DNA of 64,000 nt from Owenia fusiformis. Lineage: Eukaryota; Annelida; Polychaeta; Sabellida; Oweniidae. The stretch lies in contig CAIIXF020000008.1 of NCBI GenBank assembly GCA_903813345.2, positions 15,112,822 through 15,176,821 of the forward strand, written 5' to 3'. The notes below the pieces were generated by a model. It was not told where the DNA came from. It ran no database searches and saw only the letters and a program-made list of their open reading frames with translations. Both the position numbers and the translations under genes were made by a program. Below are positions 1 through 64,000 of the stretch, piece after piece; the stretch's first letter is position 1; the number at the start of each line of letters is the position of its first letter.

Positions 1-1178
1 GAAATACATGTAGTTTTTATTAATAAATCTAGGAACTCCTTTCACTACATCATTGAAGGTGAAATCTCAAATTTTATCTAAGATAAAAAGTCTGAAGTTC
101 CTTTTGTCATTTTTAAATTCATTACAAGTACAAAACAAATGGGTACCTTTTGTTTATTTTCTGAAATCGTAACAGGTAAGTGACATTTTAAATCATATAT
201 AAAACTTTGAATGGCCATTGTGTTTTACTAAGTAAGTAGCTACAAGAAATCATTCCACAATCCTTTGACTGTTATGTCATTTATACTTTATATTGCTTTC
301 TGTTTTATGAAATATCAGAATACATTGAAAGAGGATTTCTCTGTTTTATTTGTATTTTTCAAATATGGGAACTGCAAAATGGGCAAATAACTTTAATATT
401 AAGTGCCCATATGGACATTTGATCATCTTTTCTACCCAAATGCCAATGTGTGTTTATTAAAATTGAGTCTATGACTCTTTAGAATATGGCAAACATGTTT
501 CGAAAACTGGAAAGAAACAAGTGAAATAAGAAAATCCATTTTCATTGAAGCGCCCATATGTGAATTAAATTGCAATCATTTTCTCCTAATTACCCATGGG
601 CATTTTTTCAAATATTGACACATGATCCAAACTCTCAAAGCATGCTTAGAATACTGGAAGAGCCTAAAAAGGAAAACTTAAAATAAGAAAATTCAGTTCC
701 CATACGAAATGCCAAAATTTTCATGTAATTGAGAATCTATTATAAAAGTATTTCCATTTCCCTTACATTTCTTATTATACGTCACAATCAAAATTAAGCC
801 TATTGCTCCTCCATATCTTATATTAGAAAGTGGTAAAATTTGTACAAAAATAGGATCTCTCAAAGCTGACCTTTAAACAACCCAAGTGTCAAAAATCTCT
901 GAAATCTCATTTTAGTGATTCATTATATTACTTGCTCTTCAATTCCATAGTTGTTTTCTTTGGGGCTAAAAAGGGGTGTTACTGCAATCTGTCTTTAAAA
1001 ATAACTAAATTTGGTCAATATTGATCCAAAATTTAGCAATTTTTACCGAGATCATTTTTTTCTTGTAAAGGTAGGTCAGACTTTTTAAGATATCAAGCCC
1101 CCCTGGCTACAAAGCTGGTGAACCATTTTCAATGGAAGCCATTGAATCTCCGAAACCCCATGGCAAATACATGTACCT
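1..1178. other. 3' flank of seipin; no gene seen
   Basis: AT-rich DNA downstream of the seipin stop codon. It should hold the seipin 3' UTR. I see no conserved protein in any frame and no clear inverted-repeat element. Confidence 0.5.
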
Positions 1179-4100
1179 TTACATCTCTTCTTTTAATCTC
1201 CTACGTATTGTAGGACTTTGTTTTGGAGGTCCAAGTAGAGAAATGTCAACATTCTCATGTAAATCTTTCTCAGAGACCAGCTCTATACTGGAATTTGAAC
1301 TGTTATCTTCATCAGGAACTGTACCTAGGGTTCTCACAGGGGGGTGTGAGCTTGCCTCTATTATACTGAAGGGGTCTGAGGTTGGAGTTGGTGGAACTGG
1401 AGCTCTTACTGAAATAAAACGAAAGTGCAACACCCATGTACTAGATTATACTGCACAAAGTTAAATCCTTTGATATTAAACTGATACCGAAATGCTCTAA
1501 AAAATGTTGACAGAAACAAAATGGATTCAATAACACAAAAACTAGAAAAAATCTCTAAAGTGGTGACAATATGTTTTCCCAAAATGACTCCTAAACCAAG
1601 AAGATATTCTCCATTTTCTGCCCTGTACTTAAATCAGTTAAAATGTATACAAAGCTCCAGCAGTCCCGATGAGAAACGTCAAACCAAGAATTTATGAAGA
1701 ATGTAGTGACCAGTTGGTAGTGATGAGGATAAAATCAATATTTGGTAATGCAACCAATCTGAAGAATGGTATTGATGTAAAACTTCAGAATACAGGGCAG
1801 GAAGAGAAAAATAAATTCTCTGAGGGCCTGTGTTCAGATGGGTCTTGCAGTACTTAAAGGCAGAATAAGGTCTATATGGGGTGACAAAATTGCAAGCAAC
1901 ATGTACAAATGACCTAGCATTATATTCCTAATTATGTCAAATACATAATATCTCCTAAAAGATTCACAATATGATAGAAATTGGTGTACTTAGCAAGGAT
2001 TCAAAGTGCAAAAATAAAGAAAATGTTTCAATACTCCAAAATGATAAAAAAAATCTATAGAAAAATAAACACATTATTCTAAAAACTTTCAGTTTTCTTT
2101 CAGTGTTTCTTTGTATGCACTTTTTAGTTCAGTATGTTTAGAAAATAGACATGACAAGGAATGATACAATCCAAAAAATTATAAAATTGAAACAATTTTT
2201 TGTTAAGGTTACTTGCTAGGTCTAATTCTCCCTTTAAGCAATCCAACAGTAATGTACTTAAAGTTAAGATAATACTTACAATTATCTTCTATTTCAGAAG
2301 CCTCATCTTCAATACTATTTAGTGAATCTTTTTGTTTGTCCCTTTTATCTTTCCTCACATACTTGTACTTTTCTCTTTTTCCTTGTTGATCTTTCTCCCA
2401 TTGTTTTTCATCACCTTGCTCAATTTCCTCATGGTGTTCCCCATTGGTCCAGATGAAGCGGTACCATGACAACAGACTGATGATTGCTAAGAACAACATA
2501 TTGGTGAGGATACCAAAGAATGCAGATGCAACTGGATAGTAGAACAGTAAATACCTGGAAAATAAATCAGTAGAATAGATTAATTCTAACTCCTGTTCAT
2601 CTTCCAACATGTCCAATGAGTCAAGTATAGCTGGGTGGATTGCCAGTCTTTAGACATTTCTCAAAATCAGAATTCAAGAGAGGAAAATAAGGCAAGGATA
2701 ATGCTTCTTTTATCAGTTTAATCAAACTTTGTTAAATTGGGGGACAAGTGAAAATGGCATTTCTGATAAGATGGAACTGCAATAACCAATCAGGAGGTCA
2801 TTAACAGAACTTTCGCAAAGTTACGAATTCGTAATTCGTAACTTTATGAACTTCGTAAATATTTAAAAAGATACGAATGAGTTACGAATTCATAAAGTTA
2901 CGAATCGGCCATTAACAGAACACTTTCGTAAGTCATTCATAAGTTTTATCGTTCGTAAACGAATTTCAAATTGTGAGGTCATCTTATACCATTATTTAGC
3001 ACAAATAAAAATATGATGTCATTTGATATCATTGCGCGCTGTGATCAAACCTGTCTCCGCGATTTCAAAGATTCCCAGCTCAGGAACATATTTGCTTATC
3101 ATGTAAGAATAGGTGGATATTTTAGCTTGAAACTTAGCATGCATATAAAGAACAATTTGTTTCTGCCAACCTGTATACCTTACATAAGAACTGGATGAGA
3201 AATATGCCATTCGCAAAGTTATGAAAGGGTCTGAGGTGCTATTAAAGTTATGAACGAAAGCATACGTGACGTCATTTTTTCGTAACTTTGCGAATCGTTC
3301 GTAACTTTACCAAAGTTCTGTTAATGCACATTTACCAAATTCGTAAAATTAACAATTGACTTGCGAATTCGGTAATTTGCGAAAGTTCTGTTAATGACCC
3401 CCAGAATACTAGAAATCATACAAGAAATCATTCTAGAAATCATACAGTCAATTTATTCATATACAGAGCATGACTGATCTTTGTACTCGTCTCGCATGAA
3501 CACACAAGCATGTCCATCAGTGCAAGATGATAACAATTCACACCACTTCAAAAAGTGCAATTAAAATGAACTAAGCATTGACATGCCATTTGTTACAGAC
3601 ACTGACCACTGAACACCAACTGCCAAACACCAAAAGTCAAACACCAATTTTTGAACACCGTCCAAAAAAGTTAGAGAATGTTCCAATATGTGACTACTTC
3701 TGGTGGTGACATAAAAAAAAAGTTTATTAGCTAAACATTGAAAGAGCATGATGATCCATGCAGATAAATATTTTTATTGATATGTTTTCCTCCAAATTAC
3801 AAACGATTAGTTAAAAGAGGTCTGGAAATGCTATTTTTAGGTCCACTGAAAGTTACCCTTCCCACTTAAAAAGACATATGAATAAACCATGCTAAAGGGC
3901 TAAAATGAGAGACCCCTTCTGAACCTTCCACACCCTTATAACACTAAAGATAATACGAAGGTGACGAGATATTGTTTGCCATACCTGATTCCAGAGAAAT
4001 GTGCATGTATGCTCAGCCTGGATGAATAGACCTCTATGTGTTTACTCTGGACTTCAATATAGGCACCTAGAGCTGGTCTATACTACAATCAAAACAAGGA

Positions 4101-7100
4101 ATTTACATTTTAGCAAAATGAAATCAGCTAGTTACACAATATTAGAGATTGAAAACTCATTTAAGTGTAAGTATTTCCCGGGAAGTACTGTATTTGAATT
4201 TATTACCTTGGTAACCAATGTTGTTACAAATTTAAAGATGTTGAAAACAAACCTATATGCGATTTCTACTAAAATGTGGTTTTACTTTATACAGAGTGAG
4301 TCTCTTCAACTTACAGGATCTTCCACATAGTTTTCTATGAGCTCGACATGCAGGGCCTGCTTCTGTCCAACATAGCCAAGTAACAAAAGAGGCGAATACA
4401 CCAATGTATAAATAATATTCAGCAGAGTGGACCTATATTGTAATATAGCCTGAAAATAAAATGTTAATAATCTATCAAGATATAATATTCTTCATTTGAA
4501 TGAAATGATATCAAAAATTGCGTCGCAATATATTGTGATACTGATAGCATACTAACTATGGACAAAAATGTAGCAACATTTGTTGTTCCTCTGTCAAGAT
4601 TTCCTGAAAAAATCTGTTTAAATACTTCTCAAGAATGCAAATTCATACAAGGAAACAAACATGCTCAACATTTCCCCACCAATGGGTGATCCTATGTAGA
4701 TTATTCATCTTGAATCCCTAACACTTGATCAGTCGAAGAGACAATATTGCTGGATAGACGGACAGACGCATGAAAGGTTGACAATATAGACCCGTACTAT
4801 GTGGTGGTGACATAAAATGCGAACTTACAGATCTAGAAGACCTCTGGACTTCAACTCCATATTTGGTATAAAACTGGATTTCCACCATGAACATCCCTGC
4901 AGAAAAAAGATAATTTACAATCAATCTTAGTTACGGGTTTGCTTATATGTAAAGTAAAACCTATAAGTGGAACACCTTTAGTACCTCTAAAAGGTGTTCC
5001 TCTTGGGAGCTCTTCCACTTAAAGAGGTTCATTTAACAAAGTCAATAGGCTGCAGGACTTTGAAAACTGTTCCACTTGTGGAGGTGTTCCAATTACAGAG
5101 GTGTTCAACTTTACAGGTTTTACTGTATATACATGTACAGTATATAATATACATGTAAATGAGTTAAATACATTATATAGTTCACTTACCAAGGTCCCTG
5201 TTAGCTGGGGATTCAGGCATCTCAATATCAAGGAAAATCTTGTACTGCTGGCCTCTCATCAAAAGCTACAAACAGAAGAAAGAATGACAAAATACAAAAT
5301 ATCAGCAAAAATAACAAGATCTCAAATGAATACTGCTTCAATGTACATCAACATAATGTAAAATTGAATTGTTCTATATTTCATCAGACAACAAGGTTAT
5401 TAAAGCCCACATGTAAATTTTAAACCACTTTGGCTTATATTTTGAAAGTTAAACTTATCGAGAAAATGTTTATAAAAGAAATAAATTAAAATATTTTGCC
5501 ACCTGAGTGGCATTCCAGTCATATCCTCATGACATCACAATTTTTTTTAAATGCATTAAAAGATTTTGAATGCATAAAACGTGATTGAATAATTGAAATA
5601 ATGTGACTTTTGTATGATCCATTCCATACAATAGAGAAAATAATGTGTTTTGGTGTGTTAATTGTTGTATTTGATGATCTGAAGATCTAAACTGTTGTTT
5701 CTAAAATGGCAAGAAATTCAAATATTTGATGATAATAATAAAATTAAATATTTGATAATAATAAAAATTACAACTTTTTTCAAAAGTCACATTTTCAAAA
5801 AAAATATGTCAAATGGTTTTTCAGGTCACGAAAAGTAATATTTGATTGATAAAACTATATTTTCAAACTCTACACAGGGCCTTTAATAAAATACAAGCAT
5901 ACTTACTTGATCTTGATTTGGCTTAACAAGTGAAATGTTGGAAGATGGGAATGAGCATACTGCATGGCCTCTTTCACAATCAGAACTAAAAAACAACAAC
6001 AAAAATATATCATGTTAGCAATGTTAGCAATGTTAGCAATGTTGATAGACCTTAAAGACAATCTCATTTGGAAAGATGTAACTTGTAAATGCAATTTTAA
6101 ACAAAAATACTAAGATGAATTTTATAAAAACTATACATTATTTTAATTTTATGTGCAATCGACATTTTACACAATTTATCTTTTAGGTACATGCATGCTT
6201 CATAATTTACTGGTTCACTGAGAGTTAACCTAGCGACTCCATCTCAGACAAATACCAGTAACCATAATAAAAAATATGTAATCCCTTATGTTCTTTATTG
6301 CAAAATACAACAAAAAACGTTTTCATCCACTTTTTATCTGAAAACTCATCTGACTCGTTGAACTAGTTAATAAGTACTTAGTACATGGCATACTGAGCAC
6401 AGCACACGACTACAGTGCATGCTTAAGTACATTAAAAAAGACATGTTTTTTACAGAGTTATAGAACCATTTTTATAGGCCATTTTGGGAACAACTGAAAC
6501 TTGTTTTTAGAAGCCATCATAATATGAACTACAAACAAATATAATTTACAACATACAATGAATCCTATCATGGGCTTTGAAAGCACTTGATCCTATAAAG
6601 TCCTAGATCAAAATAAATGAACTTCTGTTAATGGAACCACGGGGTACCATCGAATAATTTTGGCAACGTACCGGAGAACGACATTTTACTAAGATATGGC
6701 AATAATTTAGCCCAATATATTTTTTAACTAGAGTTCTATTTTGATTTTGACAAAAGTAAGTATTCCATGCAATAACTATTTCATTCATGAGTTTGTAGGA
6801 ATTCTGTTGGAACCCAGTTCTGATCAAGTACGAAGTTATTGAAATTGGCGCAGACGGACTTTACTCCGAAAGATGGTTTTTCGATTATAACTTTTCACAA
6901 CATTTAAGTATAGACTTTTGAAAAAAGTACAGAATAGTCCTTATACTTTTGAATAATTCTGTTATTTCTGATTCACACGACTCTGATTTGTTTAATTAAA
7001 AAAAAAGTTTTAAAAATATTACTTAGGAACGTAGCCGGAGCTGGGAACGTAACCGGAGCAGATCAGTTGAATTATTTAATCAAAAAATTAAAATATATGA

Positions 7101-10100
7101 TTTAAAGCACATATACTAATTTAAAAACATACGGGATTGTTCGAATGCGTATTTATTACATTTTATTTAAAGAAAAAAAATTATTCATTGTGAAAAATTA
7201 AATTTGGCATTTACCATGCATAAGTCCACTTACCTTAGAAAGGCTATCAAACATAGAACAATCATTGTATGGAGAATGAAATGATTAAATGTAGTAAGCA
7301 AATAATTCCATTTGATTTCACCCATTGTATTTGTTCAGCGAACTATTAGAACCCACTCTGTTATACTATGTCAAGAAAATGGACTTAGTGATATGGAAGT
7401 ACGATACTTTAAAACCAAGGAATATCTGGACAAACACAAAAGGATTACCCACGGAAAAGTTGTATTTGAATGTCCCCATTGTGGAAAAACATGGAAGATA
7501 AGGGCAAACATGATCAATCACATTAAAAAAAATCACTGAACAATTTATTAACTCATGAAAAAATAACTATTTTATGGCATCACTTTTGTATTAGGCCTAT
7601 TTGCTTTTAATTAGCGATGCGACTGATGACTGCCTCTTCTTTGTTTGACAGAACTTTGTACTATACATGTATCTCCTTGTGTTACTTCCCAGCTTCCCAC
7701 TGAAGCAATAACTATCAGTGAATTTTTTGATACTCTAAAATATAAGTGCAAAAAATATATCTTTAGGAAATTTATATGTTTTGCCATGCATTGATATTCC
7801 TGTAAGTGAAGGGTAATAAATGCTCATTTTAACATTCATATGTGTTTGTAAATAACATATATGCTTTAAATCATATATTTTATTTTTTTAAATTATATAA
7901 TTCAACTGATCTGCTCCGGTTACGTTCCCAGCTCCGGTTACGTTCCTAAGTAATATCTTTAAAACTTTTTTTTTAATTAAACAAATCAGAGCCGTGTGAA
8001 TCAGAAATAACAGAATTATTCAATAGTATAAGGACTATTCTGTACTTTTTTCAAAAGTCTACACTTAAATGTTGTAAAAAGTTATAATCGAAAAACCATC
8101 TTTCGGAGTAAAGTCCGACTGCGCCGATTTCAATAACTTCGTACTTGATCAGAACTGGGTTCCAACAGAATTCCTACAAACTCATGAATGAAATAGCCAT
8201 TGCATGGAATACTTACTTTTGTCAAAATCAAAGTAGAACTCTAGTTAAAAAATATATTGTGCTAAATTATTGCCATTTCTAAGTAAAATGTCGTTCTCCG
8301 GTACATTGCCAAAATTATTCGATGGTACCCCGTGGGAACACCTCACGAAATCAAACACTTTTTAAGGGTACAAAGTGTTCTACTGAGACAGGTTTTACTG
8401 GTTAGTAAATGAATGAGATAAAATAACAATCATTTAGTAAATAATAGTAGTGATCAAGATCAAGACGATCTTCTCAAAGGTTGACAGCTCAAAACACTTT
8501 GAAGAGATGTCACAAAACTATTGAATTTCTTTTTATTTGCATCAAGAATGGTATCTGCTGTTTTCAGTAGAATTTCACTTACTTTCACCAAAGATTAGAT
8601 TTATAGGTAGCTCATTGTTCATACTTTCTGTGCTACACAAAAAAAGTTGGAGACTACAATATGTTGTTCTGGTGGTGCCACAAAAATGAAAAATAAAATC
8701 AATACATTATTTTGTGACACGCAAACGTTAGTCAATACTGAACTTAACTTACACAATGAAATACATATTTTGTTTTGTAGAGAAACATCAATCACATATG
8801 TGGCACGAGTGACATACATGCAGAGGTTTCATTAGCAGCAGGCAACAGGCGATTTTCACCAGTTGTTTTCACAAAATCGCCTGTTGTTTTTTGGGACTTT
8901 TCCATGTTAAAATTATGATTACCATTAATTTTGCCTGTTTTTTTCATTTATTTAGCCTGTTGTGAGAAATTCTAGTGAAACCCCTGTACATGTATCCTCG
9001 ATTAAATCTTTGAAACTACTGTATTTATTGTATTTAATCTGAGTGGTTAATTTGCTAAATGGTCAAATCTATCATTTTCCTAATGACAAGAAACCTCCCA
9101 TAACATTATGAAGATAATATTTCCGACATTTAATTTTCTGAACCTGTTAAAAATTAGGCAATAGGCAAATAAAATGATAAGGCAAAATCACAACTTGCAC
9201 AATACAGGGTAGGCCAAAAACCACCCCCTAGCTAATATTCATAATAAATATTTATTTCTTAGGAAAAACACCAACAATGATACCATTTTAAAGAAAATTT
9301 ATTTTGCAACAAAATGATCCTGACTTGAGATATAACAAATTATGTGACATGGGTGCATCAAAAAACACCTTCTCAATTTTCATCAATTTTGCGAACAAAA
9401 GCCTATTTGTACCAAATTTTACTGTTCAGTTAAAAATTGCATCATTGTCGCGACTTTCATAATTGGATATTCTATATTCTTTTTAATTCAGTTTTTGAAC
9501 CATGCATGCTTAATGTACATGTGTATGCTTATAAAACAAATTCATTTCTTCTAATCAGTCTGTCCAAATATGGCTCAACAGATCCACCTTCTGATTGGAT
9601 TATTCGCTTCAGACATGGAAGCCATTGGTTGATGGCATGATTGATGGATGTATGTGGAAGTACCATGTGTGATCTTGCATCCTCATAGCTGAATTTTTAT
9701 AAATCAGATAAAAGAATTGATGCTAGTAACTTGGCCCTAGTACTGGAAGTCACATGGATAGTCCAAACATGATACATGTAACATAACATAATTCCAATTA
9801 TTCCATCCATACATTATCTAATTCCAAGACGTAGTCTTACGTGGGTTGCATACATTATGTAGCGGCCTTCATTATATTTCAAATGTCGAAAATTAATGAC
9901 CGATTCTAAACACCACCAGAAACATTCTCCCAATGGCAAAAAGACACGGCTGTCTCAAATTGCAGTATAGATCACCTCATACCCACCTACCCATGTATGT
10001 GGGACATGATACAGTCTTTGAAGGGTTCAATTTTAAAGATCTTAGTTTATTAAATCTTAGTTTATGATGAACTATAGATGCATTTGTAAGGACCCTTGAT

Positions 10101-13100
10101 AGCAAGTTGCTACTACATCCCAGTTGGGTTCGATTCCCACTCGGGCCATTGAATTTAGCACACTTTCTTTCAATTTCATTATCTGGCTTGTTAGACCTAT
10201 ACTCTCGGTCGTTAGTTATTTATTCCCCTGAGGCGCCCTCGGGTCATAACACATTAAAATGCATCCATATGCCTTTATTTATGGATCTGTCATCTGTCTA
10301 GTCATAATAATTTGAGCTATTTTGAGATTTAATAATCTTTAAAATTGAACCCTTCAATGACTGTATCATGTTCCACTTAGGTGGGTAGGTGGGTATGAGG
10401 TAGGAGGTTTTTTATACAAAGCCTAGATATTTAAATCGACCAGTATCTCAAAATGTCTGCCATCATGGACTTCGAGTGATCAGAAGTCCATGCTGCCATC
10501 AAAGGCTATGAACATTGCATCCAGTGCGTACATTTCTACATTTACAATACAGAGGCCTTATCACGCGCTCGTCGCAAGATTTGTGTTTGCGTCTGTGTTG
10601 CGTTTACGAATCGACAATTTGCACTAACTCAACTCCTGAGTTGCGTGTTATCACACGCTCGTCACAACGCAGATCGCAACTTAAGCGGTAGATTACCACA
10701 TGCGATCGCAAAAATGTAGAATTCCAACTTAATATGTAAATTGGCGGGGAAATCATATTAACTCTTTCTTTGCGTTTTTCGACTTTAGTCGAATTATTGG
10801 TACTTTGCGAATTTCGACTAAAGTCGAAAATTGAATTTAACTTTTTCAAAGTATCATAGATGTCACCCTAGTACAGTATTATGTTGATTTCCGTTTCTGG
10901 TTATTATGGGATAGATTTTCGAATCAGAATTTTCCAAATTTGATGAACATAGAGTTTATTTAGTAGATATTTATGTGTTTATATGTTTACAACTCCAGTG
11001 GCTTTTAAAAATGGCTGCCAGGAGATTCAGAGTCAATGAGGAAGATGTTGAAGCTCTATTTTTGGACTCTGATTCGGATGCAAGTGAAATTTTATCGAGT
11101 GATGATGATGATAATCAAGGTAATTTTTGATTTTCATGAAATATTTTTACAAAATAAGTACAGTAGTGATTTATCGTTCTGGGAGGGGGGGGGGGGTATG
11201 AATATCACATGGGCTCTTTAGCCTTTTGAAGACTATTGACATAGACATTGACAGTTTGCATATCTGCAAGCTGCTGTTAGTTTATCAGGCCTTTATGTTA
11301 CATATTTGTGTTCATACATGTAGGCTAATCATCTAAAAAACCTCATAATTGTTTGCAGTGCAAGATCAAGACGATAGAGCTGGTGCACAAGCCCCAGATG
11401 TTAGGGGAGATGCTGCAGCCGCACAGCCAGGACCAGCGAACCGGTACATATGGGATTGGCAGCAATATCAGCTAATGCAACCCAATGATGTTGAATGGAT
11501 AGGACAGTTTAGAAGAAGGAGGGGAGTATTAGTAGATACTGCAGATTACGAACCAGTGGATTTTTTCAAAATATTTTGGCCAGACAATCTAGTTCAACAT
11601 ATTGCTGATGAAACAAATAACTATGCCGAAATATTTTTCGATGGCCCAGATGTATTTGAAGGTCTGCCTCCAAACTCAAGATTCCGTCAGTGGAGAGAAA
11701 CTAATCCCAGAGAAATACATACATTCACTGCATTGCAGTTATCAATGGGACTCATCACTGCTCCAGCAGAAATTGATTATTGGGCTACCAATCATTGGAT
11801 CACAGACTTGCCAAACTTCCGTCGTGTTATGCCGCGGGACCGTTATTTATTACTACAGAAATTCTTACATTTTAACAACAATGAGAACCAGCAACCTCGA
11901 GACCATCCAGACCATGACCCCCTGTTCAAGATTAGGCCCCTCTTAGATATTTTGAATCCAATCTATATGAACACTTTCCAACCTGGCCAGAACTTAGCAG
12001 TTGATGAAAGCATGATAGGATTTAGGGGGCGTGTTCACTTTCGTCAATATCTACCCCTCAAACCCACCAAATGGGGAATGAAAGAATTTTGCTTGAATGA
12101 TTCTGACACTGGCTACCTCCTTGCTCATAAAATGTATACAGGAAAGGATTTGTTTCAATTAGATGATATTCAAAATGAACTTGGTGAAAATGAACCACTC
12201 ACTATGACAGAAAAAGTCGTACTCAGTCTTAGTAGACCCATATTTGATCGTAACCATATAATATTTGTTGACAATTTTTATAACTCCCCAAATCTAGCCA
12301 GAGCGCTGAAGTCACATGGCACTGGTTTATGTGGAACTGTTAAGCCTATTAGAAAAAATATGCCCCCGGAATTGAACCAAAAGAACTTAAGGTTGAATAA
12401 AGGCGATGATCCTGTTTTCATGAGGGACCAAGGATCAAATTGTGTTGCCCTTACATGGTATGATACTAAGTGTTTATCTGCTTTATCCACAGTGCATACC
12501 AATGAAATAATCGAAAAACATGTAAGGGACAGACGTGCCCCTAATGGGAGAAGAATTGCCAGAAAGCCTGTACTTGTGGATGATTATAATCAAAATATGG
12601 GGGGTGTCGATCGCTATGATCAGTTATGTTCTACTTACAAATATCCCCATAAAAACTATAAATGGTACCACCCATGCTACTTTAGAATGCAGCAAACAGC
12701 TTGTGTAAATGGATATATTTGTTACTGTGCAACTATACCCCAAAATGAAAAACCAATGGACAGTAAAAGTTTCCGCCACAAAATAATTGAGGGGTTGCTC
12801 GAGGATGTTGATTTCGCCCCGCAGATTCCTCGTGGTCGTCGTCCAAGTGTTCCACCCCCTACAAGGCTAACTGAGAGACACTTTGTTGGCCAATATGAAA
12901 ACAAATCATATAAACCTGACTGTACTGTATGTAGCAATAAAACAAGACCTGGTTGGAAAAGAAGACAAACCAACACCTATTGTAAACAATGTATGGTGCC
13001 ATTACATGCAGTTGTATGCCATGAAATATATCATAATCATAAAGATTATATTGCTGCAGCGAATAGGATAATATACCAACATAACTAAACACTCTATAAC

Positions 13101-16100
13101 TTCACAACATGGTCTTATAATGGATAGTCATTAGTATGGTGGTGTCTTGAAAGTAACACAAGATTTTTTCGGAATATTTTTATTCCTTTATAATCAAATT
13201 CATTCATGCATGACAACTTACAGTTACAGTTATAAAATTACTGTTTTTCAATAGAATGTCATGTGATGTATAATCTGAGAAAATTTCATGTAAAAACATG
13301 GAATAATAATAAGGTTATGCTCATTGAAAGTTTATAAGTTGAAATTACGAAAATCTTCAATATTAATTCTGCAAACTAGTTTTGTGAAAAAATCAGAAAT
13401 GATGTATGGTGCCATTATATGCAGTTGTATGCCATGAAATATATCATAATCATAGAGATTACATTGTTGCAACTAATAGGATAATATACCAACATAACTA
13501 AACACTCTATAACTTCACTACATGGTCTTATAATGGATAGCCAATAGTATGGTGGTGTCTTGTAAATGAATTAACATAAGAATTTTTCGTAATATTTTTA
13601 TTCCTTTATAATCATACTCATTCATGCATGACAACTTACAGCTATAGTTATAAACTTACTGTTTTTTGATAGAATGTCATGTGATGTATACTCAGTGAAA
13701 ATTTCAAATAAAAATATGGACTAATAACAAAGTTATGGTCATTCAAAGTTTATATGTCGAAATTATGAAAATCTTCAAAATTAATTCTGCAAACTAGCTA
13801 TGTGAAAAAATGAGAAATTCCGCAAAGAAAGAGTTAATAAAATACAATGTCCATGTCACAGAACTTTTTTGATGCCCATGGACTCACCGGACCTTATTCA
13901 AATACTTATCTCGACTTGAGTTTTACTAAGAGAGTGATTATTTCAATCAAAAAATATCAATGTGTAACGATATCACACATAATCACTGATCTTAAAGTTC
14001 ACGAATCTCGCGATTGGGAACACATTAATAGTTGAATATCAGTACACATTCTCACCGAGTGCACCCTCGTCATCACATACTCTAATCTGAGTGCAGCCTG
14101 GTCAGTACACACTCTCATTCGGGTGCATCGTATTTGAGTGTGCTATCACGAGGGTGCTCTGTGTACTTACAAAGGTGCACTCGTCTGGTGAAAGTATTTA
14201 CTGTCGAGGGTGCACCCGGGTTGCAGGTTAGATTATGTATGACGTGGTTTCACACGGGTGAGAGAGTGTACTGAGAAGGATGCACTCGGATAGAAGTCTG
14301 AACAGATAAAACTTTACTCGGTTGAGAGCATGTAATGACAAAGGTGCACTCAGATGAGAGCGTGTACTGACTGACGAGTGTGCACTTGGGCAAGAGGATG
14401 GACCGCAGATCAATTAAATCAGTCAATTTCTGCGGCGAGCGTAGAAAAACTACGCTCGCCTTGCAGTCTCCGTACAGCTTATCCAGGCCGCAGGGTTGCC
14501 GTAAAAATTATGACTCAGAGTTATAATATTTGTTCATTTCTGCTATCCCCCAAGAAATCAACAGGCCATTGTCAGACTGCAGAAAGGTTTACCGTTTAAC
14601 AACATTTATAAATTGTACTGATGTAGATAAAACAAAAAGCAGAATTAACGTTAATCGATACAAATTCAAAAACTCGCCGTGCGGCTGCCGTAGGATACGT
14701 GACTGCAAAAGTATCCGACCGCAGAAATTCTACGGGGAGTGTAGAAATGTTACTGACCGCAGAAATGATAGACCGCATAGTCGCCGTAGGAAATGTGACT
14801 GGGAAGTAAAGGACCGTTTGCACCTTTCCAGTCAAATTCCAATATTCCATCGTTAAAATTATTTCCATGTCATCGAAACCCAATTAACAAATACCGATTT
14901 TCGTAATTTCTCATTTCATTTCAAAATACCCCATGAACGTTTATTTCGAGGGAAATTTTACATTCAAATTGACCTTGGCCAAGGGTGTCATTAAGTGAAA
15001 CTCCTGGATGTTATCTACATACTTTTATTTACTCTACTTTATACTAGTACCTTTTAATGCCTTGAAATAGAAATACCTTGGTTCTCTGAAGTCAGGACAT
15101 ATCGAAAATTACAATATACTGTACCTTTACATAATAATAGACACCTCTCCCACCACCTCGAGACAGATGCTTGTGTTATTCCAAATAAGTCCCTATTTGT
15201 CATTTGTAAGTTGCCTGTTGCAAAGAACCTCAAAGTTATGCCCATTTTTAGCGATGTCGGAATGAATGTTACATTTCGTTTTCTTGGATTTGCTATCAGG
15301 ATTTGGATTTAATTATAAAATTCGAATGTTTTAAACACCCCTCATACCATTGGCGATTCCTTTGATTTAAGCACTTTCGAAAAACATAAACTAACTTTTT
15401 ATTACACAGTCGCCTTGAGAAAAGAACATACTAACGCAATCAATAAAGAAACTCATAGTTTTACACATTTGAAATAGATAACAATTGTCTTAAAGATTGG
15501 TAATATTTGCGATTGATTTGCAGAAGGGTTAGAGCTTACTTCGGTCCAAAGCCTTCTCTATATTCCGGCTTTGAGGAGGAAGATTGAGCTGCCTTAGTAT
15601 TATAAATATTGTAAATCATTGTGTCACACGCACAGTAAATATGGCATAATAATATGAAATATACCTTTATGTATAGATTTGAAGAACATCAGCTCACATC
15701 CCCGTCTGAATCTATTGTTATATTTGATTTCTTTAAGCGAGAATAATTTCAAATTTTATTCACGTCCAGAACCGGAAGCCATTTTTAGCTACAGCAAGAA
15801 AATTTCATCATGTTTCAAACTCCGAAATGAAATTTTGAAATATCTAAATCCAGACAAGCAACGCTTCATCCTAAATATGATTAATATTCTTAAAAATATT
15901 TATAAAATTTATTAAAAATGAGTTCTAGGTGCGTGTAGGTGCGTGTGAAAGCCCATGTACATACGAAATCAATTAAGTTAGAGCTATCGCAGGTTTTTGG
16001 TCAGTTGCGAATTAAACATCTTCCCAATTGCTATTGCGTTGCACCGAGCGAATGATACAAATCCTGATTGCGATTTGCCAAAACTTGCATTGCGTTGCGA

Positions 16101-16682
16101 TTGCGAATCTGCGTTGCAACGAGCGGATGATGAGGCCTCAGCTCCCCAATGGATGTGCCCAAGGGTTGTTACAGAATGAGGTAGGAAACTTATGCATAGC
16201 CGTTATTTTCGACGTTTAAAATATAATAGAGGCGGCTATGCAAACCTCGCAAGACTATAAGTCTTAATTACATAACATTGTAACCCCGGATCATAGCCTA
16301 CAGTCATAATACCATTACTGAACAACTCACATACTTCTAGGGGCCTCGAGGAAAAATCTATCAAACTTTAGCGAGTCTTTAGCCTATAACATAACACAAT
16401 TGAGGCCTTAAAAAATGAGAAGGAGGTAAATAAAACTTACCTGAATCGAAAGTGAACTGGCTTTACGTGAGAAACTGATGGCATATAAGCGAAGTAAAAA
16501 GCACCATAAATAAACACTGATATCCATAATAATACTGTCAAAATAGACACTGATACGAGTACTCTGTATAGAGTTTGTTTTAGTACATTTGCCCAACGGA
16601 CTGTACTGTCCTGAGCCCATTCTATAGTAGAATTCCACAACTTTTTTGACAATAACATCACGCCATTAGATGCAGACGCCAT
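1179..16682 (-). CDS. BSCL2: Seipin (BSCL2), 8 coding exons, 400 aa
   Basis: Seipin is an ER membrane protein that forms ring oligomers at ER-lipid droplet contacts and controls droplet biogenesis. Coding exons in transcript order: 16441-16682, 5907-5985, 5190-5265, 4829-4896, 4315-4449, 3985-4082, 2280-2554, 1179-1408. All joins are GT-AG and in phase (1203 nt, 400 residues; human about 398). Visible: short cytosolic N-terminus; TM1 about residues 41-67 (VLVSVSILTVLLWISVF); lumenal beta-sandwich with CSFPSSNISL, EMPESPANRDLGMF, RSSRS, IHAHFSGIR; TM2 about 240-262 (ASAFFGILTNMLFLAIISLL); then an acidic, Lys-rich cytosolic tail. I start at MASASNG because ccagATGG is a good context; an in-frame ATG at 16808 would add 42 residues of non-conserved sequence. 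Intron 1 is 10.5 kb and full of transposons. Family call is secure; exon 6 start (TATAGACC) rests on phase and on the conserved GAYIEVQSK. Confidence 0.95.
2796..3399. mobile_element. Fold-back MITE, TIR GGTCATTAACAGAACTTTCGC
   Basis: A 21-bp perfect terminal inverted repeat (2796-2816 and 3379-3399) bounds a 604-bp element in a seipin intron. The interior repeats CGTAACTTTGCGAAT-type motifs on both strands, and a second copy of the terminal motif lies inside each arm. No coding capacity; a non-autonomous DNA element. Confidence 0.75.
3574..3714. mobile_element. MITE family A copy (GGTGGTGACAT end)
   Basis: Copy of a MITE recurring in this window. Its hallmarks are GCATTGACATGCCATTTGTTACAGAC at one end, a core of short GAACACC repeats followed by CCAAAAAAGTTRGAGA, and a TGGTGGTGACATAA end. 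Other copies lie near 19264, 21860, 34542, 38333, 39277 and 59860. Confidence 0.65.
4953..5135. mobile_element. MITE family B copy (GTAAAACCT.. GGAACACC)
   Basis: Element ending in GTAAAACCTATAAG and its inverse (CTTTACAGGTTTTAC), with GGAACACC and AGGTGTTCC motifs inside. It sits in the seipin intron between exons 3 and 4. It aligns base for base (inverted) with the MITE split by the minisatellite element at 17804-19099, and so serves as the empty-site reference for that insertion. Confidence 0.6.
6010..6045. repeat. 9-bp microsatellite (GTTAGCAAT)n
   Basis: Four near-perfect tandem copies of GTTAGCAAT just upstream of seipin exon 2 on the transcribed strand. Confidence 0.8.
6637..8335. mobile_element. 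Long-TIR fold-back DNA transposon, 1.7 kb
   Basis: The arms 6637 to about 7115 and about 7855-8335 are inverted copies of each other, differing by scattered substitutions. The outer end reads CCACGGGGTACCATCGAATA on both sides and the inner end reaches the GATCAGTTGAATTAT motif. The flanks suggest a short target duplication (GAA) and match family B MITE sequence on both sides, so the element probably landed in a MITE. The roughly 740-bp centre holds one C2H2 zinc-finger ORF. It lies inside seipin intron 1. Confidence 0.8.
7312..7539 (+). pseudogene. C2H2 zinc-finger fragment inside fold-back element
   Basis: A short open frame of about 75 codons with one canonical C2H2 finger at its end: FECPHCGKTW, then H-x4-H (CX2C, X12, HX4H). 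Upstream, YFKTKEYLDKHKRITHG looks like the second half of another finger. The frame starts at an alternative codon and no promoter or partner exon is seen. Its position midway between the two TIR arms suggests a captured or transposon-encoded finger, not a host gene. No function can be assigned. Confidence 0.4.
8836..8965. repeat. Small inverted repeat, CAACAGGCGATTTT
   Basis: CAACAGGCGATTTTC near 8842 is followed by its inverse (AAAATCGCCTGTTG) about 20 bp later, with related CCTGTT motifs to about 8965. A minor MITE-like remnant in seipin intron 1. Confidence 0.4.
9975..10400. mobile_element. Inverted-repeat element with tRNA-like core
   Basis: CCTCATACCCACCTACCCA (from 9975) returns inverted at 10382-10400. 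The arms continue inward for about 80 bp through GATACAGTC and AGGGTTCAATTTTAAAGAT. The centre holds a Pol III B-box-like GGTTCGATTCC (10127-10137) followed by CACTCGGGCC, as in the 3' half of a tRNA, and then a unique tail. Probably a tRNA-derived SINE fragment within, or turned into, a DNA element. Confidence 0.5.
11011..13088 (+). CDS. piggyBac transposase, 2 exons, 612 aa
   Basis: DDE/D transposase for TTAA-specific cut-and-paste transposition. Exon 1 is 11011-11119 (MAARRFRVNEEDVEALF, then an acidic DSDSDASE/DDDD stretch typical of piggyBac N-termini); exon 2 is 11359-13088 after a 239-bp GT-AG intron, phase 1, giving GTG (Val) at the join. The three catalytic Asp sites are present: LAVDESMIGFRGR, IIFVDNFYNS and NMGGVDRYDQ. 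The C-terminus has the Cys-rich zinc-binding domain (CTVC..CKQCMVPLHAVVCHEIYH). There are no stops or frameshifts, so it could still be active. Terminal repeats and target duplication are intact, which argues against domestication. Confidence 0.93.
12990..13815. repeat. 413-bp direct duplication at piggyBac 3' end
   Basis: The stretch from GTATGGTGCC (12991) through the stop codon and 3' flank to about 13402 is repeated from about 13403 to 13815 at 85-95% identity by eye. The second copy therefore carries a non-functional piece of the transposase C-terminus next to the right terminal repeat. Confidence 0.85.
14040..14400. repeat. Degenerate GTGCACTCG minisatellite
   Basis: Irregular repeats of roughly 35-45 bp built on GGGTGCACTCGG / GAGAGNGTGTACTGA. 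They lie in the decayed Harbinger element in seipin intron 1. Short ORFs across it are not coding. Confidence 0.5.
14433..14460. repeat. Perfect 11-bp hairpin
   Basis: GGCGAGCGTAG, a 5-A loop, then CTACGCTCGCC: a perfect GC-rich stem in AT-rich surroundings. Motifs related to its flanks (GACCGCAGAAAT, GCCGTAGG) recur to about 14810, which suggests it is part of a small inverted-repeat element. Confidence 0.6.
15054..15245 (-). pseudogene. PIF/Harbinger (HARBI1-like) transposase fragment
   Basis: A 63-codon open stretch beginning ITLRFFATGNLQMTNRDLFG, followed by ITQASVSRWWERC. This is the HARBI1-type helix-turn-helix segment (usual form LRFYATGSFQ...GISQSSVSR). The DDE catalytic part is not visible, so it is a remnant of the surrounding Harbinger element. 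Confidence 0.6.
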
Positions 16683-17553
16683 CTGGTGAGAAAGAAATTT
16701 TGTAAAACTGAAGACGGAAAACGGAAGGTGAATTAGGCCTTTTAAAGAGAATTCGGGTAAGAAGAAATATATATTCTTTGCTAGATTAGCAAGATACATA
16801 TTAAGCATAATATCACTCGCGAAATTATTTTTTATGTGTCAGTAATAAACTGTTATACACGTTCAAGAAATTTGTTCACCATATTATCGCCCACAAATGC
16901 AAAGCTAGATCTAGAGTCTAAGTTGTCTAGATTTATTTTTTAATTTACTGTAATTCTAAATGTACATACATGTGAGTAAATTTTTTTGCCATAGCTAGAG
17001 TCAAATATTTTATGGTAAAGACTTATGATTTCTTCTGACCAAAACTGCCCCATGTTGAATGTCACCCAACTTTTTTGTGATTATGAGTCACAAAAAGCAT
17101 TCCGAAGTTTCAAATTGACTGTTGTGATAACTTGAAACTGAACTACATGTATTTTAAAGCTGTTATTGTTGTCTGATCTGTATGTTATACAATAGCCTTT
17201 ATTCACATAGTATACATGTAGGTCATCTAGTAATCGTAACTGCTGAAACCATGGGCTTTCAACTAGAGTCCATTTCACTGCTTCATTTCGTCAGTAGAAC
17301 GGCAAAAATAAGAAATTGGGAGACCATTGTGCAATAATATATGGAAAAGTATATTCATAATGTACATGAATGACATTATGATTATATTTTATTTATCGAG
17401 AGAATTCATGTCTTTTAAGCTATTGTTTTTGAATAGTTAATTGGACTACATACATGTACAGCTTTACTTATTAGGTTTCAGAGTAAAGTTTCAGTGCAAT
17501 TAGCGTTAAACCCTCCCAAAAAATCATATTTTTATCAATAAATTTCATTTCAG
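16683..17553. promoter_or_regulatory. Divergent seipin / MRPL14 promoter interval
   Basis: About 0.9 kb separates the seipin start codon (-) from the first visible MRPL14 exon (+). MRPL14 has an acceptor just before its start exon (TTTCATTTCAG, ending 17553), so a non-coding first exon must lie in this interval, making it a likely shared promoter. I see no convincing TATA box. A MITE arm with CTAG flank occupies about 17264-17386. Confidence 0.4.
17264..17386. mobile_element. Single arm of the CTAG fold-back family
   Basis: AGTCCATTTCACTGCTTCAT onward matches the arms of the element at 45393-45779 almost base for base for about 120 bp. It is also preceded by CTAG. The second arm is missing. 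Confidence 0.7.
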
Positions 17554-17573
17554 ATGAAGATTTAGTTAACAGC

Positions 17574-20031
17574 ATGTCAGGCTGCCTCAGAAGCATCGCA
17601 GATGTCACCTCTCATTTCAATAAGCTAAACTTGGTTGCGACTAAATTTCACAGTCTGGCGCCTAACAAGTCTCCAAAGCTGTTGGCTTCAAAGCCTCCGG
17701 AGGGAGCAAGTAACTTCAGGTATAACTACAATGAAATATGTAAAGTGGAAACCTCTAGAAATTGTAAAACTCTGTTAATGGAACACTTTTCAAAGTCCCA
17801 AGACAGACTTGCCAACCTCACGTTTTTTTACGGGAATCTCCCGTAAATTTTTTGTTTTTCCGTAAAAAATACCAAACTCCCGTACCGTTTTCTCCCGTAA
17901 AAATTCCCGTAAACTCCCGTACTGTATTTCTACTAAAATCTCCCGTAATTTTTTTTAAAATATGGCCGTAAAATCTCCCGTATTTTTGCTGAAATCTCCC
18001 GTAAAATATCCCGTATTCTGGTATAACTCCCGTAAAATCTCCCGTATTCTTGGTATAACTCCCGTAAAATCTCCTGTTTTCTGGTATAACTCCCGTAAAA
18101 TCTCCCGTATTCTTGGTATAACTCCCGTAAAATCTCCCATTTTCTGGTATAACTCCCGTTAAATCTCCCATATTCTTGGTAAAACTCCCGTAAAATCTCC
18201 GTTTTTTTGCTGTCGAAATCTACCGTATTTAAAAGAAATTTGACAAATTTGTTACCTTGATTATTGCAGGCACGCTTCTTTCTTTTACTTCAAGAAGGAT
18301 TGGCTCCCATGGTTCACTATCGATACTTTCATAAATAACTTAAAAGTACTTCATTTCCATGATTCAAATTGCTTTTTTGCGATCAGTTGGGTATAAGTGT
18401 GCACACCAAATGTCCACAAACGGGGGCCAGTTCATATTCTGTCATACTTCTGTCGGGAGAATACATTTTGTTTTTATATGGTGCTAAACAAAATATTCCC
18501 ACAATATAAGGCACATTATGGGTAGGGACTGCTGTGAAATAATGAACGTGAGTGACATCTATCTTACATTATAAGTTCTAATTGATTTATTAACTGCGCA
18601 TGTGTCAAAATAATTCCAACCAATTAAATCGCTGGATTTAATGCTCATCCCGTTTTTTCAAAATCTACCGTAAAAACTCCAGTTTTTTCAGAAATCTACC
18701 GTAAAAACTCAAGTTTTTTCAAAATCTACCGTAAAAACAGCTGTTTTTCAGAAACCTATCGTAAGAACTCCAGTTTTTTCCGAAATCTAACGTAAAAACT
18801 CCCGTTCTTTCAAAATCTACCGTAAAAACTCCCGTTCTTTCAAAATCTCCCGTAAAAACTCCCGTATTTTCAAAATCTCCGGTAAAAACTCCCGTTTGTT
18901 CAAATTTTACCGCAAAAACTCCAGTTTTTTTAAATCTCCCGTAAAAACTACAGTTTTTTAAAAAATCTCCCGTAAAAACTCCCGCTTTTTTTCAAAAAAC
19001 TCCCGCAAAAACTACTGGATTTTGATAAAAACTCCCTTAAAAGTACCGCAATTTTTTTTAAATCTCCCGAAAATTTTTCATTTTAGGTTGGCAAGTCTGC
19101 AAGACCAACTAACATATGGTTAAATGAACCTCTATTAGTGGAAAACCTCCCAAGTGGAACACTTTCAGAGGTACCAAAGGTGTTCCACAGGACAGGTTTT
19201 ATTGTATAATCAGAACAAATACTGTACATAAGGAGATCTATGATACTTTTCATCTCACCGCAAGAAGTGGTGACATTGTTAGTCTCCAACTTTTTGTGGA
19301 TGTTGTTCAGCTTTCAGCTTAACAAATTAAGTCATCTGTCAAAAATGGCGGGAGGTGACACTTTGAAATGCCTGTTGATGCCTTGTATGATACAAAAACC
19401 AGCTCAATTTTGTAAAATATCAGGAATCTTTTTTAATATTGTAAAATATATTTGGGATGATTAAGTGAACTTATTAGCCGGTTGTGTATTAGTTGGATAG
19501 TCAACATATTTTTTCTCCAATACTTCTGTTTTAATACTATTTTACTACAATTTACAATCATGTATGTATAACAGGAAGTGTCAAAAACAATGAATTAAAG
19601 TATAGTCAACCTATGATTTAATGATTACATCGTTTAATGTTACATTTTTTTTCAGTTCAACAAGTGCGTCGCAACACATAATGAAACTTACTCGTATGAG
19701 AGTTGTTGACAATAGTGCTCTTGGTAAGGCTGCACAAGTAGCAGGCAAGCCTCCTAGAGTTATACACGTATATAAAAAGACAGGCATTGGACATACTGGT
19801 GACAAAGTTCTCCTTGCTATACGAGGACAGAAAACACGTGGATATATTGTAGGTTGTAAGGGTAAGCGTCATTACCCAATGAAGCCCAGATTTGACACTA
19901 ACAATGTAGTACTGGTTGATGATAATGGAAATCCACTTGGGACTAGGATCAAAGTTCCAATAGGATCACATCTTAGAGCCAATGAAGGAGACTTTACTAA
20001 ATTACTTGCAATTGCCACTAAGTTTGTTTAG
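17574..20031 (+). CDS. MRPL14: Mitochondrial ribosomal protein L14 (uL14m), 173 aa
   Basis: Large-subunit mitoribosome protein of the universal uL14 family. Exons 17574-17719 and 19656-20031 join in phase (AG|T, Ser). The first exon encodes a Ser/Lys/Leu-rich, acid-poor leader ([20 protein letters not shown]...) that fits a mitochondrial presequence. The second holds the whole L14 domain: [56 protein letters not shown], then [19 protein letters not shown]. Human MRPL14 is about 145 residues, so the leader here is somewhat longer. An acceptor upstream of 17554 implies an additional 5' UTR exon. The 1.9-kb intron holds nested transposons. Confidence 0.93.
17840..18230. repeat. CCCGTAAAATCTCCCGTA minisatellite, left block
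   Basis: Alternating units of ACTCCCGTAAAATCTCCCGT and ATTCTTGGTATA / TTCTGGTATA, with a higher-order period of about 62 bp in the best-kept part (about 18005-18180). Confidence 0.85.
18650..19080. repeat. CTACCGTAAAAACTCC minisatellite, right block
   Basis: Direct repeats of about 30 bp of the form TTTTTCAAAATCTACCGTAAAAACTCCCG, more diverged than the left block but in the same orientation. Confidence 0.8.
19264..19382. mobile_element. MITE family A copy
   Basis: AGTGGTGACATTGTTAGTCTCCAACTTTTTGTGGA... to GGCGGGAGGTGACA and TGTTGATGCC: the inverse orientation of the family described at 3574. It sits in the MRPL14 intron. Confidence 0.6.
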
Positions 20032-20059
20032 CCCAAGAGAAATGTTTGCATTATTGGAA

Positions 20060-20121
20060 AATAAATTAGAAAATTGCTTGATTATATCGAGGGGTGAAAT
20101 AATTTCATTTGTGTGAATAAA
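20060..20121 (+). promoter_or_regulatory. MRPL14 polyadenylation signals
   Basis: Two AATAAA hexamers, at 20060-20065 and 20116-20121, lie 29 and 85 bp beyond the stop codon, in the right place for MRPL14 3'-end formation. Confidence 0.6.
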
Positions 20122-20174
20122 AATTGATGAAACCTTATATCTGACATTGTGTTACATAAAGTACATGTATATAT

Positions 20175-20300
20175 CAGGGATTGGCTCCCAGGTAGCCTTG
20201 CCCAAGTTGGTCTCTTTTACTTATCTTGATTTCTATTATGACTATAATTCAAGATCAGAAAAGTAAAAAAATACTGACTTGGGCAAGGCTAGCTCCCAGG
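20175..20300. repeat. Inverted repeat TAGCCTTGCCCAAGT
   Basis: GGCTCCCAGGTAGCCTTGCCCAAGT is followed about 70 bp later by ACTTGGGCAAGGCTAGC; related GGATTGGCTCCCA motifs recur near 18295 and 20390. A short fold-back remnant. Confidence 0.5.
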
Positions 20301-22900
20301 ATGCAATATCGATATTCTGCCATATAAGGTGTTATGACCTAATGTTGTCATCAATCAAGGTTGAATATCAAGTTGGAATCCTAGGAGCCAATCCTCCTTG
20401 TGTATTGAATGGTTGCAGTTCTAACAATTATCATTATTGCTGTATGTATGACCTTGGAAACCTTATGTAGAATATTTAATAGGATTGGTGAGATGCTTTG
20501 AATGTTCAGAGGAGTTAAACCAGTCATCAAAACATTCTGAAAATTTTACACATCGTCAATTTAATGGTCATCTTTTGGATGGAAACATTATCATTTTAAA
20601 TATATATAAATACTGTTTTCTATATCGTTTTAGAAAACACATCAGACACTCCTTTTGTTATTGGTATCATATGTTCGAAATGCAATGAAACATCTATCCG
20701 AACCTCATTGGAACAAAATGACATAAACACAACGTGTTTAGGTCTCTCAATATTGTAGTAGTAGAAAGGAAAGTATGGTTGATTTTAAAAAAGTATCTTG
20801 TTAATGAAATAAAAGGTTTATCTTAATTTTTATCTAATTTGGGGGGTCTTGTTTTAAGTCTTTGCATACTTTTTGTTAAATCAACCAAAATTTGCTTTGT
20901 ATAACTATAATATTCAGAGGTCTCAGGAAATGTTGAATATGCTATTTTGTTCAAACAAGGTTCGGACATTGTATTTCATTCTCACGAATTGATAGAAAGG
21001 AACAAAAACAATTGCACTAAAAATCAAAAAATGTTAACAAACAGTTATATAAAATACACATAAATAATTTTTGCCTTAAATTGTTACCAATCAGTCAACA
21101 TCACATAAAGGACCGTGTTTTTTACAAAATGTTTTCAGTTAATTGGTTTAAGAGAAAAACATTGTTGAATTCAGTTCACCATATCGATACATATCCTTTA
21201 AATTGACTTTGGTTGAAGAAAACGTCCAAATCTTAGTAGGGAGGGATAATAGGGTAACAACCTGCCAGATGAGCCAAAAATAAACAAATGTGAGTGAAAT
21301 AAAAAATTTTGAAATAGGCAAAGGACCAGGCCATGCAGGCATGATACATATGAATGGAGAATGATTGTTATCCTACTGTTATCCGTCTGTCCGTCCGTTG
21401 GTCTGTCCGGAAGAACTCGATTTTCTTCATATTTGGTGGAAAGATTTGTATATTGATAAACAGTTTTACGCCAAAATAATTTTTTTCAAGATGGCGACCG
21501 CTTTAAAAGTTCGGGAATTTTTCACGAAAATCTAAGTTATTCACTTTCTAACCAAAGTAATGAGTACCAGTACTACCGGGGTTGGTTTTTTCTTTGTTTT
21601 TCGACACGAATCCCAGAGGCTGTGGAGGGAGGGGGTCAGAAAAGACGGGATTTTTGTCAATTTTGTGATCTTTCTTTTCAAAAGCTTTAATATTATACTC
21701 AAATGAAAGGCAATTTATATTTCAAATATTGTAACGTTTTTCTGGTTCGGGAGTCGTGAAGCGTAGAGTAGATAGTAAATATTATATTGTGACATAGATA
21801 GATTAATGAATATGCATTTGTTAGTTGGGATTTGATACTCCCATGGAGTTGCCATTTTTATGTCACAACCAAAAAGTGGTGACATACATGTACTGTATTG
21901 TAACTCCGTTTTTGGTCTCCGTTTTTTATGGCGGTTGGCGATCGGCGTCTGTAACTTCCAATAACTTAACAAATACTTCAATGATCTTTTCAAGGTCACA
22001 AAGGTATTTTTTCAACTTCCTTCAAATTGACCATTTTTTCAAAACCATCTACAAGTTATCAGAAGTTCAAATCTGACTTTAGATTTGAGATTTCACCTTC
22101 AATGACCTTCTCAGGGTCAAAAAGGTCTTTTTTCAACTTGCTTCAAATTGACCAATTTATTTTTTTCAAAATCATCAACATGTTCTCAGAAATTCAAATC
22201 TGACTTTTGAACTTATAATATTGTGAGCAATTAGGTGGTGACATTTTGTCATGTTAATGCCTTGATATACGCCAGGCCGAACGTAAAACCAGGGCCGTGC
22301 CTCGTTCGCAATTTTTGCATGGTCATTGATCAGTTAAAATCGTGTTCACTTTATATCTAGATCAAAGGTCAAGATATAATTTTATATTTTCAGCATTTTG
22401 CCTGATCATATTATCTGAAAAAATGTTATTTTTCTTGATCTCTTTTCTAAAAAGCTCATTCCATTAATACGGCAGATAACAAATACTTTACTCAACTGGT
22501 CCCCCATCGTGGGATCAAACATTCATTGGAATAGACTCTCACAACCTTTTGATTGATATAAGTTCTGCTAAATCCGAATGCGATCTCAAGGATATGGGAA
22601 AAGAATGACTGGGAACGTGTCATATTAAAGATATACTGTTACAGTAAAAGTAATTCATTCGCATCGTATCACTTGTATTTCACAGCGTTTCTTCATTTGT
22701 ATTGTTATGAAGCCTTTCCCCAGGCGCGACGTATCGCATGTAGATAATATTGTGAGCAAAAGAAGAAAGAGACTGACATGTGTTTTCATCTGAGGACCGT
22801 GCAGAGATTAGATAACCAATAGTGACAAAACCACGTGTAAACGTCACATTTTTCTTGCATACCCATGTTATGAAATTTACTTATAAAACGCCACGTTTAG
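20301..22900. other. Intergenic, MRPL14 to nuclear receptor; repeats only
   Basis: No conserved protein in any frame. It contains a dispersed repeat at about 21370-21850 (CTGTCCGTCCG..., CAAGATGGCGACC, GTTGGGATTTGATACTCC) that recurs diverged at about 48490-49110. A composite MITE with an AGGTCA-type repeat follows at 21860-22262. Confidence 0.5.
21860..22262. mobile_element. MITE family A copy carrying AGGTCA-type repeat
   Basis: The left part (GTGGTGACATAC..., TTTTTTATGGCGGTTGGCGATCGGCGTCTGTAAC) and the right end (GGTGGTGACATTTTGTCATGTTAATGCC) are family A. The middle (about 21965-22215) is the TTGAAGCAAGTTGAAAA / GACCTTCTCAGGGTCAAAAAGGTC repeat also found at 28180 and 53280. Confidence 0.6.
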
Positions 22901-22925
22901 AAAACACATTTTGAAAACTACTCTG

Positions 22926-22984
22926 GTATAAATACTGAAATGAATGTATCGTTTAACAGAATATTCGATCCTCGGTTACAGAAG
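22926..22984 (+). promoter_or_regulatory. TATA box and 5' UTR exon of nuclear receptor gene
   Basis: GGTATAAATAC (TATAAA at about 22927) is followed 55-60 bp later by a strong donor, CAGAAG|GTAAGT (exon end about 22984). The next exon begins just before the start codon at 23911. This fits a TATA promoter with a short untranslated first exon; no transcript evidence is available. Confidence 0.45.
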
Positions 22985-23910
22985 GTAAGTCCCTATTAAA
23001 AATAAAATAACATATCAAATGATCAAAGATGTTCAGATTTCCACTAGTTTCTCAACTTGTAATTCACGAATGCAACTTTCGACTGTCGGCTATCGGATTA
23101 ACCAACCATTTCATGACCAACTCATTTAAATATGAATTAAATATTGGCAGGCATTATATTCATATTAAAATGATGAGTTGCCCATAAAGTAGTGGGTTAA
23201 ACCAGTAGCCAACAGCCGAAAGTTGCAATCGCGAATACAAGCTAATGCCAGCGGGGTGTTAAGTAAGTAAGATGTTAATACCCAGGGGGATTTGATATGG
23301 GGAGTGTCTCAGGAATGATATCAATTACATTCCGAGAGAACGAAGTGACCGAACGTGACAATTCGATATCATCGTACAGGGATATTTCCCATATCATCCC
23401 GACAGGAAATAGCGACCTTATACCAAGAAGTGAAGTCAAACGAATGCAAAGGATAATGGTCCAGAGACAAATAATAACTACCCGGCAAAAATCTGTTGCA
23501 TCACGAGAAAACAATAAACGAATCTTGAAAATATTAACGTTACATGTATGTCTAACACTGAAAATAACACTGATTAACATTAAAAATGCAAGTCCTTTTG
23601 TGAGTCTGTCACCGGGTCACGTTCCTTTAGCTTTAGGGCCTTTAGGTTTGAGAGAAAACTTTGAACAAAATGAAGTCTCGGGAGGATTTCCCCGGGAATA
23701 ATATATACCTAGTATCGGTTTGATATGCTAAATATGATCCCGATGTACCAATACGGCCTCATTCCAAACACTTCATTTATCACTTGCTATTATATACCTG
23801 ATATTACTTTGACCATGGTATAAGGTCACTCATCTTACATTCAGCGAAGCGTATCAGTCAAAATAAAATTGTGTCCGACTTATCCAGAGTTTGTTTGATT
23901 CAAGCAGATT

Positions 23911-26900
23911 ATGGAGAGTCCGGACTGGCAACCCGGGGTTGAAGATTTATCTCAAAGAGCTATCAACAGAGAATCGCCCAAACATAGTAATACCTCCGAG
24001 AGTAGAAGTATTTCCTCTGATAAAACACGGAATTGCAGTGTTTGTGGCTCTCGTGCAGCGGGAGTGTTTTTCGGCGTCCTGACGTGTTGGACGTGCAAGG
24101 TATGCCAGTTCAGAATAATTTTCTGTACTTTGTCCTTGGATAATCCAACTTGCAGTGCAGCATCAGGGGCGGATCTGGGAACCAACAATGGGGGGGGGGG
24201 GGGGGGGCAAAGTTCTGGTCTAAGAAAAAAAAATGGGGCCCCTAAAACCCAAAAGTCGGCCCAAATTTTGAAATTTAGAGGCCCATTTTCTTCAAAATTT
24301 GGCCTAAAATTTAAAAATAAGGCCTTAGAAGGCCCATTTATGACCCAAAAGGGCCTGCCCCCCCCCCCAGATCCGCCAGTGAGCATTGTAATAGAGAATG
24401 TTAGATAAATTGGTTATAAATTTTGTCTCAAGATCATTTGATATTTTGATTTATTTTTTTAAACATGAGGTACCTCGTTAGTCTAAATCTATATTTCCAG
24501 CCCGTTTAATAATATCTGTCCACTTAGTAGTCCCTATTGCATTATTCAAATTTCAAATATTTTGTTATACTGATCAAGTAACAGTATTTCAAGTCCCAAT
24601 GTTTCTTGAGGCCTTCATGAGTTGTAACTCCAATTTTGATTTGCGCAATGTTTGTGCTGAGCTCACTGTGATGCCGCTGTGATTGTAACTGAAATGAATG
24701 TTTTCAGTTCATTCGTTTTTTCAGACTTTCTTCATACGCCACCAAAAAGCGGGTGCTGGTGGTTTAAAATGTGACAATAACGGTCAGTGTAAATTAGACC
24801 TGGGCGGGAAGCTGCGACGAAGATGCGCATATTGTAGATACAAGAAGTGTATTGAAGTTGGCATGCGACGTAAAGGTAAAGGCCCAAACCCCCCGAACCC
24901 CCCCCCCCCTGGCTACGCCTGTACATTTACATGCACTAGTATTGGCATGGGGCTGTTGAGATTTCATCTTTCCAATAACAATTTAAGGCAGTGGCACACT
25001 TTCACAAAAATTGGGGAAGTATGAATTGGACAACTCGCTTGTCACTGGTAGAAAGACTTTTTAATTAATCTCACATCTGTTGTTTTGAAAAAGTTATCAA
25101 ATAAGTGTTCTAACGATGAAATTAAGAATAAAAAGTTATGTTTTAAGTTTTGGATTTCCTCTGGATCTATGGGAAACAAACATAGAGTCCAAAATCCTAT
25201 GATCTGTGGCAAACATCCGCTTTGACACATATAACTAAACGGTAGTGATTAATCCAGAGTGTATGCACTGCTGCTCATACTAAATATGGAATATTAGATT
25301 CGGTAGCTCAGAATTCAAGTTTTGGAGTAAGAGAACATTTATTAGGAGTCTGTTCAGACATTGATCTTATAGGCAATTCATAACCACATATTTCATCTAC
25401 AAATCAGCATTTTTTAGAGAAAAAATATTTACATTTAAGTTTAGAAAATTACTGTTATTTAAACAGGGGTATTTTTGAATTTTTGCATTTTCAAAACACC
25501 CTGATCAAAATAAAACAGATCAGAAGATAAACTTCTGGTCATGAAGATTGAAGTGTCCTCTATCCAATGGTAGCACTAATATGCGTTATGTCCTCCTTGT
25601 GCTGCAATCAGAGCATCAACCCTACGTGACTGACCAGCTATGAATGAAACATCCGACGACCTTTTTAAGTGAAATAATGCCTGAATGCCCCATTCCTCAA
25701 TCTGAGCAGTACGTAACGTGTCTAAATTTTGAGATGGGGATCCAAGTCACGAATCTCCCTCAAACAATTCACATCCATAAAATATTCCATATTTATTAGC
25801 AACAGTGTACGTTGCCTTTTCAGAACGAGCCGCTGTAGTTGTGGCTAAGATGGGCCAGAGACTATGCTTGGTATGTGGGGACATCGCAAGTGGCGTACAC
25901 TTCGGAATAGTAGCATGTTTAGGATGCACGGTGAGTTGGTAAAATCTTTCACTTAAACGGACGTGACATTGCGAATAGTAGAGGGCGTAGCGGTGAGTGA
26001 TGCGTCAGTCACATGATCTACGGCAACTGTGCGGCGGCTGTAGCTTCCCAAAAGCAAGAGAAACATGCAGCATAAAATATAGGGATAAGCAGTACGATTT
26101 AGATTTTCCGTATCGATTTTATGAAGCTACGGCCACCGTACACCCGCCGTAGGGCAAATGTGACCGAGGCTTTACTTAAATACATGTATATCCAGTCGTC
26201 ATTTTTTATAATCTTGCATCTTTCACACTGGAAAATGAAGACGGCGACCTATGCTACACTGGGTACCAAATGGCGCCTGCCCCCCCCCCACCTCCATACC
26301 CCCACACCACATATCATCAAATTAAAACAAGCTAAGCTACATATCATCAGAAGAGGTGGAAACCATATGAAATCACTGCACGGTAATTTTTAAAGATAAA
26401 ATGTAACAAAGCAATAATTTCACTCATCAATATTTGTCAATCCGAATTCAAAACATCAACTTCAATTATATTTGCAGAAATTCTTCCGTCGTACCATTCG
26501 AATGGGAACCGAGGACTCTTACATGTGTTACAATGCACATCGCTGTGTCATCAATCCTCAAAATAGGAACACATGTCCGAGGTGTCGTCTCGACAAGTGC
26601 AAGCGTCTTGGAATGTCTCTAAATGGTATGCTTTTATCAACCGCGCATGCAAGACCCCCTCTGTATGCATTGCTCTACGGCGTACTATTTATTTATCTAA
26701 ATTGTGCTCGTTGTATTAAAACAAACACGGGATGGGACTCCAAATTGTCCGCTATGGGGATGTTATTTTTCGGTAAAAAACTCAGAAAATCTCACAATTT
26801 AAAAAACATTTGACGTCCAACAACCCTACACGTAAAAGCTAAATATTGAAAACGGCGCAAGCGTACCATACTCTAAAAGATGCATGTAGGTTTTCCTCAC

Positions 26901-29900
26901 ATGGTGAGCTCACACTTCAGGGTCCCTGGGTCTGTCAACAATTAATGGTACGTTTTAAAACCTCTGATGATTATCGTTTAAGTTATTCTGGTTTATCATC
27001 AATACACTGAAAAACACGGCATTTACATGACATAATGTCACCTTTTTACCTTGAGAAGGTCATTGAATGTCAAATCTTAAGTCTCAAGTCAGAATTGAAC
27101 TTCTGGTTTATCATCAATACACTGAAAAACACGGCATTAACATGACATAATGTCACCTTTTTACCTCGAGAAGGTCATTGAATGTCAAATCTTAAGTCTC
27201 AAGTCAGAATTGAACTTCTGGTTTATCATCAATACACTGAAAAACACGGCATTAACATGACAAAATGTCACCTTTTTACCTTGAGAAGGTCATTGAATGT
27301 CAATTCTTAAGTCTCAAGTCAGAATTGAACTTCTGGTTTATCATCAATACACTGAAAAACACGGCATTAACATGACATAATGTCACCTTTTTACCTTGAG
27401 AAGGTCATTGAATGTCAAATCTTAAGTCTCAAGTCAGAATTGAACTTCTGGTTTATCATCAATACACTGAAAAACACGGCATTAACATGACAAAATGTCA
27501 CCTTTTTACCTTGAGAAGGTCATTGAATGTCAATTCTTAAGTCTCAAGTCAGATTTGAACTTCTGAAAACTTGTAGATGATTTCGAAAACAAAGGATTGT
27601 AATCGATATGGCGAACTGAGTTTTTCTTTTAAACCAATTATTGAAAACATTCTGTAAAAACAACGTTCAATTAATTAATGGTTACTGATTGACAACAATT
27701 AAATGCGAAAATTATTTAAATATATTTTTTTATAATTGTTTTTGTTACATTTTTTTAATTTTTAGTTCAATTGTTTTTTGTTCCTTTCTATCAGTTCTTG
27801 AGAGTGAAATAAGAAGAATGAAATAAAATATCTTTCCAAACCGTATTGGAACAAAATAGCATATGCAACATTTTCTTAGACCTCTCAATATTATAGTTAT
27901 TCAAAAGATTAAAACAAAACCCCCAAAATAGATATTATTTAAGTAAACCTTTTATTTCTTGACACTTTTTTAAAATCAACCAAACTTAAGATCCAAGAAC
28001 AAAAGAAGTGCCTGGTGTGTTTTCTAAAACAATATAAAAAAAAGTATTTTTTTCAAATTAAACTGTTACCATTCAAAATATGATCATTAAATTTGATGAC
28101 TGGTTTAAGAGAAACGTGTGTTCAATTCAGTTCGCCATGTCGATACCAATCCTTTTGGTCAATTATAAGCAAGAAAAAATACATTTTGACCTTGATAAGG
28201 TCATTGAAGGTAAAATCAGATTTGAAATTCAGAGAACTTGTAGGTAGATGATTTTGAAAAAATGAACATTTGAAGCAAGTTAAAAAATACATTTTCTGAC
28301 CTTGAGAAGGTCATTGAAGGGCATATCTCAAACCTAAAGTCGGATCTGAACTTCTGAGAACTTTCTATGATCTTGAAAAAAGTGGTCCGTGAATTCGAAA
28401 CAAGTTGAAAAAAGACCTCCTTTGGCCTTTTTTTTTACCTTGAGACGGTCATTGGGGTCAAATCTCAAATCTGAAGTGGAAAAATTGGTCAATTTGAAGC
28501 AAGTTTAAAAATACATTTTTGACCATTTTATTGACCCTGAGAAGGTCGAGGTCATTAAAGGTAAAATCTCAAATCTAAAGACACGATTGAACTCCTTAGA
28601 TGATTTTGAATAAAAAAAGTCAATTTGATCTTAGAGCGCGTAGAATTATGGTCCTCTGCGGATTAGTTCTCCCATTAGTACTCTTTTTTGGCCGATTGGA
28701 TATAAGGGTATACGGAAAACAATTGTAATTAGGTCCCTGGAACAGTCAGAGAGCGGTACAGTAATCCCCGGGCGTCGAAATATTACACGCTCACCCGCAG
28801 GTTCTCTTAAAAATAACATCCCCATTATCTCAATATAATATTTTTACGAAAAATAGCACGATACCCCATAGCGGACAAATTTTGCGGTTCAGCCATGAGT
28901 AAGAGCCCTTTATGATTTTTTCACAGCAAGTAAATTTGGTCGACCAAGGAAGAAACAGAAAGAAACCGAACGAAAGCAGGACGTTGTCACATTTACATTG
29001 TCAGCCGAAAATGGAGGTCTAACTATTCTAAACGAGAAAGGATCCCGAAATGTCGATGTACTTGGTCGTATTATTGACTGTTTGATTGAGACTGATATTG
29101 CAAAGCAACGCGTATTAAATATGCTATCGCTTGCTATTAGTTCCCCAACAACATCTCCAGATGATAGGTACAGCACTATCAAGATAGGTTTCAACTTGAC
29201 AAAGCAAAACATGATTACAATGATAAACTCATTGACGCGACAAACTGACACATGTCTCTCGAAACCTAGTCAGCTTGGAGACCAACAACAATGTAAACGG
29301 CGGAAATTCGAACAGAAAATTCAAGTTCCAAATATCACCGTTGTTCCCGCGTATGAGATGACAAGCCACGCCGCTTGTTTCTCTACCGCATGGTATGTCC
29401 CTAATACCATTTGGTACAACACACCTACCACATGGTTCAGCCCACATGCCTCTCGATTCAGTCCACTCTCTACACAGTGCAGTCAAATTACCCCGCAGTA
29501 CAGCCCAAGCTCCACACGGCACAGTCAAAGTGCCTCGCCGTGCAATCCAACCTCTTCAGGGCAAAGTCTAAGTGCCTCTCGGAACAGCCTAACCTATACA
29601 TGGCACAGTCAGAGTGCCTCGCGGGACAGCCCAGTCCATACACGACACAGTCAAAGTGCCTCGTGGTACAGCCCATCCTTTACACGGTGCAGTCAAAGTG
29701 ACTCGCGGCACAATCCAATCTCTACACGGTATAGTCAAAGTGCCTTGCGGTACAGCCCTACCTCTATACGGCACAGCAGTCAAAGTCCCTCGCGGGACAG
29801 CCCAACCTCCACATGGCACACACACAGTCAAAGTCCCTCGCGGAACAACCCAACCTCTATACAGCAAAGTCAAAGTGCTTTGCGGAACAGCCCAACCTAT

Positions 29901-30320
29901 ACAGCGTACAGTCAAAGTGCTTCGCGGTACACCCCAACCTTTACACGGTACAGTCAAAGTGCCTCGCGGTACACCTCAACCTTTACACGGTACAGTCAAA
30001 GTGACTCGCGGTACACCCCAACCTTTACACAGTACAGTCAAAGTGACTCGCGGTACAATCCAATCTCTACACAGTATAGTCAAAGTGCCTCGCCATACAG
30101 CCAAACCTCTATACGGCACAGCAGTCAAAGTGCCTCGCGGGACAGCCCAACCTCCACATGGCACAGCCTAACTCTATCGAAAGACAGCCCAACCTCCACA
30201 CGACACGGTCCAATTGTCTCGCAGTACAAGCCCCATATGTCGCGAAACAACCCTACCTTTCATGAACAGTTCAGACCAATCTATTACAAATATGAACAAA
30301 ATTTCTCTGTTACTTTTTGA
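23911..30320 (+). CDS. Nuclear-receptor-like protein with two DBDs, no LBD, 662 aa
   Basis: Predicted DNA-binding transcription factor. Exons 23911-24099, 24725-24875, 25824-25930, 26478-26625 and 28927-30320 join at GT-AG sites in phase (1989 nt). DBD1 (about residues 42-110): Cys 42/45/59/62, CWTCKTFF, then Cys 79/85/97/100 and CRYKKCIEVGM. A linker of about 17 residues follows. DBD2 (about 128-195): Cys 128/131/145/148, CLGCTKFFRR, Cys 166/172/182/185, CRLDKCKRLGM, then a C-terminal extension FGRPRKKQK like an AT-hook. After about 110 unique residues the rest is about 18 copies of a 14-residue Ser/Thr/Tyr repeat and a stop. No ligand-binding domain motif is seen. Double-DBD receptors are known in flatworms, molluscs and Daphnia, but those, as I recall, carry an LBD and P-boxes CEACKK/CEGCKG. 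Two separate genes are unlikely because DBD1 has no other way to end in frame. Confidence 0.8.
24168..24380. mobile_element. MITE with GGCGGATCTGG ends
   Basis: GGGGCGGATCTGGGA on the left and CCCCCAGATCCGCCAGTG on the right, with poly-G and poly-C tracts just inside. It lies in the first coding intron of the nuclear receptor gene. ORFs on both strands here are low-complexity artefacts. Confidence 0.6.
25980..26172. mobile_element. Inverted-repeat element, CTACGGC/GCCGTAG
   Basis: GGCGTAGCGGTGAGTGATGCGTCAGTCACAT...CTACGGCAACTGTGCGGCGGCTGTAG and the inverse-like right side (GCTACGGCCACCGTACACCCGCCGTAGGGCAAATGTGACCGAGGC). It sits in the intron that splits DBD2. Similar motifs occur near 14680-14810. 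Confidence 0.45.
26991..27565. repeat. 115-bp satellite, 5 tandem copies
   Basis: Units start at GTTTATCATCAATACACTG at 26991, 27106, 27221, 27336 and 27451. Identity is very high (only a few positions vary). Each contains TTACCTTGAGAAGGTCATTG followed by AATGTCA, so it is an amplified form of the dispersed AGGTCA-type repeat. It lies in the last intron of the nuclear receptor gene. Confidence 0.95.
28180..28600. repeat. Dispersed AGGTCA-type repeat array in receptor intron
   Basis: Four diverged units of GACCTTGAGAAGGTCATTGA, each followed by a GGTAAAATCTCAAATCTAAAGTC stretch and a TTGAAGCAAGTTGAAAA stretch. TGACCT, a 5-bp gap, AGGTCA, a 4-bp gap and a third half-site recur in the same order in several units. 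Confidence 0.75.
29440..30245 (+). repeat. 42-bp coding tandem repeat (14-aa units)
   Basis: About 18 units of roughly 42 bp in the last exon of the nuclear receptor gene, typically encoding YSQSASRYTPTFTR or HSQSASRDSPTSTR. A few units have an extra codon or two. Because 42 is a multiple of three, other frames also stay open on both strands; only the frame continuous with the DBD exons is taken as coding. Confidence 0.9.
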
Positions 30321-30581
30321 GTAAGTTAAACAGTAAAATAACACATGTAAAAAATACAATAAATTATCAAAAAATAGTTTCGATCTGTCAAGCTTTATAA
30401 ATCAAGTTTTATCAATGTCATTGAAAGATGGCAGAGTTGTTTGTATTATATGATACATTCTTTTTTATTTATATAGAAGTGTCGCCATCTTTTAAATCAA
30501 TAGTATTTTAAAACATGCACTTTGTATGCATGTCCAATGATCTCTGAACTTCAAATGCTTTTTTCTGTGAGTTACTTTTTT

Positions 30582-31383
30582 CTTACCCCCCTATCACACC
30601 AAACTCGTTCTTACCCGTTCTTGCCAGTCCTACGAAAACGTCGTAAAACGGGCTCAATCTGGCTGTGGTCGGGAAATATGTCTGAAATAATTAGCTTCTT
30701 CGTTCTTAAACAGTCTTCAATACGTCCATCTCGTTCGCAGTTCGTTCAGGTCGCACCACGTCGGTGTGCAACGCCGTAGAACGCGTCCTTTAGTCTAGAA
30801 GGTCATCATGACCTGATAACAGAACGGTATGGTCGCAATCGAATTTTGAATCGATTCAAAATTCTAAAATCACATTCCCGTCTGAGAACGTTCATAAAGT
30901 TCATAAATAGACCTTATAAAGTTGCAGCTACGTTCATACCGTTCGCACACAGTTTTAAACCAGTTTTGAAGAACGCAGTGGCAACTTGTGTGGTGTGATA
31001 GCTATATTTTTGCTAACTCGTTCATAAGCAGTGTTAAATAGTTAAACCCGTTTGCAATGAGTTCTATCTCGTTCTCAACACGTCCTCAGACAGTTCAACT
31101 CGTTGTTAAAACGTCCCTAGTAGGATTGAAGTACGATGGTTCCGTTCATAGTACGTCCAGTTCGTCGTTGGTACGTTGTCACTCGTTCTAATTGTAGAAC
31201 GTGACGACCACGAGAACATTTTGAGCATTGTCTAAGTTCTAGAGGACCTACCCGTTCGAGTACGTTCGATGAAGTTTGTAAATAGATCCCAAACGGTTCT
31301 TAGTACGTCCAGTCCGTTCGTACACAGTTGAAGCCCATTTCGAGAACGTAGTGAGAACTAGTTTGGTGTGATAGTAGGGTAAG
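30582..31383. mobile_element. MITE, CTTACCC..CTATCACACCAAACT ends
   Basis: The left end (30582) and the inverse of the right end (31383) share CTTACCC, two mismatches, then CTATCACACCAAACT and GTTCT. The interior is rich in CGTTCGTACGTCCAGTT-type motifs. An internal copy of the terminal motif near 30985-31005 suggests an older dimer. Non-coding. Confidence 0.65.
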
Positions 31384-33385
31384 TTCAATATTAAAGCAAA
31401 TCAAACTTTGTGCCATAGTTGAGCTAGTGTGTGAGTAACATGTTTCAATGATAATTTTTTTTCTTCTAAATTAAGTATAGTGCCCCTTTAAGTATCTATA
31501 TTTCTAGCTTTATTAATGTCCTATATAACTTTTTAACGATAAAAACATATTACAGTTTTATATATTGTACCTAGAATACTGTAAAATCGGCACTAAAATG
31601 GCCGGCAAGCGGCCATTTTGAAAATTGGCTTTGGAGCAGAACTTCTATTCTCATAGGGTATATGTGTACGAAATATGAACAAAATCGGACCAATGGTAGG
31701 CTATTTGAGTTATCGCCCGGCGGACGGATGGACGTGTTCGACAGATGGACGGAGGGAGGCGTTCCCTATATCCCACCGACCTTCGTTCGATGGGATGATA
31801 AAATCAGACGAGGATTACCATACTTCAGATATTGTAAGGGCTTTAACGTAACGATATGGCGCTTTGAGCTAATGGGCGGCTTTCCTGGAATGGTGACAAC
31901 ACAAAGCTATTTATGTCTACATTTTTCGGTCGAGAAAAGAAACTCCGTGTACTGGTGTATGAGGATGCAGAGTCTTTTCTTGACATCGTACCCATTCTCG
32001 AAATTCATTTCGTTCGTTACTACCTTTATAAGGTAAGGTAAAGATGCACGATTGAACTGAACGAGTGTTAGGACAAGGAGTGCCACCAAACTTACTAATT
32101 CATGAAATCATAGAAGCCAAGCACAGTAACTAAGTCAACAATCGAAATTCGTGTGTTCATCAATATTTACTAAGAATGATGCCACGATTGTCGTATTCGT
32201 TGTTCCCTCTTCAAAAGAGGAGAGTATTTGTTTCAACCAAGGATTGTAAGAACTTGAAACATATTGTTAGTTTTTCAAACCGAATTAGTACATATCCTTA
32301 TTTACGTTCTTTGACAAGGATGAATCCATTTAAATGGAGAATTTGCTAAATAGATGGATAAGGTAGATGGCAGCACATGTGTTGTTAGGGCCAGAATACT
32401 ATTCAGAATGTAGAGACAACTGGAAGAAGTCAATTTATTGATTTATCAAGTATTTTCATTTGGATTAATGTAAAACTCCATTGGGCAGTCAACTAAAAAT
32501 TTTGATGACACGGGGATTGTGACAGATAAAAAATAGTGACCCTAAAAGAGGAAGTGAACTTTTAAAGATTTTTTGAACATTGAGTCTATGGGAATTTAGC
32601 CTGACCCGACCTTTTTCAGAAAACTTTATAATAAAATACTGCAAGTCTCACCAGAAAAGAGACTTTGAACAATTCAAACCTATAAAGCAAAACCTCCATT
32701 GACAAAAAGTTGGGACACATAAACTTTGGGGAATTTGTGAATAAAAAATAAAGAAAAATTAGTTTCTAGGAGTTGCATACATTAATGAAGAATCGTATGA
32801 CACAGAGCTGAAGTTGTATACAACATGCATACACGTTAATTAGATTGCCATTTCACAGGATACATTTACAACTATAGAAAACAAACTTGAGTTATAATAA
32901 CAAATATATTTATCTAAGAATTTAAAGTTTATGTACTGTTCTCTGCTTAATACATTAGCATCATGACATATATGGTATTGAAAATTTGGCTTTGGAATTC
33001 CTTATTTGAGAATGTTTTGAGGGACGTACCCCAGTGGTTGCTACATTACAAGGATAAACTTGCCACATTCCTGGAATTTAAGTCTCTGATTCATGTTCAT
33101 TCTCATAGATGGCACTATTGCCATGGATAAAACCTGCTTTCGATAACATGTAAATATTCACAAAAACCTCAGACATATTGTATCAATAGTCTTTGTAGAA
33201 GCAAAAGAAACATGTTATCCTCTACAAATCTGTACACAAGTCACCACATTTATCTTATTAAGTAGAACAAAAAGTCATAGACTTCCTTGTACTCCCAGTG
33301 ATACAGTAACTGAGTTGCACTAAGACATCAATAAATTAGATAGATTTCCTTTTACTCCCGGTAAGAAGGTACTAGACAAAAGACA
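31384..33385. other. Intergenic, receptor to BRF1 3' end; no gene seen
   Basis: No conserved protein found. About 32470-32640 resembles 43600-43760 (GGGATTTAGCCTGACCCGACC motif), another dispersed repeat. The part nearest 33385 should be the BRF1 3' UTR. Confidence 0.45.
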
Positions 33386-36300
33386 TCAATAAATTTCATC
33401 ATAGACCTCCTGGTACTCTCCATGACCAAGTAATTGAGCAGCACTTAAAGGTTCTTCAGCATCTTTTTCAAACTCATCCACCTCATCTTCATCTTGTTCT
33501 GCATCATCTGTAAATAAATTCACTCATGGATATAATTCTGGAACTATCTGACTATAGTCCACCCTGGCCAGACACTTTAAAGGACATAATTGGGGTCACC
33601 ATATTGTGCATGAGTAGGTCAATTGTAAATGTTGCTTGCAATCCAACCCACTCCCCGTGTCTGATTCTGCCTTTAAACTGTTCATCCATAAGTTATCATG
33701 TTCTTTACACGCTCTTCTTCAACAAATATTTAAACTCTCAAACCATGTCAGCAATAGTCATACTACAATATGAGAATTTAGTTCAAGTAATATAACATTA
33801 AACATTACCTTCAACATTTTCATATTGCACCGGTCCAGATTCTACGACTATCTCTTCGATGTTTGGCTTCTTTGGCAAAGGTTCATCTTGTGAAATGCTT
33901 GATCTTCTGATTCTATAAATATCCAAATATTTTTATGTGAATACATAAAAGGAAATGAATCAGAAAATGTACAGGAATGAAGATCTAATCCAGAAAATGG
34001 TAACCTCAAGGAGAAGCAGCACAACAAACAATATTATAAGTTATTACTTCCATGCCATGATACTCGTTCTCTCATTGGTCAATTAGATACCATGTGACTA
34101 AAAATTTATAACACCACAGAATCTAATGTTTGTATATTATTGAATGATTTGAAATGATTCGAGAAATTCCATATTGGAACGAGAATATCGAGAGCAGAAT
34201 ATATTCTGTATTGCACTTCAAATCATTCTGGAACGTTTTTATTGTGTGATCCTCTGTATTGCTACCGAGAATGTCCCCTCTGTACCAATATTTTCTGTAT
34301 TGCGACGGAGATGATCAATGAGGACAATCTCAGTAGCAATACAGATTGGTACAGCACAAGAACTGACCCATCAGAAGGCTTCATTTTACAGATCATACGA
34401 TAATATTGTTTCTCAAATATTTAAGTATTTTTAGTTCTAAACTGTTCACAAGAAAATAGAAAATGGCTCTTGAAGTCAGCAATGTAGTCAGCAAAACTCA
34501 ATGGAACGAATTATTCATGAATCTGAAACATGTCACAATATAAGGCATCAACATGGAAAATGTCACCACCCGCCATTTGTTATAGATGATGAAGCCGAAC
34601 TCTGACAGCTGAGTGCCGAACACTGTCCACAAAAAAGTTGGAGACAATAGCAATGTCACCTGGTGGTGACATAATAATATTGACAATCTACTATATATTG
34701 CAAATATCAATCTATTTGAACTTGAAAAGGCAAACATCTGAGGAATCTCAGAAATCTAGCCAATTTATGGTTTGGGTGGCCATTTTAAATTTTCAGGGGC
34801 ATAAATCAGAAGGAAGATACTATATAAGTGATCTACTGTAATATACCTCCCAGGATTTCAGTCAACTATATGTAGTTGTGTGATAAAATGTTCTCGAACT
34901 CTGAAACTTAGAGCCCTGGTTTGGAGTATGACTTAATAGTACCTACCTTTTTTCTGACAAAGAAGATTTTAAATGCACTGGCGTGGCCTCTAGTGACAAT
35001 CCTGGACTTCCAAATATGGACATTTCTGGCGTCTCTTCTGTGATTGGTTTTTTATCCAAACCTTTATTGAGATCTTTTAAGACATCATAGTTGATTTTAC
35101 TTGAGATTTTCTTTTCTTGTAATATCTTCTCGATAGCCTCTCTTGCAGTAGATGCCTGAATTGGCTGTTTCTTCTTGTATTTCTTTTTCTACAAAATCAT
35201 ATAAGTGGTTTTTGTGCTAAATAATGGTGCAGTAAATAGTCATATTGGTCATATTATTAAAGCATTGATGTTCTCAAATAACTGTGTCAACTCCAGTGTT
35301 CATAACTGTAACTAGCTTAAATCTGTTTAAAGCTGCTGTAGCGAACATTATTACAACTAATTTTAGATATTAGCAGAAGAAAATAAAAATAAAAAATATG
35401 ACGCAATACTACATGTAATAAAGGAGAAATGGAGCTGTTTAACATGTTTAATTATTAGAAAATTTAGTCACAATATGATCTAATGTTGATCTTTGTGTAA
35501 ATTCAAGCATTCATAAACTGTTTTTGAAGTGAATGCATACAATTTTATTCATTAATTTGTGCAGAAATAAAGGCATCAAGATTCTAAATACTAGATGAGC
35601 CAACTAAGATGTACAAGCCAATACTGTACATTGAAATTTTTGTTGGCCTACCTTTTTTAAATTTTCTGGTTTGTCTTTGTTTAGTTCTTTTTCTCTTGCT
35701 TCCCTCTCTTCCTTCTCTGCAAGAAAAATGTAGCTACATAAGTCGATATACATGTACGAGTTCATATATCATTATATATACATTTCATGCCCGCAGCCAA
35801 GGGTGTTCAAGGGGTGCAAGCAAGCCAACTTGCCAAAAAATTCTTTCAAAGTCATGCAGTTTTTAACCATTCTGAGCTCTTTTTAAGTGATTTTGGGCCC
35901 AAATAGTCATATATTAACCCCCCTCGATTTTCTTACAAGGTGACCCCTCTCCACTAGCAAAAATGAATGAAATAAACACAAGGAGCACACACGTCTCGTG
36001 GTTACGGCACCTACTTGCCAAGTTTGAACATGCTGGCGCTGAAGCCCTCTCGGCCAACTCGACAACCCCAAAAAGGGTTGTTTTGTCAGTCGATCTGACT
36101 AGAGGCAGCTGATGTTAACGCTCTAACACACCAGAGGAAGCACAAAGGACATTTCCTACACACAAGCTGGTTATGGGTCTGCATTTATTCTTTGAATAAC
36201 TAGAGTAAGAGATCAAGGTTGATTAAAGTAAGTAGTTTTCATAAATATCAACCTGCCACATTAACACTATAGGCTTGACAGTGCCAATATTATCCCGAGG

Positions 36301-39300
36301 GAAGATGGACTGCCAAAAAGTTAAGATTGCTTTATATTATGTATAGTTTAAGCATGGTCCAATTCCACACCAAAGCATTTAGACAAAAGGGTTAAATCAT
36401 ACATTTAAGGTAGAAATGCCAAAATCAAAATACCTTTTAATTCTTTTAAATAATCTGCATTAGCTGAGGTCCATATTTCAGTTTTGATTTGGACCTCTTT
36501 GGGATTGAGTATAAACCTATCAAGCTCTTCATCATCTATATCTGTCATGTCTAGAATGCCTTCATCTTCAGGTATGTCTGCAAATATACATAGTTTATAC
36601 ATCATATTATACTTTGGGAGAAGTTGACATTTTTCGACCAGGATTTTAGAAATTTGTAACTTCAACCAAAATTTTATGATACTGAAATAGAAAGCACATG
36701 GATTACCAAACATGCCAGTTAACAATAGTCTAAAATGCAATTGTACATACCTTTTTCTATACCAGGCGCCATACATTCTTCAATAGACTGATTAAGACCA
36801 AGACTTGCAGCAGTGGGAGCTGGGCCTAACAATTGTCTTGGAGTCAAGGGTTCTTCAAGCTTTGGGGGAGGCATAAGCACACTGTCCAACTTGTTCAGTT
36901 TAGTGTCATCACAGAAATTATTTTCATTGATTATTGAGTCAAGCTTAGCTTCAGAATCCGAGATCACTTCTTTAATATTACTAACAGCATCTTTACTACA
37001 TTGACTAAGTTCATCATCAAAATCACTAATAGATGGCGTTGATGAACATATACTTGACATATCATCGTTATTCCGTCCACGTTTTTTTGGCGATTCTAAA
37101 GCAAATTCTATTTGATTCTGTACAGTTTCGATTTCTTCAGTGAGTTCATGCATTTTATTTTGCTCATCAAACAGAGCTAGTTTTGCTTTTAGTTTACCCT
37201 GTGTGAAGGCAGGAGGGTCAGCCTCCTCTTCTAAGTCTATTTTGTGGAATTCATCTATTGTTAGCTGACTACTAGCTGTCATCTCAAACTCATTCAACCT
37301 GAAAACAACAGTAAGCAAGAAATAAAGAACAATGGTAATACCAAATCATCCCTGTAAATTTCAAATTAATTAAGAGAAGTGATAGAGATAGTAAAGAGAT
37401 AGTAAACCTGCCAAGCTGATGACAATATCATATTTCTTATATACATTTGTATAATAAAAATGTATGCCTTAAACCAGGAAAAGTTGGCAAAACTTGCATC
37501 ATAGACCAAAGTCTGGAAATTAAGGAAGGGGTGGTTATTTGTCATCTGTAATGTTAAGCAAATAGTGTTTGTTACAGGGCCAATTATGCCTTGGCTTAGG
37601 CTTTGAAAATGTGTTTAAATAAAGGAACCATAAAAACTTATGGAAGTTATTTGTTTTTACTTTTTTTAAATTTAATTGGGTAGGGCATGTATCTTTTCTT
37701 GACAAATGTTATGGTACATCACAATATAATCAGCTACAGTATGAATATATACTAAATATTTAAAAAAATAAAAATGGTCACATATTTAATGACCGATACA
37801 AGCTTTAAGTGGACTGCCACTTCAGTATCAGATTGCATGTAACTAGTCACTTCATGACATTAAAACATATGGGAATTTACAACTATAGTCCTGTTGTACA
37901 CAAAGAACCTTGTTGATATAAGTCTTGAATAACAAATCATTGTCCTTTTCAGTGGTATGTAATAGATTATAGTAAATATATAAAGACTTAGTTTTTAATA
38001 ATTATTATTCAAAGGGAGCAATATCTATTGGTCCGCCCTGTATGAGTATTATATATAAATTATATCTTAACCCACCTTTTTCTCAGTGTACCTTCACAAA
38101 CTTTCACAACTTTAATGATTTCTTTCATTGTCCTGTCAAAATCATGTACCCTGGCAGCTACAAACAGCGCTGTAAGAAGAAAAAATGATGCATCACAACA
38201 AAAAGTACTTATTTTGAATCAATTAAAAGGTTTTCATCAGAAAAATAAGGAATTTACAGCAATTACAGCAATTCACATACGTCAACAATCTGATAAAAAA
38301 TATTATAATTTAAGCATAAACCTTCAATAAACAACAACATGCAAAATATCACTACCTGCCATTTGTTACAGATGCCAAGTGGGAAACACCAACCACCGAA
38401 CACCAACCACTCAATGCCAAACACCATTCACAAAAAAGTTGGTAACTATAACAATAATGTCAACACTTGTGGTTGAGACATAAAAATCCATAACATTTTC
38501 TCATACCTGCTCCGCAAAGGCCAGATGGACGTCTACCAAGCCCCATCCAATCTCTTTTCATACGACTGACAAGTCTCAATGCTGTCATGGAAACCTCATG
38601 GGTTTTATCTTCAAACTCAAGTTTATGTGCAAATCTTGGAATCAGCAGACATGGATCTGAAAATAGAATAACATGTCATGAGAGAAACAAATCCAGTGAT
38701 CTTCCCAAGACCCAGAGAAGCACCAGTTTGAGATTTCAAACTTAGGCTTTCACTCGCACGAAAACATACCACTTGAAAATAAGGAAAATTGGCATATTTT
38801 GACTGAAAAAAGATCATTTTAGTAGACGAGATGTGCAGTAGAAATAATCTTAATTTACATCATTGAATATTCAAAATTCAGTGAAAGTAAAAATTACATC
38901 TGGAAAGTGGTTTCAAAAACTGTTTGTCAACTTGAAAATTTCATCTTTATTGAAAATGTGACTTCTACATACGCTATAGGTCGGGGAGATAAAATCACAA
39001 AAAGTGAAATATTTTTTATTTTATAATACCAATATTTTGTTTTACTGGACGTTGTATTTTCATTTGTATAACTATCAGACACATAAGGGTAATATTAAAA
39101 TAGATCTATTATAACTGATGGATATCCAATTTTAACAGAACTCTCTAATATATCTGCCATGTTATCCTTATCGACCCAAATTAACCCTCTGTGGTGAAAG
39201 TGGTAACTGTCTACTGACATCTGGGTTGTTGAGCCAGAATCCAAACAGAAAAAGTAAGGCATTAACAAGCAAATTGTCACCACCATTTACAGATGCCAAC

Positions 39301-42300
39301 CGCCGATCGTCAACCACCATCATAAAAAACGATGAATCAGGTTCCTCAAACAATCTACTCTGACTGAGCAGTACACATGCGTTCCTTGCACTGAGGCTTG
39401 TTTCAAGGTAGCGCACACATGACCCAAGGGAAAGATCAATACCCGGTGATTTCAGCGGGAAGTGGCGTTTCGTTCAGTGGATGAGCTGCGCGCGCACGCA
39501 TAAATGTGATTATCCAATATAATTAGGGGAGGGCTATTTGAAATAGTTTTTGGTCTCAGGCGCGACCCAGGGCTGTTGTCTTAAGGACATTTCGTTGAAA
39601 ATGAGCCATTCTGCTGATAATTGGTAAGAGTTTGCGATCTTATAATGTATAACTGTTACTCAGACACATATTTTGACACGATTCTGTTGGAAATAAGCTT
39701 TGAACCGAGAGATATTCACGATTGATATGCACATTTTTGATTGTGCCATTGCTTTTCCATTGCACAATCCATGTATTGATAGAAGAAACATTCATAATGC
39801 AGATTGGTTTACCTTCAATACATGGCAGACACTACATATCGGTCTATTAATACCAGTTTGTGCCTTAAATAGTTTTATATTTCCATCCACGGCCTGGAGC
39901 CTAGGTGTGTTTGTCTCTTATGTGTATGCTTGTGCATGGACTTCTAATCACTAGCAGAATTTAACATGATGCAAACTCGACATTATAACTCATGCTGTAA
40001 CATTTTGACTTCGCTGGAAAACAATAGGAATTATTTTTCTTGCCAATCAATCATGAACCACAATCAAAATTTCAGAATGAGCAATCAGGCAATGATCCAA
40101 ATCAAGTTATAACATTATATGATATTCAGCAAGAAGTCCGGTAGAAATACAGAATATTTAAACATCAAAGCTGAAAGTTAAAAGCTAATCTGTCAATTTT
40201 CTGTCTGCAAAAGAGCGTTTACATTTGACACAATAACAGACTGAGGCTTTGAAATCTAGGATTCCCCAGGAAAATATGACGTCATACTAATTAGCATAAG
40301 GATTTCCCTATTGGTTTGGGTCGAGCCTTGTTCGAAAACACAATCCATAAATACATGCTAATTTCTAAGGAGATAGGAAGTGTATAACGTGTTTATCGAT
40401 TTTGTTTAAATATTTAATCAATTATCAAATTGTTTAAGTGGATAAAGTGGTCACACTTGCTTCAAATCATAGCGAAATCGACGGATAGAAACTGACCGAA
40501 TTCCCGATATCCTACCCCGTATTACTGTAGGCTATAAGCACAGTGACCTACAGAGGGCGCTATCACAAACAAGTACTGCACGAACCGATAAATTCCCGGG
40601 TATTGTAACGCCCTTGCATGACCTAGCTAGGTGGGGTACAATGTACTTTTTTGCACTTTTTTGTGGTAACATAATAAAAAAGCACTTCATAAGCTTTCAA
40701 CATAGGATAGGCCTACCTAAATTCTGATTTCATGGTTAACTGTATAACAATTTTAGACCCTGCAGTCGCAGTGGGGTTTCCAGTTTTATGTAGTTAAAAC
40801 ATCACATAAAGTGAGTTGAATAATGTGTTCTTAACTTAGATGGCAGCACTGGCAGTGGCATTGTGGGATATGTGCCATTAATAACAAAGATGGCTAACAT
40901 TATTATCAGAATTTTTGTGTAGCTGAAAATTATCAAGTTTCTACATAAAATCATGGCACAAATAAGGTAAATTCTAAAAATATTTTGATCCAAGATCACC
41001 TGCTCAAATATGACCGCATATCTCATACCATAAATCAACAAAATTGTGAAAAAACGGGGAAAACAAGATCTAATTTTGACATCCAGGGGCCAAAAAATTT
41101 TGTTCCAAAATTATTGAAATTACATAATAGACAGGTTCCAATTTCAGAATATCTCAAGGGAAAGACTTTTTGAGGCATTTTTTAGAAAAAGCAACAGACC
41201 TATTTTTTCTGGATCAGTTTTTCATGCTGATAAAGATATTAAAAGATGACAGCTCAACGGGGTGGTCACGACACTGCATTTTAGCGTTTTTACCCCCCTA
41301 GGAAATTATCTTAGGGGGTACTATAATATTAGTTCATAACTCAAAGGATATATAAACTATTGTTCTGAGTTCTACAGCATACATTGTTAGTACAGAGATG
41401 AATACTATCCTAAAGTTATAGGTTGATATCTTTGTTGGTTTCGGAAAAATACAATTAATTAGAAAAATATGCAATTTTTGTCATTTTTTCTTGCTTATTT
41501 TATATTTGTAGCTTCAAGCAAAATATGGTAACTTTAACAGCTCAAAGTAGTATTCTAACAACATTCTCAAGCTATGTTTGATATTGTAATACATCTATTA
41601 TAGTGATGAAGTACTATTTTGTAATTTTAATATGACTTTATAATGCCCTACCCCTGGTAAATAGAAGAAAGTTGGTGTGGTTTTCTTCTGGTTTTAACAT
41701 TTTATTGACTTCTTAGTTGAAGATACAATCAATTCTGTCAGTTAACCATGAGTAGCTTTACAATGGTTAACTATTCCCATGAATAGAGGGTTGGGACCTC
41801 AAAAATACCAGAACTGTTAAGTGGCATCCTTGGGCATCCCTCTTCAGAGCATTTTCCTTATACTCCGATGAGGGGGATACTATAAGAAACCTATCTAAGA
41901 TACTAATGAAGATACTGAATTCAAATTTTCAGGATTTGGTCCTGGTATGATAGGTAATCTGTATGACAAAAATGACAAAAAGAAAAAACTCTGTTGCCAT
42001 AGTAACAAGAATACCACACTATTTGTTTCCTAAGAAATGTGTTTTAAGAGGTTTTGTCATTCTCTTCATATTTTTAATTCTAAATATGTCTACAATGTGG
42101 GATGATTAGAAGTATGGTAAAGTAATCTTTTCTATTGTTTTATTGTTCTCTAAAACAGAAGTTGCTAAGGCACATAGATATAGATCATAGAAAAAATGCT
42201 GGGATGATCGCTCTATTTGTCAGGAAATTAAAATGGAAACTGAAAAATGAGTTTCTTCCCACTGAATAGCAATTAATTTGGTAGACCATGGCTGACACGC

Positions 42301-45300
42301 ACAAGAGAAAACGTTTATCAGTTCTATGTCATTGTGTTGTTATTTTTTATTTATCATGGTCTGGGACTTATAACACCTAATGCCGAGTCTTCTCCAACTG
42401 CAAAGGAAGGCAAGATTTTAATAATGAATATTCATATATCTCAACAAATATGGCCTAAGACAATGATGAGGAAACTCTGAGGGAAAATTAGATGAAACAT
42501 TAATGTGAGTGGTCCAAAAATAACACTAACATGTATTGGAAAAGTTATGCTCTAGGGTGAATCAGTGCTCATTTAAGGATAGTCTGAATCAGGTGAATTT
42601 TTTAACTTAATTGTACCCCTCCCCAAAACCCCCAAAATTTTGACGAAATCGTCGAAAAGTGGCAAACAACATTCATTAAAGTTCAATATGGCTATTTCGC
42701 TTCTATGTCATAAAGATATGATACGATTTCAGGTCAATCAATAAATTTCACAAGTGACACTCTATCTTATGAAGAAAATACTTTCGTATATTTGAAGACA
42801 TGTCAAAAATTTGGTGGAAATAAACTGTGTCACTCCTGATTTGACCTGCAAATGTTCAGGTAAGTTATCACAAACAATTTCAGACAGTTATATCTTTGAT
42901 TATGACTATTTCCTGACCATGAAGACAGGTATACAGGGATAATAAAGTCAATCCGACTCGAGATTTTTCACTAGCAATCAACCCATCAATATATTTTTCA
43001 AAGTTGTTGACCTCATTTTCACCAAAAATGCAATCATTTTAACAATGTCTAATGCATTACTATTCTTTATTTTAATATATCAAATAGCTCTTAAAATGAA
43101 AACTGAATTCCCCTAAGATTAGTGTTCCTCATGTTATTTCCCCTTTGAAAAAATTCATGCTATCCATTGGTTTCAGTTCATTTTGGTCATCCAAATTCAG
43201 TGTCTTTAAAGTCCCTGGAGCAATCCACTTTTCCTCTTAGGAAATAGAACATGTCTCAAAGCATATTCTAATTATGCATTCAACAATATAATTAAAGGTT
43301 GCATCTTTGGTAAAAACTAGGTCATCATTTTTAGTAAAAAGTATGTTATTTGGGCCATTCCCTTTAATATCACCTAGGTCTGATTAATCATTATATTTAC
43401 TTTTCTTGAAGATAATGAATAGATCTAAAAGATATACCTAGGTTCATGGTCAGAAAATATTCATAATTCAAGTTAGAATTGACCTTTTTCCATATAAATA
43501 AAAAATAGATGGCATCATGGGTATTGGTAGAGCTTGGGTAGGGCTAGAATACATGTAAATGTATTGCCAGAGTCACTTAATTTCTTGATTTAAGAAGTAA
43601 TTCCATTTGGATCAACTTAAAACATTATTGGAATGTAACTTTATGATCTTATTGACATGTGGATTGTGATTTCACATTAAAATTGTGATCCTTGGAAGAG
43701 TAAATGAACTTTTTAAGGTTTTTCAGCATTGTGTCAATGGGGATTTAGCCCGACCTTTTTTAGACAACCAGTAAATCATTAGAATTTGAATAATGGTAAA
43801 TTACAGTGCAAATCAAAGTTGTTTTGATAGAGAATTACTCACAGAATTCAAATATGCCATCAGATGGAAGAAAACATTAGTTTTTAATGGTTAAAAATGC
43901 AGATCTCCTAAAATCTCATTAAAAACAAGACCTTAACGAGATTTCAAAGCTATATGGAAAAGGACCATTGTCTGAAGTTGTTTGCGATAACCTACATGCT
44001 CCTTTATAACATTATTATGTAAATACTATCAAATGCTTTAGTCATGACAGTTGAAGTAAACTGAAGTCTTGGTATTTAAATGCAGAATCAGATCTATGTA
44101 GAGTAAACAAAATTGAAAGCAACATGTACAGTTGACAGTACAGTGTGATGCAACATCGGTGGGAAAGTCATCTTTGGTTAATAAAAAAGATTCTTAGCTA
44201 CTTTTCTAACATCTGGCTGTGATGCATCATGGCTTAATGAGGACTCTGCTATATGGTCAGATGATGAGAACTAACAGTTTTACGGAACTTTTGCCATGTT
44301 TTGCAGATTGTAAATTACCCTTCTGAATGGGTTGTAAAGGTATATACCAGGAGGTATATATGGCTCAAATGACTCGTGCCCTAGTACATGGGGCACTGTA
44401 GTACATTACTTGTGCATGATGACCACCATAGTCTAGTTGCTCAAATGAGATCAATTGATGATTATAATGTTTAGACTTTATGTCAATGTCCTCTCTAGTA
44501 TGTGATTACACTAGATTTCATTATGATACATGTACTAAATTGAAAACTTACATATAAAATATCTTAAGTTCTGTATTCTAGTAATAAATGAATTAGAATG
44601 TCACCTAACATTTGATGATGGTATAATCTATTGATTTGGTGTCTATCAATACATGTTTCTAATTTAATGCTGCAAAATGATTAAATTCACCACATCCACT
44701 TTCTTCAATTTTCCAGGGGTAGGGCACTATAATGTCATATTAGAATTACAAAATAGTACTTCATAACTAAAATAGATGTATTACAATACCCCATATAGCC
44801 TGGAGATGTTTTTAGAATACTACTATGAGCTGTTAAAGCTGTCATATTTTGCTTGAAGCTACAAATATACAATTGGCAAAACATTTCCGTATCTTTTTCC
44901 TGTTTATTGTATTTTTTCTGAGACCAATAAGGGTATCAACCTATAACTTTAGGATAGTATTCATATTTGTACTAGCAATGTATGGTGTACAACTCAGAAC
45001 AATAGTTCATATATCCTTTGAGTTATGAACTAGTTTCATAGTACCCCCTAGAATATTTTCTTAGGGGGGTAAACATGCCAAAATTCAGTGTCGTGACCAC
45101 CCCGTTGAGCTGTCATCTTTTAATATCTTTATCAGCATGAAAAACTGATCGAGTAAAAATAGGTCTGTTGCTTTTTCTAAAAAATGCCTCAAAAACTTGA
45201 ATTATTAGAATTGGAACCTGTCTATAAACAATGTTTTGTTTGGTTATTAGGCCTCATTTGGATATCAAGAATTAAATGTACATTGCAATCATGATCCCAA

Positions 45301-48300
45301 TCAAGCAAATACTTGCAATAAAAAAACAGATCTTGAGAATTGTCAGAATTATTTTGGTTTTGGATTGTTTTTGCTAGATCTAGCCTAGAGTCCATTTCAC
45401 TGCTTCATTTCGTCAGTAGAAAGGCAAAAATAAGAAATTGGGAGTCCATTGTGCAATAATATATGGAAAAGTATATTCATAATGTACATGAATGAGATTT
45501 GTATATCTTGGATTGCTTCTAGTTTGGCTTATAAAGTGTGTGGCCTCTTATATTTGGATGTTTCTCTGCCATGTTATTTTCAATAAGATTAACATGGCTG
45601 AAATTCTTCAAATTACAAGACGGCACAGGCTTATTGCACAAAAAACTAAAAAATCTGAAATATACAAATGTCATTCATGTACATTATGAATATACTTTTC
45701 CACATATTATTACACAATGGTCTCCCAATTTCTTATTTTTGCCGTTCTACTGACGAAATGAAGCAGTGAAATGGACTCTAGACTAGACCTACTGTACTGG
45801 TCAAACTGGACACAGAGCAATTCCGAATGGAAAATTATCAGATTATACCACAAACATGTAGGGACCAATCTTTTGAATACAAGTCCAAATATTTACTTTC
45901 TAATCTGATCTCCAGAAAGACGACTATTTTGAAAATTACATTTGTATACTTTGAAAATGCTAAAATTGCTGCCAATTGATTGTTTGTTAGTGTGAAAGCC
46001 CATGGGCCTACATCTAGCAAAGAAAAAATCCGCAATAACTGTTTTTTCCAACTGTAGTTCTTATCAACTACAAATTAGTCTTGCACGAGTCTCGGCTCTT
46101 CTGCAGTAGAATATCACCCCCCCCCAGATAAAGGTAGTTTGAGATGTTATGATGGATGTTAATAGAGAGTTATTTCTTTTTCCTAATTAAAGAACTTCAT
46201 TTACTTGTAGGAGGGTACAACCATCAACATGCGTGACCCCCAACGTTAATGATTATCCATATGACTCCAACTCAGATCAAGATGAGCCTATGAATCAAGA
46301 AGTACCCGAAAGCTACATCAGCCATGTCAAATTCAAAAAGCGACCAATCACAACAAATGATCATAATTGGCAGGCGACAAAATCAACAGTGCGTGAACGT
46401 AATGCTGTAATGTTTAACAATGATACCATGGCAGATGTTTTCTTCATTGTTGGTTCAAGGCTCCCACAAAGGATACCTGCTCATAAATATGTATTAGCCA
46501 TTGGGAGTTCTGTTTTCCATGCAATGTTTTATGGTGGTTTAGCAGAACATGGGCATAAAGACATTGAAATTCCTGATGTTGAACCACAAGCTTTCCTAAA
46601 CCTACTGAAGTAAGTATAAAAAAATTGCCCTTGCTGCTTTTAAACAATTTTGACTAATTATATACTGTATATGTCATGGGTGTAGCGCTATTTTTCTAAG
46701 TAGTACGCCACCACCACGGGAACAAGAGTCGAGTGGATCAAAAAACGAGCATTGAGGGGGGTGTGGGGGTTCTCCCCCAGGAAAATTTTGAAATTTGGTT
46801 GTATTAGGAGCGAATTTGCAACCATCTGGTACGCCTGTGCGTACCCAGCGTACCGGGTGCTACGCCCATGTATGTACATTATTTACATGTACCTTATACA
46901 CACAAGTTAATGATTCATATTTATGAACTAGATTACTCAATCTACCGATCTTAAAATCTATAGCTTAGACAAGAAATAACAAGGATGATTCATTTGAAAA
47001 ATAAAGCATCGCATACTCCCAATACTATTTAAATCATGAAAATGTAAGTAAAAAAATTAATCCTGATGTCCCAAAAAATTAGAATCCGAAAACCTACTAA
47101 AATGTTTCAACTGTCTTTCCAGGTATTTATATAGTGATGAGATAGAACTTGGGGCAGATACAGTTCTAGCCACACTCTATGCTGCAAAAAAGTACATTGT
47201 ACCCCACCTAGCTAGGTCATGTGTGCGCTACCTTGAGACAAGCCTCAGTGCAAGGAACGCATGTGTCCTGCTCAGTCAGAGTAGATTGTTTGAGGAACCT
47301 GATCTAATGCAACGATGCTGGGAGGTTATCGATGCCCAAGCTGAGGAGGCTGTATCATCTGATGGGTTTGTAGATATAGATCTACCCACTCTAGAGTTAG
47401 TTCTCTCTAGGGAATCTCTGAACTGTAAAGAGATATCCTTATTTGAAGCTGCTTGTTGTTGGGCAGAAGCTGAGTGTAGGCGTCGTGACCTTGAAGCTAA
47501 TGCGCATAATAAACGTCTGGTTTTGGGCAAAGCATTGAATTTATTACGCCTCCCAGCAATGAAACTGGATGATTTTGCAAACACTGTTGCTCAGTCAGAC
47601 ATACTTAATTTACAGGAGACTAATGACATATTCCTGTATCATACTGCTAGAAATAAACCCCGCTTGGCCTTCCCTACAAGTCCAAGACGAGGCTTACAAC
47701 CTCATAGATGTCACAGATTTCAATCATCAGCTTATCGCAGTAATCAATGGCGGTATAGAGGACGCTGTGATAGTATTCAATTTGCCGTTGATCGGCGTGT
47801 ATTCTTAGCTGGATTTGGTTTATATGGATCTAGTAATGGTGCTGCGGATTATGGTGTTAAAATAGACCTCAAACGCAATGGAATCACTATATCACATATT
47901 AAATCAAGATCATTCTATTCTGATGGTTCGAGTAAAACTTTCCCCATGATGCTTGATAACCCAGTACAGATTGAACCAGATACATTTTATACAGTGAGTG
48001 CTGTACTAGAAGGCTCTGAGTTGAGTTATTTTGGCCAGGAGGGTATGGCTGATGTACAGTGTGGGAAAGTGAACTTTCAATTCCAGTGCTCATCAGACAG
48101 TACAAATGGCACTGGGGTACAAGGAGGTCAAATACCTGAGCTTATATTCTACTGTTAGAGATCAATGTCAACTGCTCAGTTATGAACAATATTGTTAAAA
48201 TTTCAATATAAATGTACAGGGTGTTCTATTGTAATAATTTGGGTACTGTAGCTGCCAGTAAATATGAGACACTTTGTATAACTAGTATAAGTTTAATGCT

Positions 48301-51300
48301 CTATTTATAAGAGATTTACCATATGTTCCTGTTATGCATGTATATGTTATGTTTATTGGAGGAAATGCAACAATATAATTGAAGAATAAATGCAAGTTAA
48401 CTTAGATGTGGTACTAATTACAATATACAGGGTTATTTATATTTTGCACAAAAGTAGTTACTAATCACCACATCACATTAATCAGTTTTTAATTATCCCA
48501 ACGAATGAAGTTTGGGAGGGATATAGTGAAGCCCTACATCCGTCAGATAACTTGAACACTGGACAGATTTTCTTCATGGTAAATAGTTTTATGCCATAAT
48601 TTTTTCAAGATCTCCACTTTAAAAGTGTTAGAAATTTTTCGCGAAAATCTATCTATTTCATTGACCCCCAGGGGCCATGTATGGGGGGTTCGGGAAAACA
48701 GGAATTTTAGTTAATTTTGAGATCTTTCTGAAGTATAGCTTTATTATATTCAAATGAAAGGCAAATTAGAGTAGATTGCAAATACTATCATTCTTCTTAT
48801 TTGACCCTCATAAAATTCAAAATGGCCGCCTTATATGGGATTTCGCAAGTATTTTCTGATCTGTTCAAAGTATGGTTACAATCCCTAAGAATGGAGTTCT
48901 GTCAGTAAGCCAGTCCATCCCATAACTTGAATACTAGTGGATGGTTTTTCTTTATATTTTGGGAAAACATGAATTTTCTTTAATTTTGGGATCTTTTTGA
49001 AGTATAGCTATATACTCAAATGAAAGGCAGTTTAGAGTAGATTGCAAATATTGCATTGTTTTTCTGATTCATGCCGCCTAATAGTGTTCGTTGGGATTTG
49101 CGACTCCGTGGATTTCTAGTTGAATTAATACTAGTAAATAAACCCATTAATGAATTTTATAAAAATAAGCACTTTCCAAAAATAAACATTGTAATACAAA
49201 GACTTGAGACTACAATAAATCATGATTTGTACATCTTTAAAAATGTGTTTTTTTTCAACTTAAATATTTTGTTTTGATGTATCAAAATATGAAACACAAG
49301 TTCATGCGTCCTGTTTTAATCAAGTTTGCAGGACAGCTCATGTTATACCTAATTTTGAGACAAGGCTGTTTTTTATAATCTTCGTCCCATTAAACGCAAC
49401 AAACAAGAGTAGTGAATCCAAATAGAAAATTTTTTAAAATAAAATAGGCTAGGCCTATTTGAGGAAAAAAACTTGGAGTAGCAAATCCTGCCATTCAAAA
49501 TCTTAAATCAAGAAAACAGCAACACCACCAAGGAGTAGTAAATTCCATTCAACAGGGTTTGAAACTCATAGCTGTCTGACTTCCAAAGGCAATCAATTTT
49601 CTATCTTGGCAATTAGCTCCGAAAAATAGGCTGTCTATTGGTCAATGAAGTGATTGCAAAATATTCTCAAAATTGTCACAAAAAATGAAGAACCAACAAT
49701 AGTGTTTTATTTTTGCTATCTTAAAGTCAAAACAAAAAAATGACCTCTGATTCTCAAAACTGCAGACTAATAGAGCAAATTGAGACCAATGTCTCATGCT
49801 TTCAAGTTCTTACATATAAAATCTCAACAAAACTGAGTCCAGACTCAAGAGTTTGTTTTCCCAACAAAAAAAGTTCAAAAAGAAAAGTAGCCCTCCCTCA
49901 GTCCCTCCATCAGTCAATTTGTCTACTCAGGCAACAACTCAATGCAAAATGAAGGTATTTCTGAGTATTATACAAAATAATGTATCATCTTTAAAAATTG
50001 TGGTATGTGAAATTTCAAATGGCCAGCCAAATGTGTTCATTATCAGGTGCTTACAAATAAATGCCTTCCTTACATTCAAACGAAGAGGGTGATATTATTA
50101 CACTTAGTTGATTGATAAAATAAGATGTCTTACCAATAGCTGGTACGTTGATACAAAGTTCTCTTGATAGCTGCAAATATGTGCGTCCAAGTGTGTACAC
50201 ATTCACCTGAAGCTGGTCACTAAAATCCAACAGCATATCTAGGATATTGTCAAGGTAATGAAACTTGAGAATGCTAATACAAGACAGGACATCACCACCT
50301 CAGAAAATATTTTAAGAATAGCTATATTTTCAAATCAAATCAAATTTCCCCAGTTATAGCTTGTCATTATCTGTTATATTTTTCAAAAAATAAATACAGG
50401 TATTCAACAAATGTGACGTCAAAACTGTTAATATGTATCTTTTCTTTTCAGATTTTGGTATACACGTGAAATAATATGGGTGAAATAATAAAACAAATAT
50501 TGAATTCTGTTGAGTGCAATACCTGTATATGTTTCTAGGGGGTGTATTCCACTTGCCCTTCGGGCTGTGTGGAATACACCCTAAGAAATATATACAGGTA
50601 TTGCACTCAACATCATTCAATATTTGTATACAATTTTGATTTTTCTCATTTCATGAACATTTTTCAGTTTGTGGTCCAATGTTAAACATTTCAAAATGAA
50701 TTCACTTCAAATTCCCAGATTTCCCCATCCTTCTCTGAATTTTAAAATCGCATGACCACAACAGTCACTTCAGGACATTCTAAAATTCCCTGACTTTCCA
50801 GGGAGCTTTCACAAATGAGGAATTATGTTTAAAAACAATAGGTCTAAGAAATATTATGCTACACTTTTTATTAAGTCACAAAGATAAAAGAAAGAATAAA
50901 ACCAACCAAAAAGTATATGTTGCATGCACTTTAAAAGCATGGGATATTGTCATTGTGATAATGATGTAATTGTTTAATTATGAAATTGCTAATTAGTCAA
51001 ATTACATAAGTTACATTTATTGGGTAAAGTTTGTCTATCACCAGATCACCTTTTTGCTATGCTGACTACATATAAACAAACATACTACAAGTAATCAATG
51101 GATTTTTGCAATCAGAGTTTACAGTTGATTTTAATTGCATCAGGGGCCATTTTACCTAGTCATGTATTAAGCGATCAAAGGATACGAGGTGTGCCTTCAG
51201 TCCTACAGACCAAATACAAGCAAGCTGCTACAACATGGGTTGTTTTTCTTCCCCTAGTTAGTCGCCTACTGACAGCCATCTTGAAGAAGTTATATGCTGT

Positions 51301-52413
51301 ATCTATACAATGACTGTTCAAACGGAGCTGTCCACCTAGCTGCTGAATTTTTCTTTTACCTGGAAAGGAGTATTGGAAGAATATGTTGCAATTTTCACAA
51401 ATTATACAGCATATTAACTGGTTGTTTCTTTCATTTGCAGGACTTACATGAAATTGCAAAAAGCTAAATTACTAATAACTTAATTTACTGATTAAGTAAA
51501 CTCAAATATAGACTATTTTCAGTCAAAAATTTTTATCATACAATCTAGAATCCAAGTGATACCGGTAATAAAAAAATAATAAATTCCAAAGAAATGGCAT
51601 CCAATTTAAAAAATGAATGCTATTTCACATTTTTCATAACAATATCATTCCAACCAAATCCATGAAGCAGTTAGTGTTCAAGTTATTATAGATAATGGCT
51701 ACCATTTCATATATATGGTCCGCAATGCATCAACATATAACTGATTTAAACAAATCCAACCACCCATCTTGGATCTATTGCAGCAACATGAATTTTGTAA
51801 CTAAATGCAGTACACAATTGCCCATGAATTACAGGTTCATTGAACATGTGTACACTACAGTCTTACCATTTTGCAGAGTGATAGCTCTAGATTCTTTGCC
51901 AAATCCATGGTGGAAGCCACTTCCCATTGAATGGCCTTTGTTACCTGTAAAATATTACCAAATATTACAGTTTAGTTTAGTTCAGTTTAAAAAAGTTACA
52001 TGTTCCTTCACCAGCAACTGGTACAAATAAAATTTCAGTACAGTACACCATGGGCTTCTAACTGAAAGCCCATGAGTACACATACAGTATTATTTAGAAG
52101 ACTCAAAATTGGAATAAAACACTAGACGCTTTACAGACTATTACAGTAGTATTGTATTTCGGATCCTTAACATTTTTATTATTTTCTCAATACAAAATGG
52201 CTAAAATAAAATTAGAAACTGTCTCATACCTTCACTGGATACAAACTGTCCAATGACAGATGCCCCACCGAGACGGTTCTCTTCAAACTGGACCTCAGAA
52301 ACAATAATTTGGTCTTCCAGTACAGAGCCACATCCGGTACACACTGCATCTCCCCTGGCAGGGTCAGTATCAATATCACTGCAACCACAGTGACTACACG
52401 CCCGACTTGACAT
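33386..52413 (-). CDS. BRF1: BRF1, TFIIIB subunit, 12 coding exons, 669 aa
   Basis: TFIIB-related factor of RNA polymerase III; with TBP and BDP1 it recruits Pol III to tRNA and 5S genes. Exons in transcript order: 52230-52413, 51867-51944, 51186-51359, 50134-50238, 38507-38656, 38076-38169, 36751-37298, 36434-36577, 35652-35716, 34947-35188, 33809-33912, 33386-33507. All joins are GT-AG and in phase (2010 nt; human 677 aa). Visible: N-terminal zinc ribbon (Cys 6, 9, 25, 28); two cyclin folds ([80 protein letters not shown]); [20 protein letters not shown]; the conserved TBP/Pol III-binding block [20 protein letters not shown]; and an acidic tail ending [15 protein letters not shown]. The 11.5-kb fourth intron hosts the BTBD6-like gene on the other strand. 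Confidence 0.96.
34542..34676. mobile_element. MITE family A copy in BRF1 intron
   Basis: GGCATCAACATGGAAAATGTCACCACC at one end, CCGAACACTGTCCACAAAAAAGTTGGAGAC in the core and CACCTGGTGGTGACATAATA at the other end. One of the best-preserved copies of the family. Confidence 0.75.
38333..38484. mobile_element. MITE family A copy next to BRF1 exon 5
   Basis: AACATGCAAAATATCACTACCTGCC, core repeats of CACCAACCACC, AAAAAAGTTGG and a degraded GTGGTTGAGACATAA end. It ends about 22 bp from the donor site of BRF1 exon 5. Confidence 0.65.
39434..40610. mobile_element. 1.2-kb insertion with 7-bp TSD CATGACC
   Basis: CATGACC occurs on both sides (39427ff on the left; 40617-40623 on the right) exactly where the captured BTBD6 fragment is broken; the parental exon has it once. 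The insert ends CAAGGG...CAATACCCGG are partly inverted copies of each other over about 27 bp. It holds a GC-rich stretch (39450-39570) and a possible first exon for the BTBD6-like gene. Boundaries may be off by a few bases. Confidence 0.6.
39601..39623 (+). CDS. Candidate first coding exon of BTBD6-like gene
   Basis: ATGAGCCATTCTGCTGATAATTG is followed by a good donor (GTAAGA). Spliced to the acceptor at 46210 it keeps frame (AATTG|G to Trp) and gives an uninterrupted 485-residue protein, the same length I recall for human BTBD6. Against it: it lies inside what looks like a transposon insertion, and 23 nt could match by chance. Confidence 0.35.
41127..45225. mobile_element. 4.1-kb element with about 550-bp terminal inverted repeats
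   Basis: 41127 to about 41680 and about 44695-45225 are inverted copies, starting ATAGACAGGTTCCAATT and passing through GCAACAGACCTATTTTT, GATGACAGCTCAACGGGGTGGTC, ATCCTAAAGTTATAGGTTGATA and ending inward at CCTACCCCTGG. The 3-kb centre has no ORF over about 60 codons. A large non-autonomous fold-back element in the shared intron of BRF1 and the BTBD6-like gene. Confidence 0.8.
45393..45779. mobile_element. Fold-back MITE with CTAG target duplication
   Basis: AGTCCATTTCACTGCTTCAT... (from about 45393) returns inverted, ending at about 45779. The arms are about 115 bp and CTAG flanks both ends. A single arm of the same family is at 17264. Confidence 0.8.
46211..48158 (+). CDS. BTBD6: BTB-BACK-PHR protein, BTBD6/BTBD3-like (5' end unsure)
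   Basis: Predicted substrate adaptor for cullin-3 ubiquitin ligases. Exons 46211-46609 and 47123-48158 join in phase (AA|G, Lys). Order: a variable Asp/Ser-rich N-terminus; [22 protein letters not shown] domain ([53 protein letters not shown]); BACK domain ([38 protein letters not shown]); PHR domain ([76 protein letters not shown] end). The first of these exons begins at an acceptor with no ATG in frame before the conserved part except MNQEVPES (about 46289), so an upstream exon is likely (see 39601). It lies wholly inside BRF1 intron 4, on the opposite strand. BTBD3 and BTBD6 cannot be told apart here; the BRF1 nesting favours BTBD6. Confidence 0.93.
46675..46870. mobile_element. MITE, CATGGGYGTAGC ends
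   Basis: CATGGGTGTAGCGCTA on the left and GGGTGCTACGCCCATG on the right bound about 196 bp with a GGGGGTGTGGGGG tract, in the BTBD6-like intron. The ends recall the GCCCGTAGCC and TGGCGTAGCG elements at 55298, 56199 and 57822. Confidence 0.7.
48385..48390 (+). promoter_or_regulatory. BTBD6-like polyadenylation signal
   Basis: AATAAA about 230 bp past the stop codon; the most plausible 3'-end signal for this gene. Confidence 0.5.
48490..50133. other. BRF1 intron 4 continued; dispersed repeats, no gene
   Basis: About 48490-49110 holds two diverged copies of the repeat also seen at 21370-21850 (CTTGAACACTGGACAGATTTTCTTCAT, TTTCGCGAAAATCTA, TCAAATGAAAGGCAA, CGTTGGGATTTGCGACTCC). The remainder shows no recognisable gene. 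Confidence 0.5.
50494..50626. repeat. 133-bp near-perfect palindrome with CCCTTCGGG tip
   Basis: Arms from CAAATATTGAAT and GTTGAGTGCAATACCTGTATA through GGGTGTATTCCAC return inverted (GTGGAATACACCC, TATACAGGTATTGCACTCAAC, ATTCAATATTTG) with few mismatches, around a tip CCCTTCGGG. In BRF1 pre-mRNA it would form a long hairpin 256 nt before exon 4. Probably a palindromic MITE. Confidence 0.85.
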
Positions 52414-53729
52414 GATGGTTGGTCTTTAGGGCTTAACCCTCAGAAAAATTTGAAGAGCACCTGAAGTAAAGATTTAAACAATTGTAGATCTAATATATCG
52501 GACCTATTCATGACGAGCCATGTAAGATCTACACAGGAACTTGTATCCATCGGCAAACAAGACAATCAACAGCTCCTTCATTGAATTATACTCTACTGAT
52601 TTTTTTCCTCCAGTTAGTTACTGGTACTGTGTAACTTTCCAGGTAGATGTTTAGCTCAGTTGCCCGATTGTATTCAAGAATTTCTTATCAACATATTGAC
52701 ACGACTTATAATCTAAACAAACCAATTAACTGAGTGCATGCTAGGGTCTGAATTATAAGATACAGTGATGAAATGCCATGAAATAAATTCAACATGGAAA
52801 CTAATACAATCATTATTTCACCCACTACGGGTTTCGAACAACCATCCTCTGAAATCAGTGTTCCTGAAAAAATCTCCACGCATTTTTCCAATCGGCCATG
52901 AAGCCATAAATATTACTGTGCTGAAAAACATACAAGTGATTCCAATACATTATACATTTATTCAAAAGCATCAATAAGTACCCGTTTAATATATGTACCT
53001 TATATACTCAAAAACAAGACCAATTTGAGTGAAGAATTCGTGGCAAATTAAGTCCAAGTCGTGAAATTATCATTTCAATAAATTTCAACGGAAATAGTTT
53101 ATGCGCATGCGTAATTGATTATTACAACTGCCATCTATAGATTCCGTAAGAGTTTATATTGCATAGGGAAACATCTACATCAATAATCTGCAAAAGGCTA
53201 ACACGCCTTACTTGAGTCTAGTTCACCCAGTGGCCATGGAATATGGTAAAACAAGCCCATTTAAAGCAGATATACAGTTTAAGGTCTTTTTTCAACTTGC
53301 TTCAAATTTACTTTTTTTCGAAATCATCTACAAGTTATCAGAAGTTCAAATCTGACTTAAAGGGGCAACAAGGACTTTAGAGAGAAAATTCGAAATTTTT
53401 TATTTTTTCTGAGCTATCAGGTCAATATTTGGCTTAACATCTTCTTTGACATACCTATTTTCTTAAAATGTATGGATAAACTATCAATTTCAGCATTAAG
53501 AAGTGTAAATTCAGTACAAAGCTTTTATAAAGGGAGTCTCACTTATATAGATTTTTCAGATTCATCACGTTTCAAGAGGAATATCAGCTAAAATAAAGTT
53601 CATCCAGGTTTTTTTGTAGGTAATGAAAATATATGTTAGTCTTGATGAAATATCCAAAGTTAAATATATTTTGACACTGGTCGATGATCGTTGAATGTAC
53701 TAATTGTTGCACCTTTAAGATTTGAAATT

Positions 53730-53766
53730 TGACCTTCATTGACCTTCTCAAGGTCATAAAAGGTCA
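53730..53766. promoter_or_regulatory. Four-half-site AGGTCA cluster (possible receptor site)
   Basis: TGACCT (53730), 4-bp gap, TGACCT (53740), 5-bp gap, AGGTCA (53751), 4-bp gap, AGGTCA (53761). All four are perfect consensus nuclear-receptor half-sites, arranged as a DR4, an everted repeat and a DR4 in mirror symmetry. Function is inferred from sequence only; it sits in a repeat. Confidence 0.4.
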
Positions 53767-53828
53767 AAAAGTTTTTTTTTCGATTTCTCTTTCAACTTGC
53801 TTCAAATTGACCTTTTTTTCAAACAAAA

Positions 53829-54604
53829 CACGCCCGGTGATCGTACACAAATGATGGAAGGGGGGGGGGGATTAGGTGATTTCTGCAAGAAAACTCAACA
53901 AAGGAAGATTTATTTTTTCAAGAGAAAATTTACAATTGAATTGCCAAATGAATAGGCGCAGTGCATGGCAAAATATGTTAGGTCATCTATTATTTTTTTG
54001 AACTGATACCCTTCTAAGATATGAGATCTATTAAGAAAGGCGCATCATCACCAATATGCAAAAGTCAATGTTTTTGCAATAAATCGGGCAACAATGGTCT
54101 ACACGACCTGTAATAAATATAAGGTATAAGGGACGTTATTATCACAATACTAATGACATTGCTCACTTTTTAAAGTTAGTTTCCATGCGCTATACAAAAA
54201 ATAATCGAAATAAATTAATTTGGGATGGAGGGGGGATCGGATGGAGGGGGGATCACGTGTATATAAGACATGATAAGACGTGCTACTTGAATTTATTCTT
54301 ATGACTCCATTTTTCATTCTCCAGAGATATAATAGGGTTACTGAGTTTAGTTTTTTTTCAAATACACGAGTCCTTGTGAATTTGTTCCATCGTAAAGATA
54401 TATAAATCCCCCCTCCATCCGAAAACAAAAAACATTGACTTTTGCATGTTAGTGATGATGCGCCTTTTTTAATAGATTTCATATCTTAGAAGGGTATCAG
54501 TTCAATAAAAATACTAAATGACCTAACATATTTTGCCATGCACTGCGCCTATTCATTTGGCAATTCAATTGTACTCCATCATTTTTGTACGATCACCGGG
54601 CGTG
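53829..54604. mobile_element. Fold-back element CACGCCCGGTGATCGTAC, nested
   Basis: CACGCCCGGTGATCGTAC (53829-53846) and its perfect inverse (54587-54604). The arms extend about 250 bp (GCCAAATGAATAGGCGCAGTGCATGGC, ACTGATACCCTTCTAAGATATGA, GCGCATCATCACNAAYATGCAAAAG). AAAA flanks both ends, a possible 4-bp duplication. It is inserted in the AGGTCA-type array. Confidence 0.8.
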
Positions 54605-55297
54605 AAAATCTGTCTTTAGATTTGAGATTTGACCTTCACTGACCTCCTCAAGGTCAAAAAGGTCTTTTTCAACTTGCTTCAAATTGACCACGTTTTTTTC
54701 AAAATCATCTATAAGTTATCAGTTCAAATCTGACTAGTACTTTAGATTTGACCTTCACTGACCTCCTCAAGGTCAAAAAGGTATTTTCAACTTGCTTCAA
54801 ATTGATCAATTTTTTCAAAATCATCTTGAAGTTCTCAAATCAATTTTTTCAAAAGCATCTAGATGTTCTCAAAAGCCCAAAGCTGACTATAAATTTGACC
54901 TTCAAGGTCAAGAAGGTCTTTTTCAACTTGCTACAAATTGACCATTTTTTCAAAAGATTCATTGACCTTCTCAAGGTTAAAGCAATTTGCGATTTCGTTA
55001 ACCAATTCTTGAAGAAAAGAGCATACCCAGCCCAAAGCATCCTTGCTTCAAGGGCATTTTACAATTTAAGCATAATTGAAGTCCTTTGAAGAAGGATGGC
55101 CCAAAGAAAAAAATCCATTCAAATCGATCGATCCCTCAGATGGTTTGCCTATAAATACGCGCAAGGTGACCCCGAGCACCCCGGAAAGGTGACCCCCGAT
55201 ATCCCAATTTTTTCAGGGATTGTTTGATAGGTCATCTTGGATTACCAAGTAAAAGAAACTGGCAGACCACTATAAATTAATATGATCTGTGCCGCAT

Positions 55298-55430
55298 GCC
55301 CGTAGCCACGTTTTGCCAAGGGGTTCACTTTTGGAAAAATACGAGGGGGTTCACATTTGACAACATTGGGCCAAAATCACTTGAAAAGTTCTCAGATGGT
55401 CGCTCGAACCCCCCTCCCCCGGCTACGGGC
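55298..55430. mobile_element. MITE, GCCCGTAGCC ends
   Basis: GCCCGTAGCCACGTTTTGCCAAGGGGTTCAC and the inverse-like end CGAACCCCCCTCCCCCGGCTACGGGC. Same family as 56199-56411; a truncated copy starts near 35789. Confidence 0.75.
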
Positions 55431-55889
55431 TTGTGATGGCATTAGGAGAATTTCTATTCTAAACAACCGACTGCGTTTAAATGCTGTACATGTATGTGAT
55501 TTGAGGACTCAGGAGGGGGCTTCTTATTCTTATGTAGCCCCCTGAAATAATTCCATGTCGGACTAATTAGGACCCAAACTTCCTCTACACATGCACGGGC
55601 TCTTCGCCCTTCGTCCATGAAATATAATCGTTGAATTGTAGTTTTATTCGTTTAAGATAGCAGAAGTAGGTCTATTTCACCATAAAATTGATTGAACGGC
55701 TGCTATATCAAGAGCTCTTAAACTAGTTTAATCATAAGTCCCATGATTGTCCAATCAAAGAACTTTGGCAGGCCTTTCATTATTATTGGTTCAGTATACT
55801 TCAAAGTTCAATCAAAATATCGTGTCAACAAGTCGTACATGTATTTAGTGATATAACTAACAGTAAATCCCGGGCAGTAAATATGTCCA

Positions 55890-58800
55890 ATGGCGAGTGC
55901 AGAGTACAAACAAAAACAACATGAACATTTATATAAAGTATTGATGATCGGGGAATTTGGTGTTGGTAAGTGCATTTTAAAACATTTATTAATCTTCGAT
56001 TAGTACAAGAAAACATGGGCTTGAAAGCCCATGAAGAAACGAACCATATTCTTTCATGGGTCTGTCGTTTCAATTTGCAAATATTTGGATCACAACTAGA
56101 GATGTAAAACATAACGACACATGATAATAACAAGAGCGAGATCATTAATGAATTACACGCTAAAATCTGCATAATTATAATGTTCTTCAATAATAATCAG
56201 GCCCGTAGCCAGGATTTGCCAAGGGGGGGTTCAATTTTCAAAAATTTCCAGGGGGGGGTTCACATTTGACAATTTTGGCCCAAATTAGGCTGAAATCACT
56301 AGAGAAGTGCTCAAAATGGTCAAAAACTGCATGATTTTGAAAGAATTTTTGGCCAGGGGGGGGGGGGGGGGGTTCGCCCGAACCCTGCGAACCCCTCCTG
56401 GCTACGGGCCTGATAATGTTCTTTATAATACATTATACTAATATAACAATATTACAAGTTCATAAACATTGAGTTGGTGCATGTCAAGACATCGTGGAAG
56501 ATCACATACTTTTTATTGCATGCTTATCTAGAAAGTGTTAGTTTAATTGAAGTAAGGACTTTTGTTTGAAAGTCAGCTATCTTGTATTCTACGACATTGA
56601 AAAAAGCGTAACATTGAGCATTTCGTTTTGGGTTTCTGAGTTTGTTATAGTGTGAATCGTATTTTGTCTTTGGGTATTTTTAACGAATGATGAAAACCGG
56701 CAATGTTTTCAATGGGCTTTAACCTCTATCGACTATGGTCTTAAAAGTTTAGAACTATTAATTCCACGATTATAATGCATGGACACAATAACCCGTGAAT
56801 GTAAACTTACTTTGTTAATTTAAAGTAGGCCTTTCGCTTATATATTTCACAATCAAATTTACCTAAGAACGATCGTTTACCTTTAAGTAAATAAATCTCG
56901 TTCTATTAGTGCCACTGTGCAGCTAATGGATAGGCATGATAGCATTTGATACAAGACCGCGTGCCAATCGAAAATAGGCCTATTACCATTAATTTAATGA
57001 ACAAAGGCCCCACGAATGACCCAGACAAGAAATATAATATTTTGTGTAAATAAAATCAAAAGCTCAAGGATTTTGAGGAGGATTGTAAAACTTTTTTATT
57101 TATATAATTCCTTGATTATATTTCGAGGGTTGTGGAACTTACACAATCAAGAGACTTTTAGCAACCCTTATTTTCTGCAAATATCAGAGCTCGAACGTTC
57201 TCAACTAGTAAGTATCCAAATTGGAAAAATTGCCCCTTTTTCATTTTTAAAAGATATTTTCAAGCTTTCATTGGCTAATTGCAGAAAAGAAAGTTTATAT
57301 CCAAATCTTTATAATGAATGTGTAAATTACTATCATTGTGAACAAAATACATTTGCGCTTATTTAAGATGACTACAGCTATTGACCATTTAATCCAGAAA
57401 ATAACCATTCATGAAAATGATTTTTTGTGTCCGTTGTTGTAAATGTTGATTTCGAGTGTTCGACCCAGCAGGCCTTTCCCCGCCAGCAGTGGCATTACGA
57501 TGGGCATGAGATGTTGCTAAATTGGCACCATTAAACTATATATTGTAATAGATCTGTAGATAGTCGGTTGAAATAGTAGACATCAAAGCCAAAGGACATT
57601 CGTTCTTTTCAGTTGAGACTGATACACCTCATGTAACTGTATACCCGAGAATACCATCATTTTGAAGTATGATAATTTCAGATTTAAAATTCAAACAGTG
57701 TAAATAGTAAATAATGGACAACTAAGAGATGTCATTATGACGCAGATCAAAGATATTATAACTAATAACGTTAAAAAGCTCTTAATTAACTAATAAAAAA
57801 TTTCATTTTTAGTATATGAATCAATGGCGTAGCGTCATATACGCATAAAACGCCATGGCGTACTCTCAAAATTTAGAAAACAGTTGAATTTTTTATATTG
57901 ATTTGCCCAACACTTCAAAAATGGATAAAAATGGCTAATAATTTACATTCTATTCGTCCATAATAGTCGGAATTTCGTATTTCAAACGCCCCAGAACGCT
58001 TCAAATGCAATCTCATATTCAAATTTTGTTGGGGGGACCTCACCCGAACCCCCCTCACAGCACGTCTATTTCGCTTACTCGTGGCGTACCCTCACAAAAT
58101 ACCCACGCTACGCCACTGTGAATGAATACTGAGACAATAATTTAATTGCAGGAAAAACATCTCTAATCAAGCGCTACACAGAAGGGACATTTTCCCCTAA
58201 CTACAAGCTAACTATTGGTGTTGACTTTGCAGTAAAGAATATTCAATGGAACGAACACACAAAAATCAACATGCAATTGTGGTAGGTGCAGTTTTCTATG
58301 AATGCACGTTAGACCGTGCATATTATTGAAACATGTGTATGCACCATTGTACAATTCCATTTCTGTTCTGCATAAAAGAAACTTTTTACCTTATTTCAAT
58401 TAAATTTGGGTTTCACTGTAGTTCACAATGATGAAAATAAAACCGAAATTGTATTTAAACTATATAGTTCCATTTCTTAGTAGCCCCTCAATATTTTACG
58501 AGACTTTTAGCTCTATTACATTGTTCATCATGTTTATGTTTCAAATTACAGGGATATTGCAGGGCATGAACGATTTGGGCATATGACAAGAGTATACTAC
58601 AAATATGCGTAAGTAAAACTACCATGTTTGAATCAATCTACAGGATGTCCCAGAACTCTTGAGAATTTTTGAGGGAGATATGGAAGTTCTGGGACACCCT
58701 GTATATCCAAATGTCATCAATGATGAGTAAATACTTGTTTCACTTGAGCTACCGTGGCTGTGTCTCTTAACCGAAAAAGATGATAGTCTTGCATATAAAG

Positions 58801-60381
58801 CCCTGTTTTGTTTTCATCTACAACTTGTATACTTCTTGAATATTGTAGTATAGCAGCAGTGATTGTCTTTGACTTGGCAAGACAGGCGACATTTGATGCA
58901 GTAGTAAAGGTAGGATATAAAACAATTTAAAATACTTTAATTTAAAATGAATCCTTAATGATAAATAGCCTCAACTACATGTATGAGCTGTTAATGTTTT
59001 TTCATGACTTTATAGTTTGTGTGTGTTTTTACATTCCAGTGGTTAGATGATGTACACTCTAAAGTGGTGCTGATGAACGAGGAACCTGTGCCATGTTTAC
59101 TTTTAGCCAATAAGGTAGCATAAGAATAAAATATAAATATTGTTAGATGGGTGCAGTGAGACGTATTCTGACAGTCGTCACTATTTCCACTGGCAAATTA
59201 GTAAAAAAAAAGTAGATGTCATGTTTCACAAATAATTATCTCCAAAGAGTCACGATATCAAGTGTGGCAGTGAGGATTTCGGATGGGGAAATGTGTGCAT
59301 TCTTAAGATTATATGACAGTCTCCTAGCACTTGTTTAATCTGATCGTGCCTCTGAGTAGTAAATTACGCAAGGAACGAAATAAATTTTGAGAATGTTGCA
59401 ATGTGGCTATTCTTTATCCTCGATGTTATGCTGTTAAGAGAGATCATGCATGACAAAAATATTTTTTTTTTTTAATTACTCAGCATGATTTTCAAAAAAA
59501 TTTCTAAATTTTTCTGGCAGTAATCGGTTTCAGAAACTGCATTTGCGTTCCTTTCTGCCAGCGTCTTCATAGCTAATATTTATATCGTTACTTTGCTACA
59601 ATCTTTCTATCGTCCCCAATATCAACTCAAGTCAGTTTTCACTCTGAAGTTCACATACTGTACATGTAAAATAACATTATCATGATCCTTTATTTATTTA
59701 CCAGACGAACTTTGTGTATTTTCAGTTTGATTTGGAAGAAATCTCATTAAATCCGGATCATCTGGATAACTTTTGTAAGAAGCATAATATTATAGGATGG
59801 TTCCCAACCTCGGCTAAGATGGGGATTGGATTAGGTAAGCATAAAGATGCTCTATTAGATGCAAAAATGGCATCACGTCCTGCCATTCGTTACAGACGCA
59901 AACCGCCGAACACAACGCAAACCGCCGAACACAAAACGCCTAACACCGTCCATAACGACGCCGAACCCGTCCATAAAAAGTTGGAGACTATAACCCAATG
60001 TCACAACTTGAGTCATTTTTGAATCACTGAACATCAATCTCAGGATATACTGTATATAAAAGCCATAATTAAAATTACATGAACATATACAAGTCATTCA
60101 AAAATAAACTGAAGCCTGGCTTCTTGGTTTTACCAATTTCTTATCAATCATGACCGCTAATTTCTTCATAGGTCAATTTTTTTGCATATAATATTGTGAA
60201 TCTATTAAATGTTTCAGAGGAGGCTATGAACCACTTAATCAAACACATAGTGAAACTGGAAGAGAGAATGAATGATATGAAGATGAGGCCAATAGAGGGC
60301 GTTGATGCAATCACAATTATGGAGGACAATAATGGTGGTGATGATGATGATATACCAAAGAAAAGATGCTGTGATATATAA
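55890..60381 (+). CDS. Rab32/38/29-type small GTPase, 7 exons, 223 aa
   Basis: Rab GTPase of the Rab32/38/Rab29 group, which acts in lysosome-related organelle and trans-Golgi/endosome traffic. Exons 55890-55965, 58152-58281, 58552-58608, 58849-58909, 59040-59114, 59726-59834, 60218-60381, all in phase (672 nt). Visible: EHLYKVLMIGEFGVGKTSL (P-loop 21-28); switch I with Thr46 (TIGVDFAVK); WDIAGHERFGHMTRVYY; NKFD (132-135); TSAK (161-164); a C-terminal tail ending KKRCCDI, a CCXX double-prenylation motif. EEPVPCLLLANK is nearly identical to Rab29, while DIAG.ERFGHMTRVYY is Rab32/38-like, so I leave the symbol blank. Odd: residue 74, normally the catalytic Gln of switch II, is His (CAT). Confidence 0.92.
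56199..56411. mobile_element. MITE, AGGCCCGTAGCCAGG ends, poly-G interior
   Basis: AGGCCCGTAGCCAGGA on the left and TCCTGGCTACGGGCCT on the right, with long G tracts inside. It lies in intron 1 of the Rab gene. Confidence 0.8.
57822..58119. mobile_element. MITE, ATGGCGTAGCG ends
   Basis: AATGGCGTAGCGTCATATACGC on the left and the inverse-like GGCGTACCCTCACAAAATACCCACGCTACGCCACT on the right, in Rab intron 1 just before exon 2. Confidence 0.65.
58640..58703. mobile_element. Tiny palindromic MITE, CAGGATGTCCCAGAACT
   Basis: ACAGGATGTCCCAGAACT and the inverse AGTTCTGGGACACCCTGT enclose about 30 bp, right after Rab exon 3. Confidence 0.7.
59860..60010. mobile_element. MITE family A copy in last Rab intron
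   Basis: GGCATCACGTCCTGCCATTCGTTACAGACGC, several CCGCCGAACACAACGC repeats, CCATAAAAAGTTGGAGAC and CAATGTCACAAC. An open frame running on from exon 6 through it is intronic. Confidence 0.7.
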
Positions 60382-61477
60382 CACATGTTAAGGCATTGTC
60401 ACCTGACATAATAGCTTTCATTTGGTTTGTACACTGTGATTCAAGGCGTTTTAAAAATACTTGTTCACAAAGAAATTTTATAGCATTTTTTATCTTTTAA
60501 ACCGTTCACAAGGGAGAATGGGGACTGGACTAGCAATTAACAAAATGGATTTCATAAAGGAGTTGGTGCAACTTTTGAGACGGTCCCTTGTTGATAGATA
60601 GCACAGCTTTCTATTTAAATGCTTAATGCTTAATACATTGTGCACGGTGTTACAACATACATTGTAAGCATGATATTCCAAGACAGTATTCAATGGCATC
60701 TTTTACATTTAAAATGTACCCCAATTCAGAAATACAATATTTACTCAAAATAAAATACTAAGGTGAATTGTTTAAATATCAGTATTGTAGACTACCAGTA
60801 ACCCCTGAGATAGCAATATTACATGAGCATAATTTAAAGCACTGCATGAAATGAATGATGTCTGTACCCTGTGCACACACCATGTACATACCATGCAAAA
60901 CGTCGTGACAATCTGAGGTTCAGTATATATGTATTAAACATCAACATTATACTCAGTTTATATTAATTTTTATATTTTATAATGACACTTTTCATTATAA
61001 AACATTGTTCACATTAATTAATAAACTACAATCTACATCATAAAAACTGTATTTTGTTGAAAATGACTGAGGTTGAAAAAAGGCGTGGCACAATGTGATT
61101 TCAACTCATTCAAAAATCTTTCACCAACCTTTATTTAACTCAACCTATTCTAATCTAAAATAACTCAGTTGGGCAATGATTGAAGGATATGTGATTCAAA
61201 TTAATGGTCAATATATTATAAAAGACAGATTCTTTTTTACCCCTAGAATCTGGTCACAGAACTCGTCAAAGGAAAAAAGCCTGAGACCATGGGCATAATA
61301 GGAATAAGTAATAGTCTTCTTGTATACATCTATCCAAGCAGTGGACTTAATCTTTCCAAAATACCCTCCTTACTGTTTCTTCTGGTTTTGCAATTGAAAT
61401 AATCTCTATCCTGCAATTTCAAGATATGTTCCTTTTAGAGTTTCTACAAGTTGCAAGTCCTGAGGTAGTTACATTGC
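60382..61477. other. Convergent 3' UTRs of Rab gene and TIM9
   Basis: No gene seen. Several AATAAA-type signals occur (for example near 60749). Each half should carry the 3' UTR of its neighbour. Confidence 0.5.
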
Positions 61478-63615
61478 CTATCTACCAAACCAGCCTGACT
61501 GTGCTGGTTGTTGGGGCTGTGGAGCTTGAGGTATACCCTGTGCCTCATTCTGCATGAAGTGGTACTCCTGAAACCTCTGAGATATCCTAGCTGTTACTTT
61601 CATGTACTTCTCCATACAATTAGTACTGCAACTATTCTGAAATCACAAACAATTCCTCCCTACATTTAAGGAATAAAGACTGAGATTTTATGATTCATGG
61701 CGCAATATATTTTTATTCTGTTCATTGTTAAAAGACCAAAATTGCTTTATTGAGGTCTTTGTTACGATTCTAATATGATAAACAGATAAGAAAAACAACT
61801 ATCTGCATTTATGAATTTTAGCGGTCATACATACTCCAATATAGACCAGTAAATCAATTGTTCTAGCTATTGTGACGTCACATATCATATATGAGTTGCA
61901 TGTTCTCTTTCCTCTTAAAAGATAAATGCATCATTTCAGCAAGGTACAATGTACTTGTATCATTCTGATTCTACTAACCTCTGAATCGTGTATTTTCCTA
62001 GTTGTGAAGTCATGTACACAGTCTTTAAAACAATGTTCTGTCAATTTGTTGTAATTTGATAGAAATTCTTTAAACTGAAATGAAAGAGACAGTTCCATAT
62101 TCAACTTATAGTTTTATTTAATGTGCTATAAACTCCAAAATCATTATCACATAAAATTTTATCTTAAACTCTCATATCAGCTTGAGAATATGAAAAAGAG
62201 TTGCTTGGAGTTTAAAACCATAATGCCAAATGTATTTCACTGAATAGTATCATACTATGAGTGAGTGAAACAGTATCATACTAGAAATAAGAGAAGAAAT
62301 ACCCAAAAATTCATAATTCATCCATGAACTCTGGGTATTGCCCCCTCTTTCTAGAAATTGTGAAATGTAAATCTTCATTCAAGGCAGCCTGAGCATTAGG
62401 TCTAAATTACTTGAATATAGAATATCTAGCTTGTCAGTCTTATTGGTATTGATAATTCTATGTTATATTTTGCCCCATATTATGAAATGTTTGTCAAAAT
62501 GTAAAATCTTGGATTTGGATTTGCCACCATGCTTCCAGTATTTATCAAAATTAACAACAAGTAGTGCAGAGGGGCCATTCAACGATCATGGACCAGTGTC
62601 AAAATATATTTAAGTTTGAATATTTCATCAAGACTAACATCTATTTTTATTTTCTTCTACAAAGAAACCCCCTAGATAATCATTATTTCAGCTTATATTC
62701 CTCTTGAAACATGGTGGATCTTAAAAATATAGAAGTGGACGTCCCCTTTTTGAAGCTTTGAACTGAAATTACACTTTTTAATGCCGAAATTGATAGTTTA
62801 TCCATACACTTTAAGAAAATAGGTATGTCGAAGAAGATGTTAGGCCAACTGTTGCCTTGGTAGCTCAGAAAAAGTTAAAATTTTCCTATTTTCTCTCTAC
62901 AAGCCTTATTGCCCCTTTTAATTGTGAATCAGACTTTCACAAAAATTAGTAGATTAATATCAGCTTATATCCACTTAGATTATAGAACAGAGGTATAGAG
63001 AGGTATAGTAGTACATGATTGAATTACAGTAAAAACTGTATATAGTGAACACCTATGAAGCCACAAAAAGTGTTCAATGTAGGAAGGTGTTCATTAGAGA
63101 GAGGGGGCATCCTTGCTGCAAGGGTATTTTATAAACATAATAAGCATAAATAAAATCATTTGAAGAAGGGTGGAGAGGGTTTTTATACAAGAGTCTTAAA
63201 ATGTGTCTTGAAGTGGTTCACTAAACACAGGTGTTCACTAGAGAGATGTGTTCACTAAGACACGTTTTACTATTATTAATATAGAAATTAAATATGATTA
63301 TGGTATATTGAAAATTATATGCTCAATATACATTTAGCTGCATGCTATAGACTGCTGTAATTTATGGACTAAAACAGTATTTAAGTGTTAACCTTTAAAG
63401 TTAATCTGAGATAGGATAGCTGGAAGTGTCTGTTTTGAAATCAATCTAATTTTCAACTCATTGCCTCTAAGTGTAATGACTTTGGGAATTCAGTCAATAG
63501 ATATACCCAGGCTCTCCCCATTTACCCATCCCAGCAAAATATGTACATTTTACTGTACCTGTAATACTGCTTGCTCATCTGAGGGAGGAACTCCACCTGG
63601 TACCATTCCAGCCAT
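61478..63615 (-). CDS. TIMM9: TIM9 mitochondrial intermembrane-space chaperone, 103 aa
   Basis: Small Tim chaperone that with TIM10 guides carrier proteins across the intermembrane space to TIM22. Exons 63559-63615, 61979-62074 and 61478-61636 join in phase 0 ([19 protein letters not shown] | [20 protein letters not shown]... | [13 protein letters not shown]...). The twin CX3C motif is intact (Cys 34/38 and Cys 54/58); DFTTRKI and [16 protein letters not shown] are family hallmarks. The tail is rich in Gln/Pro/Ala and ends SGWFGR, slightly longer than human TIM9 (89 aa). Any 5' UTR exon lies upstream, toward the window end. Confidence 0.95.
63026..63275. mobile_element. MITE, ACAGTAAAAACTGT ends
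   Basis: ACAGTAAAAACTGTATATAGTGAACACC on the left and GTGTTCACTAAGACACGTTTTACTATTATT on the right. It resembles family B in its GTAAAACC/GAACACC layout. The middle (GCATCCTTGCTGCAAGGGTATTTTA) also occurs near 55035. It lies in TIM9 intron 1. Confidence 0.55.
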
Positions 63616-64000
63616 TATAGTATATTCTGCAAAATCAACAAAACTGTAGCCTATAAAAATCCTGCAATATGATTGATAATATATGTAGCTGCATTTGAGA
63701 TACATGTATTTCTTCAACAATTGTAACTGTTTAATTAGTCATAGAAAGTTTTGGTCCAGTACTTCAACTAGTCAAAATAGCTTTACAATGAAACATTGGA
63801 CCATGTTGACCCGACTTCTTGATTTATAGATTCGAAGCTTGATTCAAACAAATCTTGTAAGTTGACAACAAAAGTCATTCCAAGCCTTCTAATTTGTGCC
63901 AAGTTGTGTCTTGCATTTGAACAGCTGAACGAAATAGTGATAGACACACACAATTGATATGTTATTTGAAATAATGGACTGTGTGATAAGCTAAGTCTTG
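63616..64000. other. Upstream flank of TIM9; no gene seen
   Basis: AT-rich; it should include the TIM9 promoter or a 5' UTR exon. No TATA box or coding exon recognised. Confidence 0.4.

Follow-up and report, generated by a model that had tools for sequence, protein, structure and literature searches.

A gene for a nuclear receptor with two DNA-binding domains, most likely of the 2DBD-NRB group, and no recognisable ligand-binding domain in the annelid Owenia fusiformis

Nuclear receptors with two tandem DNA-binding domains (DBDs) make up the 2DBD-NR family (NR7), for which we follow Wu & LoVerde 2023 (PMC10497141). According to this paper, such receptors are also found in annelids, brachiopods, rotifers, echinoderms, amphioxus and nematodes. 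They have two complete C4 DBDs and a single ligand-binding domain (LBD) with Ti and AF-2, and the linker between the DBDs has 17-22 residues in most members. In flatworms, the receptors reportedly form homodimers by means of their LBDs. In group B (2DBD-NRB), a G-box of the form KXGR(P/H) follows a 5-residue pre-Grip, and the P-P module is LPCKS-EGCKK, in which residue 5 of the DBD2 P-box is K; the annelid NRBs are printed with divergent DBD1 P-boxes. For Owenia fusiformis, two receptors are listed, one NRA1 and one NRB2. The paper also describes the G-box of NR1D1 as a minor-groove DNA-binding surface (PMC10497141). A separate class, NR0, is defined in the nomenclature text that we draw on by one of DBD and LBD being missing, whatever the kinship (PMC4070562).

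We analysed a stretch of 64,000 nucleotides on contig C8 of the Owenia fusiformis genome, which we call the window, and we searched the whole genome as well (498 Mb in 525 contigs). As the original prediction had it, five exons at 23911-30320 on the plus strand join in phase into one reading frame. Its 662 codons contain no stop and no frameshift, and the TGA ends at 30320 (Table 1). All four introns begin with GT (donors GTATGC, GTAAAG, GTGAGT and GTATGC) and end with AG. In the 662-residue protein, Pfam finds zf-C4 alone, in two stretches (E 2.7e-40), and no other domain up to E 10. In the genome profile search, the match of exon 1 is weak (C8:15136852-15136926, E 0.0875), and that of exon 3 (E 9.4e-5) extends into the intron. 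Each DBD retains its full set of eight zinc cysteines. The predicted pair of complete C4-C4 domains is there, as are the P-boxes CWTCKT (DBD1) and CLGCTK (DBD2), the GRPRKK extension and the spacing of about 17 residues (17 if counted from GM in DBD1 up to the first Cys in DBD2). One oddity is finger 2 of DBD1, which has X11 and not X9; it is the sole such row among the 38 of 39 DBDs from this genome that could be parsed.

Table 1. Features of the gene and its surroundings (positions in the window)
Feature	Position	Strand	Description
Exon 1	23911..24099	+	N-terminal region; DBD1 finger 1 (P-box CWTCK|T)
Exon 2	24725..24875	+	DBD1 finger 2; ends after GM+3, phase 1; zf-C4 E 1.2e-6
Exon 3	25824..25930	+	linker; DBD2 finger 1 (P-box CLGCT|K)
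Exon 4	26478..26625	+	DBD2 finger 2; ends after GM+3, phase 1; zf-C4 E 1.8e-8
Five 115-bp tandem repeats	26986..27565	+	in intron 4, taken as non-coding; 97% matches
Exon 5	28927..30320	+	C-terminal extension (CTE), unique region, heptad tail, stop
CTE / G-box SKFGRPRKK	28929..28955	+	aligns through the CTE with NR1D1 (1a6y)
Unique region	28956..29432	+	without recognisable domain
Ser/Thr/Tyr/Pro/Gln-rich tail	29433..30317	+	295 aa, about 39 heptads, 42-bp DNA unit
Possible polyadenylation signal AATAAA	30358..30363	+	read from sequence

The double DBD itself is not new. A new lineage-specific receptor class had been proposed for this gene, and of that proposal, the architecture and the missing LBD stand, but the new class does not, because the linker of 17 residues, the G-box KFGRP, the 5-residue pre-Grip and the receptors printed for Owenia all point to 2DBD-NRB. 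The linker lies at the lower end of the 17-22 range, although the boundaries used in the paper may differ from ours. The CTE reads GM-SLNAS-KFGRP (KFGRPRKK in full), which fits both the pre-Grip and the G-box rule; this is a short motif, and the spacing of 5 residues is found in NR1D1 too. The P-P module reads WTCKT-LGCTK and so departs from LPCKS-EGCKK, with the fifth residue K of DBD2 kept. The P-boxes had been said to match no known 2DBD form; they do differ from the printed NRB module, and divergent DBD1 P-boxes are reported for annelid NRBs (PMC10497141). The G-box together with the K at position 5 of the DBD2 P-box leads us to favour group B, and we think that the gene is most likely an Owenia 2DBD-NRB. 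Since the Owenia list prints one NRA1 and one NRB2, and the other two-DBD gene of this genome is an NRA (see below), it is probably Ofu2DBD-NRB2 (CAH1791723), as judged by the printed list and rules. It shares with this group the tandem DBDs, a linker within 17-22 residues, the pre-Grip, the G-box and the K at position 5. Three things are unusual: no LBD was recognised, the P-boxes have changed, and the last exon encodes about 39 heptads rich in Ser and Tyr. We found no two-DBD receptor without an LBD in titles and abstracts, although the supplements of PMC10497141 may show one.

Searches of the genome with zf-C4 gave 66 matches at E 0.001 and 86 at E 10. We grouped neighbouring exons by hand and counted two exons 56 kb apart (L023 and L024) as one gene. 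Among the matches listed, this gives 37 zf-C4 genes with 39 DBDs, a census that could miss a diverged DBD. Just two of the 37, again among the matches listed, have two DBDs: the gene in the window and another at C8:9507581-9544467. The latter has the P-boxes CEACKK and CEGCKG, the G-box RIGRQP and LBD exons that end in LFTEMFLND, which is the printed NRA pattern, so from its sequence we identify it as a canonical 2DBD-NRA that has an LBD; it lies on the chromosome that also carries our gene.

The two genes have the same four DBD introns, in position and phase: one interrupts each P-box behind its fourth residue, and one follows each DBD after GM+3, in phase 1. Because these introns are frequent in other receptors of this genome, they support common descent but do not prove it. 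Both linkers have 17 residues. From FF to finger 2, each DBD1 has a spacing of 12 and each DBD2 one of 13, values that occur in 6 and 3 of the 38 parsed DBDs (the row for L043_44 did not parse). Also, P-box residue 5 is K in just two of the 39 DBDs, namely DBD1 of NRA and DBD2 of the window gene. On the other hand, the window gene differs from NRA in its P-boxes and its G-box, and NRA has an LBD whose end looks like an AF-2. Trees of the DBDs (69 columns, with long branches) do not pair the window DBDs with their NRA counterparts and give no support for either pairing; in AU tests, the pairings are neither rejected nor shown (p 0.178 and 0.347). The end branches of the window DBD1 (4.11) and DBD2 (3.02) are the longest and third longest of 39 in the tree. 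By pairwise score, NRA DBD2 ranks third of 36 for the window DBD2, and NRA DBD1 ranks 19th of 36 for the window DBD1.

The sequence supports the claim that the gene has no recognisable LBD: none was found by profile, by a query with the LBD of NRA, by a half-signature or by inspecting open reading frames. These are genome-sequence searches of limited reach with one positive control. Profile searches with zf-C4 and Hormone_recep-type models gave zf-C4 twice and, for PF00104, no match at the locus. The genome has 29 matches to PF00104, all of them behind 20 of the 37 zf-C4 genes (among the matches listed), and the model also misses the LBD of the sister 2DBD-NRA, so its negative result for the window gene proves little alone. 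The NRA-LBD query recovers its own four exons and has no match in the window. It also has four weak matches near other receptors (E 0.15-1.9), and since these are the only other loci that it reaches, a very divergent LBD could escape it. A first half-signature failed on the positive control, and we discarded its zero result. A relaxed version finds the NRA LBD and matches twice more, by chance, within the 20 kb scanned there; at 26626-33500 on the plus strand, its sole match is in intron 4, with stops close by. Plus-strand open frames of at least 45 codons at 30.2-36.5 kb include none that looks like an LBD by eye. None of these searches showed an exon beyond 30320 that would supply an LBD. 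The NRA exon that holds the CTE, the hinge and the start of the LBD corresponds to exon 5 of the window gene by phase and CTE, and exon 5 reaches its stop without an LBD. The LBD thus appears to have been lost or replaced from within exon 5 on, and we infer a loss rather than a primary absence. At the level of the genome sequence, then, no counterpart of the single LBD with Ti and AF-2 of the 2DBD-NR definition could be recognised in the gene, which falls under the definition of NR0.

What exon 5 encodes instead resembles no domain that we could find. At 28929-29400, from the start of the CTE on, no PDB chain matched up to E 10, and a single-sequence AF2 model (mean pLDDT 40.3) was too poor for use. 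The open frame of exon 5 matched no Pfam model at E 0.01. In the tail, 36 of the heptads are exactly seven residues long, and the three of irregular length still keep the reading frame. The heptads alternate between two types, near RYSPTST and RHSQSAS, and TRF reports 18.4 copies with a period of 42 at 29447-30233. The periodicity of the protein is real (identity 0.20 at lag 7, with a shuffle maximum of 0.17, and 0.42 at lag 14). The tail has 17 SP/TP and 20 SQ/TQ pairs, 27 basic residues and 9 acidic ones, and is presumably disordered. A codon test on 35 of the 39 heptads (leaving out the three irregular ones and one that was unclassified) gave dN/dS of 0.88 and 0.48 for the two heptad classes. 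This test is weak, as one class scores lower in a shifted frame (dN/dS 0.53) than in the real one (0.88). A second reading frame of the array is also open. A genome search with the tail DNA, in which simple repeats are skipped, gave one match, the tail itself. The protein sequence of the tail has 9 weaker matches at other places, which we take as compositional. Single heptads look like those of the Pol II CTD. Nevertheless, the identity to YSPTSPS is within the range of composition shuffles: the mean of the best 20 is 3.45/7 (shuffle mean 3.22, maximum 3.6, 1000 shuffles), and 8 windows have at least 4/7 identity (shuffle mean 4.2, maximum 11). As the resemblance does not go beyond composition, we do not claim kinship with the CTD.

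How might such a protein work? DBD2 with its CTE has NR1D1 (1a6y) as its best PDB match (E 2e-19). NR1D1, or Rev-erb, has a single DBD, the P-box EGCKG and an LBD. Receptors with a zf-C4 DBD and no LBD exist as well, namely the Knirps group (NR0A) and ODR-7; they resemble the window gene in this respect, but they have one DBD and unrelated C-termini and belong to other lineages. We propose that the window protein acts without ligand. DBD2 and the G-box would anchor it on DNA, as described for the CTE of NR1D1, and DBD1, tethered 17 residues off, would read a second site. Because DBD1 is tethered to an anchored DBD2, the covalent tether could replace dimerisation of the LBD type. P-box residues set the half-site, and EGCKG is expected to read AGGTCA. 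The changes relative to EGCKG (E to W and E to L at the first residue, and K to T in DBD2) predict some other half-site. The Ser/Tyr-rich tail may take the place of AF-2 as an effector surface. A ligand-independent DNA binder, with tethered DBDs standing in for LBD dimerisation, seems to us the most likely function. From a natural 2DBD receptor that lacks the LBD, one could learn how two tethered DBDs act by themselves and whether a tether replaces dimerisation.

Overall, we consider it quite likely that this is a 2DBD receptor (NR7; most likely group B and probably Ofu2DBD-NRB2) that has lost its LBD. The gene could instead be decaying or relaxed, with its LBD lost, its P-boxes eroding and a tail that is just a functionless minisatellite read through. 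The long end branches of both DBDs, the nearly neutral codons in one heptad class and the second open frame would fit with this. But decay is hard to square with 662 uninterrupted codons, GT-AG at every intron, 16 retained zinc cysteines and irregular heptads that preserve the frame, so we think it unlikely. Another concern is that an LBD was overlooked: exon 5 might be one alternative 3' end, with another isoform splicing to LBD exons downstream. Given how insensitive PF00104 is in this genome, and that the NRA-LBD query found just 4 other receptor loci, and weakly, this deserves consideration. Yet the LBD exons of NRA are plain open frames within about 9 kb of its DBD2, and in the window, the NRA-LBD query, the half-signature scan (save for its intronic match) and the open frames downstream were all negative. 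Also, minus-strand open frames, which we take as the 3' part of a TFIIB-repeat gene, begin at about 33.4 kb. We regard a missed LBD as rather unlikely.

It is also conceivable that the two-DBD layout is convergent and that the gene is not a 2DBD-NRB, with DBD1 recruited from a divergent LBD-less zf-C4 lineage such as L009 or L010 (described below). In the tree, the window DBD1 does cluster with L009 (87/58) and L010 (77/87), but this grouping was flagged as a long-branch join, and if both are left out, DBD1 moves beside L036/L037/L039/L043 (93/68, not starred). The DBDs of L009 and L010 are each a single exon without the P-box intron, whereas the linker length and intron pattern of the window gene are the same as those of NRA. 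We find convergence unlikely. Finally, a receptor without an LBD can compete with paralogues for sites, and the window protein might occupy and damp sites of 2DBD-NRA, with which it shares a genome and a two-DBD layout; this would be compatible with its being a 2DBD-NRB. But its P-boxes differ from CEACKK/CEGCKG of NRA at base-contact positions, so shared sites are not expected, and a role as competitor seems quite improbable. We therefore keep to the reading of an NR7 receptor that lost its LBD.

Two other zf-C4 genes may have had a similar history. At C8:25315742-25317841 (plus strand; L009/L049), a DBD exon with the P-box VPCER could be spliced, in phase 1 and with the frame kept, to an exon 0.6 kb downstream on the same strand, which has nine C2H2 motifs in 428 codons (zf-C2H2 E 5.8e-25 by Pfam); PF00104 has no match behind it. 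At C12:18051100-18061490 (minus strand; L010/L050), a DBD exon with the P-box SSCAH could likewise be joined in frame, in phase 1, to an exon that lies 1.2 kb further downstream on its strand and is open for at least 2977 codons. A loose pattern picks out 27 C2H2-like motifs in this exon, and Pfam support for it is weak, below the cut-offs. The locus on C8 is an apparent receptor-DBD/C2H2 chimera. However, as the phase would fit by chance one time in three, the DBD and C2H2 exons might belong to separate genes. We found no literature on receptor-DBD/C2H2 fusions. Our broader proposal is that the window gene encodes a constitutive LBD-free factor with two tethered DBDs, in a genome where divergent receptors with non-canonical P-boxes have repeatedly exchanged the LBD that follows the DBD and its closing phase-1 intron, for a heptad tail here and for C2H2 fingers at two other loci, C8:25.3 Mb and C12:18.06 Mb (in all, 3 of 37 zf-C4 genes). 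This is tentative and could well be wrong. If the chimera pattern holds, these would be repeated natural experiments, in one genome, in turning hormone receptors into ligand-free factors.

We noticed some other features along the way. At C4:19792576-19794630 (minus strand; L011/L048), a 109-bp unit repeats in tandem (16.9 copies within L048), and it includes what seems to be a splice acceptor together with the first part of the exon for finger 1 of a zf-C4 gene that we take to be tailless-like. In intron 4 of the window gene, ttgaccttgagaaggtca-like stretches related to the 115-bp repeats run on to about 28.6 kb. Elsewhere in the window, an L14-type ribosomal protein gene lies at 19606-20031 on the plus strand, and the TFIIB-repeat gene on the minus strand is presumably BRF1-like. 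A 579-codon open frame at 11349-13088 (plus strand) has a piggyBac-type transposase domain (DDE_Tnp_1_7, E 8e-82), and open frames at 17818-18991 on the minus strand consist of tandem GDFxxTGVFT-like repeats. The window also includes a BTB-BACK-PHR gene, a short piece of whose protein recurs on the opposite strand (39168-39473 on the minus strand and 47067-48158 on the plus strand).
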